Source of the DNA: Heliocybe sulcata
Lineage: Eukaryota > Basidiomycota > Agaricomycetes > Gloeophyllales > Gloeophyllaceae
Assembly (NCBI GenBank): GCA_004369045.1
Contig: ML213506.1
Span: forward strand, 1,056,264 to 1,120,263
Reading direction: 5' to 3'
DNA: 64,000 nucleotides
A model generated the notes under the pieces. It did not search any database and was not told the origin of the DNA. It worked only from the letters and a program-made list of their open reading frames with translations. The position numbers and the translations under genes were made by a program. Each line of letters opens with the position of its first letter. Positions within the stretch are counted from its first letter, which is position 1. Below are positions 1 to 64,000 of this stretch, piece by piece.

Positions 1-272
1 AGGACATCTGCCCGCCCGGGAGTGATCTGGTCACGAACACGCTCGTGCTCGGAATCATCAAGAAGGCGCACATCCGGAACGCAGTCCTAGCTGAAGGAGG
101 CAACAGCGTCGATCCGGAGAAGCTTCGGCCAGTGGCCCGGTTTGGCGGTCAGACGTATGCACGCCTCGGCGATGGCTTTGAGTTGCCCAGGCCGAGTTGG
201 AAGCGCGTTCAGGACGTTGTATACGGGTTGATGGGCAAGCCGAACGGAGTCAATGGGCACTCGTCTTCGTGA
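1..272 (+). CDS. flavin-reductase-like (DIM6/NTAB) domain protein, 3' end
   Basis: The window opens inside a coding region that runs in frame from base 3 to a TGA at 270-272. The visible C-terminal ~89 residues resemble the end of the flavin-reductase-like / flavoprotein-oxygenase family. This shows in a strand ending DLVTNTLVLGIIKKAHI, then DPEKLRPVARFGG, then YARLGDGFELPRPSW. In this family the domain binds FMN in a split-barrel fold; the FMN-contacting N-terminal part lies outside the window, so activity cannot be judged. The tail after PSW is short and Gly/Ser-rich. The family call rests on these motifs only. Confidence 0.7.
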   Translation, partial: DICPPGSDLVTNTLVLGIIKKAHIRNAVLAEGGNSVDPEKLRPVARFGGQTYARLGDGFELPRPSWKRVQDVVYGLMGKPNGVNGHSSS

Positions 273-1374
273 GGGGAGCCGCAGTGCCGGATGCGATATT
301 AGATAGAGTGAGACCCGCGCGTGATTAGATTTAGATGGTGGTCGGCTACACCGAGATTTATGAAGGGCCCGGGTATATTGTATGGAGTAGGAATGCGAAG
401 ATGTGACAAGAAAAGCGCAAGTAGACCATCCGACCGCTATGATGATATACCGAGTAAATAGCCACTGAAGAGGCAGGTCATCATTCGTTCAGAAACTTCT
501 TGTAGAGTTTATGAAAGCTTCCTAAGTTCTGATTGACTGCTGAGGGCCGGCCAATCTCCAACGATATCTCCTGGGAGCGGCGGTCATTCGGCAAGAGCAT
601 AAGCGCGTCCAGGCTGTATGTCAGGAGACCAGACGTAGCAGTTTTAGAGCTGGAACCACCAGACAGGGCAAGCTTAGCTGTTCTCGATTTAGGCGTAGAA
701 AGGTCAGAGCATTCTACTCAAGCGATCGGGGCCTGAAGCTGAAGTCACAGCAGCACCGGCGCCACTTGCATAGGCGTACCGTATGTTCTGTCGTATTCCT
801 GTATTCCAGACAGGCACAGTGAGGTCCGCGCTCCCAGTAAAGAGTCCCATTGCCCCGGGTTTGCTGCATCAGCATGAAGGCAGAGATAACTGGCAAAGGC
901 ATGGTGGTGGGGCTGTAGACACTGCCCGAGCTATTTAGAGGAAGAATATGAGGGCGTGCTGGCTGGCAGTATAGAGTAGACAGCGGTCTGAGCCAGGTTC
1001 ACAGATCCTCGAGGTAGGAGCGAGGCGTTCCCTCCGACCCGTGATTTGCGTGAAGAGCCCGTCCGAAGGCACTACCATACTTGGGCAAGGCCACGTGGCA
1101 CGTCTATAGTATTCAAAGTTGCCTCCGCTGGGCCGTTGTTATACCACCTTTCACAGCCCGGCCGACTATTCCTCAAGCCTAGCCGTACGTTGTTCGCTGT
1201 AGCCGCCATTGACCGTGTCTGACACGCTCTATCATGCTGTAGACGTCGCCTCATCGGGGAGAAGGCCCCCAGTTTCGGGAGGCAGGTTGTGAGTTATGGT
1301 TTATGTGCTCCTGTCGTTGAAATTCAAGCTATGAGCAGGCCCTCTAACTCGCCAGTATCAGCAGTTGGCCGAGC
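273..1374. other. intergenic, no gene seen
   Basis: About 1.1 kb between the flavoprotein gene and the Sec7 gene. Short open frames on both strands have no recognisable domain and no convincing splice structure. It probably holds the terminator of the left gene and the promoter and 5' UTR of the Sec7 gene. Confidence 0.5.
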
Positions 1375-4300
1375 ATGGACCAGTCAAGAGCAGAGCAACG
1401 TGCTGTCGCGATCGCTAAACTGAAACGGGCCGCTTCGTTACCCCGGATGAAGGATGGGAGGCGCCCACCTATGCACGTCGAAGCATTTAGCGAAGGGGAG
1501 AAGGTGCAGGCGGAGGAACAGAAGGACGACGGGGTCCATGTTCCACACAGTGGAGAGGCCAGTGTGCAGCCTGATCAACCACCAACTGATCCGCCACCTG
1601 TCCCCGCAGCAGAGCCTGTAAGACTGGAGGAACAAGAGGAATCCATTACCCCTCCGGAACCGGATCCCGAACCAGAAAACGAGCCAGAGGCGGAGGCGGA
1701 GGCAGAGGCGGATGCTGAGCCAGAACCGTCCCCTGCGAAGAAGAAGCGGCGCTCGAGGTCACGCTCGAGATCAAGAGGTTCGAAGGATTTGAAGGGCAAG
1801 CTAAGGGCCACTCCTTCCCCTGGTCCGAACAATGCCATGCTCTATGCTGCCGAGTCCTCCGCCGATGAGGGTCGCCCTCAATCACCCTTCATCGTCCCTC
1901 CCCAACTCCTTTCTCCTATCCCGTCTTATTTCACCCAGCTACCTGCTGCCGCTACGTTACCAAGATCGGCCGAGTCACCTTTCCTCTATTCCGGCAGCAA
2001 TTCCTCCACCCCATTACCATCCCTTGAAGCCTTGCAACGAGGCCTGTTCCGATCGAATAGTACCAGCATGACACATCGAATGCTGGCTATGCACAAGCTC
2101 ACTGCAGGCACGGAACCCATGGACTCTTTCACATCACCCTCTTCCACTCCCCCTCTGCCAGAAGGCCGTCTGACTAGAAATAACACTGTTACGGGTGGAG
2201 AACGCTCAGCTGCAAGGCGGCTCATGCTCAATCGCATAGGCGAGCGGCTGAAGGAGACCGACGCGGAGCAGACCAGCGGTGGCGAAGACGCAGCGACCCC
2301 GGTATCACCGAGACGTCGGAAACGCCGATCTCGAAGAAGCGCGTCGCGTGCGTCGGAAACCGTAGTCGACGATCGGGATCTGTCGTCGACTACGCCCAAC
2401 ACACCTGCAGTGCTGCCTGCACCGCTTGGTGACAATCTGCCGGACCCCCCACGCTCGCCTTCGTCGCGGTCACCTCGTGCACCGGACTTGCCTGCTTTGT
2501 CGTTTGACCAGGACCAGGATGATGTGGACACGCCGACAGCGGAGGTCAGGACGCCGGTGCAGTCATCGAGAGCGCGGCGTAGCGTGGTGGTGGAGGATGA
2601 AGATGATCATTTTTCACCACCTCGACCAGCGTTCATGGGTCTCCCTATGGCGCTTCGCCGGTCGCAAGGGGCGAAACGTACGGCACATACGTCAGATGCA
2701 CCGTCTACGCTCTCTTCAGGATCTGGTGTTGCAGTACCAGTGCTCCTTTCTGGTAAGGCAGCTTCCGGAGGTGACTTCTTTCCAAGCAGTCCATTCAACC
2801 CCCCTCTTCGAGAGAAGCTGTCTCACGAAGATGACGGCGAGGAAGTGCTGTATGAACCGGAGACGAGTGGAAGCCGATGGGGGAACAGGGTCACTAATGA
2901 TCGGGAACTTAGCTGGGTCCCGCAATCAAGTATGTCTCTTCTCTGTTTCGGATAAAGATAGACCTCTCACTAATAGCGATCAAGTTTCCGACTCACGTCC
3001 CTACACCGACATGTATGACAGCGAGATCAGTTGGGCGGCAGAACCAGGTAAGGATAACACGTGTGTCGCTTGTTCATGACCGTGTTTCATGCTTAGCCGT
3101 GTCCTATTTAGTGCCGGAGTCTCGAATGCCCATACGCGATGATGAGGACGAGGAAGACAAGGAGGATGAGGGCCAGACGTCGAGCGAGCCGCAACCCGCG
3201 GACGACAGGACACCCCCGCCGGAGGCAGGCTATCGAGCCTCCTCAGGTTCTCAAGAGTTAGTAGTAGACTTAGAGACCTCCGCCGAACCTACCCCGTCCC
3301 ATTTTACTCCGTCACCACCCGCCGCCGTTACCCTGCAGATTTCCGGGATGCCCTCGCGCCCTGTTCGCGAGGAGCTAACCTCTTCCTCTACCCAGTCACC
3401 TAGTGAAGCGTTTCCCGCGGTATCCCTGCCCCTGCCCTACCATTCGCACCTCCAGAAAGATTTGCCAGATACACCAACGCCTCACATCGAGCTCGCTGGT
3501 CTAGAGGAGCGGCACGTTACGCCGAAGCGCTCTGCCGATGGCGGTATGTGGGATAAATTCAAGAGGCCCTTCACGAGGACTGGCTCCACGAGCGGTCGGC
3601 GCTCGCGCCAGAATAGCGTCAGCACACGAGAGAACAGGAGAGATAACACGGACTCTTCCGTCAGTCGGGAAAGTGGGGCGAGTCAAACCAGTGCGCGCAT
3701 GGGCGAAAGTGGCATTTTTGCACAGCAGCAAGCTCAGCCAGCACAGGTGATGCAGTCGCCGTCGGCATCGGGGTCATTCTTGTCGCTACCACAGCAAGCA
3801 CCTCCAAGGAGTGGCGTATCGCCCGTGCCTCCGGCATCATCGGCGGATCTGGCGAAGTACATGGATGCGAAACTGTTCCCGTTCCCTGGTATGAAGAAAT
3901 TGGAGGAGGAGAGGAACCGTGCAAGAGGGAGGTCGGCTTCGGTTTCCTCTCCGGACATCATATCACCTTCGTTCAGCCAGGGTCTCTCTGTGGATCAGAT
4001 TACGCCGTCGTCCTCCAGTTCTTCCACACAACCTGCCCGCTCGCCTGAATTCGGAAGAGAGAGGCAGCTGTCCCACCAAGCCTCGGATTCGCGCTTGCTC
4101 TCCAAGTTCAATGGCACCCTCGCATCGCCGCCCATCTCCCAAGCTCCATCCGGGTCATCTAATCATGAGTATTTTAGGACCATGCCTGCCGGCAGCCTTA
4201 CGCATCAGGCCAGCTCTTCGAAACTGCCTACTACTAGGGAGGGTGTGAAGAAATGGCTCAAGGACAAGTTGGTATTCTCTTCGACGCCGCTCTCCCCGAA

Positions 4301-6647
4301 CTCTACTCAATACTCGCTTCCTGCGTACGAGCCCAAGTCTGCTGGAGCTACCAAGAAGCCTTCCCTGTCTGATTTATGGCGCGGCCGCACTGACAACGAG
4401 TTATCGTCTGATGCTGACGATGCGAATCAGTCCCGGACGGACAGCAACACCAGTACGCTTCAAGGTCAGATGATCGAGGCAGGCTACACACCTGTCAGTG
4501 TTCGCCCTCTCTTGACAGACCCTACCAAGGCTGCCGTGATGAACGGTTCTGGCAGATCTGCACAAGTCCTTTCGACCTTGTCAGATCTTCCTTCCGTCTC
4601 GTCTCCCCCGGATGCACCGTCCACGACGCCTGAACCGTTTTCATCCGTGGACGAGTATACGCGCACCACCTCCGAGTCATCTTCTGCATTGTCCTCAAAG
4701 GCTCCATCGAGTCCTCGGGAGGAGTTCCACTCTCAAGGGGCTGTCGTTCTGGAAAGGCTGGATGAGATGCTGGCACGCGGTCCGAGGAGTCCTATGTGGG
4801 CTAACGTGACTGATGAGCCTCCACGCAAACTGATTCAGTCCTCTGCTGTCCTACAAGTCGCCAACGCTAACACGGTAAAGGACCGCTTCTTGTTCTTGTT
4901 CAATGACATTCTTGTCATTGCCAAGCCCATCATGCGCGATCAGGATGCTCTACGGGATCCGATGTCTTCCGCCGCTTTCGACAGGAAGTTCATAGTCAAG
5001 AGTGTGGTGCAGCTGCAGAAGCTCCAGTTCAACGCCGAACGTGACGATCCGCCTCTGCGAGGGACTTTGGACGCGAACCAGCCTAGGCATCCTATCATCA
5101 GGTCATTTGTTCATCAGTTTGCAAGAGATCCTGATCAAGCTGTCGCCTCTCTTTTCGACAGATTGGGGGTCCAGGATGATGCGACAGCGTTAGGCCAGTT
5201 GCTGTTCCGCACCCTCGATTTAGACAGGGCAAGACTAGGAGATTACCTGTCGCAACGCACGTCCAAGATGATCTTGAAAGCCTACGTGGATAGTTTCGGC
5301 TTTGCTGGCCTTCGTGTAGACAAAGCTTTACGCGGGTTCCTCATGTCAATCCATCTCCCAGCAAAGCAGTCGCAGGTTGATTACCTCCTGGACGCTTTCG
5401 CCAGCCGGTGGTATGAGGCTAATGCCAATATAGTCGCGTACTCGAAGGACTTGGCATCGCGTCTTGTGCGAGCGATTGTTCAGCTTAACGATGTGCTGCA
5501 CGGTGGTATCTCCCAAGAGCCTGGCTCTACTTCATATCCTCGGAGAAATGTGACTAGCCGAGACTTCGCGGATGCTTTCAAGCGCGCCAGGAGTCTACTT
5601 CCCGAAGATTTACTGGATATGATTTATTCCTCCATACGGCGTGAGCGGCTCTATCAAGCGAGGAACCCGTCATCGGGTACACCTGATATCCCAATTACGA
5701 CCAAGCGTCCAATGCCTTCTCGGCTGACCTACCGGGTCCAGTCAGATCCCATTTTCATCCGGATTCCACAGCCAGACCCTGACCTCTACATCTCTCTGTA
5801 TGGTCAAGACCTCATCATTGATCCGCCCGTCCTGAATTTCGCCAAGAACGAGGCCTCGTTTCGTATTACGGGCACTTCTCTTGGTCCGAAGACGATCATC
5901 ATGTGCCGCTCTGGACCTAACGCTCTGAAGTACTGGGGCTTGCCGCTCAGCAACACAGTGATGGTCGAGCGTGGGTTCATGCGCAATACGTTCCAGATAG
6001 CCTTTCTGGACCACGAACGGCAGAAGCGGAAGTATATGTTCAGCATAGATGATCCTGTGTGGCGGCACCAGTGGGTTTCCTCTTTGAAGCACCATATAGA
6101 GACTGCACGGCAAACTGCACAGGCGAATTTGGATGCTGCTGGGCAATCCATCTTCCATAGGGCTGCGGAGCGAGTGGCTTTCCGTGTGCTGCAGGAGGCG
6201 CTGATAGGGCCTTCCGAAACTGCCAGTCCTTCTGCACCTAGAGTAGACAAAGCTATCAGAAGCTTCGTCTCTGCATCATCGCCACCCCGGCACATGATGA
6301 ACGGCAGTTTGAGCCCCGGTCGTCTGGAGAGCCCAAGACGAAGTGGTCTCTACTCGCACGCGCGATCCAAGTCCAGAAGTCAGGTCTATCACAAGTATGG
6401 TGCTGGGAAGCTTGAGGTCGAGCTCAGCAACGAGAGTAGCAGTAGCGCTGTAGAGCAGTCCCAGGACGACGAGGATGACGATGGCACAGCGGTTCACCCG
6501 CGGTGTCGGCTGTGGTCAGGCCAGGAGTTGACGATGATGTGCCAGAAGAACAGTTCGATACCGCTCGTACTGTCGTTCTTGCAGATTGGGTCTCCGGAAG
6601 CGATGGGCGCGCGTCCACCAGGGACCTGGCCCGTAGCGGCGGGTTAG
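1375..6647 (+). CDS. Sec7/PH-domain ARF-GEF-like protein
   Basis: Modelled as exons 1375-2929, 2985-3047 and 3097-6647 (1722 aa). The introns are GTATGT..AG (55 nt) and GTAAGG..AG (49 nt; an alternative acceptor at 3111 also keeps frame). The first ~1000 residues are Ser/Pro-rich and probably disordered, with an Arg/Ser basic stretch. A PH-like segment (FLFLFNDILVIAKPI) precedes a Sec7 domain at about residues 1204-1395, recognisable from KALRGFLMSIHLPAK and DAFASRWYEAN. A second PH domain follows (FQIAFLDHERQKRKYMF). Sec7 domains exchange GDP for GTP on ARF GTPases at Golgi or endosomal membranes. The catalytic-Glu position of the LPGEAQ motif reads LPAKQSQ, so a Lys (about residue 1296) stands where the glutamic finger should be. 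The family call is firm; exchange activity is doubtful. The last ~50 residues are uncertain because two frames compete there. Confidence 0.85.
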
Positions 6648-7210
6648 AAGGAGTTGATGTATCGTGTAAATAGGTGCGTGTCTGCCTCGCCCGCTCGTCG
6701 TGCCCTTTTGGCTGATGATGGGATGCAGTCAGGATTTCTTGCATAATGTCCACTCTCTCACTCTCACTATCTGTGCTTGTTTTCGCATTGCATCTCTGTC
6801 CTCTCACGTATGACACAAACTACTTATGCTCTTATCACCTATGGCTCGTCATCTCCTACTAATCCCGTATACCGCTTCATACAAAGTATTAGTGTGCACT
6901 GCTATCCATCCATCTATCTATCGGTCCTTGTCGCAATTGTAGATTATCGCAGATCGGTCTGTTCTCTGTTGTCAGCTTTCATGTATTATGCTGAGGGTAG
7001 TAGAGGAAGGCTATAATCTCACAGCCGGATCATACACAACGTCGTTTTTGCCGGAGCTTGTGAATGACAGCGAGGGAGTAAGTGATGTGAGGTGGAAAAT
7101 GGAATTTGAGAATCAATCGTGATGATACAACAGCGAATTGAGCGGGGGTCGTAATATCTAGCAGGGCCATAAGAGTTACTTTTAGAGAGGAGCGGCATGT
7201 TGCAGGGTGG
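6648..7210. other. convergent 3' intergenic region
   Basis: About 560 bases between the convergent Sec7 and MIA40 genes. T-rich and pyrimidine-rich near 6740-6960, consistent with 3' UTR and transcript ends. No gene seen. Confidence 0.5.
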
Positions 7211-8031
7211 CTATGAGCTGCTGCTGCTGACACTCGGAGCAGTCCGGGACGCTGGTGGGCTGAGGTTGGAGGCGGAGGCACCGTTCATGTCAGTTGGCGG
7301 GGAGTCATGCAGAGGTTCCTGCGTGGCAGCCGGTGCAGGAGCGTCTTCGTCGTCATCATCAGCCATAATGTCTGAGACATATCATGAGCTGATGGTCCAG
7401 ACGAAAACATATGAACGCCATACCTGGGCCGTAAACGTCGGGGTGCTCCCTGAAGCAGTCCTGCATCAGCTTGAACTTCTCGATGCAGTCGATGCCTTTG
7501 GGCTCCTGTTCTGAGAAGACGAAACACGAGAAGGCTTCACGGAACTGGAGGCCGCAGGGCCCGTGGGCCATCCCGCCCAGGCAAGGGCAGTCCCAGTTAA
7601 TTTCGCCTGTGACGGGGTTGAAGGCGCCGCCCGAGGACTCGGAGTCGCCTGCCTCTTCGGCGTGTTCAGACTCGGGATCCAGGGATTCCTTCTTGACGGG
7701 AGCCGGCGCGGGACCGCCGGACGTGTGCGAGTGCGGCTCGACGGCGGATGAAATTGACTCGGACGCCTTCGGAGAGAGAGGAATCTGCTTCTCTGGCGAG
7801 CATTGTTATACTCTATATACTCCTGGCTAATAGTATAGACTCACGTGGAGGAGCAGGCGAATCCAAATGTAACCTCTGGCTCTCCGAGGTCATCATCCAG
7901 GTGAAGTATGCGCCTGCGGTAGCAGTGCCTGCTAAGGCAGCAGTTAAACGACGAGACGAGCCAGCACTGACTGAGCGACGTGCTTGGGTGTGCGCATATC
8001 TTCGGACCGAAGCGAGCAGCGATGGATGCAT
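7211..8031 (-). CDS. MIA40: Mia40, mitochondrial intermembrane-space oxidoreductase
   Basis: Exons 8031-7845, 7792-7424 and 7371-7211 (238 aa), with introns GTGAGT..CAG and GTATGG..CAG. Mia40 oxidises cysteine-rich import substrates and traps them in the intermembrane space, with Erv1 as its electron acceptor. The N terminus is Arg/Ser-rich like a mitochondrial presequence, followed by a hydrophobic anchor near residues 28-47, as in membrane-bound fungal Mia40. An acidic linker leads to the redox CPC motif at Cys131/Cys133 and the twin CX9C pairs Cys142/Cys152 and Cys165/Cys175. All functional cysteines are present. The tail is acidic, then Ser-rich. Length fits the anchored fungal form. Confidence 0.96.
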
Positions 8032-9207
8032 TGCGGAAGGTTGGAAGAAAGCAGTAGTTGCGAGCTTAGAAATTGCTTAGAAAGAGCGCTAGCATCGGGG
8101 ACGCGCACTGGTGGCCGGCGGCAAATGCCGACGCGTCGGGCGCTTCTCAGTGGTTTGGACTTTGGTCGCGCTGTACCTTACTGTGATCTATGCCCACAAC
8201 CACTGTAGCTTGAAATATATGCGGTCACGATACTGGCTCTATTGCCTTCCCACATAGATCTAGGTCAAGCAACGATTAGGAGACGGATGTGACCGGAGCG
8301 GAATACGATCAGTCCGTTTCGTGCTCGGAAAGCGTCCTGATGGTATTAATGCCCGAGACTCATGCACAGTGGTATTCCATTTCTAATCTTTAGACTGCCT
8401 GCGGAGAACAAGTAATTGCTGTGGCTTGATGGACATGGTGGGTTAATGACATGTGAGACATCTCGCTCCGCTCCGCCTGCGCGTAGCTGAGAATTGACGC
8501 TTTGTCAGGATGGACATGCTTGATTGAAACGTCTTTGGTTTGCAAGGTTGTGTCCAGTCGACTGCTCGTACTAGCCTTCCCGACCACCACTGATGCTGTG
8601 GTGTATGGCACTATGTTTTGGGACCCCCCTGGCGGCTACGTACCGCTCGCTCCTCGTATCTACTACCATCGAGAGTAGAGGTACGTTTTTATCCTTCCAG
8701 CTGGTGATCACGTCGGTTGGACTTGTTCAGGGGCACTTCTCTGGCAAGGTAAAATTAGACAGGCCTTCCGGGTTTAGCTTCAGGCAGATTTGAACAACTG
8801 GACGGGCGCCATACTGCCACTAGTACAGCAAAGTTCCCTCCGCTCGGCCAGCGGCGCGGCCGCGGGTCGAGACGTGGATGCGCAGCTGGGTTTCCAGGTG
8901 AAGCCTAGGAAGAGACGTTTAATGAGCGATAGAGCCGGAGAGATACTGCATGGAAGAGGGTGTAAGATGGGTGGCGTTGTAGTATCGTGTTGTAGGTGTC
9001 TTCCCGATGTCCGTTCGTCACCCAAGCCGATGCTGACATGTTGACTTATCCAGACCGTATGAGACAAAATCAAATTTCTCTTTCTATTCGTTACAGTACA
9101 TATCTCCAGCAAGCTCCAAGTCTAACGATACAAACGGATACAGATCATAGCATCATTATAAGAAGTATAAGTCCAGTCAGGTTACGGGGACGGGTGTCAT
9201 CTCGATA
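8032..9207. other. intergenic, no gene seen
   Basis: About 1.2 kb between MIA40 (reading left) and the 3' end of the first CsbD-like gene. Open frames on both strands at 8390-9112 lack recognisable motifs. It probably contains the MIA40 promoter near 8032-8300. Confidence 0.4.
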
Positions 9208-9642
9208 TTAGAGTTTGCGGTTGACATCTTGCTGAGTCTCGCCCTTGTCATGGCGCGCATTACCTAACGGCAATCTCTTTAGAAGGGCACAACAAACGTA
9301 TAAGTTATTCAACATACCTGCAGCTTGCTGGCTCTTGTCGCCGGTGACAGCGCCAACGACAGAGTCCTTCTTGCCTGTGACACGGTCGGTAGTCCCCTCG
9401 ACGTAACCCTTGGCGCGGGCAGCGTCGTACTCGGCTTCTCCAGCAGCGTGCTCCTCCCTGCCGGAGCGCTCGAGACCGTGCATGCGAGTAACGCTGCCGA
9501 TCTGCAAGCAATATATGTCAGCTGACGCGCTCACCCAAACAGTGAGAAAGAGGTGAAGCCGTACCGTCTCCTTGATGGAACCCTTGGTCGAGTGCAATTG
9601 GCCGGTGGTCTTGGAAGGGTCACGAGATTGGTTGTAGGACAT
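9208..9642 (-). CDS. CsbD-like stress protein, copy 1
   Basis: Exons 9642-9565, 9501-9318 and 9263-9208 (105 aa). The product is small, hydrophilic and rich in Gly, Ala, Lys and Asp. It has the CsbD-type core KGSIKETIGSV and the fungal signature [13 protein letters not shown] followed by [16 protein letters not shown]. Fungal members are annotated as CsbD-like or mismatch/cruciform DNA-recognition (Hmp1-like) proteins, and bacterial CsbD is a general-stress protein; the biochemical role is unclear. The ATG at 9642 is chosen because its protein aligns from Met onward with the divergent copy at 10143. Exon 2 is 184 nt and exon 3 is 56 nt in both copies, so they are duplicates. Confidence 0.88.
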
Positions 9643-9717
9643 GGTGATTGGACTGAGTGGTTGTTCGGCGGGAACTGTCAAAGTGGAGTTTTCTGTCGAT
9701 CGACCCTGGTTTCAGGA

Positions 9718-9727
9718 TATATTTATA
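9718..9727 (-). promoter_or_regulatory. TATA-like box of CsbD copy 1
   Basis: Reads TATAAATATA on the minus strand, about 76-85 bases upstream of the ATG at 9642. Confidence 0.5.
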
Positions 9728-9820
9728 TTTGGGACATGTTCTTGGCTTGGAGAGAGTCATGTCATTCGGTGGTGCAGTCTCGAAGGTTCAGCCACAGACG
9801 CGATTAGTCGGTCGCCACAG

Positions 9821-9828
9821 TGACGTCA
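9821..9828. promoter_or_regulatory. TGACGTCA (CRE/ATF) site 1
   Basis: A perfect palindromic TGACGTCA in the shared promoter of the divergent CsbD-like genes. bZIP factors of the ATF/CREB class (fungal Atf1/Sko1) bind this octamer. It is one of several TGACG-type elements within 70 bases. Confidence 0.6.
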
Positions 9829-9863
9829 CGCGTATTCCACGCCAATCACGTCAGTCTGACGCG

Positions 9864-9871
9864 TGACGTCA
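9864..9871. promoter_or_regulatory. TGACGTCA (CRE/ATF) site 2
   Basis: Second perfect TGACGTCA, with half-site relatives TCACGTCA at 9846-9853 and a TGACGTC at 9881-9887. The cluster lies between the divergent start codons at 9642 and 10143 and could serve both genes. Confidence 0.6.
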
Positions 9872-10045
9872 TGGTAGCTATGACGTCTTTACGTCTGGAA
9901 ATGGATGCGCACCCCAACGGCCCTGGTACTGTCGCAGCATCGTCATCTGTACGCGCCACAACCATCTGGAACTTGGGCTCCACAACGTCGAAGACCCGAC
10001 CCCCGAGCTTTGCAATCTTTCACATGTCATAGCCCGCCGCTGCGA

Positions 10046-10052
10046 TATAAAA
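10046..10052 (+). promoter_or_regulatory. TATA box of CsbD copy 2
   Basis: TATAAAA lies about 91-97 bases upstream of the ATG at 10143, roughly mirroring the position of the TATA-like box of the divergent gene. Confidence 0.6.
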
Positions 10053-10142
10053 GGACAGCGGAATCCTGAATTTTTTCCTCAGAATTAACGACCACCTCTT
10101 CACGAACACTACCACTTTAACCACCCTCATAACATATCAATA

Positions 10143-10569
10143 ATGTCTGGCAACACTGGCGAGCCCAACAAGACCACCGGTCAGTTCCACTCCGTCAAGG
10201 GTACCGCCGTCGAGACCGTGAGTTTCCTCTGCCTCTCCATCGACCAGAACAACCCCTTGACTTGCGATCTTGCAGATCGGCAACCTGACTGGCGCTACTT
10301 CGTGGCAACAGTCCGGGCAGGAGGAGCACGCTGCCGGTGAGGCAGAGTACAACGCTGCCCGCGCCAAAGGCTATGCCGAGGGCGCTATCGACCGTGTCAC
10401 CGGCAAGAAGGACTCTGTCGTCGGTGCCGTCACTGGCGACAAGCAGCAGCAGACTGCGGGTGAGTAGATAATGTTTCCATGGCATGTAGCTATGTACTTA
10501 CCACTGCATATAGGCAACATCCGCCATGACAAGGGTGAAGCCCAGCAGGACGTCAACCGCAATTTGTAA
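10143..10569 (+). CDS. CsbD-like stress protein, copy 2
   Basis: Exons 10143-10217, 10276-10459 and 10514-10569 (104 aa). It is the divergent paralogue of the gene at 9208-9642 with the same core ([20 protein letters not shown], then [16 protein letters not shown]) and the same exon lengths apart from one codon fewer in exon 1. The predicted protein is small, soluble and highly charged with no signal peptide or membrane segment. The shared TGACGTCA-rich promoter suggests induction by stress through an ATF/CREB-type bZIP factor; this is inferred from the motif, not shown. The exact molecular function of fungal CsbD-like proteins is not settled. Confidence 0.88.
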
Positions 10570-13102
10570 ACGGTTTCGGCGTTGTATTTATACCACCATG
10601 GACGGAGCGGGATGTATTGTATGAATTGACGTAATCGAAGAAGTAAAGAATTGCTGCTTTATGTATTGATTGTGACCGTCGAGGCGTCTGAAGTCGTCTG
10701 ATTGAGGGCGAGCGTCCATACTTGAGCTTTCCGACGACGGGTCTTCAAAACTTCAGGCCATGTCGGGCCCTTCTTCCTTGCCCTTCTTCCTTGCCGGTAA
10801 CCGGAGGGTACAACGCGCGACGAGCGACAGCAGACGCGACGCCGAGGGCCGAGGTCCAGCTGATGCACTTTGGAGGCTGGAACAGAACGCTGTCCTGTAA
10901 AACGACCAGAACTGGGCCTGTTGGTGTTCCCAGTCATTGTTCGCATATTCATCTCTGTGGTCTTCTTGGTCTTGGAGATTCCTGGTTCGTATGGCCTTGG
11001 GCGTAGGCTTGTGTCATTTGAGACTTAAGCCGGGTGCTGGAAACCGCTCTTCAAGTTCTCAGGGAAGTTGTTCGTGTCTTGTAGCCGAAGCAATCATTCT
11101 GTCATGGGCGAGTGGTCGTTCCGCATCTTGAAGACAAGCGGTTTCCTTCTCCAGTAAGCAGGTGCACCTGTAATAATTCTTCTGTCAGAGCAGTGTCGTC
11201 GTCTCGCGGGAAATGTTCTCCTTGTTCGAGGAAGGGGGATGACCGTGTTTTGCAAGCGGTTCTCCCTTGGGTCCGTACTCTACGGCGGTCTCCAAGCGGC
11301 TGTCGCTCCTTTCTCCTGGTCCGGGAATCTGTCTGCAAGGCGAAGCTGACCTTCTGATAGACCAAAGAGTACCAGCGATTGAGACAGTGAGACTAGATCG
11401 TAAACACAGAAAGCGGTCTCTTGCTAGATCAGAAGCTGTTGACGACGTCGAGCGAGCCTGGATAATTAGCAGACCGCGGAGACGAACGAAGTCGCGAGGG
11501 TAGAAAGGGGAGCAAGACCGGCCGGAGGCGCTAATGAAGAGGTAGCCAGTTGCAAGACTATGGCATGCGTCGCATGGTTAAAGGCTGAGGAGAACCGGCG
11601 ATAGGGTAGGCAAGGCGTAGAAGGCACTTAACCGTCGACGAGAAGGGAGAGAGAAGAGGCGCAAGTAACCGTTACTGCGATCCCAGCCAGTATTTATGCC
11701 CGCTCAAGCGGGTGCGGCTGGCAGTCTGAACCTGCCATTGCCCGAGACATCCCGCTTTCGAGTTGGCTGACCTGCCGGATTTGGAGGACGCGTTATTTGT
11801 TCGTGTTGACGTGTCAGCCGTCGTCTGTCCGCCACCAGCCTCACCAGGCTCATGAACACATATGTGCCACAACATGCAGTTGACAGGACACGTGAATACT
11901 GCAAAACTACGCAACCTGCGATTATTCACGGCGTCTAGATCTGTGACGGTTTTGAGTTTACTCGTATCTTAGGCCTTATGGAGCAGGGACAGGTACATAC
12001 AGCGAAGCCGTAGTATTCGTGGGACCTTGAGTTACTCAAATGCGCAGCCTCTGGGAAGTGCCAGCAAACGAGTTGACTCAACCTGAATCATTTCCACTAG
12101 CAGGCTCAAGCTTCAAGCACTCCTCGCGACCGATACCGGAACCTTCCCAGAGCTCGGACGTCCGTGGTAATGCCAGTACTCCAGCACAACCCCCTCATTC
12201 AAGGTATGCAATGTCGCCCATCTCGTGCTCTGCCCTCCTATTGTCCTCCCAATCCGTCGTACACGAAGTGCCACAAAGCGGCGCCCGCGAACCGCACGAG
12301 GCAGCGCGAAGCTATCTTGGAACAGCAACGCGCGCTCCCATTGGCTCGACAAAGAAGCGATGTACAGCCGCAGAGGGACACACAAAAGGATCCTGCTCTC
12401 CTCAATCTTCCGCGACTCCCATGAGGCGCGCACTAGATCGGACAAGCGTCTTATAAACTCATACTCGCTACAAACAGCGGAGCGGAATCTCACGGACACG
12501 GCACCGGAGGCCAGTCACGATAGCACTGAGACCGCTAAAGAGCAGATCGATTCCCCTTTCCAGAGAATAATGTAGAACACATGCCCTACAGAGCAGAGGA
12601 ACAATAGCAGAGTACAGCACATATACGTAACGTATAAAATATATAGATAAATGGGGATGGTACCAGCACACATGACTAGATGAGCATAGGTAGTCATACC
12701 AAGCAACAGCCCAAAGAAAAAAGGTTCTGAGGAGAAGCTGAGCAGTGAAGGAAGAACGTGTGCGTACGAAAAGTGAAGGTGCGACAGACAGCAACTTAGG
12801 AGAGCAGAGAGCAAGAGACAGCGGCAGGCATGAGCGTCCGTACGTCTGAGAAAGACCTCAGGAATAATATACAGTATAACTTGGGAGTGGCCTTTGGGCG
12901 GTTCGCATGCGCATGAGAGGCAAAAGTCGGATCCAGAGACCGCGAGTGGGGATGGCTTTGTACAAGGGCGGCGAAGGACGAAGTTTTCTACTAGTTTTCT
13001 TGCAGTGGGGTGAGATATGCATGGTGCTTGACCTGATCACGAAGTTGGGATACATGATTCATCGCCGGTCGTCAGTTCACGTCACATCTGGCCCCAGCGA
13101 GC
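10570..13102. other. long intergenic tract with unassigned open frames
   Basis: About 2.5 kb without a gene I can support. A minus-strand frame is open from 11577 to a stop at 11187-11185 (130 residues) but has no Met and no recognised domain. Other frames (12040-12575 plus, 12468-12814 minus) are low-complexity and lack splice logic. The right part is probably the 3' UTR side of the HMG-box gene. Confidence 0.4.
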
Positions 13103-14781
13103 CTATGTTGCAGGCACCTCCCAAGGCACCGACACCGACCGTTCAACGGGGGAGTCGGGCATGCTCAGCGCGCTCGGTCGCCAGCTGGCACCTACGTGCC
13201 GCCGCGACGCGTGCGCTGCACCCGCAGGAGGGACGTACGACTGACGCTCGGTATGTGGTGGGGGAGCGCTCGGCGGCACAGAGTGATTTCGGTGGGACAC
13301 AGGAGGCTGATGGTGCTGCTGCGTGGGCCCGTCCTGAGAGGCACTGACCGGGAGATCCAGGTTGAGATACTGAAAATACTCTGAATGAGGAATCACGGCG
13401 GGCCGGTGGGAATGCGATACGCTGTCCGTAGAAGGAGCATGACGCGGCTGCGGCGCGAACAACGGCAGCCGCTCTTCGTCATAGTTGGGTTCGGGAGCGT
13501 TCAGGAACGACATGTCGACACTACCAAACATCTCCGCAAAGCCGGGGTCCAAAGAATTCGTGCCAGTTTGGCCAAAGGAGATTTCGATCTCGCTACCAGG
13601 GTTAGCGATCAGCTGCGAAGGGTCGATTCCTGAGAGCTGGAAGATAGACGGATCGCCAGTGCCCGACAGCAACGCTTGCAGCGACTCTTGGTATTCGGCG
13701 CTGAATTGAGGTGCCCAGCCTTGCATGCTTGCTCCACTCCCAGACGGGATCTCGAATTCCACGGTAGGTGGTTTTGCCTGCCGAGAATCAGTAAAGCGAG
13801 ACTGTCGCTGCGCGCACAACGTACATGATGAGATTCTCCAAGCACGTCCGGCGACCGCTCTCTATTTTCACTCCTGTCAGACCAATGGCGATGGCCGTCC
13901 TGACTTGGCGTGGCGTCGGTGTGGTTATCAGCGGCATGGTCAGGCCAACCGCTCGCGACACCAGGGGTAGCCTCGGCAGTGGACGGGGTAGCAGGTAACC
14001 AGAGACTTGATGTCGGCGTGGGTGTCTCTTCAGGTAGACTCGCTGGGGAGCCTCCTGTTATTGATCTCGCGTCGATGGGGCTCATGGCGTAGGAATGTGA
14101 TGATACTCGGCTGGCGTGGGGTCTTGCAGATGAGGGACCTGGGATCGACAACGAAAGGGCGTTCTGGGGCAAGTATGGTAGATCTTCCCTTTGTGCTGGT
14201 ACCTGCTGTTGGACTTGGGGCTCGAATACTGGTGGAAGGTCCACGCAGGAGAGGCCAATTGGTGATGGTGCAGCTGCTAAAGGCGGTGATGGTCCACAGG
14301 GACCATACAGGGTATCGGAGGAGTAGGGACTAGGTTCAAATTTTGGCAAAGCGAGGATGGTGGAATAGGGTGCAGGGCGGTTGCGCGTTTTCTTCTGGGT
14401 CTTACGCTCCCTATCCTTCTCCGCACGCTTTTCCTCCCGCTGGCGCTCCTTCTCCGCCTTGCTAACAGGATGATAACGGTACCCTGGGTATGCGTTCTGA
14501 TGCTGTGCCTTCCGGACTTCAGCCTTGCGCTCGTACTCCTGGCGCACGAGCTCCGATTCCCTCTTCCACATCTGGGAGATCTCACGAGACACGTCCGACT
14601 GCGCTCGTCGCGGCATGCCAGCGGGGACAGGGGGCAGCTCGCGCAGTTTATCCGACCTGTACAGGATCCACGCGTTGGGTGGCCTGGGGGGCTGGGCGGT
14701 AGTCGTGCGCGAGGGGCCCGCCATGGTCGACGGCGACGGCGGCGGCGAAAACGGGGCAGCTCGGGGCGCGAAGGGCAGCAA
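13103..14781 (-). CDS. HMG-box (MATA_HMG-type) transcription factor
   Basis: Exons 14781-13825 and 13777-13103 (543 aa), with one 47-nt intron (GTACGT..CAG, phase 0). The HMG box lies near residues 32-110 and starts PRPPNAWILYRSDKL. Its helix 2/3 region reads VSREISQMWKRES and EYERKAEVRKAQHQ, ending in YPGYRYHP, the usual form in fungal sequence-specific HMG proteins. A basic Lys/Arg/Glu stretch follows, then a long Pro/Ser/Gln-rich tail that could be an activation region. Such proteins bend DNA in the minor groove and in basidiomycetes include regulators of mating and fruiting. Which paralogue this is cannot be told. An in-frame Met at 14724 is an alternative start. Confidence 0.85.
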
Positions 14782-16897
14782 TCCGTCGCGAGAACTCTCG
14801 CAGGGGTCGAATGTGGGTAAACGTGAATAGAGGGCGGCGCCGACTGCCTTTTAGGCTGCTGTGTGTCTTTGTGGGTCCCCATGTTTGGTCGGTCGAAGCG
14901 CAGGTTGGACCACAGCTTTCACGACCGCGAAAGCTGTACGAGAACAGGCATGGCGTCTGGAATAGCTCGGGCAGAAATTGGAGCTAATGGCGACGACGAA
15001 TTTCACTGCAGGACAACAGCCCCGGTGGCGGGCGCGGGCGCGCAGAGGCGGGATTCCCGAGCCAAACCCGCCAGCTTGCCAGGAGCCGCCATAATGAGAT
15101 TCAAGCTGCAGTCCATAGTAAGTGGCCCCAGTTATAGTGCGCCGTAGTAGTCTGACGAGTTGCACCGGACGTGGTGGTGAGATGGGCCTGACATCCAGAA
15201 ATGTCGATTCCCGACGCGCCCCTTTGGATCTCCCGCGCTCTCAATAGGTCGCCGACCGACTCCTCCGCAACAACTCGTGTTACCGCTACGCGGTTAACTG
15301 TACTGTTGCATTGCTGAGAGAAATATACTCTAGGGTTACTCTGCGTCTGGTACAGGTCCACTCCCGCTGGTTCTACAAGCTTCAGATCTCCTTAACTTCG
15401 ATGCTCTCTGCAGCTCAGAATTCCGCTTGAATCTGTTCGGTCCTGCATCGACTGTGTCCTCCTTCAAAGTCTTATATAGCAAATCCATGCTGCTCTCCGC
15501 CCCATGGATTTTATTCCCGTCCAGTGCGCACAACATTCCGGAGACCCGTATTTATTCGGGAAATTCCTCTAAATGCGAGAACCTGCAGGCCCTAGATCAT
15601 CATCGACAGTCTCGGGCTGATCAACCAATATCCTGACTGGTTTTGAACTACTGTAATCCCTCCCAATTGGAACGAAGATATTATGCTAACCCTGACCTTT
15701 TTCTCCAAGTCCGCGATATCACCTCATGTTCACCTACGACCAATCTTGCATCAGACGTGGCTTGCCAGAATTACGGGAACCTAGAAGCAGAAGCAATAGC
15801 CAGCTGCGCTGAAGAAAGGTCGAGTGCCGCACCAGAAATACAAGGCCAGCACGTCTAGAATATCCCCTCTGGTTAAGATTGACACATATACTCCGTCGCT
15901 TCAGTTTCCCGCCCGGACTTCTGAAAACGCCTGTGCATGACGCCCTTCGCAAAGTGCGAATCTTCTCCTACGGCCAAGCACAGGGCTATGTCCATACACC
16001 TTCGAGTCTCCCTTGGGATGGCGGTACCGGCCCTCGAACAATATATACGGCAATGCGTTGCGAGTAGGCCAGTCATTCTCGAGCAGTATGACGCCTCATG
16101 GCTCTTCGCCGAAGACGGTTGGTCATCTACAGCTGCACCAATGCAAGAGGCAGGGATGTTGCTCTCAGACGACCCCGAGCTGGCGAGATGGATGTGCGCA
16201 TCTCAACCTCTCAAGCTTCAACCGCTGGTCCCGTCCTTCCATGCAATTTGCTATATAGTTATATTACATGTAATGTTATATGACAGTTTCCGCTACGTAC
16301 AGACGACTGCAGGTTTGCATGGGAGTCTTGCGCTGCTGGAGGACATACAAAGTGCGGCCGGTGAGCGCTGTGAACTGTAGATCTCGTATGTTGCAGCAGC
16401 AAATTCGTAAGATGTTGCCGTGTCTGAGCGCAGCGCTCCCAATGCCGAGACCAGGTCCTCAGTGGAATAACAACACGATCATGGATAACGACAACGGCGC
16501 AGACGGCAATCGGATTTTCTATGATACAAATAGTAAAAAGCCTATAACACCCATCCACAAAGCACGAGGGTAACAGATACGGGAACGACACGATACAATG
16601 GAAGTCGTACTAGTACAAGGCGGATATTGCGACGACCGAGACCGAGACTTGAGAACGAGCCAATGAGACGCTGGACCTGGGGTAAGGACGGTAGGAGGGA
16701 GCTTCTGTGGACGGGAGCAAATTTTCTCGACAATAGATGAGAACGCAAGAAGATAACGAGGATAGTGTCGCGACGTAGACACTATCAAGAGAACAACGCA
16801 GAAGGAACGCATATGTTATGAGCACGGAACTTACGAACAAGCGTCAATACATGGCACAGAGCGAAGATAGGAAATATCATACCGATAAATAAACAGG
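14782..16897. other. intergenic, no gene seen
   Basis: About 2.1 kb upstream of the HMG-box gene and downstream of the RRM gene. Only short, unrelated open frames are present. It probably contains the HMG-gene promoter at the left and the RRM-gene 3' UTR at the right. Confidence 0.4.
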
Positions 16898-17707
16898 CTA
16901 GTAGCCGCCGCCACTGTACCCGCCGTAGCTGCCGCCTTGGTTGTAGCCACCGCCCTGGCCGTAGCCGCCGCCTCCGCCCTGGCTGTAGCCCTCCTGGCCG
17001 TAACCTTGGTCGTAGCCACCTGTTGAGGTTGTATCACTAATGTGAAAGCATGTCGTTCGCAGATAACTGACCAGATTGGCCGTAGCCCTGGCCACCGCCG
17101 TAACCGCCACGGCCTCCACCGCCGTAGCCTCCACCGCGGCCTCCACCACCGTATCCTATAGTCACGCGTTATAACATGTCAGGCGACACATAATGGAACA
17201 TGCTGACCACCTCCACCTCCACCACCGCTGGCGCGGGGGTTGGCAAGGTTAACTTTGATTCTCCTGCCGTCGAGCTCCTGCTCGTTCAAGCCATTGATAG
17301 CAGATTCCGCTTCAGCTGTAGAGCTGTACGTGACGAATCCGAAGCCACGAGAACGACCAGTTTCACGGTCACGCATCACGATCGACTAACAAGGAATCAG
17401 CACACTCGGAATCAGATACGACGACATTATCTTAATGTCGCCGGCGAAGAAGTAACCACACACATCCAGAATCTGGCCGAACTCGGAGAAGACCTGAAGG
17501 TAGCAAACGCATTCAGGACGAAACCCAGAGAGCATGCAATTTTATATCAAACTGACGGTGCGCAGACTGTCATCTGTCGTGTTCCAACTCAGGTTGCTAT
17601 ACAGACATTAACCTATTAGTCACGCTTCCCTAGTGCTACGAGAAGGGAAGCGCCCGGAGCAGCAAACACGAACACGAAACTGACCCGACGTAAACTTTTG
17701 CAGACAT
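16898..17707 (-). CDS. glycine-rich RRM RNA-binding protein
   Basis: Six exons: 17707-17685, 17596-17557, 17493-17464, 17385-17208, 17155-17072 and 17019-16898 (158 aa). The single RRM spans residues ~4-80. RNP2 is VYVGNL, read across the first splice; RNP1 is [10 protein letters not shown]. The rest is a Gly/Tyr/Gln tail of GGY and GYGQ repeats, as in cold-inducible GRP/CIRBP-type proteins that act in mRNA processing or stability. Exons 1-3 are only 23, 40 and 30 nt, and several donors are GTCAGT or GTCAGC rather than the usual GTRNGT. The frame closes exactly (477 nt). Retaining the intron at 17071-17020 would give an early stop and a different C terminus. Confidence 0.9.
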
Positions 17708-18280
17708 GGTGATTGCTGTTAATACAGTAGGACCGAGATACTGTTACACAGGCCAACAGACAAGCAGACGGAGCCGAAACAGCAGTACGAACCCGAGAGG
17801 GCAAAGAGTGGGAGTGGGGATCTCGGTAGCGCCGGACGCAGCTATTATATAGAATTGACTCGCCATTCAAGCTCCGATTCAAAAAAGATGATCTCCTGCT
17901 TGCGGCAGATGCCAGGGAATTCGCGAAGGCCTGGACCCCCGAAGGCAAAATGCAATTCATATCGTGGAGTTCCGTACCGCAACACGGCGGTGTTTCTGCG
18001 AAAATAGCACCATGGGTGAGACTTACACAGACTTACACAAGAGGTACTGGTCTGTCTCACTGGGGGGCGTGCCTATTCGTAGAAATCGGTCCTTCATTGG
18101 TACAGATGAAACAAATGATACAGAAAAGACTAACACGATATGCGACGACGAATGCTGAGGAATGTGCATGAGGTGGGAAAAGTATGTTCCAAAAGTTCAT
18201 TACTACACTAAGGGGAATCATAGCGGTCATGCCAAGTCGTGAAAATTTGAGTAAAAGTGAGATGGTGCCTGCAGTAGAGC
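17708..18280. other. intergenic
   Basis: About 570 bases holding the RRM-gene promoter and the ABC-transporter 3' region. No gene seen. Confidence 0.4.
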
Positions 18281-21200
18281 TCAGAAGAGAGTTCTCCTCT
18301 TCTTCTCCTTCTTTTGGGACTTCCCTTTACCACCGCCCTCGCTCTGAACACTGGGCGCGGGGCTCTCAGCGCTAACACTGCTTTCCCCTCTTATATGCGC
18401 ATCGTCCTTCGGGGTCTGCGCCGGTGAGGACTCTCCCCTCTTAAGGCCGGGGATGGGGATGATAGAGCCCGTAGAACCTTGGCGACGTGAAGTAGAGATC
18501 CTTCTGGCCAGTCTCTGGAAGTTCTGAGACGAGATGCGGCGTCGTTTGGTTTCAGCGTCGGCATCCGGCGTGCCCGTCCGAGAAGACGGAGATCCGGCGG
18601 CTTCAACGAACGTAACCCCACCGCTCTGGGGAGAGGAGGCAACTTCCATTAAGGAAGGCGATTGCTGGGAAGCCCTGTCATCAGAGTTAGGGAACGCAAT
18701 AGGTGCTGAGCCCGCCGCCTGGCTCTCAGAAACCGGGAAGCCAATCGCCACGGGTTCAGTGCGCTCCGTTACGGCGTCATCAGGAGCGACCTCGGGGGCA
18801 AGTGACCCGGCATTGTCCAAGGTTTCCGGTTCCGCAGTGAAAGGCTCTTGATCCTGTGGTATGCCATTGCCTTCGTTCTCGATCGCCGGGGAACCTTCGC
18901 TCCGTGCTTCTCTGGTAGGTTGAGAGTCTCCAGCATCAGTCGCCTCTGCCGGCGGAGCTTCCGCAGCTAGAGGCTGGACCTCAGGTTTAGAAGGCTCCTC
19001 CGACGCGTGAACAGAATAGCCGGCAACCGCTTCCTTGGTGGATGCAATCGTCGCATTATCCTCGGTTGACGCAACTTGATCGGCCCACATGGAGGCAAAC
19101 GAACCACCACGAGCGAGAAGTTCGCCGTGGCTACCGGATTCCACGATCTGACCGTCTTTAAGAACCAGGATGCTAGTGAAAAGTCAACAAGCTACGCATG
19201 GTGATATAGGACAACAACGTACATGTCAGACGAAGCGATGGTCTTGCATGGTTGAGGCGACAGCGTCAATATATGTTCACAGCCAGAGGATAGCCACACG
19301 TACCGATAACCGATGGGCAATAGACAGAGAAGAGCGACCTTGGACTAGGTTCTGGAGAGCTTTCTGGATGTCCTTCTCGGTCGAAGTATCCAGAGCGCTA
19401 TTCACGGACGATTACCATATGATCCGAGTACACAATGCCAGGACATACCTAGTAGCCTCGTCCAACAGAAGAATGGGCGGGTTCTTCAGCAGCGTTCTCG
19501 CAATAGCCACTCGCTGTTTCTCTATACATAGCGAATGAGATGAATACGAGAAGATCAGCCTTTGATGAAACTTACCGCCACCGCTTAGCCGGACGCCACG
19601 TTCGCCGACCTTGGTTTCATAGCCATCCGGGAACGACATGATCCTATCATGCATCTGAGCAGACCGAGCAGCCGCCTCAATCTCGTCCAGGGAGGCTCCA
19701 AACTTGCCATATCTAGCAACCAATTTTATGAAGCAAGCAGAGAAGCTTATACACTGAATATGTGGCGTACCCGATATTATATGCGATCGTGTCATTGAAA
19801 AGAACTGAATCTTGAGGGACAACTCCGATGGCCTTCCTCAAGCTTCCCTGGGTGACATCGCGGATATCTTGACCGTCAATCAAGATTCTGCCCTCGCCTT
19901 CCTTGAGATCGTAGAACCTGTACAGAAGGCGCAGAATCGTCGACTTGCCCGAGCCGGATTCGCCCACGAGCGCCACTGAGGAGCCTTTCGGAACCTTAAA
20001 CGAGACGCCATTCAATGCAGTGGTTCGCCCATCGTAGGAGAAGTTCACATTCTCTGCTCTGCATAAGAATCCAATTCTTCTAGCCGAATTCTAGGCGAAG
20101 ACGCACCGAATTCGATTTCACCACCAGTAATCATGAGATCAGGAGCGTTGGGTTTGTCATTCACATCAACAGGCTCATTCAACAACCGCAGCAGGCGCTC
20201 AGCGTCCACCAGAGACTGGTTCACCGACCGGTAAATGTAGCCGAGACTGCTCAGGGGACTATAGAGCTGGGATGACAGAATTAGAATGATGAAAAAAAAT
20301 TGCATGTGCTGGTACAGCCTTACCTGACCCAGATACGTGATGAAGACGACAAAGTCACTGGGGTAAAGTTCGCCCCTTGTCACATGAAGGGCTACGACCA
20401 ATGAGCCAACGAGCAGCCCAGAAGTCTAATTGTATTGCGGATCAGTATCCCGAGGAAAGTCTCGAAGCATGTAGGAACTCACAATAAGCAAGTTCTGGAC
20501 CAGATTCAGAAGGTTCAGAGATGCTGTGGACAAGATCAGGCTTTGGTAAGATTGAGTGAGATAGATAGAACGTACCGATCACTTTATATTCCAGAGATTG
20601 GTACTCGCGGATAGCCTCCCTATATCTGTCTCCCTCATGTTGCTCGCCATTGAAATACTTGACAGTTTCATAGTTAAGCAAGCAATCGGTATGTATTCCA
20701 CGAGTTACCTGCGGATAAGATATATCATATTAATGCGGACCAGGACAGCAGCTAGTAAACGCACGATATCACGCTCGTTCATCTGCCTCCGCAGCTTGGT
20801 ACGCCATTTCGTCAAGAGGACACTGGCCAGCACTAACAAGTTCATTCACCTCCATGAGCTCCGCAAGCTGATGAACTGTAGACACCCACCATATAAGAAC
20901 ATAACCGCGAATATGACAACGGCCAGACTCCATTCGAACTTCCAGATGAAGATCCCTAGCGCGATGAACAGATCAAAGAACGTTGGGAAAATGTTGAACA
21001 AGAGCAGCTGTCGGACGCGAGGTCAGCACGCGTGCTCTGGAATTTCTGTGGGTAACACCATACCTCGAAGGTGCGGTTAATTGCCGAGCCTCGGTCCAGG
21101 ATACGGAGAACCTCGCCTGTCTTACGCCGGGTATGGAAGGCCAAAGAAAGGTTCAGCAGATGGTCGAAAGACAACTGTGACATCTCTGAGATAGTCTTTG

Positions 21201-22683
21201 GTTAAACATTTAGCTTGCAAAACGATGAGTCCGCAACTGACCTCTGTCGGAATATTGCATAACGGGAGCCCATAGGACCTGCGATCAGAACATATCTGAT
21301 TACAACAAGTCGTTACGATCGGTACGACGTGACGTACATCGCGAAGAGCTGCCAAACCACCGCTGCCTTGCAAGGCCTTGAGGCCGACGTAAGCGAAGAG
21401 ATAAGGCCAAGGAGAGCCCGTCCCTCTTTCGAAGGTGGCGACCAAAGCACCGAGCACTAGAGGCAATGCCGCATTCACGAACCGGCCCACAACGATCAGC
21501 AGCAGACACAAACACTGCAAAAATTCCGATTAGATGATATCACGATGACGCGGAATCAGAGCATACGTACAGCCAGAAATTGGAGGGCAAAGCTTTTGCT
21601 AGGCCACAAGTAGGGCGTGATACGAGCGATGCGCCGGCAGATCTCTCGCCATGAGGGGTCCAAGTTTATCTCCTGCTTAGAAGGAGAATCCTGTTGGTTA
21701 GAAAGGTCAGCTATGTTGTCTCGGAGATCAATTGTAGAACTTGCCTTGACAGCAGGCAACTGTACGTGAGACGGAGCCGGCGTATTCGTGCGTGTGGTAG
21801 GCCCGGAGCTGACTGTAGAGCGGAATGTACCATATTGACTCGTCTTAGCCGCAACAGGGGACAAGCCAGTGGACGGTGAAGCTCCCTCCTCAGCAGAGAG
21901 AAGCAAGGAAGAAGCGTTCGGTGCGACGATCTGCGCATTTTCGCCGAGAGAGGCAGGAGTATATACAACCCGAGGATAGAGCAGAGTGAACAACAAGGGA
22001 ACCAAGAAGAGTACACGAAGAGCAGGGAAGGCGAGATGTAGGAGCGCCGGAAGGTTAATTTTGATCGGAAGTTCGGGGATTTTAGGGACTGCGTGGTCAT
22101 TTATATCAGACAAAGTTCTGCTGGCTCAGGAACTGCACTCACCATCCTTGAACAGATTGACTGACAGGGCGAACAAAACCACCTGGGCGATGTCCAAGAG
22201 AAGGGCTGTGGCCACACCGAGTTTGACCCTCTTGAGTGACCAGACATCCACGCCCTTGACGTCTTTCCAAGCGCCCAATGCAGCTAGTCCACCGAATGCA
22301 ACGAGCCCAACCACGGCACCGATTTCGATACCCGTGTTCTGCGGCCACAGTCTGGCGAGGAGTGCATACAAGGCGAAAGTGAGCCCATCAAGGAAAAAAG
22401 TGAGAGCTGTGAGGGAAAGAAGAGACAGAATAGCACCCCGCCGAGGAATGCGAGTAGCTACAACGACGGACGTGATCTCTGAAGGAGGAGAGGCAGAAGG
22501 TCTAGTCGGGATGACCGCGAGTGTGGCCAGCAGGACTAGAGCCGGAGAGGCAACTCGAACAGCGAACAAGGCCTCGGAGATGGACACATAGGACGCAAGG
22601 GCCGCCGCGGTCAACGTCGCCGCCATCGTGCTCGACGTTGAAGACGATAAGATGGAGTCGTCAAGAGCCGTGGCGAGTGGCAA
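18281..22683 (-). CDS. HMT1: ABC half-transporter, HMT1/ABCB6-like
   Basis: Modelled with 17 exons: 22683-22143, 22088-21571, 21514-21338, 21278-21242, 21185-21064, 21007-20890, 20832-20765, 20708-20576, 20523-20483, 20425-20324, 20266-20107, 20056-19771, 19712-19576, 19521-19449, 19397-19304, 19242-19223 and 19172-18281 (1172 aa, frame closes). An extra N-terminal membrane domain precedes the ABC membrane domain, which has the HMT signature [19 protein letters not shown]. The nucleotide-binding domain is complete: Walker [10 protein letters not shown] (~704-712), VVPQDS, signature LSGGEKQRVA (read across a splice), Walker B ILLLDEAT and the H-loop SIAHRLS. Relatives move glutathione- or phytochelatin-bound metals, or porphyrins, into vacuoles or organelles. 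A Ser/Pro/Glu-rich tail of ~260 residues follows the ATPase. The 54 nt at 21744-21691 could be a GC-AG intron. An in-frame Met at 22626 is an alternative start. Confidence 0.93.
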
Positions 22684-23195
22684 GCTACGCGAGGCAAGGT
22701 GGCCTCTTTATCCGGGAAGCCACGCCGAACACGAGTTCTTGGATCACGTTTGGATCACATTTCACGTTCTCACCTCATTTCACTACCAATTAGACGTTAT
22801 CCGCCTGACTTCTTTTGAACTTAGCTGATTATGTTTCTCGATAAGCTATCTACATCTCTGCACTACAGGGCCCTTATATACTGCAAACGCTGGGCAAGAG
22901 CGCAGCATGGGCCGCTCACTAAACAACACAACATGCAGGCATCGCGCGCCGATATCAGGAACGGAAAAGAAAACTGTCGCCGAAGAAGAGCAGAGAATGG
23001 AATCAGCGTGTCGGCCGGAGCTTTGGCAGAGAACATCAGCGTCCCTGATTGAAGATCATTAAGATGCCGTTCGCCCACTCGAGGAATAGCAGGACTCGGG
23101 ACGGAAACAGAAGCTCGGAGAGATCGCTTCCGCTGCGATCTCGGCTATGAGACGACCTGAGCAGGTGATACGAGCTTAAACGCATCCGTGCTCAC
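22684..23195. other. intergenic
   Basis: About 510 bases: probably the ABC-transporter promoter and the 3' end of the small gene to its right. No gene seen. Confidence 0.4.
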
Positions 23196-23522
23196 CTAAA
23201 CTTTGTCCTTCAAACCTTCCAGCACATCCTCGAGTTTACTCCTGACATCCTCGACTCTTGCGCCTTGCGACTCGACATCCCCTCTATCCTGCAGCTTAAT
23301 CACGGCCCTTGCCTGACGTACGAATTCATACGACTTCTCCACGGAATTCTCTATCTCTTCGTCATCGCCTCTGGCTTCAGGATGACTGGGAGGGTCCTGT
23401 CCCGTAGAACCAATGGATGCCGCCAATACTTTCCCTATGTCCACGTCGGAAGCCCTCAAGAGCGCAAGGTCGCGCAAAGTCTCGCTGAGAGGAAGAGGAT
23501 TGGTGTCGGCTTTGTTAGACAT
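23196..23522 (-). CDS. small hypothetical acidic protein
   Basis: An uninterrupted 108-codon frame from the ATG at 23522 (MSNKADTNPLPLSETL). The same frame stays open to an upstream Met at 23648, which reads less like coding sequence. The product has the segment SETLRDLALLRASDVD and an amphipathic C-terminal half (EKSYEFVRQARAVIKLQDRG, then a helix with KLEDVLEGLK) that could form a coiled coil. No signal peptide, membrane segment or known catalytic motif is visible. I have an impression of similar unnamed basidiomycete proteins but cannot confirm it. The gene starts about 600 bases from the divergent chromodomain gene. Confidence 0.6.
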   Translation of the reverse strand: MSNKADTNPLPLSETLRDLALLRASDVDIGKVLAASIGSTGQDPPSHPEARGDDEEIENSVEKSYEFVRQARAVIKLQDRGDVESQGARVEDVRSKLEDVLEGLKDKV

Positions 23523-24124
23523 TCCGCAGACTAGAGACACCGGATGGTATGAGAAGGAGTCGAGCGTGACTCCTACGGGTATGTGACTGGAGATGGTCAC
23601 GTTACAAGGTCCATGGGCTCCAAGCTTAAGACGTCTCGCAACACGCACGAGCTGTTCCCCAGCTCGAGTCTTCGAGCTCTTATGACCTTGCCTACTGTTT
23701 TACGTACCACGCACAGTCTACTTCGAAGGTCGGCCTTTCTGGCGCAAGGTATTTGCTACGGCACGGCAACCTACGTACGAGTGTGCTACGCTCAGTAGCA
23801 TTGTCGATACATGCTGTACTGAGCCAGAAATCCAGTTGGCCAGCACTTTCCTTGCCCCCTGCAAGCCTATGGACCCCTCTACGTCCGCGTTTGTAAGGAC
23901 TTACTCTATTCGACAGGCCGATGCTGTCACTTTCCGACCCTGACGCGGGCGGCGCCGGAGACACGGTCAGGCCTCAGGACGCGTCCTGACGCGTGCTTGT
24001 ACGTACGTTAGTTCAATTTCGGCTACTGTTTCGAGCCATCGTGACGGCTTCGCTTAGAGATCTGCCTAAGTCCATTTAGTTACAATGGGCATGGTACTCG
24101 CGATCCTCCGTCTTCTCCTCTCTC
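23523..24124. promoter_or_regulatory. divergent promoter region
   Basis: About 600 bases between the small minus-strand gene and the chromodomain gene, presumably carrying both promoters. No clear TATA box or repeated operator was seen. Pyrimidine-rich just before the ATG at 24125. Confidence 0.4.
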
Positions 24125-25458
24125 ATGGCTGCTCCTACTCACGACGCGCCTCGCCCTCGAAAACCAAGGAAAGAATCTGTCGAGATCGAAGGACGCGTCC
24201 TGCCAGTCTCGCCGGTCTTGGATGCCCTCTTCTACTGGATGGCTGAAAGAGATGCGATTCGGCGAAGGAAGGCAGCGGGAGAGGCTGCACCATGGACGAA
24301 TGATCCCATCCTCGCGGAATACAAGTTCACGAACGTCTTCCGCGTCTTTGACCGCACTTCGCAATATGTTTTGCGGAACGTGATCAACAGAGGCAGTCAG
24401 GACCTCTACGAGACGTGTTTTCGGGTGATGCTCTTCCGCTCATTCAATCGGATAAGCACCTGGGAGCTGCTGGATTCCGAGCTTGATCTAACATGGGCGA
24501 ATTTCAACTACAACGCTTATCGTCGCGTCTTGCAGGAAGGCGACGTGGATGGCGCGATATACGGGCACGCGTATATATTGATAGCCCCAAACGCCTACGG
24601 GGGAAGGAAGAGCTATGAGAACCACCTGGGGCTGTTGCAGCACATGTTGGAGGATGGCCTTCCAGAGAAGCTGGTCAATGCAGCTTGCATGAAGGAGGCA
24701 GAGAGCATTGTCAGTTCGTACAAGGGAATGGGACCGTTTCTCAGCTTCCAGTGAGTGGTCCAGGCGCAAGTGGCTTTCCTTTATAGCGCTAATTATGAAG
24801 GCTCCTTTTGGATTTGAATATGACGCCGCACTTTCAGTTCTCCGAAGACGAGTGGGCTATTTGTGGTCCAGGTGCCGCAGAGGGGCTGCAGAAAATCTTC
24901 GGATGCGGCGTGAAGGGGATAGAACTAGAGGTTATGAAGTACCTCCGGGACACGCAGTACAAACACTGGGAGCGGCTGGGAATCACCGACCTTCCGCGGT
25001 TACATGATGGACGCCTGGGCATCGCGCTCGTCGACCTCGAGCACTCGCTCTGCGAGTGCGAGAAATACGCCCGAGTAAAGTACCCGCGTATCAGTGGTAA
25101 ACGGAAGACCTATAAGCGTCTCTACCTTGCCACGGAACTACCTTTGGACTTGGTCTTACCTGAGAAGTGGACACCGCGAGGCGGAACGTCCGGTACCCCG
25201 ATTAGTATCAGTCATCTGCCGGACAATGAGCCTCTAACCGAGCTCGAAGATTCGGATCCGGAGTATGAGATCTCGCATATCGTCAGGGAGGCTCTTATAC
25301 CGGAGGGCGGGATGGAATACCTGGTGCGCTGGGTTGGGTGGACCCCAGAGTGGGATCTGTGGCTTGCGGAGAGTGAACTCCGTGACGCGCCTGAGGTCCT
25401 GAAGGATTGGTCGGAGAGGAGAAACAAGAGAAAGCGGCGTCCGAAGAAGAATTGGTAG
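24125..25458 (+). CDS. thymine-pyrophosphorylase / 5-hmdU DNA kinase-like domain fused to a chromodomain
   Basis: Exons 24125-24750 and 24801-25458 (427 aa), with a 50-nt intron GTGAGT..AAG that restores FLSFQ-LLLDLN. Residues ~35-300 match the helical alpha-glutamyl/putrescinyl thymine pyrophosphorylase (5-hmdU DNA kinase) family: YKFTNVFRVFDRTSQYVLRN, FRSFNRISTWELL, ENHLGLLQHMLEDGLPEKL, GPFLSFQLLLDLN and FSEDEWAICGPGAAEGL. Phage members take part in replacing or decorating 5-hydroxymethyluracil in DNA; the roles of fungal members are only predicted. Residues ~362-412 form a chromodomain with the histone-methyl-lysine cage positions filled (Tyr364, Trp386, Trp389). A basic Lys/Arg tail ends the protein. 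No signal or membrane segment is visible. The likely site is nuclear chromatin. No TET/JBP oxygenase lies in the window. Confidence 0.88.
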
Positions 25459-25812
25459 TAGTCGTAGACTTGTGAAGCAGGCGTGTTGTGGCATTCCCAG
25501 TGCGTGTTCTCAATGTGAAGCCATTATGGAAATTCTGATGCGGAATTTCAGATCGGTTGAATTGATATACCTCGGTCTTCGGAATGCATGTTCCGAGTGT
25601 TTGATTAGTCTAGGATATTGGCTTCGTGTCGACTCTCAACATATCAACAAGGGGTTATATACCCAAGCCATATGCTCATACTTAGGGAAACTCGTAGTGG
25701 GTTAAAAGGTGCGACACTATATCATGCACGGCTCGAAAGTACGTCCCCTATGCGTTATCAGATTGAGAAACCTCAGCAATGAAGAATCTGCGCCTGCCTT
25801 CCATGCCTTGGT

Positions 25813-26284
25813 TCACTTTTGCTGCTGGGTAGACGTGGGCTTGGGTTTGGTGGGCGCCCCACCCTTGATCGGCTTCCGAATCGGCCCTCTCGGGCAAAAA
25901 TTATCATCTATGACCACAGTCCTTTGACCTTCGATAAATATGCGCAGGTACGCCATTCAGCTGGTCCTGAGTACTCACTGGCTTGTGGAGGCACGGGCGA
26001 CAACGGCGTCCTTTGTGACTCCGTAAGCTGAGGTAGCCGACCTGCACGAGAACGTGAGAGGCTTTAAAGCAAGCACGGTTTGCGAGACTCACACGTTCGA
26101 ATCTGCACTGTGAAGCAAACATCATCAGCCGGGGAAGGTAGGAAGGCGGAAGGAATCAATTTACCTCATATGCGCAGACTTTAATGAAGCTGGATGGACT
26201 GATTCGTACCTGGGGCGGTGCGCAGTTGGCTACCCAGTTGTGCGAGAGAACTGGGCGGGTCAGGGCTTTTATGGTCCTAGACGT
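25813..26284 (-). CDS. unrecognised intron-rich gene, locus A (5' incomplete)
   Basis: Not recognised. Plausible exons on the minus strand, each bounded by GT..AG, start near 26284 and include pieces of only 14-15 nt. They join in frame to an end with GVTKDAVVARASTSQ, then TVVIDDNFCPRGPIRKPI, then a Pro/Lys/Thr/Gln-rich tail stopping at 25813. The last intron interrupts a Gln codon after its second base (CA|G), as in locus B (CA|A). No signal peptide or known domain is visible, and the 5' end was not found. It could be a functional lineage-specific gene or a decaying one. Confidence 0.3.
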
Positions 26285-26691
26285 CTGTGCTGTGCAGAAT
26301 ATTGATATCCAGGGCCTCTATTCAATTAATGAAACACCTATACGCTCCGGGCTGCTCACAATAAAGGTGTATGGTAACAAAACTCGAAACGTACGTCTAT
26401 TCAACACTGCAATGCTGTCCTCATATTAGACTAACGGACCTTATAGACGATACAAAGCTCGGCAGCACAGCACCACCTGTCCGGAGTTGTGGCTGATCAC
26501 TTGATAGACGCACAGGTCGATCGTGACAGGGATACCAAGTAACGGAGTGAGTACGACAGCATTCCACAGCATTGCAGACTTATGTGTTCCAGATCCGACC
26601 AGGATACAGCAGTAAGTACGAGAAGACCTCCGACGACAATATTGCCACCGTCGGGCGACCTCTGCCAAAACGGAAGACGCCGCCGCCGCTA

Positions 26692-27186
26692 TCATCCTAG
26701 TAGTATATACGGCGCCCAAAGAAGACGAGACAAGACATGCCATTGTGGAATGTGCTCAAGTGTACTCCAGTATAAGGAATGCGTAGGCTGAGGTCCACGT
26801 TCTGGCTCGTTTGCCTGTTGAGTTGATATAGCGCCCCGTGACTTCGAGACGCCCTTGATGCCTTTCGGCGGGCCAGCAATGACTAGTCTCCGAATCGGCC
26901 GTCTCAGAAATGAATTCTCCAGTCGGCAATGAACGTTAATACAGGTCGGTTCATGATGTATGACCACTGCCAGCAGCACTTACTGAGTTGCGGACGTAGA
27001 AGCGACTACTACGCCCATCACTTGACTGTAAGGCGAGTCACCCGCTCTAAACAGGACGCCGTGAGGACAGTTCAACGCCCGTGACTTACAGTACTCGCAC
27101 TGCTGAATCACCGTATGATAGTTGTTGTCAGGCAGCTGCGCATATGTGCAGGCAAAACCGTACGTCGAGCCCATCTCATGATGCAC
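26692..27186 (-). CDS. unrecognised intron-rich gene, locus B (5' uncertain)
   Basis: Not recognised. A frame opening at MHHEMGSTYGFACTYAQLPD continues through a probable 45-nt intron to SPYSQVMGVVVASTSATQ. A second intron interrupts the last Gln codon after CA, and the following exon reads RPIRRLVIAGPPKGIKG with a basic tail. The AVV/VVVASTS..Q end and the following RPIR/GPIRK motif parallel locus A. True start and expression are unknown. Confidence 0.3.
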
Positions 27187-27851
27187 CCCGTCGAACTAAG
27201 CGCTTAGTTAAACAGGCTTTGGGGCCAGATAGGCACGCTCTATTGAGCTGAGGTGTCCGCGGACGTCCATAATGAGGAAGAGCACTGGAACAAAGGCTTC
27301 CTATGTATCCAGATATGCTGTGCAGGCCTGCCATATGTGTGGCACGGAGCTTGGCAGCACAGCGTGGCTGTACTGCCCGTGCATTCACATCCCTTCATAA
27401 AACAGAGGTGCGATTCACATAAATGAGGGCACTAAGTGCACTGCAATGCTGTCTCTATAATGAAGGAACGAGCTTCACCGGATTTCGGTGCCTTCGCAGA
27501 TGCACGGCTGGACGGAGGCAAATACGCGGACTTGGAAAAGCGTGATGGCTTTGATCAGCGAATCAGGGCTCAGGGCTCAGCGCTCAGTGTCCGACATCGC
27601 CGGAGAAGAAAGCGGCAAAAGATTTGAGCGCAGGACTCATCCTAGTCATTTGGTTTGACATCCGGGCATCAGCACCCTCCTTGATAGACAAGACGTCGAA
27701 CAACTGGGCATTGGCAAGTACAAGGGAAACGACAGCCGATCCATATTCTATCAGGGTGCTGTATCCATAAATGTAGACTGTAGACCTATGTACTTGCATC
27801 TTCTAAGTCCGCAAGTTGCGAGAACATCGTTCGAAAATTCGGCTTGGCAGT

Positions 27852-28790
27852 TCAAGCACGCTTGTTGCCTGCATTGTTAGGCTTGGTAGGCTTGGGCCTG
27901 CCCTTGCCTGAATCAGTCACGTTAGCCGGGCCTCTAGGTCGTATGTTGCCAGGCAGTCGCAGGATCTTTCTATTATGAAGATCGTCTGAATGCCAGTCCC
28001 GATACATTTCAGTACCCGATACGTACCTGTTGTGCCCGGTAACCCCAGGTCGTAACTTGACCTGAGCAAGCGCGGAAGTCAACCTGCGGCCAGCGGTCAG
28101 CAGGAGCCCAGAATAGATATCTTTTCTGGTGGGTGCTTACTTGTCTTCAGCGACACTGGGGATGGCAAGGTGTAAGCAGATACATCGTGAGTCTTACCCA
28201 AGAACGTACCTTGAGGACTGACCACCTTTTTCAGCGGGTACTTCTTCATTCTTTCCGTTTTTCTGGCACCTGGATGCTCGTAAATACCCGATGCGGACCA
28301 TATAGTAACACGACAAAACAAACCGTTCCGCGTCTTTCTCGGCTGAAGGGATATCTGCCCTCCTACGGAAGAGGTTAGTAGGCCATCGGCTCAGGATAGA
28401 GCCACTGACTTAGTTTCAAAAACCACGGAGAACTGTTCAGCAGGTCTGGATACACAAACGCTTAATGATCAAGGTTACATGCTTGTAGCAGTGACTCTAC
28501 CTGTAGACGATGACCCCGCCGCCTCGAGCACCGGAGAGGTTGTCTTGTACGCTGGCCATGCTGTCTTGTAATCTCGTATGTATATGTCGAAGGTCGTAGG
28601 GAGCGAAACTTGATTCTGCTGTTTATACCCCCAGGCAAATGCGCCTTTATATGCTCGAGGTCGCGCCGACTCCCTGGTGAATCGGCACAGTGGCTGGAAA
28701 TTTTCGTCGAGCAGAATGCGCTGGTCGTACTGTCTCATAAACCTGGATAGCCCATTATCAGAGAGAGGCAACAGTTCAGCCTCGGAATTG
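27852..28790 (-). CDS. unrecognised intron-rich gene, locus C (5' incomplete)
   Basis: Not recognised. A long exon (~28790-28495) reads MRQYDQRILLDENFQPLCRF and GYKQQNQVSLPTTFDIYIRD. It is followed by an exon with VTIWSASGIYEHPG, a 15-nt exon, and a last exon with NIRPRGPANVTDSGKGRPKP ending at 27852. The terminal Pro/Lys/Asn-rich tail and the tiny penultimate exon resemble locus A. The beginning was not found. Confidence 0.35.
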
Positions 28791-31700
28791 ATGACCTACT
28801 GGATGGCATTGCTTAAGCACCCTATGATCGATTGATCACCGACCGGAGAAGCAGATTTACTCACCACACTGTCACACACGAGAAGTGTTTTCCGCGCAAT
28901 CGCATGGCTGCCTGACTCCATGGGAGTCCATTTCCTCTGTTACTGAGGTAAAACAATCGATAAGTTGGAATCCGGGGTGGCTGCACCGCCTCGCATCCCT
29001 TCCCAAGGCGGTTTAGTCACAGTGTTGACCGGCACTCCCCGGCACCGATCGTTGAACAATACAAGGCGGAACCGAAGAGATCAGACAGATGGAAGATAGA
29101 CAGTAATGACGCCGCCACAGTGAGTTCGCTCAAGAACCTACCTCATTGAGATGGAGAGTAGCTCATCCTCTTGAAGTTCGGGCACTCGGCTGGATAACTA
29201 AGAGCTGCACTGTCATCAAAAACTATGGTGAAGGCAAGGGAGTGCCGACATACCTTGCGCCAGCTAATGAACGCGAAGCGTACATCTAAAACTTATGGGA
29301 AAATTATCCATCCAATGGGACTACCGCTTTTTCCTGAAGAAAAAATAGTCAACGGAAGGACGTGGTCGCGAAGCTGCGTAGAGTACAACCAGATATCCTG
29401 GAGTAGATGTAGATCGCACATACTTTTGTCCTCGAACACAGAGGTTGATAGACTAAAACATGTACTTCGACCCAGCTTCTGCATCCACTGACATAAGAGA
29501 ATGTCATCGCCGCTCTCAAGAAACGTCGGAGTCGGCGCAAGTGAATGTCCGAGCTGCATTCTGGACGAAACTCAGAAAGGGGATTATGGTGGCTATCTTG
29601 AGACGGCTCGAGAGCAAGGCCCAAACATTCACAGTCCCAGAACGGTGGGGAGGTATTCGGAATTCGTGCCCGAGCTCAGGAGCAAAATCTTACGGTGTGT
29701 TGAGGCAATCCTTGCATAGCCGAGATGAAGCAGACAGATGGATGCCATCAGATACGCGACTAGCATTTTTTATCTTTTGATATCCTCTTACTGAAGGAAA
29801 TTGACAAAGCTCACCTAATACAGCATCGAGAACATCGGAATTTCTCCGGATCATCCGATTGATGATTCACAACAAGATGAGAACATGGGAGCGGTCATCA
29901 TCGACTGGCAGCCGGCGGGATAGCTCTAGTCTTCTGACGGATGCAGTAGTACGGCGTTCTTTTCCGCGCGAGTCCATAGCCAATCACAAGGGCATGACTG
30001 CTCCGGCAAGGATCGCTGGCTAGTTGATCCATGCCGTCTCCAGTGATATTCCAAAAGATGGTCCGTAGATTCTTGGTCAGGCTCGGCCGGAGTGGTCGGA
30101 AGGCTCGTCTGTCAGAGCTACCCCTAGTACGCCACTACCCTGCTTGAGCATACGTTCACCGGCTGCTAGACAACCGACTCAGTGGCAGTCCGGGTTCTGT
30201 TGCGACATCGAAGATCCTGGATCAGAGCTTATCAGTGGTTGAAACTCGCGCCACCTACCAGCTCTGAGACAATCGATTGGAACCTTGTATGCCGTCCCGC
30301 ATGCCGCAGTGTAAGTCGGGGACAAGGGCAAGGTGTCATAAAATTTCGTGGAACAGCCCGAGTAGCTGACAGGGTGCTGGAATGTTTACGGGAATACAAC
30401 AGAGCCTCACTTAAATGTGTCACTAGATTAGCAGTTAGAGACGTAGTCGCGGGGTTACATGATACTTCCACGCTAAGAACGATGCGTACCATGTCATCAC
30501 CTCAACCAGAAGGACTGACAGAAACGGGAACTCCGCCTTGATATGCCATTCGGACGACTTCCATGATGATTGAGGTTTGCCGGTATGCGCCGATGCTCAC
30601 CTGAGATATGTCCTAAAGCTGTGTAAGGAAGCTCGGCAATTCGGACAGGAACTTGCCAGCGCTGTGAACAAAGCCACTGTAATCGATGAAGACTAACTCT
30701 GAGTACGCAGACTAGCCTCTACGAGGAATGCTGGATGGTCAGGATTGTAGCCCAAATGTCGGATTCATAGGTCCGGGGATCCATGAACTTTCCGGTGGAT
30801 TCGCCGTACGCACGAAGCGAAAACTTTGAATGTTACAAGATTAGATGACCATGAGAAGAGACATACGTTGTTATCGAGCGCGTTCTCGCTCCGATTCGGG
30901 GCATGTAAGGAATAGAAGCTCCAACACGCCATTATAAGAATAGCGGACGTTCGTGATAACCTTGAGCTCCCTAGGTCTTCCTAGCTGCGGTACTTCTGCA
31001 ACGGCATATCGTATACTCTTCATTTCAGACATCCATGTCAAGTTTTGGCCAAGACATGGGCGAATTTGACGAAGTCTCGGCGACTTTAAGACGAAGGCGG
31101 TCTTCCTTTCATAAGAGGCTCAAGCTTCTAGACTACTTATCGGATTCACAGCCGTGTTAGATATGGATCCCAAGATCCGTACGCCCGCACCATTTGGGGT
31201 GCTTGCGCGACAATCACAAGGATCGAAGAGCCGCAGGATTAACAGCACGATTTAATATCGTTCGTGAGGAGTCATTAATCACTCCCGGATGACCAGCGAG
31301 TACAACGACGTCCCATGACCAGTGATTCTGCCGGTCTCCGTGTCGGTATTGGGTGAAAAGAAGGTAGTACATTGAGTCATAGCAAGAGTATGTCCATAGC
31401 CATGGCGGGCTGTGGCAAGAGGCCGCATTACTACCGTGAGACTTTAGGGCGGATATATACGAGCTCCTGCCAACGCGGAAATTTGCCCCTGCTCCCTCCC
31501 GTCTCACTCTAACAACCCAGCAACGTCTTTGACGACGGCCAAACCCACAAGAAACCTTTCCTCTGATCTATGAGAGCCGACGAACCACTTTGGTACGTTG
31601 TCGTTCTCTGCCACGAGTGACGTCCGCATTCTAAAGTATGACTACAGTAGTACCCATCAGACGAACGAGATTATCTTCGGACCCCTTGCGTTCCTCGTCG

Positions 31701-31927
31701 ACACCGACAGACCACCTTAGAACCCACAAGATCTCCCTTTTGCCGAACTTGCACATCTCTCCTGCATCGGCTAATGGGATAATCGCACTCGAGCAATCGC
31801 TGGCATCAGGTTACCCGCTCCCGCATCTTGGACCGACATAGAAACTAGATCTGCTAGAAAAGAACACGGACAAACCACTCAATATCTTAGAATCCAACAG
31901 TCATATCCAACTCATTACTCCGCCACC

Positions 31928-33615
31928 ATGCACGCACTCAAGAGTCCCTCCTTCTTCCGCCCTTCCAGCAGGCCTTCTTCGCCGGCGCCCGGTACTGCAC
32001 CGCCCTCTCGTTCTGAGTCTGGTAGCAGTGTCCGGGAGTCGCGACCCCGTACCAAGCTGTCTTTGAACACCTTCAGGAAACCTTCGCCCGCGCCTCTTGC
32101 GCCTATGGCACCCGTCACTCTCATTCAGGATGGCTCGTACCTGGACGCACTCAGCCTCAAGCTGAGCGAGGGTGTTTCCAAGGCTCTCGCTCAACCCAGT
32201 GGGCCCGGGAATCCCTCAGAGATCCTGAATGGAAGGAGACCGATTCCGGCAGGCAGGGGTAAAGCGTTGGGAGATTTAATTGCTTCGTATGTGGACATCT
32301 ATCATTCACCATGAGTCACCTTCTTACTAAGCGCGACAGAGAGTTCAACGCATCCAAGGACAACCCACACCTGCGGCGTGCAGTACTTCGTGCCTTGCAG
32401 CGTCCGTTGTCCGTTTTGCTGACGAACGTCTCCACGGATCTCTTACCTTTGCTGTCATCCCCTGCCTTCACGTCTCCTTCGGTTCCCACTGTCCAAGCTC
32501 CGAACCCAAATGCTACGCAGTCTCATGCGCTGGCACTGGCCACCTTCGCGGGCGAGCTGTTGGAGACCTTCGACGAGCTGGGCCTCGGATTGGAGACCGA
32601 CAACAGGGGAGACAATTTGAAGCTTGTACGTGAAGGCCTCGCTTCCGTGGTGCATAGAGTGGTCAACCCTCTCGTGACGGGTATCAAGAACGATCTCGCA
32701 AAGAAGGTGGAGGAACTGGAACACGCAGGCATCCAAGCGAGTACCGCCACGAAAGGTGGCACGAAGATCATTCAACATCCCTCGGTTGCCGCTATGCAGT
32801 CCGTTATGCCCATCTATGTCAAAGCTCTGACACGGTATACCTCTACGACTACGTCGCAGAGCTCCCTTGCCAGTCTCATAATTTCTCTGGTATGGCGGGG
32901 ACTGGTGGCAATTTCCCATCGTTCGGACGTTGCTGGTCCCTCCCCTCCCAGCAACCCACCTAGTCCGTACTTGGGCGTGAAGAAGCATCGTGGATCATCC
33001 ACGACGCCGCCTGTGACGCCTCCGGCGTCCAGATTCACGATGAAGTTGCCTCCTTCCCGTCCCCCTTCTCCTCCAGGGTTGCTCGTACCTACCACTCCGG
33101 CTGCCGATGCGCGTGCTCTGTACGAACTGCTTAACATGCTCCCTCGTCCAGCAGCTGAGAAGAAGAGTACGCGGATTGCGCGTGAAGCTGTGGACGAGGC
33201 GTTTGACGGCCTGAAGGCTCTCGTGTCCCTTCTCGAAGCGGTACAGACCAACAGTGCCCACATCAAGGCAGGGAGTGTAGAGGAGCTTGAGAAGGACTTG
33301 GACGTCCTTACTGCTGGTTTACCCATCATGATTGCTTTGCCCGTTCTCCTTCGCGCCTACGTCTATCCCCCGAAAGTTGACGGCCGGGAGCCAGTGCAGG
33401 TTCGCAGCGTTGCTGAGATGGTAGGCATATCCGAGGATGAATATCGGAAGGGATGCTTGGCTGGGTATGGGCGCGCCGAGGAGTGCGAAGTCATGGTAGG
33501 CGAGCGCGTGTTTAATGCTTTGCGCAGAGATGCCGGCTTGCGAGCTCAGGCAGGATCGGGATATGAAGCTGCTTTGTTATGGCTGGAAGGACGGATCAAT
33601 GGGGAGGAGGATTGA
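31928..33615 (+). CDS. conserved-looking hypothetical protein
   Basis: Exons 31928-32286 and 32340-33615 (544 aa), with a 53-nt intron GTATGT..CAG whose removal gives LIASEFNASKDNPHLRRAVL. The N-terminal ~50 residues are Ser/Pro-rich (MHALKSPSFFRPSS). The remainder is Leu-rich and helical (QRPLSVLLTNVSTDLLPLL, FAGELLETFDELGLGLE) with a Pro/Ser-rich insertion near residues 325-385. No transmembrane segment or catalytic motif is recognised. It resembles an unnamed agaricomycete family from memory only. The clean frame, conventional intron and start context support a real gene. Confidence 0.75.
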
Positions 33616-33794
33616 CTGCATGGACCGTGTCGTCTATTTATCTCGTCTAAGCGACTGTCGCTTAGTTGGTTTCTTGTATATAGTCTACCATCAACTATTG
33701 TCCACTGGACGTTATGGTTTAATTGGTTCTTTGCCAGCGTGTCTGGCCTGAAGCTGAAGCAAGTTTGAAAATTTGCAAGCCTGGGGCTGTTTAG

Positions 33795-34225
33795 ACGTAT
33801 TTCGGCAATGGCCGGCCCATGATCACGCATCGAGAGCGGTATGTAAACAACCTCAAGAGCGTCCGAATATCTGATGACAATCGCACAGGATGTCGTAACA
33901 CAAGCGCTTGCTGAGCAAGTACCAGCTGAAACCAAAGATTCGCCCTGCACCTTCTTTGGCGAATATCTCCTAAGCTACTTAGCAAGGTAAGCGGACATTT
34001 ATGAACTATGGAATGTCCACATATTTTGTCAATCGCTGCGGCTCGGGCCATATCAGAGACCTAATCAACCCGCAGCGTGGGCTAGAACGCTTTTCAGTGA
34101 AGTATCATGACACAGCGACTATTGACGTGGAAGATACTCGATTTCAAGTTTACAAGAACGCCCCGCTGGTTAGGCAATTTATGCTAACTGACCACTGGGG
34201 TGTCCGCCATTTGTGCGAACCCTGA
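33795..34225 (+). CDS. 3' fragment of an unrecognised gene
   Basis: Three exons join in frame: 33795-33838, 33889-33986 and 34057-34225, with GT..AG introns of 50 and 70 nt. They give VFRQWPAHDHASRADVVTQA, then FFGEYLLSYLARDLINPQRG, then TIDVEDTRFQVYKNAPL, ending HWGVRHLCEP and stop. The 5' acceptor at 33794 is good, but no upstream coding exon was found before the neighbouring gene ends at 33615. This suggests a truncated copy. I do not recognise the family. Confidence 0.4.
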
Positions 34226-34877
34226 TCCGCTCCCAGGTTCGTTCATTAAAGTTATTCCTGGATATCAACGTTCACAATATCGACGAACAGCACCTCATTG
34301 TCTTATCATTGACGCCCAGTAAGCTCAACTGGACTGTCACGAGAGCTACCCATCATCCTGGAAGTCGCGTTTCGTAGCATATGATCTCTGGAATGTCTCT
34401 GTTCACTCCACTTGAACTGAATGCCTGGAACAGGCGGAGCGCCTGAGGTTTCGGTCAGGTCCAATTCTCTTCCCGCAAACGAAGGTATGCATTTACCACA
34501 TGAATGGTCTGTCCAGAACATAAGCAGGCAAGCGTACTAGCGATTTCTTCCGGTCCTCTAGGTGCGACACGCCATGCGGAGAAAGGGGGTCGGTGCGATT
34601 GCATGATTCCAATCGAAGAGACTGTTGCGTGTCACAATTCGGAGATATGGGTCCACGTTTACATTGGATCAATCGATAGTCAGGGCGAGGATTCTCCTAG
34701 GCGCTCTCCACGCAGCTATACAAACGTAAGAGGAGGGCACCTTAGTGAACGCTATTCTAGCGTCAAGCGCCTTCCAATGCTATAAGTAGGAGGGGTTTTA
34801 TTGGCACTGCTCTACTGACTCTGCTGCTCAGACTCCTTCCGCTACCAGAGGCCCAAGCTCTACTTGTCTGCGACGTC
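34226..34877. other. intergenic
   Basis: About 650 bases upstream of the kinase gene. No coding feature supported. Confidence 0.4.
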
Positions 34878-36228
34878 ATGTCAGGCCAACACCACTCTTC
34901 TCATAGGAAGCCCCTGCCCGTCCCAGGTCCCGACGAATGTCCTGTATGCTGTGTTGGCTTTTGCAGCCGCTCTAGTATCCTTATGTCCAATTCAACAGAA
35001 TCTCAGCAAAGATATTACTAACATAAATGAGCTTGTCGCCGATGGTGGTTTCTCTAAGGTCTATCGAGGGACGTGGAGAGTCTCAGGGGCAAAAAAGTTC
35101 GATGTACGTCGTACATATTTTGGAAGGCCTGGGCACTGATAGACTGAGGTTTCAGATTGTCATAAAGTACTTGCGTTTCAACACCAGTGATGAGGAGTGG
35201 CAGAAGAGCATGCGAAAGGTCTTATATTCGCTGTGCCTCTTATTAATATCACTAATATCTCTCTAGTCTGCCCTGCGTGAAATTAATGTATGGTGCAAGT
35301 TGCAGGATGATAATATTTTGAAGCTGCACGGCTTCTGCGACGGTCTCGGCCCAGGAATGGCCCAGGAAATGGCCCCTGCTCTAGTATCCTCTTTCTGTAA
35401 GAATGGAACCGTCATGCACTATCTTGGGAAGCAGACAGGTGACGCATTGCAAGCTGCAAAGTCAATGGCGGTAAGTGGATTGCTGGCTTCTGTCGTAGTT
35501 TCGGTGATTAATATGGTTGCAGACGATTGGCATCACTTATGGGCTTCAATATTTGCACCGAAACGGCATAGTTCATGGGGACTTGAAACCAGTATGCTAC
35601 GGTTTGCAATCTTATGGTGGGAGTCTGATTGGGCTAACTTGATTATACTCAGAATAACGTGCTTGTCAGTGATGGAGGACAGCCCCTTATAACTGATTTC
35701 GGCCGTTCCAAGATTCTAGATAAGGAGGGTTTTACTCATACCATCGCAGCTATCTCTACGCGATACACTGCGCCAGAAGTGTTGGTCCCCGAAGGTGATA
35801 ATGAGATACCAGTCGTCACCAAATCAAGCGATGTATATAGCTTCGCCATGACTATTCTAGAGGTGCGTAAGTTTAAGGCAGTTTATGGCCTGCGCAGTTT
35901 ACTGTTTGCTTTCACTATCCGTTCACTTACTTCTTCAAGGTGTACACTGGCAATGTACCATTTGCCGGTATCAAGCTGGACACCAAGGTTATAGTGGTTG
36001 TTGCCGCCCATGCAAAGCGTCCTCCCCTAGATGGTGTGCCGCCGGACTGGCACGGCTTGTTGCAAAAGTGCTGGGACAAAGATTCGATAGCTCGCCCTTC
36101 AATGGTATGGTCGCGAACAAATCGCTGTCTTTCGCCTTCTAAACAATCACTTAATAAAAAAGGCGTTTTCCAAATCATATGGTAGTACTTCGGCTTCGGC
36201 CGCTTGCTGTGCAGACTCAAGCACTTGA
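34878..36228 (+). CDS. TKL-type protein kinase (agaricomycete family)
   Basis: Eight exons: 34878-34943, 34999-35103, 35156-35218, 35267-35470, 35523-35591, 35653-35862, 35940-36104 and 36163-36228 (315 aa). Every intron is phase 0. The kinase domain starts after ~40 residues with a glycine loop (ADGGFSKVYRG). The ATP-binding Lys is Lys61 (IVIKYLRF). The catalytic loop is HGDLKPNN with Asp166, where the usual Arg of HRD is Gly. DFG is at 184-186 and APE at 209-211, so it can be catalytic. The compact size and lack of other domains match the expanded TKL-like kinases of mushroom-forming fungi, whose substrates are unknown. The short Ser/Ala/Cys-rich last exon is the least certain part. Confidence 0.88.
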
Positions 36229-36462
36229 GGGAAATGGCCACGTCCCGACAGCAGCGCGCGCATCTTATGATGGGCCACCTTGTTGCCTTCACCAAAGGCG
36301 CGTTATGGTCGTGCTTAAGTTGCATCTTCCCGTCCGCCGCCGGTCACCGCTGGACAGGCTCCGCTTGGGAAACACAAAGCGGAATCGAACTGAGTAGATG
36401 TCATCATCACACACCAGCGTCGTTCTCTGGTTAGTCGTAATTTGCGATATATATATTACGAT

Positions 36463-39400
36463 CTAACCGCTCGTACCATGTACTAGGACTGTCCTTGCTA
36501 ACTGTACATACTCCATTGCAGTAGACGGGTCTTGGCCTTCGGCTTCGTTGATTTTCTCCCAATGAGAAAGGCCTCCCTCGATCAGAGCCAATGCCTCCTC
36601 TTCCGAATGTTCCTCCACCCAACGCACGTACTCCGCCTCTTGCCATCCGTGCAGCGTGTGAGGTAAAGGTATCGGCGACCGAACCATGATGTGATGCAGG
36701 ACTATCACGGGCGGTAAGCCTTGCGTGTGCTGCGGGGAGGCCAGCTGGGCATTCTCGAGGAACAGCAGAGGCCTATAGGAAGAGTGAGTCTCCGTTGGCG
36801 AACGTGGATTGAAATCATTCAAACCTCATGGCACGCAAAGCACGGTAATCGTCGGCAGCAGAAGACCAGTCCGCTCCGCGCTTCTTTGACTGGGGATCCG
36901 TCATGAAAGAACTGACTGCGAACTCAAGCTCAGTCATATCGCTAGTTAACTGAAGCTTCCCGCTTTCTCCTAGTGGCTTGACTATTGAAACGTGCAAGAC
37001 GAACGTCCTCAGCACGTATTTGACAACAACCATAGTCCTGTAGCATGACTGTCAACGTTGGATCGAGACACTAGAGAGGAAGGCAACATACCATTCCCGC
37101 ATCTCGTCACCCAAAGAGAATTTGCTAAGGATCTCCATCTTGATGAACGACAGTTTATCGGAAAGGTCCTTCATATAGAGGCTCGCCCCGCCGCCCATGC
37201 CCGCCATAGAATCGACATCCTTGCCGAAGTCTGCCCGGTGCACTCTAGCGATGATGACGCCTAGCTCTCGCTTGATCGCCGTCAAGAGCGGGTCTATAAC
37301 CTTTTGATAAGCTGAACGAATTTTCTGGGAGCAGTACGGTCATCATGCAAGAGCGAGAAAGACGAGCGTAAGTCAACGCACATTGATCTGAGGCTTTAAT
37401 ATCCCGATAATATTGTCCGGATATTCTTCGTCCAGTTTGTATAGACGCAACCAACAGTGGTACAACATGGATATAATTTGACCGTTCAGACTCTGTTGAG
37501 GGGTGGCCGTGGGTCCTGTCAATGTAAAGGCGGGCCTGTCGTGGACCAACTATCGCCTTCCTCAGTTATATCCATTGGCCAATATACAGCATATAGGCAC
37601 TCACCAATCCATCTGCTCTGTTCAACATCAACTCCAGACTAGCAATCATATTCCGCGCGACAGCTTTGATGAGCAGGGGATCGAACTTCGCCGAATCGAG
37701 TTCATTCGCAATGCTCCTTGCAATATTAATGCCTTCATTCATCCCCGGTGGCGAGCGATTGCCACCGGAAAACGCCTGCCCGACTGTCTCGTTCAGCTTA
37801 TTCGAGACCCTGGCGAGGTAGAGGCCTTCGAAGGTGGACAGTGCTCTGAGGACCAGGATAGTCTCGGGGCTGCAAGGTTGATTAAGGGACTCTTAATCTT
37901 CATGGAATACTTGGAGCCCGTACCTTTGTGCAGTTGAGCTATACACGGTATCGGTGTGTACCGCGATCTTCGCGAAGAACTCCTGGAAGAGCCTCAGTAG
38001 ACGGGGATAGCCTGTGCTTAGCGTCTGCTGCAAGAATGACGATCCCTTCGCAGCGTCCTTGCATTGTTTCTCCAGCGCTCGACCCAGTGAGGACCAGAAA
38101 GTGGTACTCGGTAGATTCTCGAGAGCCTGCGTCACATTCATGAAAATCAAATTCCCGGAGACAGGACAGAAACCGGCAGACCTTCATGGCCTCATCAAGA
38201 AAGACGGTACCTGTAAGCGGATCCTTCTTCAACTTCAGAACTTTCTCTAGCGTATACACCTATAGATAATTGAGATGGGTATTCGAGGGCAATCACGCGG
38301 ATTGGACTCACCTTCACACAACAGGCAGTTAACTCCTCTACAAGACCGTCAAGTCGCGTCCACAGCACGGCCGTCCATTGTGGGGCGGTTAAATTTGTAG
38401 GCTCAGTACGAACGCGTGATTTGTACACCTGACTCTGCGAGGTAGATGCAGAATCTGAAAAAAATCCAGATCAACAAGTTAGTAATGCATACATGTACAA
38501 AGTGGCATCCTACTCACCTTTACCCAGAGCCTCTTTCGACAGCTGTGACAAATCAAAGGCGGCTCGTATTCGACTATCAAGGGCACCAGATAGATCCAAA
38601 ACCAGGTTCTGAACCACTTCAGGCAGAACCCGGAGGTTATGTGCTGTCTGCAGGGATGACGCGAGGAGGGACTGATTCTACTCGGGGAAAATCATCGGCT
38701 AAATAGTTGGAGAGAAGGAGGTAGAGGACACAGTTTACCAGAGTCGCCAGTCCTGTAACCACCATGTTCTCCATCTCCGCTGTAATCTTGGCGCGGGTTT
38801 CCTCAATAAAGGGTATGTGGGCTGCGACGGCATCAATAGCACGCAGTGATATCATCGATTCGGTATCATCCGCGGGCTGTCTGCTAGCGGAATCGTCGAT
38901 GCTAGTTCCGTCCTGCTTTGCCTCTGTCCCTGGAGAGGCATCGAGCAGCGCCGCTGTCATCATAATGTAAAGAGATCAATGAGCATGCGGGCCTCGGACG
39001 CAAAATGGTCAACAATTATGATAGACTCACTCAACTCTGCGATGCTGAGAGCTGCTTTTGAGATTGTGCGCTCCTTGTCTTCGTCATGGTCGAGAATGCG
39101 GGACGGCGTCGACGCACCACCTGCTGATGGTTCAGAGGCACCCTCAGCAGCGGCCATCTCATTCATCTGGGATTCCAGCCGGCGACCTAGCACAACAAAT
39201 CTGGACATCCGTCGTAATACGTCCAGAGCCTGCTGTAAGCGTTGTAGACGATTGACATTGCTCTCCAGTGTTTGATACGGGGCGCGTATTTTCGAACGGA
39301 GTCTGATGAGGCAATCAGTCTCGTTCACTCCTTTCCAGGTTGTCAGACAGCGAACAGGCATACTTCTCTAAGGAAGATTCGAGTTCTCCTAGGCCGCCTC

Positions 39401-39892
39401 GAACCGATGTCAGTGAGCTCTCTAGTTGAGTGACGCCAGCAGCTTGAACCAAGAGGTCCTCATGATGCGTAGTGACCTGGCAATGGTTAAAGTTGTCAGG
39501 AACCGATTTGCCCATATTCACAAACGCTGTGATTTTGATGGACCCCAATAAAACAGTACTTGTACTACTCCAGCTGATCCAGACTGACAATAACTCAGTG
39601 TACTGCATACTCACGACGTTCTTCAGTTGTTTTGACACATCTTCGATTCCGAAGTCCAACTTGGTTATGGCGACGGAGATGTCCTCCTTTGCCGGTTCAA
39701 TACCTCCTGGCACCTTGGAGGATGACTTGACACTCTTTGCATTGGATTGCTGAGGTGGGTATGGCTCGCCCGATAGTATGGCATTGGCGTACTCGTGGGC
39801 GTCGAACTCAGGGCTGGCAAAGACGGAATAGTCTGGCGCTCATTGTCAACAAGATCAAGTCTGACATCGAGCAGGGGGTGCGGACCGGTCAT
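36463..39892 (-). CDS. COG5: COG complex subunit 5
   Basis: Fourteen exons: 39892-39886, 39832-39615, 39476-39364, 39302-39031, 38953-38739, 38677-38518, 38454-38312, 38259-38182, 38126-37924, 37869-37605, 37549-37382, 37324-37092, 37037-36825 and 36772-36463 (865 aa, frame closes). Cog5 is part of the conserved oligomeric Golgi complex that tethers retrograde vesicles. Supporting segments are the N-terminal DYSVFASPEFDAHEYANAIL, the coiled-coil GVTQLESSLTSVRGGLGEL, YQTLESNVNRLQRLQQALDV, VGQAFSGGNRSPPGMNEGIN and the C-terminal IIARVHRADFGKDVDSMAGM. The first coding exon is only 7 nt (ATG ACC G), inferred because the second exon has no in-frame ATG and the join gives MTDYSVFASPEF. Confidence 0.92.
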
Positions 39893-40824
39893 CAAAGTAA
39901 ATCCACAGCACTTGCGGGTAGCTCAATTCCGTTCACGGTCAAGGGTTCCTGTGGCTACGCGATGTGTGGCAAGTTAGGCGCCCGCCATTAGCGCCAGAAA
40001 GATCGGAGTGTGAATCTGTGGCAGCGGATCTCTCCCTGCAGTGCTCTGGTTTGTGGCTCGACCACAAACCTTAACTTACTACTTTCAGCGGATCTTCGCA
40101 GTCCCGATACCTATCCGGCATGCCTCATGTCTGCCTCGATGCAAGCTCGCAGCGCTGGGAAGGCTCGGTATTCAAAGCCCAGTTCCCTGTATCATTCAGT
40201 GAAGGCGCCTCAGAATCTGGTAGCCCCCGTATCAACTGCTAGCTCCATGCTGTCAACCTCCGTGAAGGCTGGGACGCGGAGAAGCAGTGCTGAAAACGAT
40301 TTCGCAGCTGTGAATGCCTCTAATCAGACCAGCAGCCGGTGGCTAGCTCACTAGAGGCATCCCCGGTTTCCCTATCGATCGCGGGCATTTGTATGTTTCC
40401 TCCGGATCAGCCACGTTGCAGTCTCGACTGACTCCAACTCCTCAAACAGCTAGTGCTGAGGAGTCGCATATGAATGCTCACCAGCCCCCTCCATAACCCC
40501 GCGGACGCAGTTCTGTCTGCGGCGGCGACGAAGCAGCCCGTCTCGTTTCATTGCTCTAACGCGTCTCTTCGATTTGTCCGTGTGACGTCAGAACGGTCTT
40601 TATAAAGGCACATGCTCACGGATTCCAGCCTTTTGTAGAACCATCTTTGCGTTTGTTCTTGCTTTCGCTCTCACACCCACGGCACGCACTACTGCTACAT
40701 AGTGGTAGGTTCCTTCGTGGACTCGACCGTCGTTCAGTGCACGCTATAAAGCGGGTAGCAGCAGTACTAGCTCCCTTCGAGATTCTTGTATTCAGAGCCC
40801 CGTGAAACGCAATCCGAACTCGAT
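39893..40824. other. divergent intergenic region
   Basis: About 930 bases between COG5 (leftward) and the gene at 40825 (rightward), so it should hold both promoters. A TATAAA lies at 40601-40606. A plus-strand open frame at 40010-40354 has no recognisable content. Confidence 0.4.
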
Positions 40825-42221
40825 ATGGCTTACGAATACTATCGGAATCGTGGCCGTGACTGGGGAACCGACCAGGTACGTGCCACAATCAGGTATTGCG
40901 CCCATCATCTTGACATACCCCCTCAAGTACGAGTTCGTTCCACCTCCGCGGCCGAGCTTCCAGCCTCAACCATCCTGTAAGTAGATTTGCCCAGATCCTG
41001 TTGTTAGCCACTCATTAATCTTTCCCTTTCGTAAGGGGGAGGTTATGACTATTTCCGTGCCCATGCCGTCAGCCCTGATCCGTGCGTACACACATCGCCG
41101 TCAAATTAGCAGCTGTGTCAGTTCTTGATGGAGCTTGCAGATCCTTGTACGACTCTGCGTGGAACCGAGTAAGAAACTACCCCATCGATGGAGTAGGTTA
41201 CAATGAAGCCAAGGTCTGGCACAATCGTGCATACAGTGGCCAGGTCAGCATCACCATGACATCCTATGTTCATCGGCTAAAACGATCTGTGGGAATCAGG
41301 TCGATTTATCACATTTATCTGCCTACGAGATCGGCCATGCTGCTGCCTATGAGGCTTGCCGCAATTGGAGATACAACACCTCTCTTTACGAGCCTATTGG
41401 TGGAGATTACGAAAGGCAAAGAGAGGCTTTGATAGGATTGGCTATGGCGGAAGGTATGCCAAGTAGGTCGAGGTCTCCCGTGTCAGCCTAATGACGCGCT
41501 TTTTATAGCTACACGGCTCTGGCACTACTCTGGGAGAGGATTGGACAGAGGCGGGCGGGAAGCCGCTTGCGAAGCAGCGGCGGCAACCGCCCAGGTCATC
41601 CATGACCGCCAGAACCTCGACGACGTCGGCCCTGGTCCTCTACGGAGACGCAGTTCCTATGCGTCCTTCCATTCTGCCGACCCTTACGATCAAGACTACG
41701 GTTATGACGGGTATGAGCCAGCCTATTCTGATGGCGGTTTTTCGCAAAGTGACCCATATGGCCCGCCCCGCAGACGGTACTCCTCGTCGTCCTCGCGCCC
41801 TCCGCCTATTCCGTATGCGGGCAGCAGTAACTCTGTCGGGTTTCCGCCTATGGGATCGCCTGCGCCTGTACCGATCCAATCCACGCGTTCCTATTCAGTG
41901 AATCGCAGGCCCTCGTTCAATGCGGGCTATAGCGGTGGCATAATCCCCATGCCAGCGGCTCCATCGGCTCCGTCTTATGGAGCTGTCTCGCCGCCGACGT
42001 ACAGCACGACGCCGTACGGGAGTCCTATGCTTGGGTCGACGGCTTACGGAAGTCCTGTGCCTGGGGGTTTTATGCCCCCTCCAGTACAACAGCAGCAACC
42101 CTATACAGTGTACAGCGGGAGTAGTGCATACCAGGTGCCGGCGGGATCGACAATTATCTTACAGGGTAGGTCCCGGAAGCATAGTCACCGGCACCGGAGA
42201 CATAGCTCTGTGAAGTATTGA
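40825..42221 (+). CDS. hypothetical Tyr/Pro/Ser-rich protein
   Basis: Six exons: 40825-40875, 40928-40976, 41036-41081, 41141-41243, 41300-41453 and 41509-42221 (371 aa, frame closes). The N-terminal half is ordered and charged (MAYEYYRNRGRDWG, then YPIDGVGYNEAKVWHNRA). Helical pieces rich in Ala and Glu follow (SAYEIGHAAAYEAC, REALIGLAMAEATRLW, then an Ala-rich REAACEAAAATAQVIHD). The C-terminal half is low complexity, with Tyr/Gly/Pro/Ser repeats such as TPYGSPMLGSTAYGSPVPGG, and ends in a His/Arg/Lys-rich SRKHSHRHRRHSS. Comparable unnamed proteins occur in basidiomycetes to my knowledge, but no function can be assigned. The tail composition suggests a phase-separating or nucleic-acid-binding protein, which is speculation. 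Confidence 0.75.
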
Positions 42222-42587
42222 TTATTGATTGCTCGTTGGTTTCTGTGTTCGGTTGATTCAAGCGCTTGTGTCACATCCGGACTGCTGGACGAATGTTTTG
42301 TAGGATAGTAATGTCATTCAATCACTCGAATTCCGTTATTCTCATCTCCTTCCGCTCTAATCTCTCATGCATTAAGGATTCATGCACTATCAGATGTGCC
42401 ACATGGGTTATCATAAGTTTTCCCGCGCATGTTTCATCGCTTCTTCGCTGAGATCAAGTATATTGCCCCTATCTTACATTATACATCTCATCGAAATGCG
42501 TAAAACTTACTACGACATTGCCACCGATCCCTTGCCGGGTCCAAGAGTGAATTCTGTTCTGACCTCCAGGCTCAGGCTCCAGCAGAC
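42222..42587. other. short intergenic
   Basis: About 370 bases between two co-directional genes. An ATG frame at 42496-42591 (MRKTYYDIATDPLPGPR) reads like coding but stops without a clear splice into the F-box gene. Confidence 0.35.
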
Positions 42588-44832
42588 ATGATCGCCACTG
42601 GACAAACAATCCGAGATTCGCGTAAGTGGTATTCCATGCCACTGGTTCGAGCCTCGAGGGGAACAACGATATTGAATACACTCCGCAGCGACGCTATTAA
42701 AGCTCGTGTACACTCTACCACCTTACTTGGAACTGTATCAGTATGAAGAGATCAGCTTGCTTGTTGGTAAAAAGCAGAATGAGCCGCTAGACGATGCGAC
42801 TTGCGCTAAGCTGGCGCAGTACGAAACGTTCCGTTTCTTCGACATAGTGAAAGGGTTCCACACTGTAAGTAGTACCCCATCAGCGCAACCGATCCATACG
42901 GTCAAACCTAACTTTTCTCATAATAACCGAGGGCTCTCTGGATCTTGCCGGTAGACATATGCATCGCTATGCGCAATTCGTGCAACGTTGGGAAGAGTTC
43001 AAGCGCGACTTTGCGGATCTTATTCGCCCGATCGCTGCTGAGAAACTGCAGGGTGCAGAGCTCAATGCTAAAGTCCATGAGGCGCTGGAAAACCGGATAT
43101 TCCCTGACGACTCTGTGGAAGGTAATAAGCAGAGCATGCGCGTAAAGTGGTCCATTGGGCCGCTAGTCAGCAGCCAGGAATTCGTACGTAGGATACGTAA
43201 GTTTTATGTATGCACATAATATCACATTCACGCGGGAGCTGACCGACATTCGCGTAGGTGCGACTCGGAATGCCTTGGCGGAACGTCCGGATCCCATCAT
43301 CCAGAAGCGGCTTCTGACCCATCTACCGCTGGAGCTGCTGGAAACGATCATGGCTGCTGCCGGACCTGAGGCTGCTCTCCAGTTCTCCTCAACTTGTCGG
43401 ACACTACGGCAGATATCTTCAAAGTATATCTACACTGTGAGTATAACACTTGCCAGTCTCACATATACTCATCCGAGAATCCATCGATCGCGATTACCAG
43501 GACCTCGTCTTTAATCTTCGCATGGACCCATATATCAAACACCCGGAAGCGCTCCAATGCCCGAGGGAAGAGCTCTATAACGCCCTGATGCCGCAGAAAG
43601 AGCGATTCCTGCGCCGTCTCGATTACTTCCAATCGAGGCACGACATCATCAACCACATGAAGACAATTTGCATCATGGATCAATGGAACGCTATACCTGA
43701 AACCCTGGAACAATTGGATCTCCTCGCTACGATGCGAGACCTGGACCGTCCCATCCCGACCGCCATCACCAGTTTCTTGCAGACAGTGTCAACCCTGACG
43801 TCCCTTTACCTATTCCATATCGCACTCAGCGAAGATATATTGCGAGCTATTGCTGCTATGCCGCGTCTTCATACACTGCGCTACGCAATGTGTAATATCA
43901 TGGCGGTCGCCACCGTCGTCGCAGATGAGAGTATCCGATCGACGTCCGTACTGGACTTTACTCTTGTGGTCAGGACGGACGAGTTTGATAGCATGGTGTA
44001 TATGCTGCCGTGCTATCCCAATACTCGGAGCTTCGGCGTCACCCCTAGGTTTCCCTCAGAGCCTGTGTTCCTACCGGACCAGGTCATAGGAGAGCCCAGC
44101 ATGATCAGCTATGTTGCCAACCTGGAGAGATTGCACATCGATAATCTCGACTACGAAGAGGCGTTCACGCTGCCAGCCTTGCTGCAGTTTGCCGGGCAAG
44201 CAGGAGGGGGCCTGCGCCTCACCCACTTCAAGCTCTCAACGGTCTGGGGTATGAATCGTGCAGAAATATGGGACCTCCTTGACACTCTCGCGTCTGCTCG
44301 ACTGCAGGTGCTCATACTCGAAGGGGTCCGGTATGTGGAGTTCGATCTCTTCGACCATATCGCACAACTGTTTCCGGATCTGCTGGCTCTGACGGTTTCT
44401 TATCGACCGAACGATGTCCACCCTACGCGCGAGACCACTTGGCCTCACCCTTCTTGGGAATATGCGCCCTACTTGCGGGGATTCCGTAGTCTCCTGCACC
44501 TTGGTCTAAACCTCAAGCACAATATTGAATTTACCCCGCGTGATATGATCCACATCGAACAGAATTATGCCTCAGCGTCGGAGGTCGGAGAAGATGCGTT
44601 GGAAGACAGTAACTGGACAATTGCAAGAAATTTTAGTATCTGCTGTCCAAGACTGGATACTTTCTCCTTCATGGGAGGCCCGATTTATTTTGGCGTCAAA
44701 CTATACCACAATGGGAAGAATGCGCAGTATGTGGACACGCTAGAGGTGAATCTTGGCATCCAGACGTACAATCCACGGCAGGATGATCTGCTGTTCAGCA
44801 TTGCCTGGCCATGGAGGATTGTCGAGGACTAG
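42588..44832 (+). CDS. F-box protein
   Basis: Five exons: 42588-42621, 42689-42864, 42932-43196, 43258-43436 and 43501-44832 (661 aa, frame closes). The F-box is at residues ~179-218 (LTHLPLELLETIMAAAG, then ALQFSSTCRTLRQIS), preceded by a charged helical N-terminal region. The long last exon has LRR-like hydrophobic repeats (LTSLYLFHIALSEDILRAI, LERLHIDNLDYEEAF, LQVLILEGVRYVEFDLF), typical of the large agaricomycete F-box/LRR-like family. These act as substrate adaptors for SCF ubiquitin ligases by binding Skp1 through the F-box. The substrate is unknown. The acceptor before exon 5 (TTACCAG) was chosen for frame; nearer AGs break it. Confidence 0.8.
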
Positions 44833-45190
44833 ACTGCTCTTCGATGGGGAGGATTGTCACACTTTCTCATAGCAGCGTTGTGAGCGCTAGGATCTTTAAT
44901 CAAAATACTCGACTGATGCATCGCTATAACCATGGACAGCCCCGGTCAGACTGCCGTGACCGTAGTGTAATGACGTTTATATGTGACTGGATCGATGGAA
45001 TGTATTGTTTTGAGACGCTTGTCTTGCACGAAACTTGGTCGCCGTGCTGCCACAAATTCAGCCACAAATCCAAATATGGTCGTCTCACGTGGGTGGCCGC
45101 TTACATCAGGGTCGGGGAAGCGAAGGCCGATCCCGTTACCCCGCACATAAGACAGACGCGCTCATAAAGTCCATCTGTCCGGGCAGCAAT
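44833..45190. other. short intergenic
   Basis: About 360 bases; presumably the F-box 3' UTR and the hydratase promoter. Nothing else seen. Confidence 0.4.
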
Positions 45191-46318
45191 ATGGCTCTCC
45201 TCCTACGCGCTAGTGCTCGGTGCGCGACATCCTCGTTTCCGTCCTCATCTCGAGTCGCATTTCGCCTCATGTCTACCAAACAGTACACCAACATCCTCAC
45301 GTCGACGCCTGAGGCGGGCGTGGGTCTGATCACGCTGAACAGACCGAAGGCGCTCAATGCGCTCAGCTCGCCGCTGTTCGTGGAGCTCAATGAAGCCCTG
45401 GCAGATTTCGATGCGGATGATGCTATAGGCGCGATTGTGCTGACCGGGTCGGAAAGGGCGTTTGCAGGTGCGTAGTGGGTACGGGAATGGGCCGGGAGGA
45501 GTCCTGAACGCGCTACAGCTGGGGCGGATATTAAGGAGATGAAGGACAAGGAATGTGCGTCTTTCGTAATTCTCGTGCGGACATGTATGTCTTATGAAAT
45601 GCAGTTTCCGACGTATTTAAGAACAGATTCCTGGAGAACTGGACGACAATGACCAAACTGCGCAAGCCGGTGATCGCTGCCGTTAGTGGCTATGCAGTAA
45701 GTGGATTAGCGCAAGCCTGGCTCACTCCCTTACCCATGTTGGCCAGCTTGGAGGAGGTTGTGAACTTGCCTTGATGTGCGACATCATCTTGGCCTCTCCT
45801 ACTGCTGTCTTTGGCCAGCCCGAGATTAACTTGGGTATCATTCCGGGCGGAGGTGGAACGCAACGTCTTGCTCACGCTGTCGGAAAGTCACGCACCATGG
45901 AAATGGTTCTCACAGGCCGCAATATCACTGCGCAAGAGGCGGAGAAGTGGGGTATGGTCAGCAGGATTGTCGGAGAGGGGGAAGGGCAGGTCGTGAAAGA
46001 GGCGGTGGACATGGCTAAGGTCATTGCGAGCAAGGGACAGATTTCTGTGCAGGCCGGGAAGGAAGCCGTCAATGCTGGTAAGCGCCAGCAGTGACTTCGT
46101 GTTATGTATCCCTGGAGGCTGACGATGACATGCAGCGTATGAATTGACGTTGGCTGAGGGTCTTCGCTTCGAGAGAAGATTGTTCCATGGATTGTTTGCG
46201 ACGAAGGACCAGAAAGAGGGTGAGTTCTTGCGCCAATGCCATGAGCTTCAAGCTGACGTGATGTGCAGGCATGGCGGCTTTCGCGGAGAAGAGAAAGCCG
46301 AACTTCAGCCATCTGTGA
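45191..46318 (+). CDS. ECHS1: enoyl-CoA hydratase, mitochondrial
   Basis: Six exons: 45191-45467, 45519-45554, 45605-45696, 45747-46077, 46136-46219 and 46269-46318 (289 aa). It hydrates trans-2-enoyl-CoA to 3-hydroxyacyl-CoA in beta-oxidation and branched-chain amino-acid breakdown. The first ~30 residues ([17 protein letters not shown]) are Arg/Ser/Ala-rich, a likely mitochondrial presequence. Crotonase motifs follow: [11 protein letters not shown], the AGADIKEM loop, and [15 protein letters not shown] with Glu141. [20 protein letters not shown] carries Glu161. These two glutamates correspond to the acid/base pair of short-chain enoyl-CoA hydratase. The C terminus, [11 protein letters not shown], is the family's usual end. 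Length and motifs are normal. Confidence 0.96.
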
Positions 46319-46467
46319 ACCGGACGAAGAGGTGTTTTCCCAGATGTAGTCGATCATAATGTATAGCTAAGGGCTTCAATGCTGAGCAGGGCGAGGATGG
46401 AGAGTGTGACACTTCCGCAGCGTGTCGGGCGGGACCGGGATGGTCTCCTGATCCATTGAAATCTGAC

Positions 46468-46817
46468 CTACTGGAAACAGCCTGGGTTGTAGCACGGGCA
46501 GCTCATGCATGCGCCAGGGAAATAACTAACATGTATCACGATTTTGTCCAGCGCAGCACGCTTCCTACCAGAAAGCCTAGCGAGAGCCGCTGTGTGAGAG
46601 CTCCAGTTCGCTGGGAAATCTGACGGGACTTACCCACTCCAAGGGCGCCCATGATTCTCTTGCCCATAATCGATCCAGGTTGATGCGCTCTAGACATGTT
46701 GAGGGCGTACGCGCCCGTAACAGCGAGAGCGCCTGTGCCAATGATGCGACATGTTAGGCACTCCTGTTGGACTTGTTCTACAGTCCCGGCCGTTTGTGCT
46801 GGTCGATCGCTGGCCAT
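46468..46817 (-). CDS. small DMAC1/DUF4536-like membrane protein
   Basis: Exons 46817-46634 and 46589-46468 (101 aa), with a short 44-nt intron GTAAGT..CAG. The core ECLTCRIIGTGALAVTGAYA followed by MSRAHQPGSIMGKRIMGALG resembles the fungal DUF4536 (distal membrane-arm assembly protein 1-like) family: a CxxC pair, a hydrophobic segment, a basic loop, then a second small-residue helix. Related proteins sit in mitochondrial membranes. The second exon (ALARLSGRKRAALDK and a Cys-rich end) is uncertain; other 3' splice choices are possible. The ATG at 46817 starts MASDRPAQTAGT. An upstream in-frame Met at 46859 also exists. Confidence 0.6.
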
Positions 46818-47054
46818 GGAGGGAGGAAGAGAATTCGGCTGGATTCGTTTCTCTGCCACAGATATTTGTCCGAGTCACGTTACGCGTCTCGGCAAAGACG
46901 CGCATGCAGTACGCGTGACATGCCGCGTCTACTAGTAGGACGGTTCTTCGCGACCCGGCAACGTCTCATTGCATCTACACACTTGCTTATCCCTCGGGGA
47001 ACTCGTCTCTCCATCTGCATTTGAAGCGTTCTGCTAGTCATCCTTCAGCTGCAA

Positions 47055-48662
47055 ATGAAGAGACACGCTGTGCCGGCGGGGTCCATCGAGGAAACATACT
47101 CTATAGACGTCGAGCAATTGAAAGCCATTGGAGGGCACGGTGAATCATCTCTTGGTGCGCGTGGCTGGAGCTTTATTGTGGATTACGCTCCCTCCGACAA
47201 CAGCTCTTATCTCAAATGTTCCTTCTCCCGCAACACAACCAAGAATCTAGGTCCGCTCTTCGTCTCTGTGCATGGTAGAGAAGAGGGGAGAAGCAAGGAC
47301 TATAAACTCGTCCGATCTGCCCGACTTGATCACCTTGATGTGAACTTCTATGCGTTTTGGCATATCCAGGGACCAGTCGTTACAGTTCGATTCACGGTAA
47401 AATGGGGTCCAGGTGTGCCTCAGGATGGACGACCTATGCTGCCTCAGGATGAGCAACCTATGCTACCTCTGCCTTTGTGGAAGAGCTTGTCCCGATCTAT
47501 CACCAGTGGCAGTTTCATGGACACCAGGTTCTTTGCATACTCTAGAAGACAGCGCTCTGGCAGAGTCGATTGGCCACGTCCCGTTTATGCTAGCAGTACG
47601 CTTTTGAAGGAGAACTCGCCCTATTTCCAGGCTCGTGAGTTGTCTTATCCGCGTACGCTGAGGGTGTACTGATCCGGATCGAAGTTCTCTCGAAAGAAGG
47701 ATTCTCCGAGTCTTCCTTGACTCCGTTTGACAATAGCAGCTTGAGAGACGATCAGCTTTTCGTCGATGAATACGACTACGAGTCTGACAGTGACCTGGAG
47801 GACGAGTTGCCAGACGAAGCGAATGTACCGCAAGAAAGTAAAGCAGGTATGTTGCCTCCGGAACCGCAGGTAGAAGAGACCGGCATCGGAGGCGATTCTG
47901 TCTTAGTCAATACATCTGAGGAGTCAGTCTGATCTCTTGGAGGCACCTATCCTACTCACCAACCCTCTAGACACCACAGTATCGATATCGGCGAGGAGTC
48001 TATTGCCCAGCCCGGCCTCCTGCGCGGACGACTGGGCTGTACAGTGTTCGTAAAAGATGCCGCACACAAGACGTGAGTCCATGAAGTCCTTAAGAAGCCT
48101 TAAAATATATCTGACATTTCGTCTCGAGAAGGTTCTGTGCCCTGGTGCATTATCTTTACACGGGCAAGATCAGGTTCGCTCGTTTAACATCCGAAAATCC
48201 CCCAGACGAAGTGGCAAGTGAGACCGCGGACGCCTGGCGACCTCCACCATGCTCTCCAAAGTCGATGTATCGTTTAGCTGACGAGGTAGACCATGGCATA
48301 TCATTGGAGCTTGCTCACCGATATTACGATAGCTTGGACTTGAGGCACTCAAGCAACTCGCATTCGACGCGATCCAGTCCAGTATTTCGGAGAATAACAT
48401 CATACCGGAGACATTCTCAAAGTTCACGTCGCTGTACGTCAGTCCGCATATTTCCATGCATACTGATATAAAATATTAGCAAACACACAGGTATGACGAG
48501 GTCCAGAAGATGGAGGTCAACCTACTTTCCAAGATGAGGCAGAAGCCACTCGTGCAGGAACAATATACGAGAAGCGTGAAGAAGATTGCAGAAGGCGAGC
48601 TGCCGCATTCTGCTCCCATACTTGCATCGATTTTTGTGATATCCGGCTCGAACAATGCTTGA
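47055..48662 (+). CDS. MATH-like/BTB domain protein, apparent frameshift
   Basis: Exons 47055-47634, 47685-47922, 47971-48072, 48132-~48430 and 48491-48662. The N-terminal ~140 residues look MATH-like (GWSFIVDYAPSDNSSYLKC, FWHIQGPVVTVRFTVKWG). The BTB domain follows: KENSPYFQA joined to LLSKEGFSES, an acidic insert, TVFVKDAAHKT, then FCALVHYLYTGKIRFA and YRLADEVDHGISLELAHRYY. Such proteins are Cul3 ubiquitin-ligase adaptors in other eukaryotes. Near 48336-48340 the frame breaks: AHRYYDSLD must shift by one base to continue as LEALKQLAFDAIQSSI. The rest (FTSLYDEVQKMEVNLLSKM) is again in frame to the TGA at 48660-48662. It is either a recent pseudogene or an assembly error. Confidence 0.75.
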
Positions 48663-49153
48663 ATGTGAAGTACTGGGTCTCCTTAATCCTCCACAAGGTG
48701 CAGGTTCGCGCTCTGTCATGATGTAAAATGCATCTGGGAAGATGCGAGTTTTCGCATCCGCTTCCTACGATCACCTAGGCTCCTGACTGGTTGAAGAGCT
48801 CGAGACGAGCAAATCAAGGAAGACAGACATCCGATTCGCAACCGTCGTCCCATTAGTATACGTTTCTAGCAATAGTGCACAAGCCAGCCATAGCAACGTC
48901 GACCAGAATAAAGGCGAGTACCCGAGGATCGTCCTCTACTCTTGCTTGGCAAGGTACAAGGGCCTTAGGGAACGTGAGGCTCAGCACTCCAGCCGATATT
49001 TTCTCCTAGAGCGGGGGAGGTCATGCGGTAGATTCACGGCACACCCTTCAAAGACGAGCAGGGTCCGCGGCGATCCTGGCATATTCATGGACGCCATGTG
49101 GTTGGAAACCAGATAACATATAATGCACAACACGAAAGCAACACACCGAACAT
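48663..49153. other. convergent 3' intergenic
   Basis: About 490 bases between the convergent BTB and RPL12 genes. No gene seen. Confidence 0.4.
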
Positions 49154-49814
49154 CTACTCATCTGGCACTTCAACCTCCCCCGAGTTGATACCGTCGATGA
49201 CATCGTGGGGGGGCTGGCCATCGACCGTGCACCCAACGCTCTGCGCCGTCCCCAAGATCTCTTTCACCGCACCAGCCAAGTCCTTCGCTAACGACTTCTC
49301 CCGCATTGTCCGTGCAATCTCAAAGATCTCGTCAAGAGCAATGTTACCGGTGTGCTTAATGTTCTTCTCCTTCTTGCGGTCGCGCGGAGGCTCTAATCCG
49401 AGATCAGCGGAAACGCGCAACCTGCAGGCCTACCACGTACCCTTCAAAGCCTTGATGACAAGAGAGGAGGCGGAGGGGACGACAGACACGGCAGCTTGCC
49501 GATTTTGGATGGTGAGTTGGACAGTCACTCGCAGACCCTTCCATTGGCCGGTAGCCTTTGCGATATCTTCACCGACCTTCTTCGGCGACTGCATCATGCA
49601 ACCCGTCAGCTTGATCTCTTCATAGTGCTTCTGAACGCACGCACCAGACCAAGAGGACCGATTTTAGGTGCAAGGGCAGATGAAGAACCAACTTCACCCC
49701 CAGTTACACGGAGCTTAATGATCTTGATTTCATTAGGGTCCTAGCCGTTCACCAAAGTCAAGACTATCTCAAAGACGCCAGAATGCGAACAATACTCACG
49801 AGTTTTGGGGCCAT
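49154..49814 (-). CDS. RPL12: 60S ribosomal protein L12 (uL11)
   Basis: Four exons: 49814-49800, 49740-49645, 49588-49441 and 49392-49154 (165 aa, the standard eukaryotic length). L12 (uL11) forms the base of the ribosomal stalk at the GTPase-associated centre. The first exon encodes only MAPKL. Recognisable segments are [81 protein letters not shown] and the C-terminal [20 protein letters not shown]. All introns are 47-59 nt. A very short first coding exon is common in fungal ribosomal-protein genes. Confidence 0.97.
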
Positions 49815-50749
49815 GGCTGCGAGTGTGTTTCCTGCCGAGTGCCAGTACCCAAGGGAGACTGGGGAATTTACAGTTCAAGCGCCGATTGCCAAGCTGTATA
49901 GCTTTCGACTGTAGCAGACTCCCTCTCAGGAAGCTGGACTTTGGCTTTGTTTTCCCCTATGCAAGCGCCACTACCCCATGCATAAGACAGGCAGGTTTAT
50001 ATGCTTATATGCGACCGTATCGTTGATATGCGACCGTATCGTTGCATGAAATAACAAGGCGATGGATGCGCTGAGTGTCTCGCAAATAGGAGTATTGTTT
50101 CATTTGTCCTCTTGACATACAGTTTAGAATGCGATTTACGGTCCTTCATGCATGTGCCATGGCGAAGTCTCTTGCTTCACGATGCAGACTCAGGTCACTG
50201 GCGGGGTGCTAGCTGGTAGTGAGTGATTTTGCAATAATATGTGCAGATCTGCCTCAGCAATGTCCGTATTGTCTCTCAAGCTTCATGCACCTGTGCCATA
50301 GTCCGACGATATCGCTGCGTGTACGGCTTCACCTGGGTGACGCGTACTGCCGAATGGGTCCGACAGGATCTGCCTGCCTTCGATTGGTGGAACTGTCGTC
50401 CAGTGACCTTGAATCAAATCCCTGTGTATACCGAAGAGGGCTGGTAGCCTGGACTGGGCTGTAAGTGCAGCGTTCTTCCCATGAACGCATTGAGACAGCC
50501 CAACTCCGACGGAGGTGGTATCCTCCTAGTACTTGTGGGTCTCATTCTGTTGTGCCGATTTTACTGACGACTCCTCTCGGCGCCAGTCACTGCGTAAGCA
50601 CAGATGACTGAGTTCTACCGAGAGGGTCCTCTGGGTACGTCTGTGAGTGTCCAAACTCATGGAGAGCTGAGCTCTATAAATGAGACCTTCACAATCCAGC
50701 TGGATGCATTCGCTAGCCCATCAATTACCAGCCCCGAATACGAGCCACA
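49815..50749. other. intergenic, divergent promoters
   Basis: About 930 bases between RPL12 (leftward) and the aldo/keto reductase (rightward). Contains a 19-bp tandem duplication at 50007-50044. No coding feature supported. Confidence 0.4.
50007..50044. repeat. 19-bp tandem duplication
   Basis: Two identical head-to-tail copies of ATATGCGACCGTATCGTTG (50007-50025 and 50026-50044), about 200 bases upstream of the RPL12 start codon. Confidence 0.85.
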
Positions 50750-52629
50750 ATGACCGCCACCGCAGTTACAGTAAACCGCAGAACAATGCCCTATGGTACG
50801 TCCGGTCTCAGAAAATGCACGAGCACGTTCTAATTATTATCACTGCGACCAACTAGTCCGCCTTGGACAGTCTGGCCTAAAGATATCCAAGGTTGTCCTG
50901 GGCATGATGTCCTACGGCAGCAAAGGATGGGAGTCCTGGCTGATTGACGATGAACAAGAAGCCATCAAGCATGTTAAGACTGCGTGAGTATTTTCTGCAC
51001 GTCGCGGACGTGTAACTGCTTACTGAAGATCCTCCTTAGCTACGAATTGGGTGTCAATGCTTTCGACACCGCAAACGTAAGTTGAAGTCACTATGCGAAA
51101 CGAGCCCCGAGTTAGATTTATGCAGGCATACTCTAACGGCCTGTCCGAAATCTGGCTCGGGAGGGCCATTAAACAACTTCAATTGCCCCGTGACGAGATC
51201 GTTGTGATGACGAAGGTCAGCCGGACATCACCTCCGTTCTTCTTGCTTATGGTTTAGAACGCTTCATCCGCAGGTTTGGGGAGTCGTCGGCAAGACGTAC
51301 GATGAAGGTCTACTGGCGAATATTATGAACCCGGAAGCGAATGGCTATGTTAACCAGCACGGCCTCAGTCGCAAGGTGCGTTATACGCTTAAGTTGATAA
51401 ATACATCATGATAATACTGGTTCTGACATTGTTATCGCTAGCATATCTTTGACTCTGTCAAGCACAGCTTGGAAAGGCTTCAGCTGGACTACATAGACCT
51501 TCTTCAATGTGAGTAACCAGGTGCAATGCGCCTCCAGTCGACTTCACGTTTTTGTCTGTGATCCAGGTCACCGGTTTGATGAGCAGACTCCTATCGAGGA
51601 AACAGTAAGGATAGTCCCGAAGTGTTCTATGGGTAGCTCATATCTATGCTAGATGCAAGCCCTTCACGACGTTGTGAAGGCAGGCTATGTCCGCTACATC
51701 GGCATGAGTTCCTGCTATGCTTGGCAGTGTACGTCGTCTTGCCTATGTCTCTCCATACCTATGCCTGATGCGTTATTCAAGTCCACGTCATGCAAAGTGC
51801 ACATTCATCCTTTTGGCTGATTCTGAACATGTTCTGATGTCCTCGTAGACTACGCAATCAAGAACAATCTGACGCCCTTCATTTCGATGCAGAATCATTA
51901 TAACCTTCTCTATCGGGAGGAAGAGCGAGAAATGATGCCCACCTTGAAGGTTCGTAGCGGATAGAGCATGGAGAGTGACAAATTTTAACACTTCAATAGC
52001 ATTTCGGCGTTGGGGCCATCCCATGGTCCCCTCTTGCTCGTGGCTTGCTGACTAGGCCCCTGCAGGCTCGTACAGACACAACCCGGGGAGGCGTTGATCG
52101 GTGGGTTCTCTTATCCATCATGTCTTCTCTCTGTAATCCTCACTGCGGAAATCTCAAGCGTCCACGCGGCCTACCTCGCTGCACTCGGATCCAGCGACGT
52201 CATTCAGCGGTGCGAGTTTCGCACATAAATGTCCATCGCGATTGTGCTCATCGAATGACATTTCCGGCAGGGTTGAAGAAATAGCAAAAAAGAAAGGCGT
52301 CAGTATGGCCCAGATCTCTGCAGCTTGGGTGATGCATAAAGACAGTGCGTATCTTCCGAAGTTGAGTCCGGAATGGGTGGGCTGACATGACCCTGCAGAT
52401 GTCAGTGCACCGATTGTAGGGACCACCAGCCTGAAGAACCTTGAGGATATCATCAGTAAGACAGATAACGCAGCCGCTTCCTTCACAATGACTGACTTCA
52501 TCGCCCTACATTGCAGAAGCTGCTTATATCAACCTTACTGCGGAGGAGATGGCTTACATGGAGGAGCCGTACAAGCCTCAGGGTATCATTGGCCACGGCG
52601 TCATCATGCCTGCTGTCCCCAAGAAGTAA
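50750..52629 (+). CDS. aldo/keto reductase
   Basis: Fifteen exons: 50750-50795, 50857-50983, 51040-51076, 51126-51215, 51274-51375, 51442-51508, 51567-51604, 51653-51728, 51782-51796, 51849-51949, 52000-52100, 52159-52209, 52271-52344, 52399-52455 and 52517-52629 (364 aa, frame closes). NAD(P)H-dependent carbonyl reductase. The barrel's catalytic tetrad is intact: Asp67 and Tyr72 (FDTANAYSNG), Lys100 (VVMTK) and His158 (DLLQCHRFD). Further family segments are [45 protein letters not shown] and [13 protein letters not shown], and the nucleotide-binding [15 protein letters not shown]. The 15-nt exon 9 supplies FHVMQ, a stretch normally present in this subfamily. The physiological substrate is unknown; the subfamily resembles versiconal-hemiacetal-acetate-reductase-like enzymes. 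Confidence 0.95.
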
Positions 52630-52840
52630 CTTAAACCATGATGGTCGTCCTTGATGCCTTCTCCCTCTGTGCTTTCGACACCTTGGTTTGGGACTAGCAT
52701 AATGCTGAATGTCGAAGTGGCATAGCACGAATAGTGGTGTAGGTATGATGCATATCCTCCGAATTTATGATGGGGATAAGTTATGGATACAAAGGGATGT
52801 GGGTATGCGAAGAGACCTGTTCTTGAAATAAGGATACAAT

Positions 52841-53390
52841 CTATGCGCGAGATATTTCTGACTTCATCTTGACTCCGACGATATCGCAGGTAGGAACGCT
52901 GGCCTCCTCAACGTTTTGGACACGGTCGGCGAAATTAGCTCCTCTGTCATAGATCGCTTGAGGAAGTAGGGGCAACGCTGGCATGACATCTCGTTCAATC
53001 AAGAGCTAACGGCAGACATACTATCAGCGCAAGGCCCGGTGTCATACCTACGAAGGGGAGCTTTACCTTTATTGCATCGCATGTCCATTGCGCTGCAGTC
53101 GACTCTCCCGCATCCTCTGGGACCGGAACCTCCTTCAGGAGGCCTGAGAGCCCCATGCCCGTGGTGCCTGGGTCAAGCTTCGACACAAGGAGAGCGGCCA
53201 CTGTCCGTTGGTCGTAGTTGGAGACTTGACTTCCTTCGAATCCCCAGCATGGCACCCCTCCGCACATTACGCACTTCAGATGAAAGCGCCAGGTCTGCAC
53301 CTTGCGTGGGTCGGGCTTCTTGGGTGCCATGGCCAGGACGGGGTGGAACTGCGCATCAGCAGGGCCACCTCTGTAGAAAAGAATATAGAG
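52841..53390 (-). CDS. unrecognised gene, 5' end uncertain
   Basis: The last exon, 53005-52841, is clearly coding (LLIERDVMPALPLLPQAIYD, then GANFADRVQNVEEASVPTCD, ending MKSEISRA). It joins in phase 0, through a 62-nt GTAAAG..TAG intron, to an exon ending at 53067 that carries YDQRTVAALLVSKLDPGTTG and VPVPEDAGESTAAQWTCDAI. Upstream, two frames are plausible: one with FNEINSASIFFSTEVALLMR, the other starting MAPKKPDPRK. The start could not be fixed; a Met with MPAHEPSEVAALTR near 53517 may be the true N terminus. I do not recognise the family. Confidence 0.45.
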
Positions 53391-53530
53391 GCGCTGTTTA
53401 TTTCGTTGAATACTAGTCGGCTAGGCAAGCGGGTAAGTAAAACTGTGGTAAACTGATAGCAGACGCTGTCTCACCCTTGTCAGAGCAGCGACCTCGGAGG
53501 GCTCATGAGCTGGCATGATGATAATGTCGT

Positions 53531-54336
53531 GAAGGTCGTATATTATGCGAGCTCAATTTCATTGACGATCTGTGCTTAAATATACTTTGCAGTGTTGAAC
53601 CGGCGCAGTAAGTAAAGGGACCAGGTCGCAACCCAATTGTTCGCAGTCCGATCGAGACAATTGCCAACCAGTTGATCACCCGAGCAGTTGTCTGATCGGA
53701 CCCGGCCAGTCTTTGCACAAAAGCTTGAGACTGAGTACTGACGGCCTGTGCGCGCTCGGGTATAGGTCTCGTGTATTTCCAAGCACTCGTAGGACTCTCG
53801 TTGTGCCCGTCCGGCCCGGGCCACCCGGTATGTACCTACCCCCATCCGTTGCAGTCATGTCGTAAACGTACCGGGCGACTCTCCAGGGAGGGCGAGTAAG
53901 GCAACAAACGAGACTAATGCGCCTACCAGGCAAGGGTCCGAACAGGGTCTTTTCCCCTGACCGATCATGGTTATCCATACAGACCGAGGTCCCACGCAAG
54001 GAGGTGCGCACCCGAGTCTGACAGGGTCGGAGTTCTTTCTGGATACTCTTACCATCAAGCTTGAACCTAAGGCTATTCCAATATTTGACGCCCAACAAAT
54101 GGAAGTGTACGCATCCAAGTTTGGACCAGACGGGCATGTTACTGCTTCAGATGCACATGCCCAGCTGCATACGGCATCCGATAGCAGGCCTAAACTCTCT
54201 TCATGTCTTCCTCTCGGGGGGTCGAATTCTGCGCTCCAAGTCAGCAATGGACATCCACGTGACGAGGTCGTACTTGAGACCGCTGTCCTTACGCTTGAAT
54301 TCAATTGCTTCGCCTCCGCTCACCTCGGCCCCAGTC
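53531..54336. other. intergenic, divergent
   Basis: About 800 bases, with long overlapping open frames on both strands at 53676-54377 but no recognisable motif or splice structure in any of them. Confidence 0.35.
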
Positions 54337-55414
54337 ATGCAGTCGGGCACGGTACGAGTTGGCGCCGTCCAAGCTGAACCAGTCTGGTGGGATTTGCAAG
54401 GATGTGTCGCAAAGACCGTGGAGATCATACAAGAGGCGGGCAATAAGGGCATCAAGATCCTAGGTTTCCCAGAAGTATGGATCTGCGGATACGCATGGTA
54501 CAGTCTTCAGTTTCCTGTTCATATCGATGCGAACTGCTGACGAGTCACAAACAGGCCTCTCTGGGTGTCGCCTGCTATAGCCAATGTCCCGTTCACGACC
54601 GAGTACATGCAGAACTCCATGTGTCGTGACTCACCAGAGATGCAGCGTATCAAGGATGCCTGTAAGGAAGCAGACGTCTTTGCCGTGGTGGGCTACAGCG
54701 AGCGCGACGGCGGAAGCATCTATATCTCCCAAGCATTCATATCCAATGAAGGCGAGCTGGTCCACAATCGCCGAAAGATTAAACCCACGCATGTCGAGCG
54801 CGCGCTCTGGGGAGACGGGCAGGCGGACTCGCTCAAGACAGTCCTCGATACACCGTACGGCAAGCTCGGCGCGTTGAATTGCTGGGAGAACTTCCAGCCT
54901 CTCTTGCGATACCACGAGTACAGCCAGGGGTCGCAGATACACGTAGCAGGGTGGCCACCGCTTCCGTGGCATCCGAGCGATGTCGAAGGCTCCTGTTTGT
55001 ACAACAACACCGGGGAGGCGAGCCAGAGGATCAGCCAGAATGCTGCGATGGAGGGGCAGATGTTTGTCATATGCTCGACGCAGGTCTTGAAGGAGAAGAA
55101 CCACGAGAAGCTGGGCATGCAAGGCAAAGGCATGTTCCATGGCGTGAGGTTGTTTTTTTGGCGGAGAAATATCTCACTAACGGCTCTGAGAGCAGGACAG
55201 CGGGGGATTCGCCATGATATTCGGACCTGATGGCCTTCCTCTGGTGGAGCCCTTGGGGCACGGGGAAGAAGGCATCCTCCAAGCTGATATCGACTTGAAG
55301 ACCATCGACGCCGCCAAAAATCTATGTGACCCTGTTGGGCACTATTCAAGACCGGACTTGCTGGCCCTTACAGTCAACACAAAGCCAGCCAAGCAGGTTC
55401 GATACATCGAGTAG
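54337..55414 (+). CDS. nitrilase (carbon-nitrogen hydrolase)
   Basis: Exons 54337-54497, 54555-55143 and 55193-55414 (323 aa). Nitrilases hydrolyse organic nitriles or cyanide to acids or amides. The catalytic triad is visible: Glu46 ([10 protein letters not shown]), Lys128 ([12 protein letters not shown]) and Cys163 ([15 protein letters not shown]). [20 protein letters not shown] and [18 protein letters not shown] are family segments. The length is typical for fungal aliphatic or aromatic nitrilases rather than the longer cyanide hydratases, but the substrate cannot be read from sequence. The second intron (GTGAGG..GAG) has a weaker acceptor, chosen because it restores [14 protein letters not shown]. 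The frame remains open a little upstream of the chosen ATG. Confidence 0.93.
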
Positions 55415-55785
55415 CGGGCAGGTCAAAGTCCATAGATACTTGTAAAGTTACGATAGCCTTCTCTAAGGGCACCGATGAGATACGCCGTTAAGCCAGGCAT
55501 GGTCAAGTGCGACGACGATAGACTATCATTGCAAGGGCGTTGCGAGAAGCAGAAACCCAGTGCTGTGTCATTTTGCACCAGAAAGCTTATGCATCGTTCT
55601 GAAGACTCCTGAGGGCACGTTGCCTCGAGAAGAAGCTGGCGAGGTGGGAGAGAGACGTGGGCGCCTAATAAGTGACGCCCGACGCTCGTTTGGGCAGTCT
55701 TCAAAATCGCAGCGGAGAATAACGTTTCTCTCATCAGGCCATCACTGGTTACCGCTTGGCTGAAGGCTTAGCTTGCAATGGGTGG
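55415..55785. other. short intergenic
   Basis: About 370 bases between co-directional nitrilase and cyclin genes. Nothing supported. Confidence 0.4.
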
Positions 55786-56852
55786 ATGGAATCCTCAGAG
55801 AGGATCGAGTTGCCGGCTTCGTTTGCAGACGTTGGCATAGACCACCTGGTAGTCCTCATAGGTACGCTCTCTACCCCAATCCCTGGTGATTGCATTCTAA
55901 TACACTGCGATGAAGCCGATATGCTCGAACGCTTAATAGCGCATAATGACCAAATTCCACTAGTTCCGTGCGTGCATCCTTTATATTGCATAAAGTGCTG
56001 CTGCTCAGTGTGCTTTTGAAGCAGTGAAGGTCTCACTCGGTTCCACTCGCGATCATCTCCCAACATTTCCGTCCTGGATTATTTACGGCGAATTGTCAGG
56101 TTCACCAACGTCGAGGTACGTCGTACATTCTTCGCGTCCACATAAAGTACTGACTGCGTTGCCCAGAAATTATGCCTCCTACTCACCCTACATTACATCG
56201 ACCAAATATGCGCTCGGATGCCCCTCTTCACGCTCTCCTCTCTGACCGCTCACCGCTTCATCGTCGCCTCAGTCGCCGTATCAAGTAAAGCCTTCTGCGA
56301 CGCCTTCTGCACCAACGCATATTACGCAAGAGTCGGCGGCATATCCGTCGTCGAGCTGAACGTCCTCGAGCGCGAGTTCCTCCGGATAATCGACTGGCAG
56401 CTTATGGTTAGCACCCTTTCCTTTCCCCATCCCTCCACTTGTCCATCGTTTCAGCCTGCCCACCAAGTACCTGGCATATAGGGCTAAAATATCTTGTCGG
56501 TCGTTCCGGTCGTCTTCTCTCCCCCTTTCTCTGCCAGTGCACCGCCGAATTGCTACAGGAATACTACGTCAACCTCGTCCGCACGCACAGCACTGGCAAG
56601 TACGTGATCCCGGCTGCGGCGCAGCAGTCCTCGAGCGGCTCGTCCGATAGCGAGATCGAAGTCGACAGTGGCCATTCTCGGCCGACGTCGCCCGTAGAGA
56701 GCGAGGCGACTGCGGGGGGCCATCCGGTGCCTCACGGAGCGTCTACCATCCTTATCGACACTGCAACCTTATCACCACAACCTTCGCATGGACCCACTAT
56801 CGAGCAAAATCTCGCCTTTGCAGCACTCCGCGAGTCTATGGATCAATCATGA
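55786..56852 (+). CDS. PHO80/PCL-type cyclin
   Basis: Five exons: 55786-55861, 55916-55967, 56022-56115, 56167-56406 and 56538-56852 (258 aa). Pho80-like cyclins bind Pho85-type kinases and control phosphate response or cell-cycle events. The cyclin fold covers residues ~25-175: ADMLERLIAHNDQIPLVP, RFHSRSSPNISVLDYLRRIV, LCLLLTLHYIDQICAR, LTAHRFIVASVAVSSKAFCD, and YYARVGGISVVELNVLEREF, the hallmark of this group. A Ser/Glu-rich tail follows. The fourth intron is 131 nt, long for this window. The start at 55786 gives MESSERIELPASF. Confidence 0.93.
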
Positions 56853-57485
56853 CAGATGTAGGCTGAATGGTGCAATACGGCAGAGGTGTATGCTGTTATC
56901 ATGGAGGGCTTACTTAGGAGAACTTGGACACTTGATTACAGGTAATACAATGCACCCAATATGTATCTGTATCGATAACTAAAGCACATGATTGCGAGCA
57001 ATTGCAACGAGGGTGACTGAGCAAATGCAAATAGGTTGTACGCTACGTTTGGAGGGCTGTCTAAACTTTCAAAGAGGCACATTAAATAGTCCGTTCAGAG
57101 AAAAAGAAGAGAAACGATAGGGAACGACGTTTGCGAGCATCAGAGATGCCTTTGGGATGCGAGAAGAACTAATGCACAACTTCATACTACGATGAAGAGA
57201 AGCCGCAGAGATCGACTATGAGACATTCGAAAGCCAAAGCCCTCCACAACATACCGCCAAGGCGGACCTCGTGCGACCGTAGAGTATCAATACAACGCGA
57301 ATACCGGAGCCCATATCGCGCACACAGCCCTCCAAAAAACGCAACGCAACAGCACAACTCGCACTTTCACTTTCACTTCACGGCACCTAGAAACGACGGA
57401 ATGGAGAGGGGATAGCGGACAGAAGGGGCGGAGGAGAGGCGGATAAATTGGAGAGGGGGAAAAGGGAGGGGCGGGAGTGATGAAC
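56853..57485. other. convergent 3' intergenic
   Basis: About 630 bases between the convergent cyclin and kinase genes. Purine-rich near 57400-57480. No gene seen. Confidence 0.4.
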
Positions 57486-60400
57486 CTAGCGGCGCAGCGC
57501 AGAAAGCATCTTCGCCAGGGCGTTGATCTGCCCCTTCTGGACCTTCTTCGGGCTGCCTTCGAGGTACTCCTCGGGATCATCATCATGAAGATCCGTGGTG
57601 CTCGTCGCCGCATCCTGCCTCAGACTCTGGCTGAGCGGGCTCTTCGGCTGGCCGGGGCGCTCAGAGATCGTGTCGAGGTTCGCGTTCGGCTTGCGCGTGC
57701 GCGCCTTGCGCACGGGCGGCTGTCCGAATATATCACCGACAGGCTTGGGGTGCAACTGGCGAGGCAGCTCGTGCAGCTCCCAGGGCATACCCGTCATGAC
57801 TACACCAAACATCAGCACAATTTCTCAACATATTACAGCCTGTACAACTCACACTTAACATTCGGCGGAATATCCCTCGGCCGCTCTTGCCCATACGGCG
57901 ACCGCGAAGCAGGCGCCCCCGGCGCATTGGGCTTCTGAGCAGGGTTCCTCCAGCTCTCCGCCGAAACGCTCGTCGCCACCGTCGACAAACTGGCCTTGCT
58001 CCCATTGCTCACGCTGTACCGCGTAAACGCAGACGAAGACGTCCCAGCACTCGACGTCGACATCATCGAGCTCCGCCAGTTGCTCGACGCCATTGAACTC
58101 GAACTCGATGCGACCTGCCGCCCGCTGCGCGTGCTCGTTGGCGAGACACCGCGCGATGAGGGGCCCCATGTCGCCGGGTCGTTCCGCACCGGAGGCTGAG
58201 GAGTAGCAAGCACCGGGATCGCGTCCTTGCCCCGGGTCTGCCGCCCGCGCGCCCAAGGCTCCTGGCGATCCGCCGGCGCAGAGTGATGCTGCACCGCCGG
58301 CGCCTCGAGCCCCATAATCAGACTCGTCACATTGCTCGCCGTCGCAGACATCACCTTCCCATTCCCATAGCTCGACCCCGTCTCCATCTCCACCGCCCGG
58401 TCCGTCGAGCTCGTCCGCCCAAAGCCCAGCTTCCACTTGCTCGCCTTCTTGCTCACAGGCGGAGACACAGACGGTATGCTCGCAAACGACTCCGTCGGCG
58501 ACCCCGGTCCGAAACTCGACACAAACGACGACGATCTTGACGTCCGGCTCAGCTCCCGCGCCAGCGCCTGCGACGCACTCGCCAGCATCTCCGACGTCCG
58601 GTTCTCCTCCTCGACCCCACTCGCGACCCCAATCACGCTCGGCGCGTTCGTAGCCAGCGGCGACGCCAAACTTCCCTCCTTCGCGCCCTTGCCCTTGCGC
58701 GCACCCCGCTTCCTCCTCTTCGTCGTAGACGTGCACCTCGACGCAGTCTCCACCTCCGCCGGCTCCTCCTCCAACACCTCTGGCACCGTCTCCTCCACAA
58801 TCACCACACTCCTCTCCTCCTCCTCCAACGCCGGACCCAAACTCGGCTGCCGCGACCCCAGCGTCCCAGTCGCCTGCCTGCTCGCCTGCCGCGAGCTCGG
58901 CCTTCGGGAACATGGCACCGAGCTAATCGGGTGGCCCTGCACACTGCTCACACTCACAACACGCCTATGCCCGCCGACCTCGCCCTCGACGCCGAACAGC
59001 GCCGGCAAGTCTCTCGCCCACTTCCCAAACGCCCCAGCCGAAACCCGCTGCGAGTCGTCCTGCGGGTCGTCCAGGATGCAAAAGACGTTCTCAGCGAGGT
59101 ACCGAGCGACGGGCTCGGTCATGCCAGGGAAGCGGCCAAGAAGGAAGGGCACGGGGTGTTGGCGGAAAAGCGTGAACGACGAGCACACGCCCTCGGTCGT
59201 GTCCGTCCATGGATTGAAGTGGTACAGCCTAGACGTCGGTGATCAGGGCATTCCAGATGTAAAACGATTTGATGAGAAAAAGAAGACCCCAAGAGTGAGA
59301 AAGCATATAGTTAGCCCACACATCTGCCAGCCAGGTCACAAAGACACGCACATGTTGATCAGAACAATCCCCAGCGACCACACATCCGCCCCACGGGGCA
59401 GATACGTCGGTGCAACATTGTTTCTGCATTCTAACGCACGCAAATCAGCATCCGTCACAACCCAACTCAAAGACAACACCCACCAAAACTCATATACGGC
59501 GCACTCCCACAATCCATATCCGAGCTCTCCCAATCCCGCGTGCTAAGCCCAAAATCACTCAACTTGACCACCACCTTTCGCTCCCGCTCCCTTTCTCCCT
59601 CCCATCGGTCCGTCACAATAAAATTCTCAGGCTTAATATCCCGATGGAACACGCCCACGTCATGGCACGCCGCCACCGCCTCGCACATCTGCGCAAACAT
59701 GCTCGCCACGAGCTTCAGCCGCGTGCGGCTTAGGAGCGTCGTCGGGTTGTGCGAGCCAAGCAGGCCGGGAGTCGGCGGCGTCGGCGGGGAGGCGTCCGAG
59801 GTCGGAGAGGGCGTCAGAGGAGGGGTAGTCGGGGCGGAAGGAGGCTGCGGGGAGTAGTGGTCGCGAGACTGCTCCAAGAAATAAAAGAGGTCTTCGCCAG
59901 GGACGAATTCAAGAAGCAAGAGCAGGTAAGAATCGGTCTCGAAGGTACGGTGCAACGTCACAATGTTCGGGTGAGCAGGGAGGGACTGGTGGATGGTTAC
60001 CTGGCATGACCACAGATCAGATCATAGACTTTGGTAGACTATATGCGCATATACGCACCTCTGTCATCTGTGCCTCCAAAGCCTCCTCGTCGAGGTTCGC
60101 CTTGGACAGACACTTGATCGCAAACTCGCGCCCGTACTCGACCCGCCCCAGCGACTTTGCGCTAAAGGCGTCGTCGAGCTCCATCGCGCCGAGCATGTGG
60201 CCGTTATCGCTGAAGCTGCTGCGGCTGAGAACCTCCCTGACAAGATAGACGACGGCGTAGCTGCCGGTGCCAAGGCGGCGCATGACCTCGAACTCGCGGA
60301 CGGGTTCCTGGGCGTCCTGGGGGGCGCAGGTGGAGAGGACGTGCGTGGCCTCGTCGATGGGCACGAGGCGCACGGTCTCGCCGTCGAGCTCGAGGCCCTC

Positions 60401-60940
60401 GCCGACGACGTCGCCTGGGTAGAGGATGTCTTGCACGCCAAACGAAGAAGAGGTGGAGAAGCGTCGGGCGGGGGGTCTTGGGCTGTCGATGGAGGCGGTG
60501 CGAGGGACGGGCGAGGGGAGATAGGGCGAGCGGGGGACATGCTTGGGAACTTGAGGGGGGGCAATCGGAGAAGGAGGGAGAGAGGGCTTGGGAGAAGGAG
60601 GGATACAAGAAACGGATGGTTGACGAGGAATAGAAGATACAGTGGAAGCAGAAGGGAGAGAAAGCGGGATTGCGTGGGGATGGGGCAGACATGCGAAAGC
60701 AGAAGTAGTTGGAATGTTGTCGTGGCTGGAAGGAAGACGCTTGATGGCGTTGCGCTGGAAAACGCCCATTGGGCCGCGACGCTCCTTGGGCGTAGTCACG
60801 GCAGGCTGTTGCGTGTCATTATGGGCTGTACTCGTAGAGCGCGTAGAAGAAATGGAGTCAGTGCTGATATTATGCTTGTCTTTGTGCTTGAGAGAGGGCT
60901 GAGAGGGGATGGGGAAGGGCTGAACGGTGTACTGCAACAT
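57486..60940 (-). CDS. Ser/Thr protein kinase, Ran1/Ksp1-like
   Basis: Five exons: 60940-60059, 60000-59484, 59430-59352, 59228-57853 and 57799-57486 (1055 aa, frame closes). A Ser/Pro-rich N terminus of ~215 residues precedes the kinase domain. The glycine loop is LGTGSYAVVYLV and the VAIK Lys lies in FAIKCLSK. The catalytic loop is FHRDIKPENF (~411), then LSDFGLST (~441) and CGSAPYMSFE-CRNN, a form typical of the Ran1/Pat1, Vhs1/Sks1 and Ksp1 group of nutrient and meiosis regulators. A ~45-residue Pro/Ser/Thr insertion sits inside the domain. The domain ends with LYHFNPWTDTTEGVCSSF, followed by a ~500-residue low-complexity tail. The last exon (GMPWELHELPRQLHPK) was joined using a GTGAGT donor at 57852. 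Confidence 0.9.
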
Positions 60941-63855
60941 TAGCGGAGCTGTAGGAGTCGGAGGGGGGTGTTCTCAGCAAAGAGGACAGACAAGACCTGC
61001 TGATTGTCTGGTGGGGGAAAAGGACATGCAGGATGCAGCCAGCTCTCAGGGAGGAGAGCGCCGTCGACGTTGCGGGCGATGGCGAGAGGAAAGCGAGTTT
61101 CCAATGGCACTGCCTGGGGGCGCAACGACGGACGGATGACTTGGTGGAGGAGGGAGAGAAGGGACGTGGGCAGGGGAGTAAATCAGCAGTGGCGGAGTCT
61201 GGGACCATGTGCTCGGAGACGCTTCTAGTCCACGCGTGCACACTGCCTTCCATCCTATTTACAGACAACGCCTCTTATCGTCTACGCAGTCGTCCACACT
61301 GCAAGGTACCTTCACACGCTCCCACTAATCACCCCGCCGCCCCCCCGCCCTCCTCTTTCCATGTGCATCGTCGCCGTCCTGCACAGCAACCACCATCGCC
61401 GTCCGTTCCGTCATCCGGGTATTGATGGCGTCGTCCTCAAGCGACCTCGTGTCTTTACGACGCGACCTTGCGTGTCTTTACGTGAACCGCAGCTGCACGT
61501 TCTTTTGATCACCATATGCTCGCGTGAAACCCTCTGGCATTCACTCCTCCACGCAATACACGGATCGAGCCGACGTCAGCGTCTCGGTCGCCGGTATTTC
61601 AATCCACAGAACCATCCAAAGTCACCCGACCTCTCCAAAGGTTAATTAGTGCCCATACGGGCTCCGGATCGACGTTCTGGGCATATGCCTCCGCGCTGCG
61701 TCTAACCATTAGGGTACTCACTACGCGCCTCTCACGCAGCAAGACAGCCAAATACCAAGGACGACCAGAGCGGCGCTCATTTACTTGTCTGGTCCGAAAC
61801 GCGCCGAGGGTATGCTACTTCCAAGCTCCAAAGGCCTCGAAAGCATCCGGTATCCTGTGCGGCTTCTCAGCTTCCCTCCCTGGACTGGGCCCGCCGGCCA
61901 AGAGCGCTCCCCACACCTATATTCTCCGCCCCGCCTGACTGTTACGTCTCTGGACGCTAATTATTACGCGCATATATCAGCCCGCCGTCAAGGCCGATGG
62001 ATCCGTTAGCCAAGTTTACCTCAGCCATCCCAATCTGCTCATCCTGAAGGCACCTGAGCTCTTACGACTGCGTTCCGTGGCTCGTACGTTGACCCTGAAC
62101 ACGACCCAGACCCAGAATCTCCACTCCTCGCATGGGTTCCTCTAGTCCTGCATCCGCATCATCACGCGCCCTCGTTCCCCCACGGTATCCCGCAAACCGT
62201 AAGACTCCCTCCATCATGCAACCACTCGCAACATCAAACATCAAGCACTAGCCTAACTCTAATACCTGCACAACTACTTACTTACTCCACACCGGCTGGG
62301 AGAAGCAATAGCGCTTGACATATTGGCATATTGGCAGAACCGACGCGCTCTTCTTCCAATATCCGTTACCTCCGTCCGGGCTTCCGAGGGTTGTGATGGT
62401 AGTATTACAGTTAGATACCGGGCCTATATTCAGCCCTGGCCTTGACGAACTACCATATCATTTCCTTAGGGCTTGCTGTTTGACGTTCCTCGCCAACAAT
62501 ACCTCCGCCCTGGCCATGCGAACGCTGCGTCCTCGTGGCTCTCCAACTGTACCTTCCGTCCCAAAATTTACTGGAGATGTCTATATTTACGACATCGTGT
62601 CTGGAAAGTCGGGCCCGCAATGCCTCCGCCTTTCGAGCTTACGTCGGTTCCGTGGTCTGCTCGATCGCTGTCTCTGGTCCTCGTTGCTGGAATTCTTGTG
62701 GACCTCTCCCCATGTATCATGTATGGCACTCTTTGTCTATTGTCTTCCTGGTCTTTCCCGTCTGCGATAAATAGTATGTTGCAAGCCCCATGGCGTCCAC
62801 GTCGTTCATAGCAATTAGGCAATCACAACTCCCAATACGACGCCTCTCGGCCGCTGTCTTTTCACCACGTCCTCAATCGATACTTGAGCATCCCTTCTTA
62901 TAGGCCCTTCCTACATCAGAACCGAACCTCGCCTTATAGCAAGCCCTGCGCCATCCGCCCGTCCTGGTAGCCATGCATCCCCACATAAATAACGCCTTCG
63001 AAGATCCCTCTCTCATGTGCTCGTATATTACGAGTTCGCGACCATCCATCTCCGCGGCACCCATGTTCCCTGGCTTTCCATGCTGGCCGTATTCCCAAGC
63101 TGCACTTCCAATACTATCTGTATGGTATTCCGCGCTCCTCCCCGACGTTGGACCCATACGTCTCTGAAGTCTGGCCACCGGCTCCGCTGTTCTGCGCCAC
63201 ATGAACTGCCTTTTCGTTCTGCTCCCGGAAAAGTACCTTCCCCCCTTCATATGATACCAGTCCATGACGCGGACATCTCGGATCCGAGCGCTCATATCGG
63301 CTTCCATCGGTCTATGAAGGCCCGGCGTATTCGACGGTGCCTAGGACCAGCTTCCAGGATCGTCGGTGGCAGCGAGCATGGCGTATACTTCCATAGTTGC
63401 CGGTGCCGGTGGCGATTCAGAGTACTGGTATGGCGACAGAAATGCTACGGAATGGTGATCTCCTTTGCGCAGTTCTCAGACACCTGTGTAGACACGCGGA
63501 CCCGCGCTTAATGGAGGAATTGGTCCCGGCCGTTGACGTTTTGACAGCGACGGGGCGGTGGTATTCACCCGTTTCACAACGACATGCTGCGTTAACTTAC
63601 GATACTCTTCTAATTATTCTCGAATGCGACGAGTACACCGATCAGTGCAGAGTGAGGTGTGCGGCTTGCCATGTTGTCCGAGATGTGTCCGTACGCGACA
63701 TCAGGGCTACACCTCTGAGATCACAAAGGACCGCCCTCGGTGAACTGCTGCTTCTGTGCATTCCAGCGTTCGACTATCAGAGACATCAACGCGTGGATCA
63801 AAACAAAGAGGAAGAGTCAACGACGTGCTCTCGCTTAGCCGCCTCGCAGCAGGCT
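60941..63855. other. long intergenic tract
   Basis: About 2.9 kb. The left part is pyrimidine-rich on the minus strand and fits the kinase promoter/5' UTR. Open frames at 62315-62770 (plus), 62873-63307 (minus; contains MDWYHMKGGRYFSGS and MDGRELVIYEHM) and 63017-63511 (plus) have no recognisable domain. The 62873-63307 frame has the most protein-like composition but no supporting splice or start evidence. Confidence 0.35.
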
Positions 63856-64000
63856 CTAATCCCCTCCCTCGGCCTCCGCCTCCTGAGCCCGAGGGGCGTC
63901 CAACACCGCCCTCCACCTCGCCTCCAGCTCGACCCTCTGCGCATCCCCACACACCGCGCGCGTCCTCGCGATCGCCTCGTTCGCCTTCTGCCCTCTCCCC
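63856..64000 (-). CDS. 3' end of an unrecognised gene leaving the window
   Basis: On the minus strand a frame enters from the right edge and stops at TAG 63858-63856. The visible ~48 residues read GQKANEAIARTRAVCGDAQR then VELEARWRAVLDAPRAQEAE. They are helical and charged, as in a coiled-coil or adaptor C terminus. The bulk of the gene is outside the window, so no function can be given. Confidence 0.5.
   Translation of the reverse strand, partial: GRGQKANEAIARTRAVCGDAQRVELEARWRAVLDAPRAQEAEAEGGD

Follow-up and report, generated by a model that had tools for sequence, protein, structure and literature searches.

An intact gene of the fungus Heliocybe sulcata encodes an HMUDK_hel domain fused to a chromodomain

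Introduction

The Pfam family HMUDK_hel (PF18723) includes the phage proteins PAE1_49 and Vi01_130c (phage ViI) as well as the helical part of the 5-hmdU DNA kinase from Bacillus phage SP10, and some records name the phage members "aGPT-PPlase clade 1". In part of the phage loci, the domain lies beside, or is fused to, a kinase, an amino-acid:DNA transferase (ADDT), or a glycosyltransferase. ADDT, which forms another Pfam family (PF18724) and occurs beside HMUDK_hel within one phage, acts on DNA, as does TAGT. For HMUDK_hel alone, we know of no activity.

Several fungal systems bear on the same questions. Passages of one study describe DNMT5 as a fungal DNA-modifying enzyme with a chromodomain that engages the H3 tail (PMC13297926); its catalytic part, SNF2 plus a cytosine methyltransferase, is unrelated to HMUDK_hel. 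Two basidiomycetes are reported to have 5hmC and 5fC, with transposable elements enriched for both (PMC8889193), and TET/JBP genes are reported to be carried by fungal transposons, in which the authors note no further modifying protein (PMC12730594). Transposable-element chromodomains are common in fungi (PMC10799480; PMC2864245). On the bacterial side, newly validated defence domains include a 5-hydroxymethyluracil kinase and a thymidylate synthase, while MazG, MazG-C, NMAD, and aGPT-PPlase are predicted but not validated defence domains, according to sections of the DefensePredictor study (PMC13092281).

Here, we describe a gene from Heliocybe sulcata in which an HMUDK_hel domain is joined to a chromodomain. 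The gene lies in a stretch of 64,000 nucleotides of contig ML213506.1 (assembly GCA_004369045.1), hereafter the window, and positions refer to this stretch. Basidiomycetes are reportedly named in the abstract of Iyer et al. 2013 among the organisms with such systems, so that fungal HMUDK_hel members have probably already been described. Among the matches listed from the CC-licensed PMC literature, no paper treats an HMUDK_hel-chromodomain protein.

Results

Gene structure

The open reading frame starting from the ATG at 24125 reaches a stop at 24752 to 24754, and a second frame runs uninterrupted from 24799 to 25458. Joining the two across a predicted intron gave a spliced product of 427 amino acids from two exons, the stop codon included in the second, with codon 209 split by the intron and residues 210 to 427 encoded by exon 2 (Table 1). 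A script listed 22 donor/acceptor pairs that keep the frame, and among them the GTGAGT donor was unique to this intron; the AAG acceptor was atypical, and a CTAAT ended seven bases before the 3' end. In the displayed alignment of the joined protein with bacterial relatives, the exon junction was gapless. Because exon 2 by itself encodes both the chromodomain and the last third of HMUDK_hel, the fusion is independent of the splice prediction. The gene encoding this fusion is intact, and the single two-exon gene claimed in the preliminary description was borne out by the 427-residue model, with its gapless junction and with both domains represented in exon 2.

Table 1. Features of the HMUDK_hel-chromodomain gene and annotated reading frames elsewhere in the window
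Feature	Position	Strand	Content and evidence
Exon 1	24125..24750	+	Basic N-terminus and roughly the N-terminal two thirds of HMUDK_hel; first ATG, Pfam match
Predicted intron, 50 nt, GTGAGT...AAG	24751..24800	+	Sole GTGAGT donor pair; gapless homology junction
Exon 2	24801..25458	+	C-terminal third of HMUDK_hel, then linker, chromodomain, basic tail, and stop; one open frame
Basic N-terminal stretch PRPRKPRK	24149..24172	+	Sequence reading
HMUDK_hel, residues 30-307, intron-interrupted	24212..25095	+	PF18723, E 5.3e-105
Chromodomain, residues 364-415	25264..25419	+	PF00385, E 6.8e-5; CDYL, E 3.9e-6
Cage residue Tyr364	25264..25266	+	Chromodomain alignment
Cage residue Trp386	25330..25332	+	Chromodomain alignment
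Cage residue Trp389	25339..25341	+	Chromodomain alignment
Very basic C-terminal tail	25414..25455	+	9 K/R in last 14 residues; sequence reading
Sec7 ORF	2913-6644		Pfam scan
HMG-box ORF	13612-14850		Pfam scan
Enoyl-CoA hydratase ORF	45014-45472		
Carbon-nitrogen hydrolase ORF	54022-55227		

The HMUDK_hel domain

In the Pfam search, the N-terminal domain scored 351 bits against a curated cut-off of 25 and covered profile positions 2 to 280 of 281. We defined strict conserved positions as those where a single residue occurs in 85% or more of the copies in each group, bacterial and viral (n = 24), and the fungal protein retained 23 of them (24/25 with rounding). The exception was an invariant lysine expected at residue 163, which in the fungus is K162; a one-residue insertion in the R-K...N-H-L motif explains this odd conserved position. 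The invariant residues are shared with bacterial HMUDK_hel proteins, among them C-terminal P/R/K/W positions absent from most viral forms. The fungal domain retained 26 of 47 bacterial-type positions and, at 15 viral-type positions, carried the viral residue seven times and the bacterial residue three times; it is therefore not simply a bacterial copy. The basic PRPRKPRK stretch that precedes the domain may contact DNA.

Family membership of the N-terminal part had been proposed earlier, and the Pfam match and the retained invariant residues confirmed it. The family label itself stood in part: the HMUDK_hel match held, but an identity as a kinase or as the characterised transferase did not, since the M6-like phage PAE1 has a separate protein for each of the three: the kinase (PF18748), the amino-acid:DNA transferase (PF18724, which matches the solved structures 25qc and 8z2m), and HMUDK_hel. 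This separation rules out that HMUDK_hel is itself the kinase or the transferase. At E values up to 1, Pfam families in the fungal protein were limited to HMUDK_hel and chromodomain-like ones, with no P-loop kinase (PF18748 or Thymidylate_kin); the Pfam search likewise gave no match to ADDT. The "kinase" in the Pfam name denotes a partner domain, which the fungal protein lacks.

The chromodomain

The Chromo profile aligned over its full length (positions 1 to 53 of 53) at 23.1 bits, slightly below the curated cut-off of 25.1. Compared with solved structures, the C-terminal part matched the CDYL chromodomain best, and also those of Chp1, CBX7, and Clr4. The three cage aromatics fell exactly where they had been placed before, aligning with Y, W, and Y in the three chromodomain alignments shown, and with the CDYL match they uphold the claimed cage-bearing chromodomain. 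Tryptophan at the third cage place and the WxGW spacing are features of Polycomb-type chromodomains. The fungal sequence differs from the CDYL, Chp1, CBX7, and Clr4 chromodomains in reading WLAE for the usual WEPE motif and in its unrelated partner domain. The one predicted structure of exon 2 on its own was poor (pLDDT 52.7) and lends the chromodomain no support. The basic C-terminal tail resembles a nuclear localisation signal and may act as one.

When 168 HMUDK_hel ORFs from bacteria and viruses were searched with phmmer at E values up to 10, none had a segment like the fungal chromodomain; within this compared set, the swap to a chromodomain partner is thus peculiar to the fungal gene.

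Fold comparison

A bacterial relative (L086) was modelled instead of the fungal protein, from a 112-row alignment that included both window exons, and the predicted structure had a pLDDT of 94.9 and a pTM of 0.91. Its best PDB match was the phage 5-phosphomethyl-dU glycinyltransferase 8z2m (probability 0.85, with a weak E of 0.17), 8-oxoguanine DNA glycosylases (7ou3 and 3knt) followed lower with weak scores, and no PDB match reached E 0.001 or better. Among viral structure models, the SP10 5-hmdU DNA kinase came first (E 5e-14). A profile search of PDB sequences returned 8qkh alone (E 0.08), which we took as chance, and comparison of the HMUDK_hel family alignment with the ADDT protein PAE1_43 by profile was not significant (probability 2.4%). 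Likeness to ADDT (8z2m, 25qc) consists of a weak fold match and a similar motif near the C-terminus that is not significant.

Relatives and origin

Matches by tblastn were found in 457 phage records, the best-ranked at 31% identity, with M6-like PAE1 and ViI among them. Viral contigs gave no match when scanned with the single protein and did give matches when scanned with an alignment. In the bacterial scan, at least 591 stretches matched the pattern and at least 546 were confirmed; in the viral scan, at least 600 matched and at least 540 were confirmed. The best 80 of each were kept, so that both sets are selected by likeness to the query and are not a census.

The best 80 of at least 546 bacterial relatives had 36 to 41% identity over most of the domain by tblastn, with E values (relative to the candidates only) reaching 6e-75, and the best viral tblastn segment among the matches listed (L005) had 35% identity. 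In the family alignment, the fungal protein averaged 36% identity (30 to 40%) with 83 selected bacterial copies and 29% (23 to 32%) with 85 selected phage and viral copies. The closer relatives of the fungal domain are thus bacterial and chromosomal, not viral, so that "phage-type", the term first applied to it, is imprecise, and we rejected a close phage origin on the same grounds.

In a quick tree of 114 rows, the fungal row branched close to the root of the bacterial part, with poor resolution. In a careful tree of 37 rows it fell among Actinomycetota with support of 100/99, on a long branch. Approximately unbiased (AU) tests did not reject trees with the fungus outside those five Actinomycetota rows (p 0.37) or outside all bacterial rows plus two viral ones (p 0.18); a clade of the bacterial rows and the fungus without the two viral rows was rejected (p 0.02). 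Recent transfer from Actinomycetota, favoured by the 37-row tree only, counter to the 114-row tree, and not significant, was set aside. An origin of the fungal HMUDK_hel on the bacterial side is likely from these comparisons. Two HMUDK_hel genes occurred per locus in L128, L136, L153, and L078 (three actinobacteria and one viral contig).

Viral loci and domain fusions

Among the best 80 of at least 540 viral loci, thymidylate synthase (TS) lay near HMUDK_hel in 64, a kinase in at least 21, ADDT in at least 11 (all 11 with a kinase), and a TAGT-type glycosyltransferase in at least 17. Thirty of these 80 had TS but no kinase, ADDT, or TAGT-type gene was found, and in 12 none of the four was found. 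These partner counts are lower bounds, because a second kinase family, HMUD2, exists and because another type of glycosyltransferase, that of L008, which occurs in 12 of the same best 80 loci, stands outside the glycosyltransferase tally.

Single copies of HMUDK_hel are fused to other domains: to a 5-hmdU kinase, which may sit on either side (L012, L026), to one resembling dTMP kinase (L139), to MazG and MazG_C in a member of the Gemmataceae (L131:7902-9878), and to a group-1 glycosyltransferase in an 837-amino-acid protein of a viral contig (L008:4435-6945); the last suggests base glycosylation assisted by HMUDK_hel. Being common to phosphorylating and glycosylating pathways, HMUDK_hel is most simply read, from this context, as the handler of the hydroxymethyl-pyrimidine substrate.

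Bacterial loci

Bacterial neighborhoods were searched within 7 kb in the best 80 of at least 546 loci, several of which were ended by contig ends, and the neighbor identities rest on representatives. In this set of 80, a TS-like gene was near HMUDK_hel in 58 loci, MazG/MazG_C in 55, an M78 peptidase in 53, and an HTH_3-type regulator in 40; a ThsB-type TIR gene occurred in 10, Nmad2 in 10, and a SLOG/TIR protein in 7, and 5 loci were without any sought gene. Neighbors related to nucleotides were MazG, dNMP kinase, DCD, and TS-like genes. No PADLOC model was found for the HMUDK_hel protein scanned.

The TS-like genes were of two types among these best 80 of at least 546 loci. Type 1 (10 loci) has a representative that is a clear Pfam thymidylate synthase, and for type 2 (54 loci, e.g., L142:7105-7878) the first representative had no Pfam match and scored 42 bits in NCBIfam against a cut-off of 174.6. 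Of 34 neighbors scanned, 22 of which were type 2, Thymidylat_synt was matched in 5, and HTH_3 in 12, equal to the number of HTH-type rows. Compared by profile, the two types matched with a probability of 87% (E 4e-6). "TS-like" is therefore sound as a statement of sequence homology and no proof of activity, and type 2 is a possible new hydroxymethylase family. The divergent type 2, for most members of which Pfam gave no match, retains a PC dipeptide aligned with the PC of thymidylate synthase.

Two other arrangements were observed. A radical SAM/SPASM gene (e.g., L149:6980-8948) lay near HMUDK_hel in 8 of the best 80 of at least 546 loci, seven from Bacilli or Erysipelotrichaceae MAGs and one from Spirochaetales, and directly adjoined it in 7 of the 8; the L149 gene matched PADLOC prokaryotic viperin models at E 4e-12 and fell far under the NCBIfam viperin cut-off. 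In L138:2738-9011 and like loci, HMUDK_hel is clustered with ThsB-type TIR, SLOG/TIR, Nmad2, and MazG genes, a Thoeris-like mix with base-modification genes.

Surroundings of the fungal gene

The HMUDK_hel-chromodomain gene occurs once in the window. It had been described as flanking a gene-poor tract, which is accurate for long ORFs between 25456 and 31774, where no stop-to-stop ORF of at least 150 amino acids occurs, but not for the wider neighborhood, which has ordinary genes (Table 1); a scan of 72 ORFs from 25403 to 43511 matched COG5, protein kinase, and F-box families. Across the 90 distinct window ORFs scanned, there was no match to a transposase, a reverse transcriptase, or an integrase; none to TET/JBP, to thymidylate synthase, or to a 5-hmdU kinase; and none of the TS-like, MazG_C, and M78 neighbors found in bacterial operons, which sets the fungal gene apart from its bacterial relatives.

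The window's only blastn self-match at E 1e-5 was an inverted repeat pair of 150 bp (9316-9465 and 10312-10461, 84% identical), far from the gene and possibly a small mobile element. A transposable-element origin of the gene was rejected, as no such domain occurred in the scanned ORFs and the repeat pair is distant. About 1.4 kb upstream, on the opposite (minus) strand, a long ORF at 22129-22707 has hydrophobic stretches and is perhaps a membrane protein, with no Pfam match; the plus-strand ORFs 32263-33612 (450 amino acids) and 43447-44829 (461 amino acids) had no Pfam match at E 0.01.

Discussion

In its relatives, HMUDK_hel recurs alongside TS-like genes and enzymes decorating hydroxymethyl-pyrimidines, a gene context that suggests a portable module through which hydroxymethylated pyrimidines are handled. 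For the fungal protein, we tentatively prefer a two-mark reader/recruiter, possibly also a writer, with HMUDK_hel on a hydroxymethylated base and the chromodomain on methylated H3, a reading that is possible rather than probable. The HMUDK_hel module would engage a 5-hydroxymethylated pyrimidine (5hmU or 5hmC) in DNA, the chromodomain would hold the protein on nucleosomes with methylated H3 (K9 or K27), and the protein would serve as a reader/recruiter at silenced repeats, where it might also mark or decorate the base. The hydroxymethylated base would come from TET/JBP oxidation, as reported in other basidiomycetes. We infer the nuclear location, the binding to histone and to DNA or base, and the source of the base in this fungus. 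That modification or recognition of a base is targeted to methylated heterochromatin, as the preliminary description had it, is plausible, and recognition would fit the gene-neighborhood evidence at least as well as modification. Counting against the preferred reading are the weak E-value of the 8z2m match, the non-significant profile comparison with ADDT, the chromodomain score below the Pfam cut-off, WLAE in place of WEPE, the poor exon 2 model, and the lack of TET/JBP, thymidylate synthase, and 5-hmdU kinase matches in the 90 distinct ORFs scanned; the bacterial operons with nucleotide-pool genes would also allow action on free nucleotides.

If HMUDK_hel were a catalytic writer, it would transfer a group to 5-hydroxymethylated or phosphomethylated bases while the chromodomain targeted heterochromatin, yielding a hypermodified eukaryotic base. 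The glycinyltransferase 8z2m as best PDB fold match, the retention of nearly all family-invariant residues, and the 30 of the best 80 of at least 540 viral loci with TS and HMUDK_hel and no queried partner, as if HMUDK_hel sufficed, all point this way. Yet the likeness to 8z2m is weak, the known transferase belongs to a different Pfam family and sits beside HMUDK_hel in PAE1, and the partner queries can miss genes, such as the HMUD2 kinase and the L008-type glycosyltransferase; we regard such a writer as unlikely. The domain may instead be a domesticated part of bacterial immunity, taken from defence operons, targeted to histones, and used against transposons or DNA viruses. This account draws on the bacterial affinity of the nearer relatives, on loci with TS-like, MazG_C, M78, HTH_3, ThsB-type TIR, Nmad2, and SLOG/TIR genes, on the 37-row tree, and on the two validated and four predicted domains of the DefensePredictor study (PMC13092281). 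Those validated proteins need not be relatives from these HMUDK_hel loci, however, and PADLOC had no model for the HMUDK_hel protein scanned; likeness to the query governed the choice of bacterial relatives, and the tree placement is not significant by the AU tests, involves a long branch, and differs from the 114-row tree, where the fungal row is basal. We regard this account, too, as unlikely.

Action on free hydroxymethylated nucleotides, with the chromodomain minor or vestigial, would suit the MazG, dNMP kinase, DCD, and TS-like neighbors, which are nucleotide-acting families. It sits poorly with the weak fold match to DNA-base enzymes, with phage partners that include the DNA-acting ADDT and TAGT, and with the intact cage and basic tails, which suggest a nuclear role, and is improbable in our view. 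Still further from the preferred reading would be a decaying or mobile-element gene without cellular function, its chromodomain derived from a chromovirus integrase. The chromodomain score slightly under the cut-off is compatible with this, as is the commonness of transposable-element chromodomains in fungi (PMC10799480; PMC2864245), but both exons are open, 23 of the 24 strict invariant positions are kept, and the window has one copy of the gene, with no transposable-element domain in the 90 distinct ORFs scanned, all of which makes decay or mobility highly improbable.

With respect to the two-mark reader/recruiter, chromatin targeting of a DNA-modifying enzyme is already known from DNMT5 and cytosine methylation, and the new element is the HMUDK_hel module. 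Whether as enzyme or as reader, the protein might couple histone methylation to a hydroxymethyl-derived and possibly hypermodified base, which would be a base new to fungi handled by a bacterial/phage module rewired by a chromodomain; taken as a whole, this wider proposition is doubtful. The gene-neighborhood result also corrects a misleading name, in that the "kinase helical domain" reads as a module of both kinase and glycosyltransferase pathways. If the protein is nuclear, it would offer a single gene for probing whether the silenced repeats of fungi contain further-modified bases, and an entry to what follows 5hmC from fungal TET/JBP and to the reuse of a bacterial part in a eukaryote.
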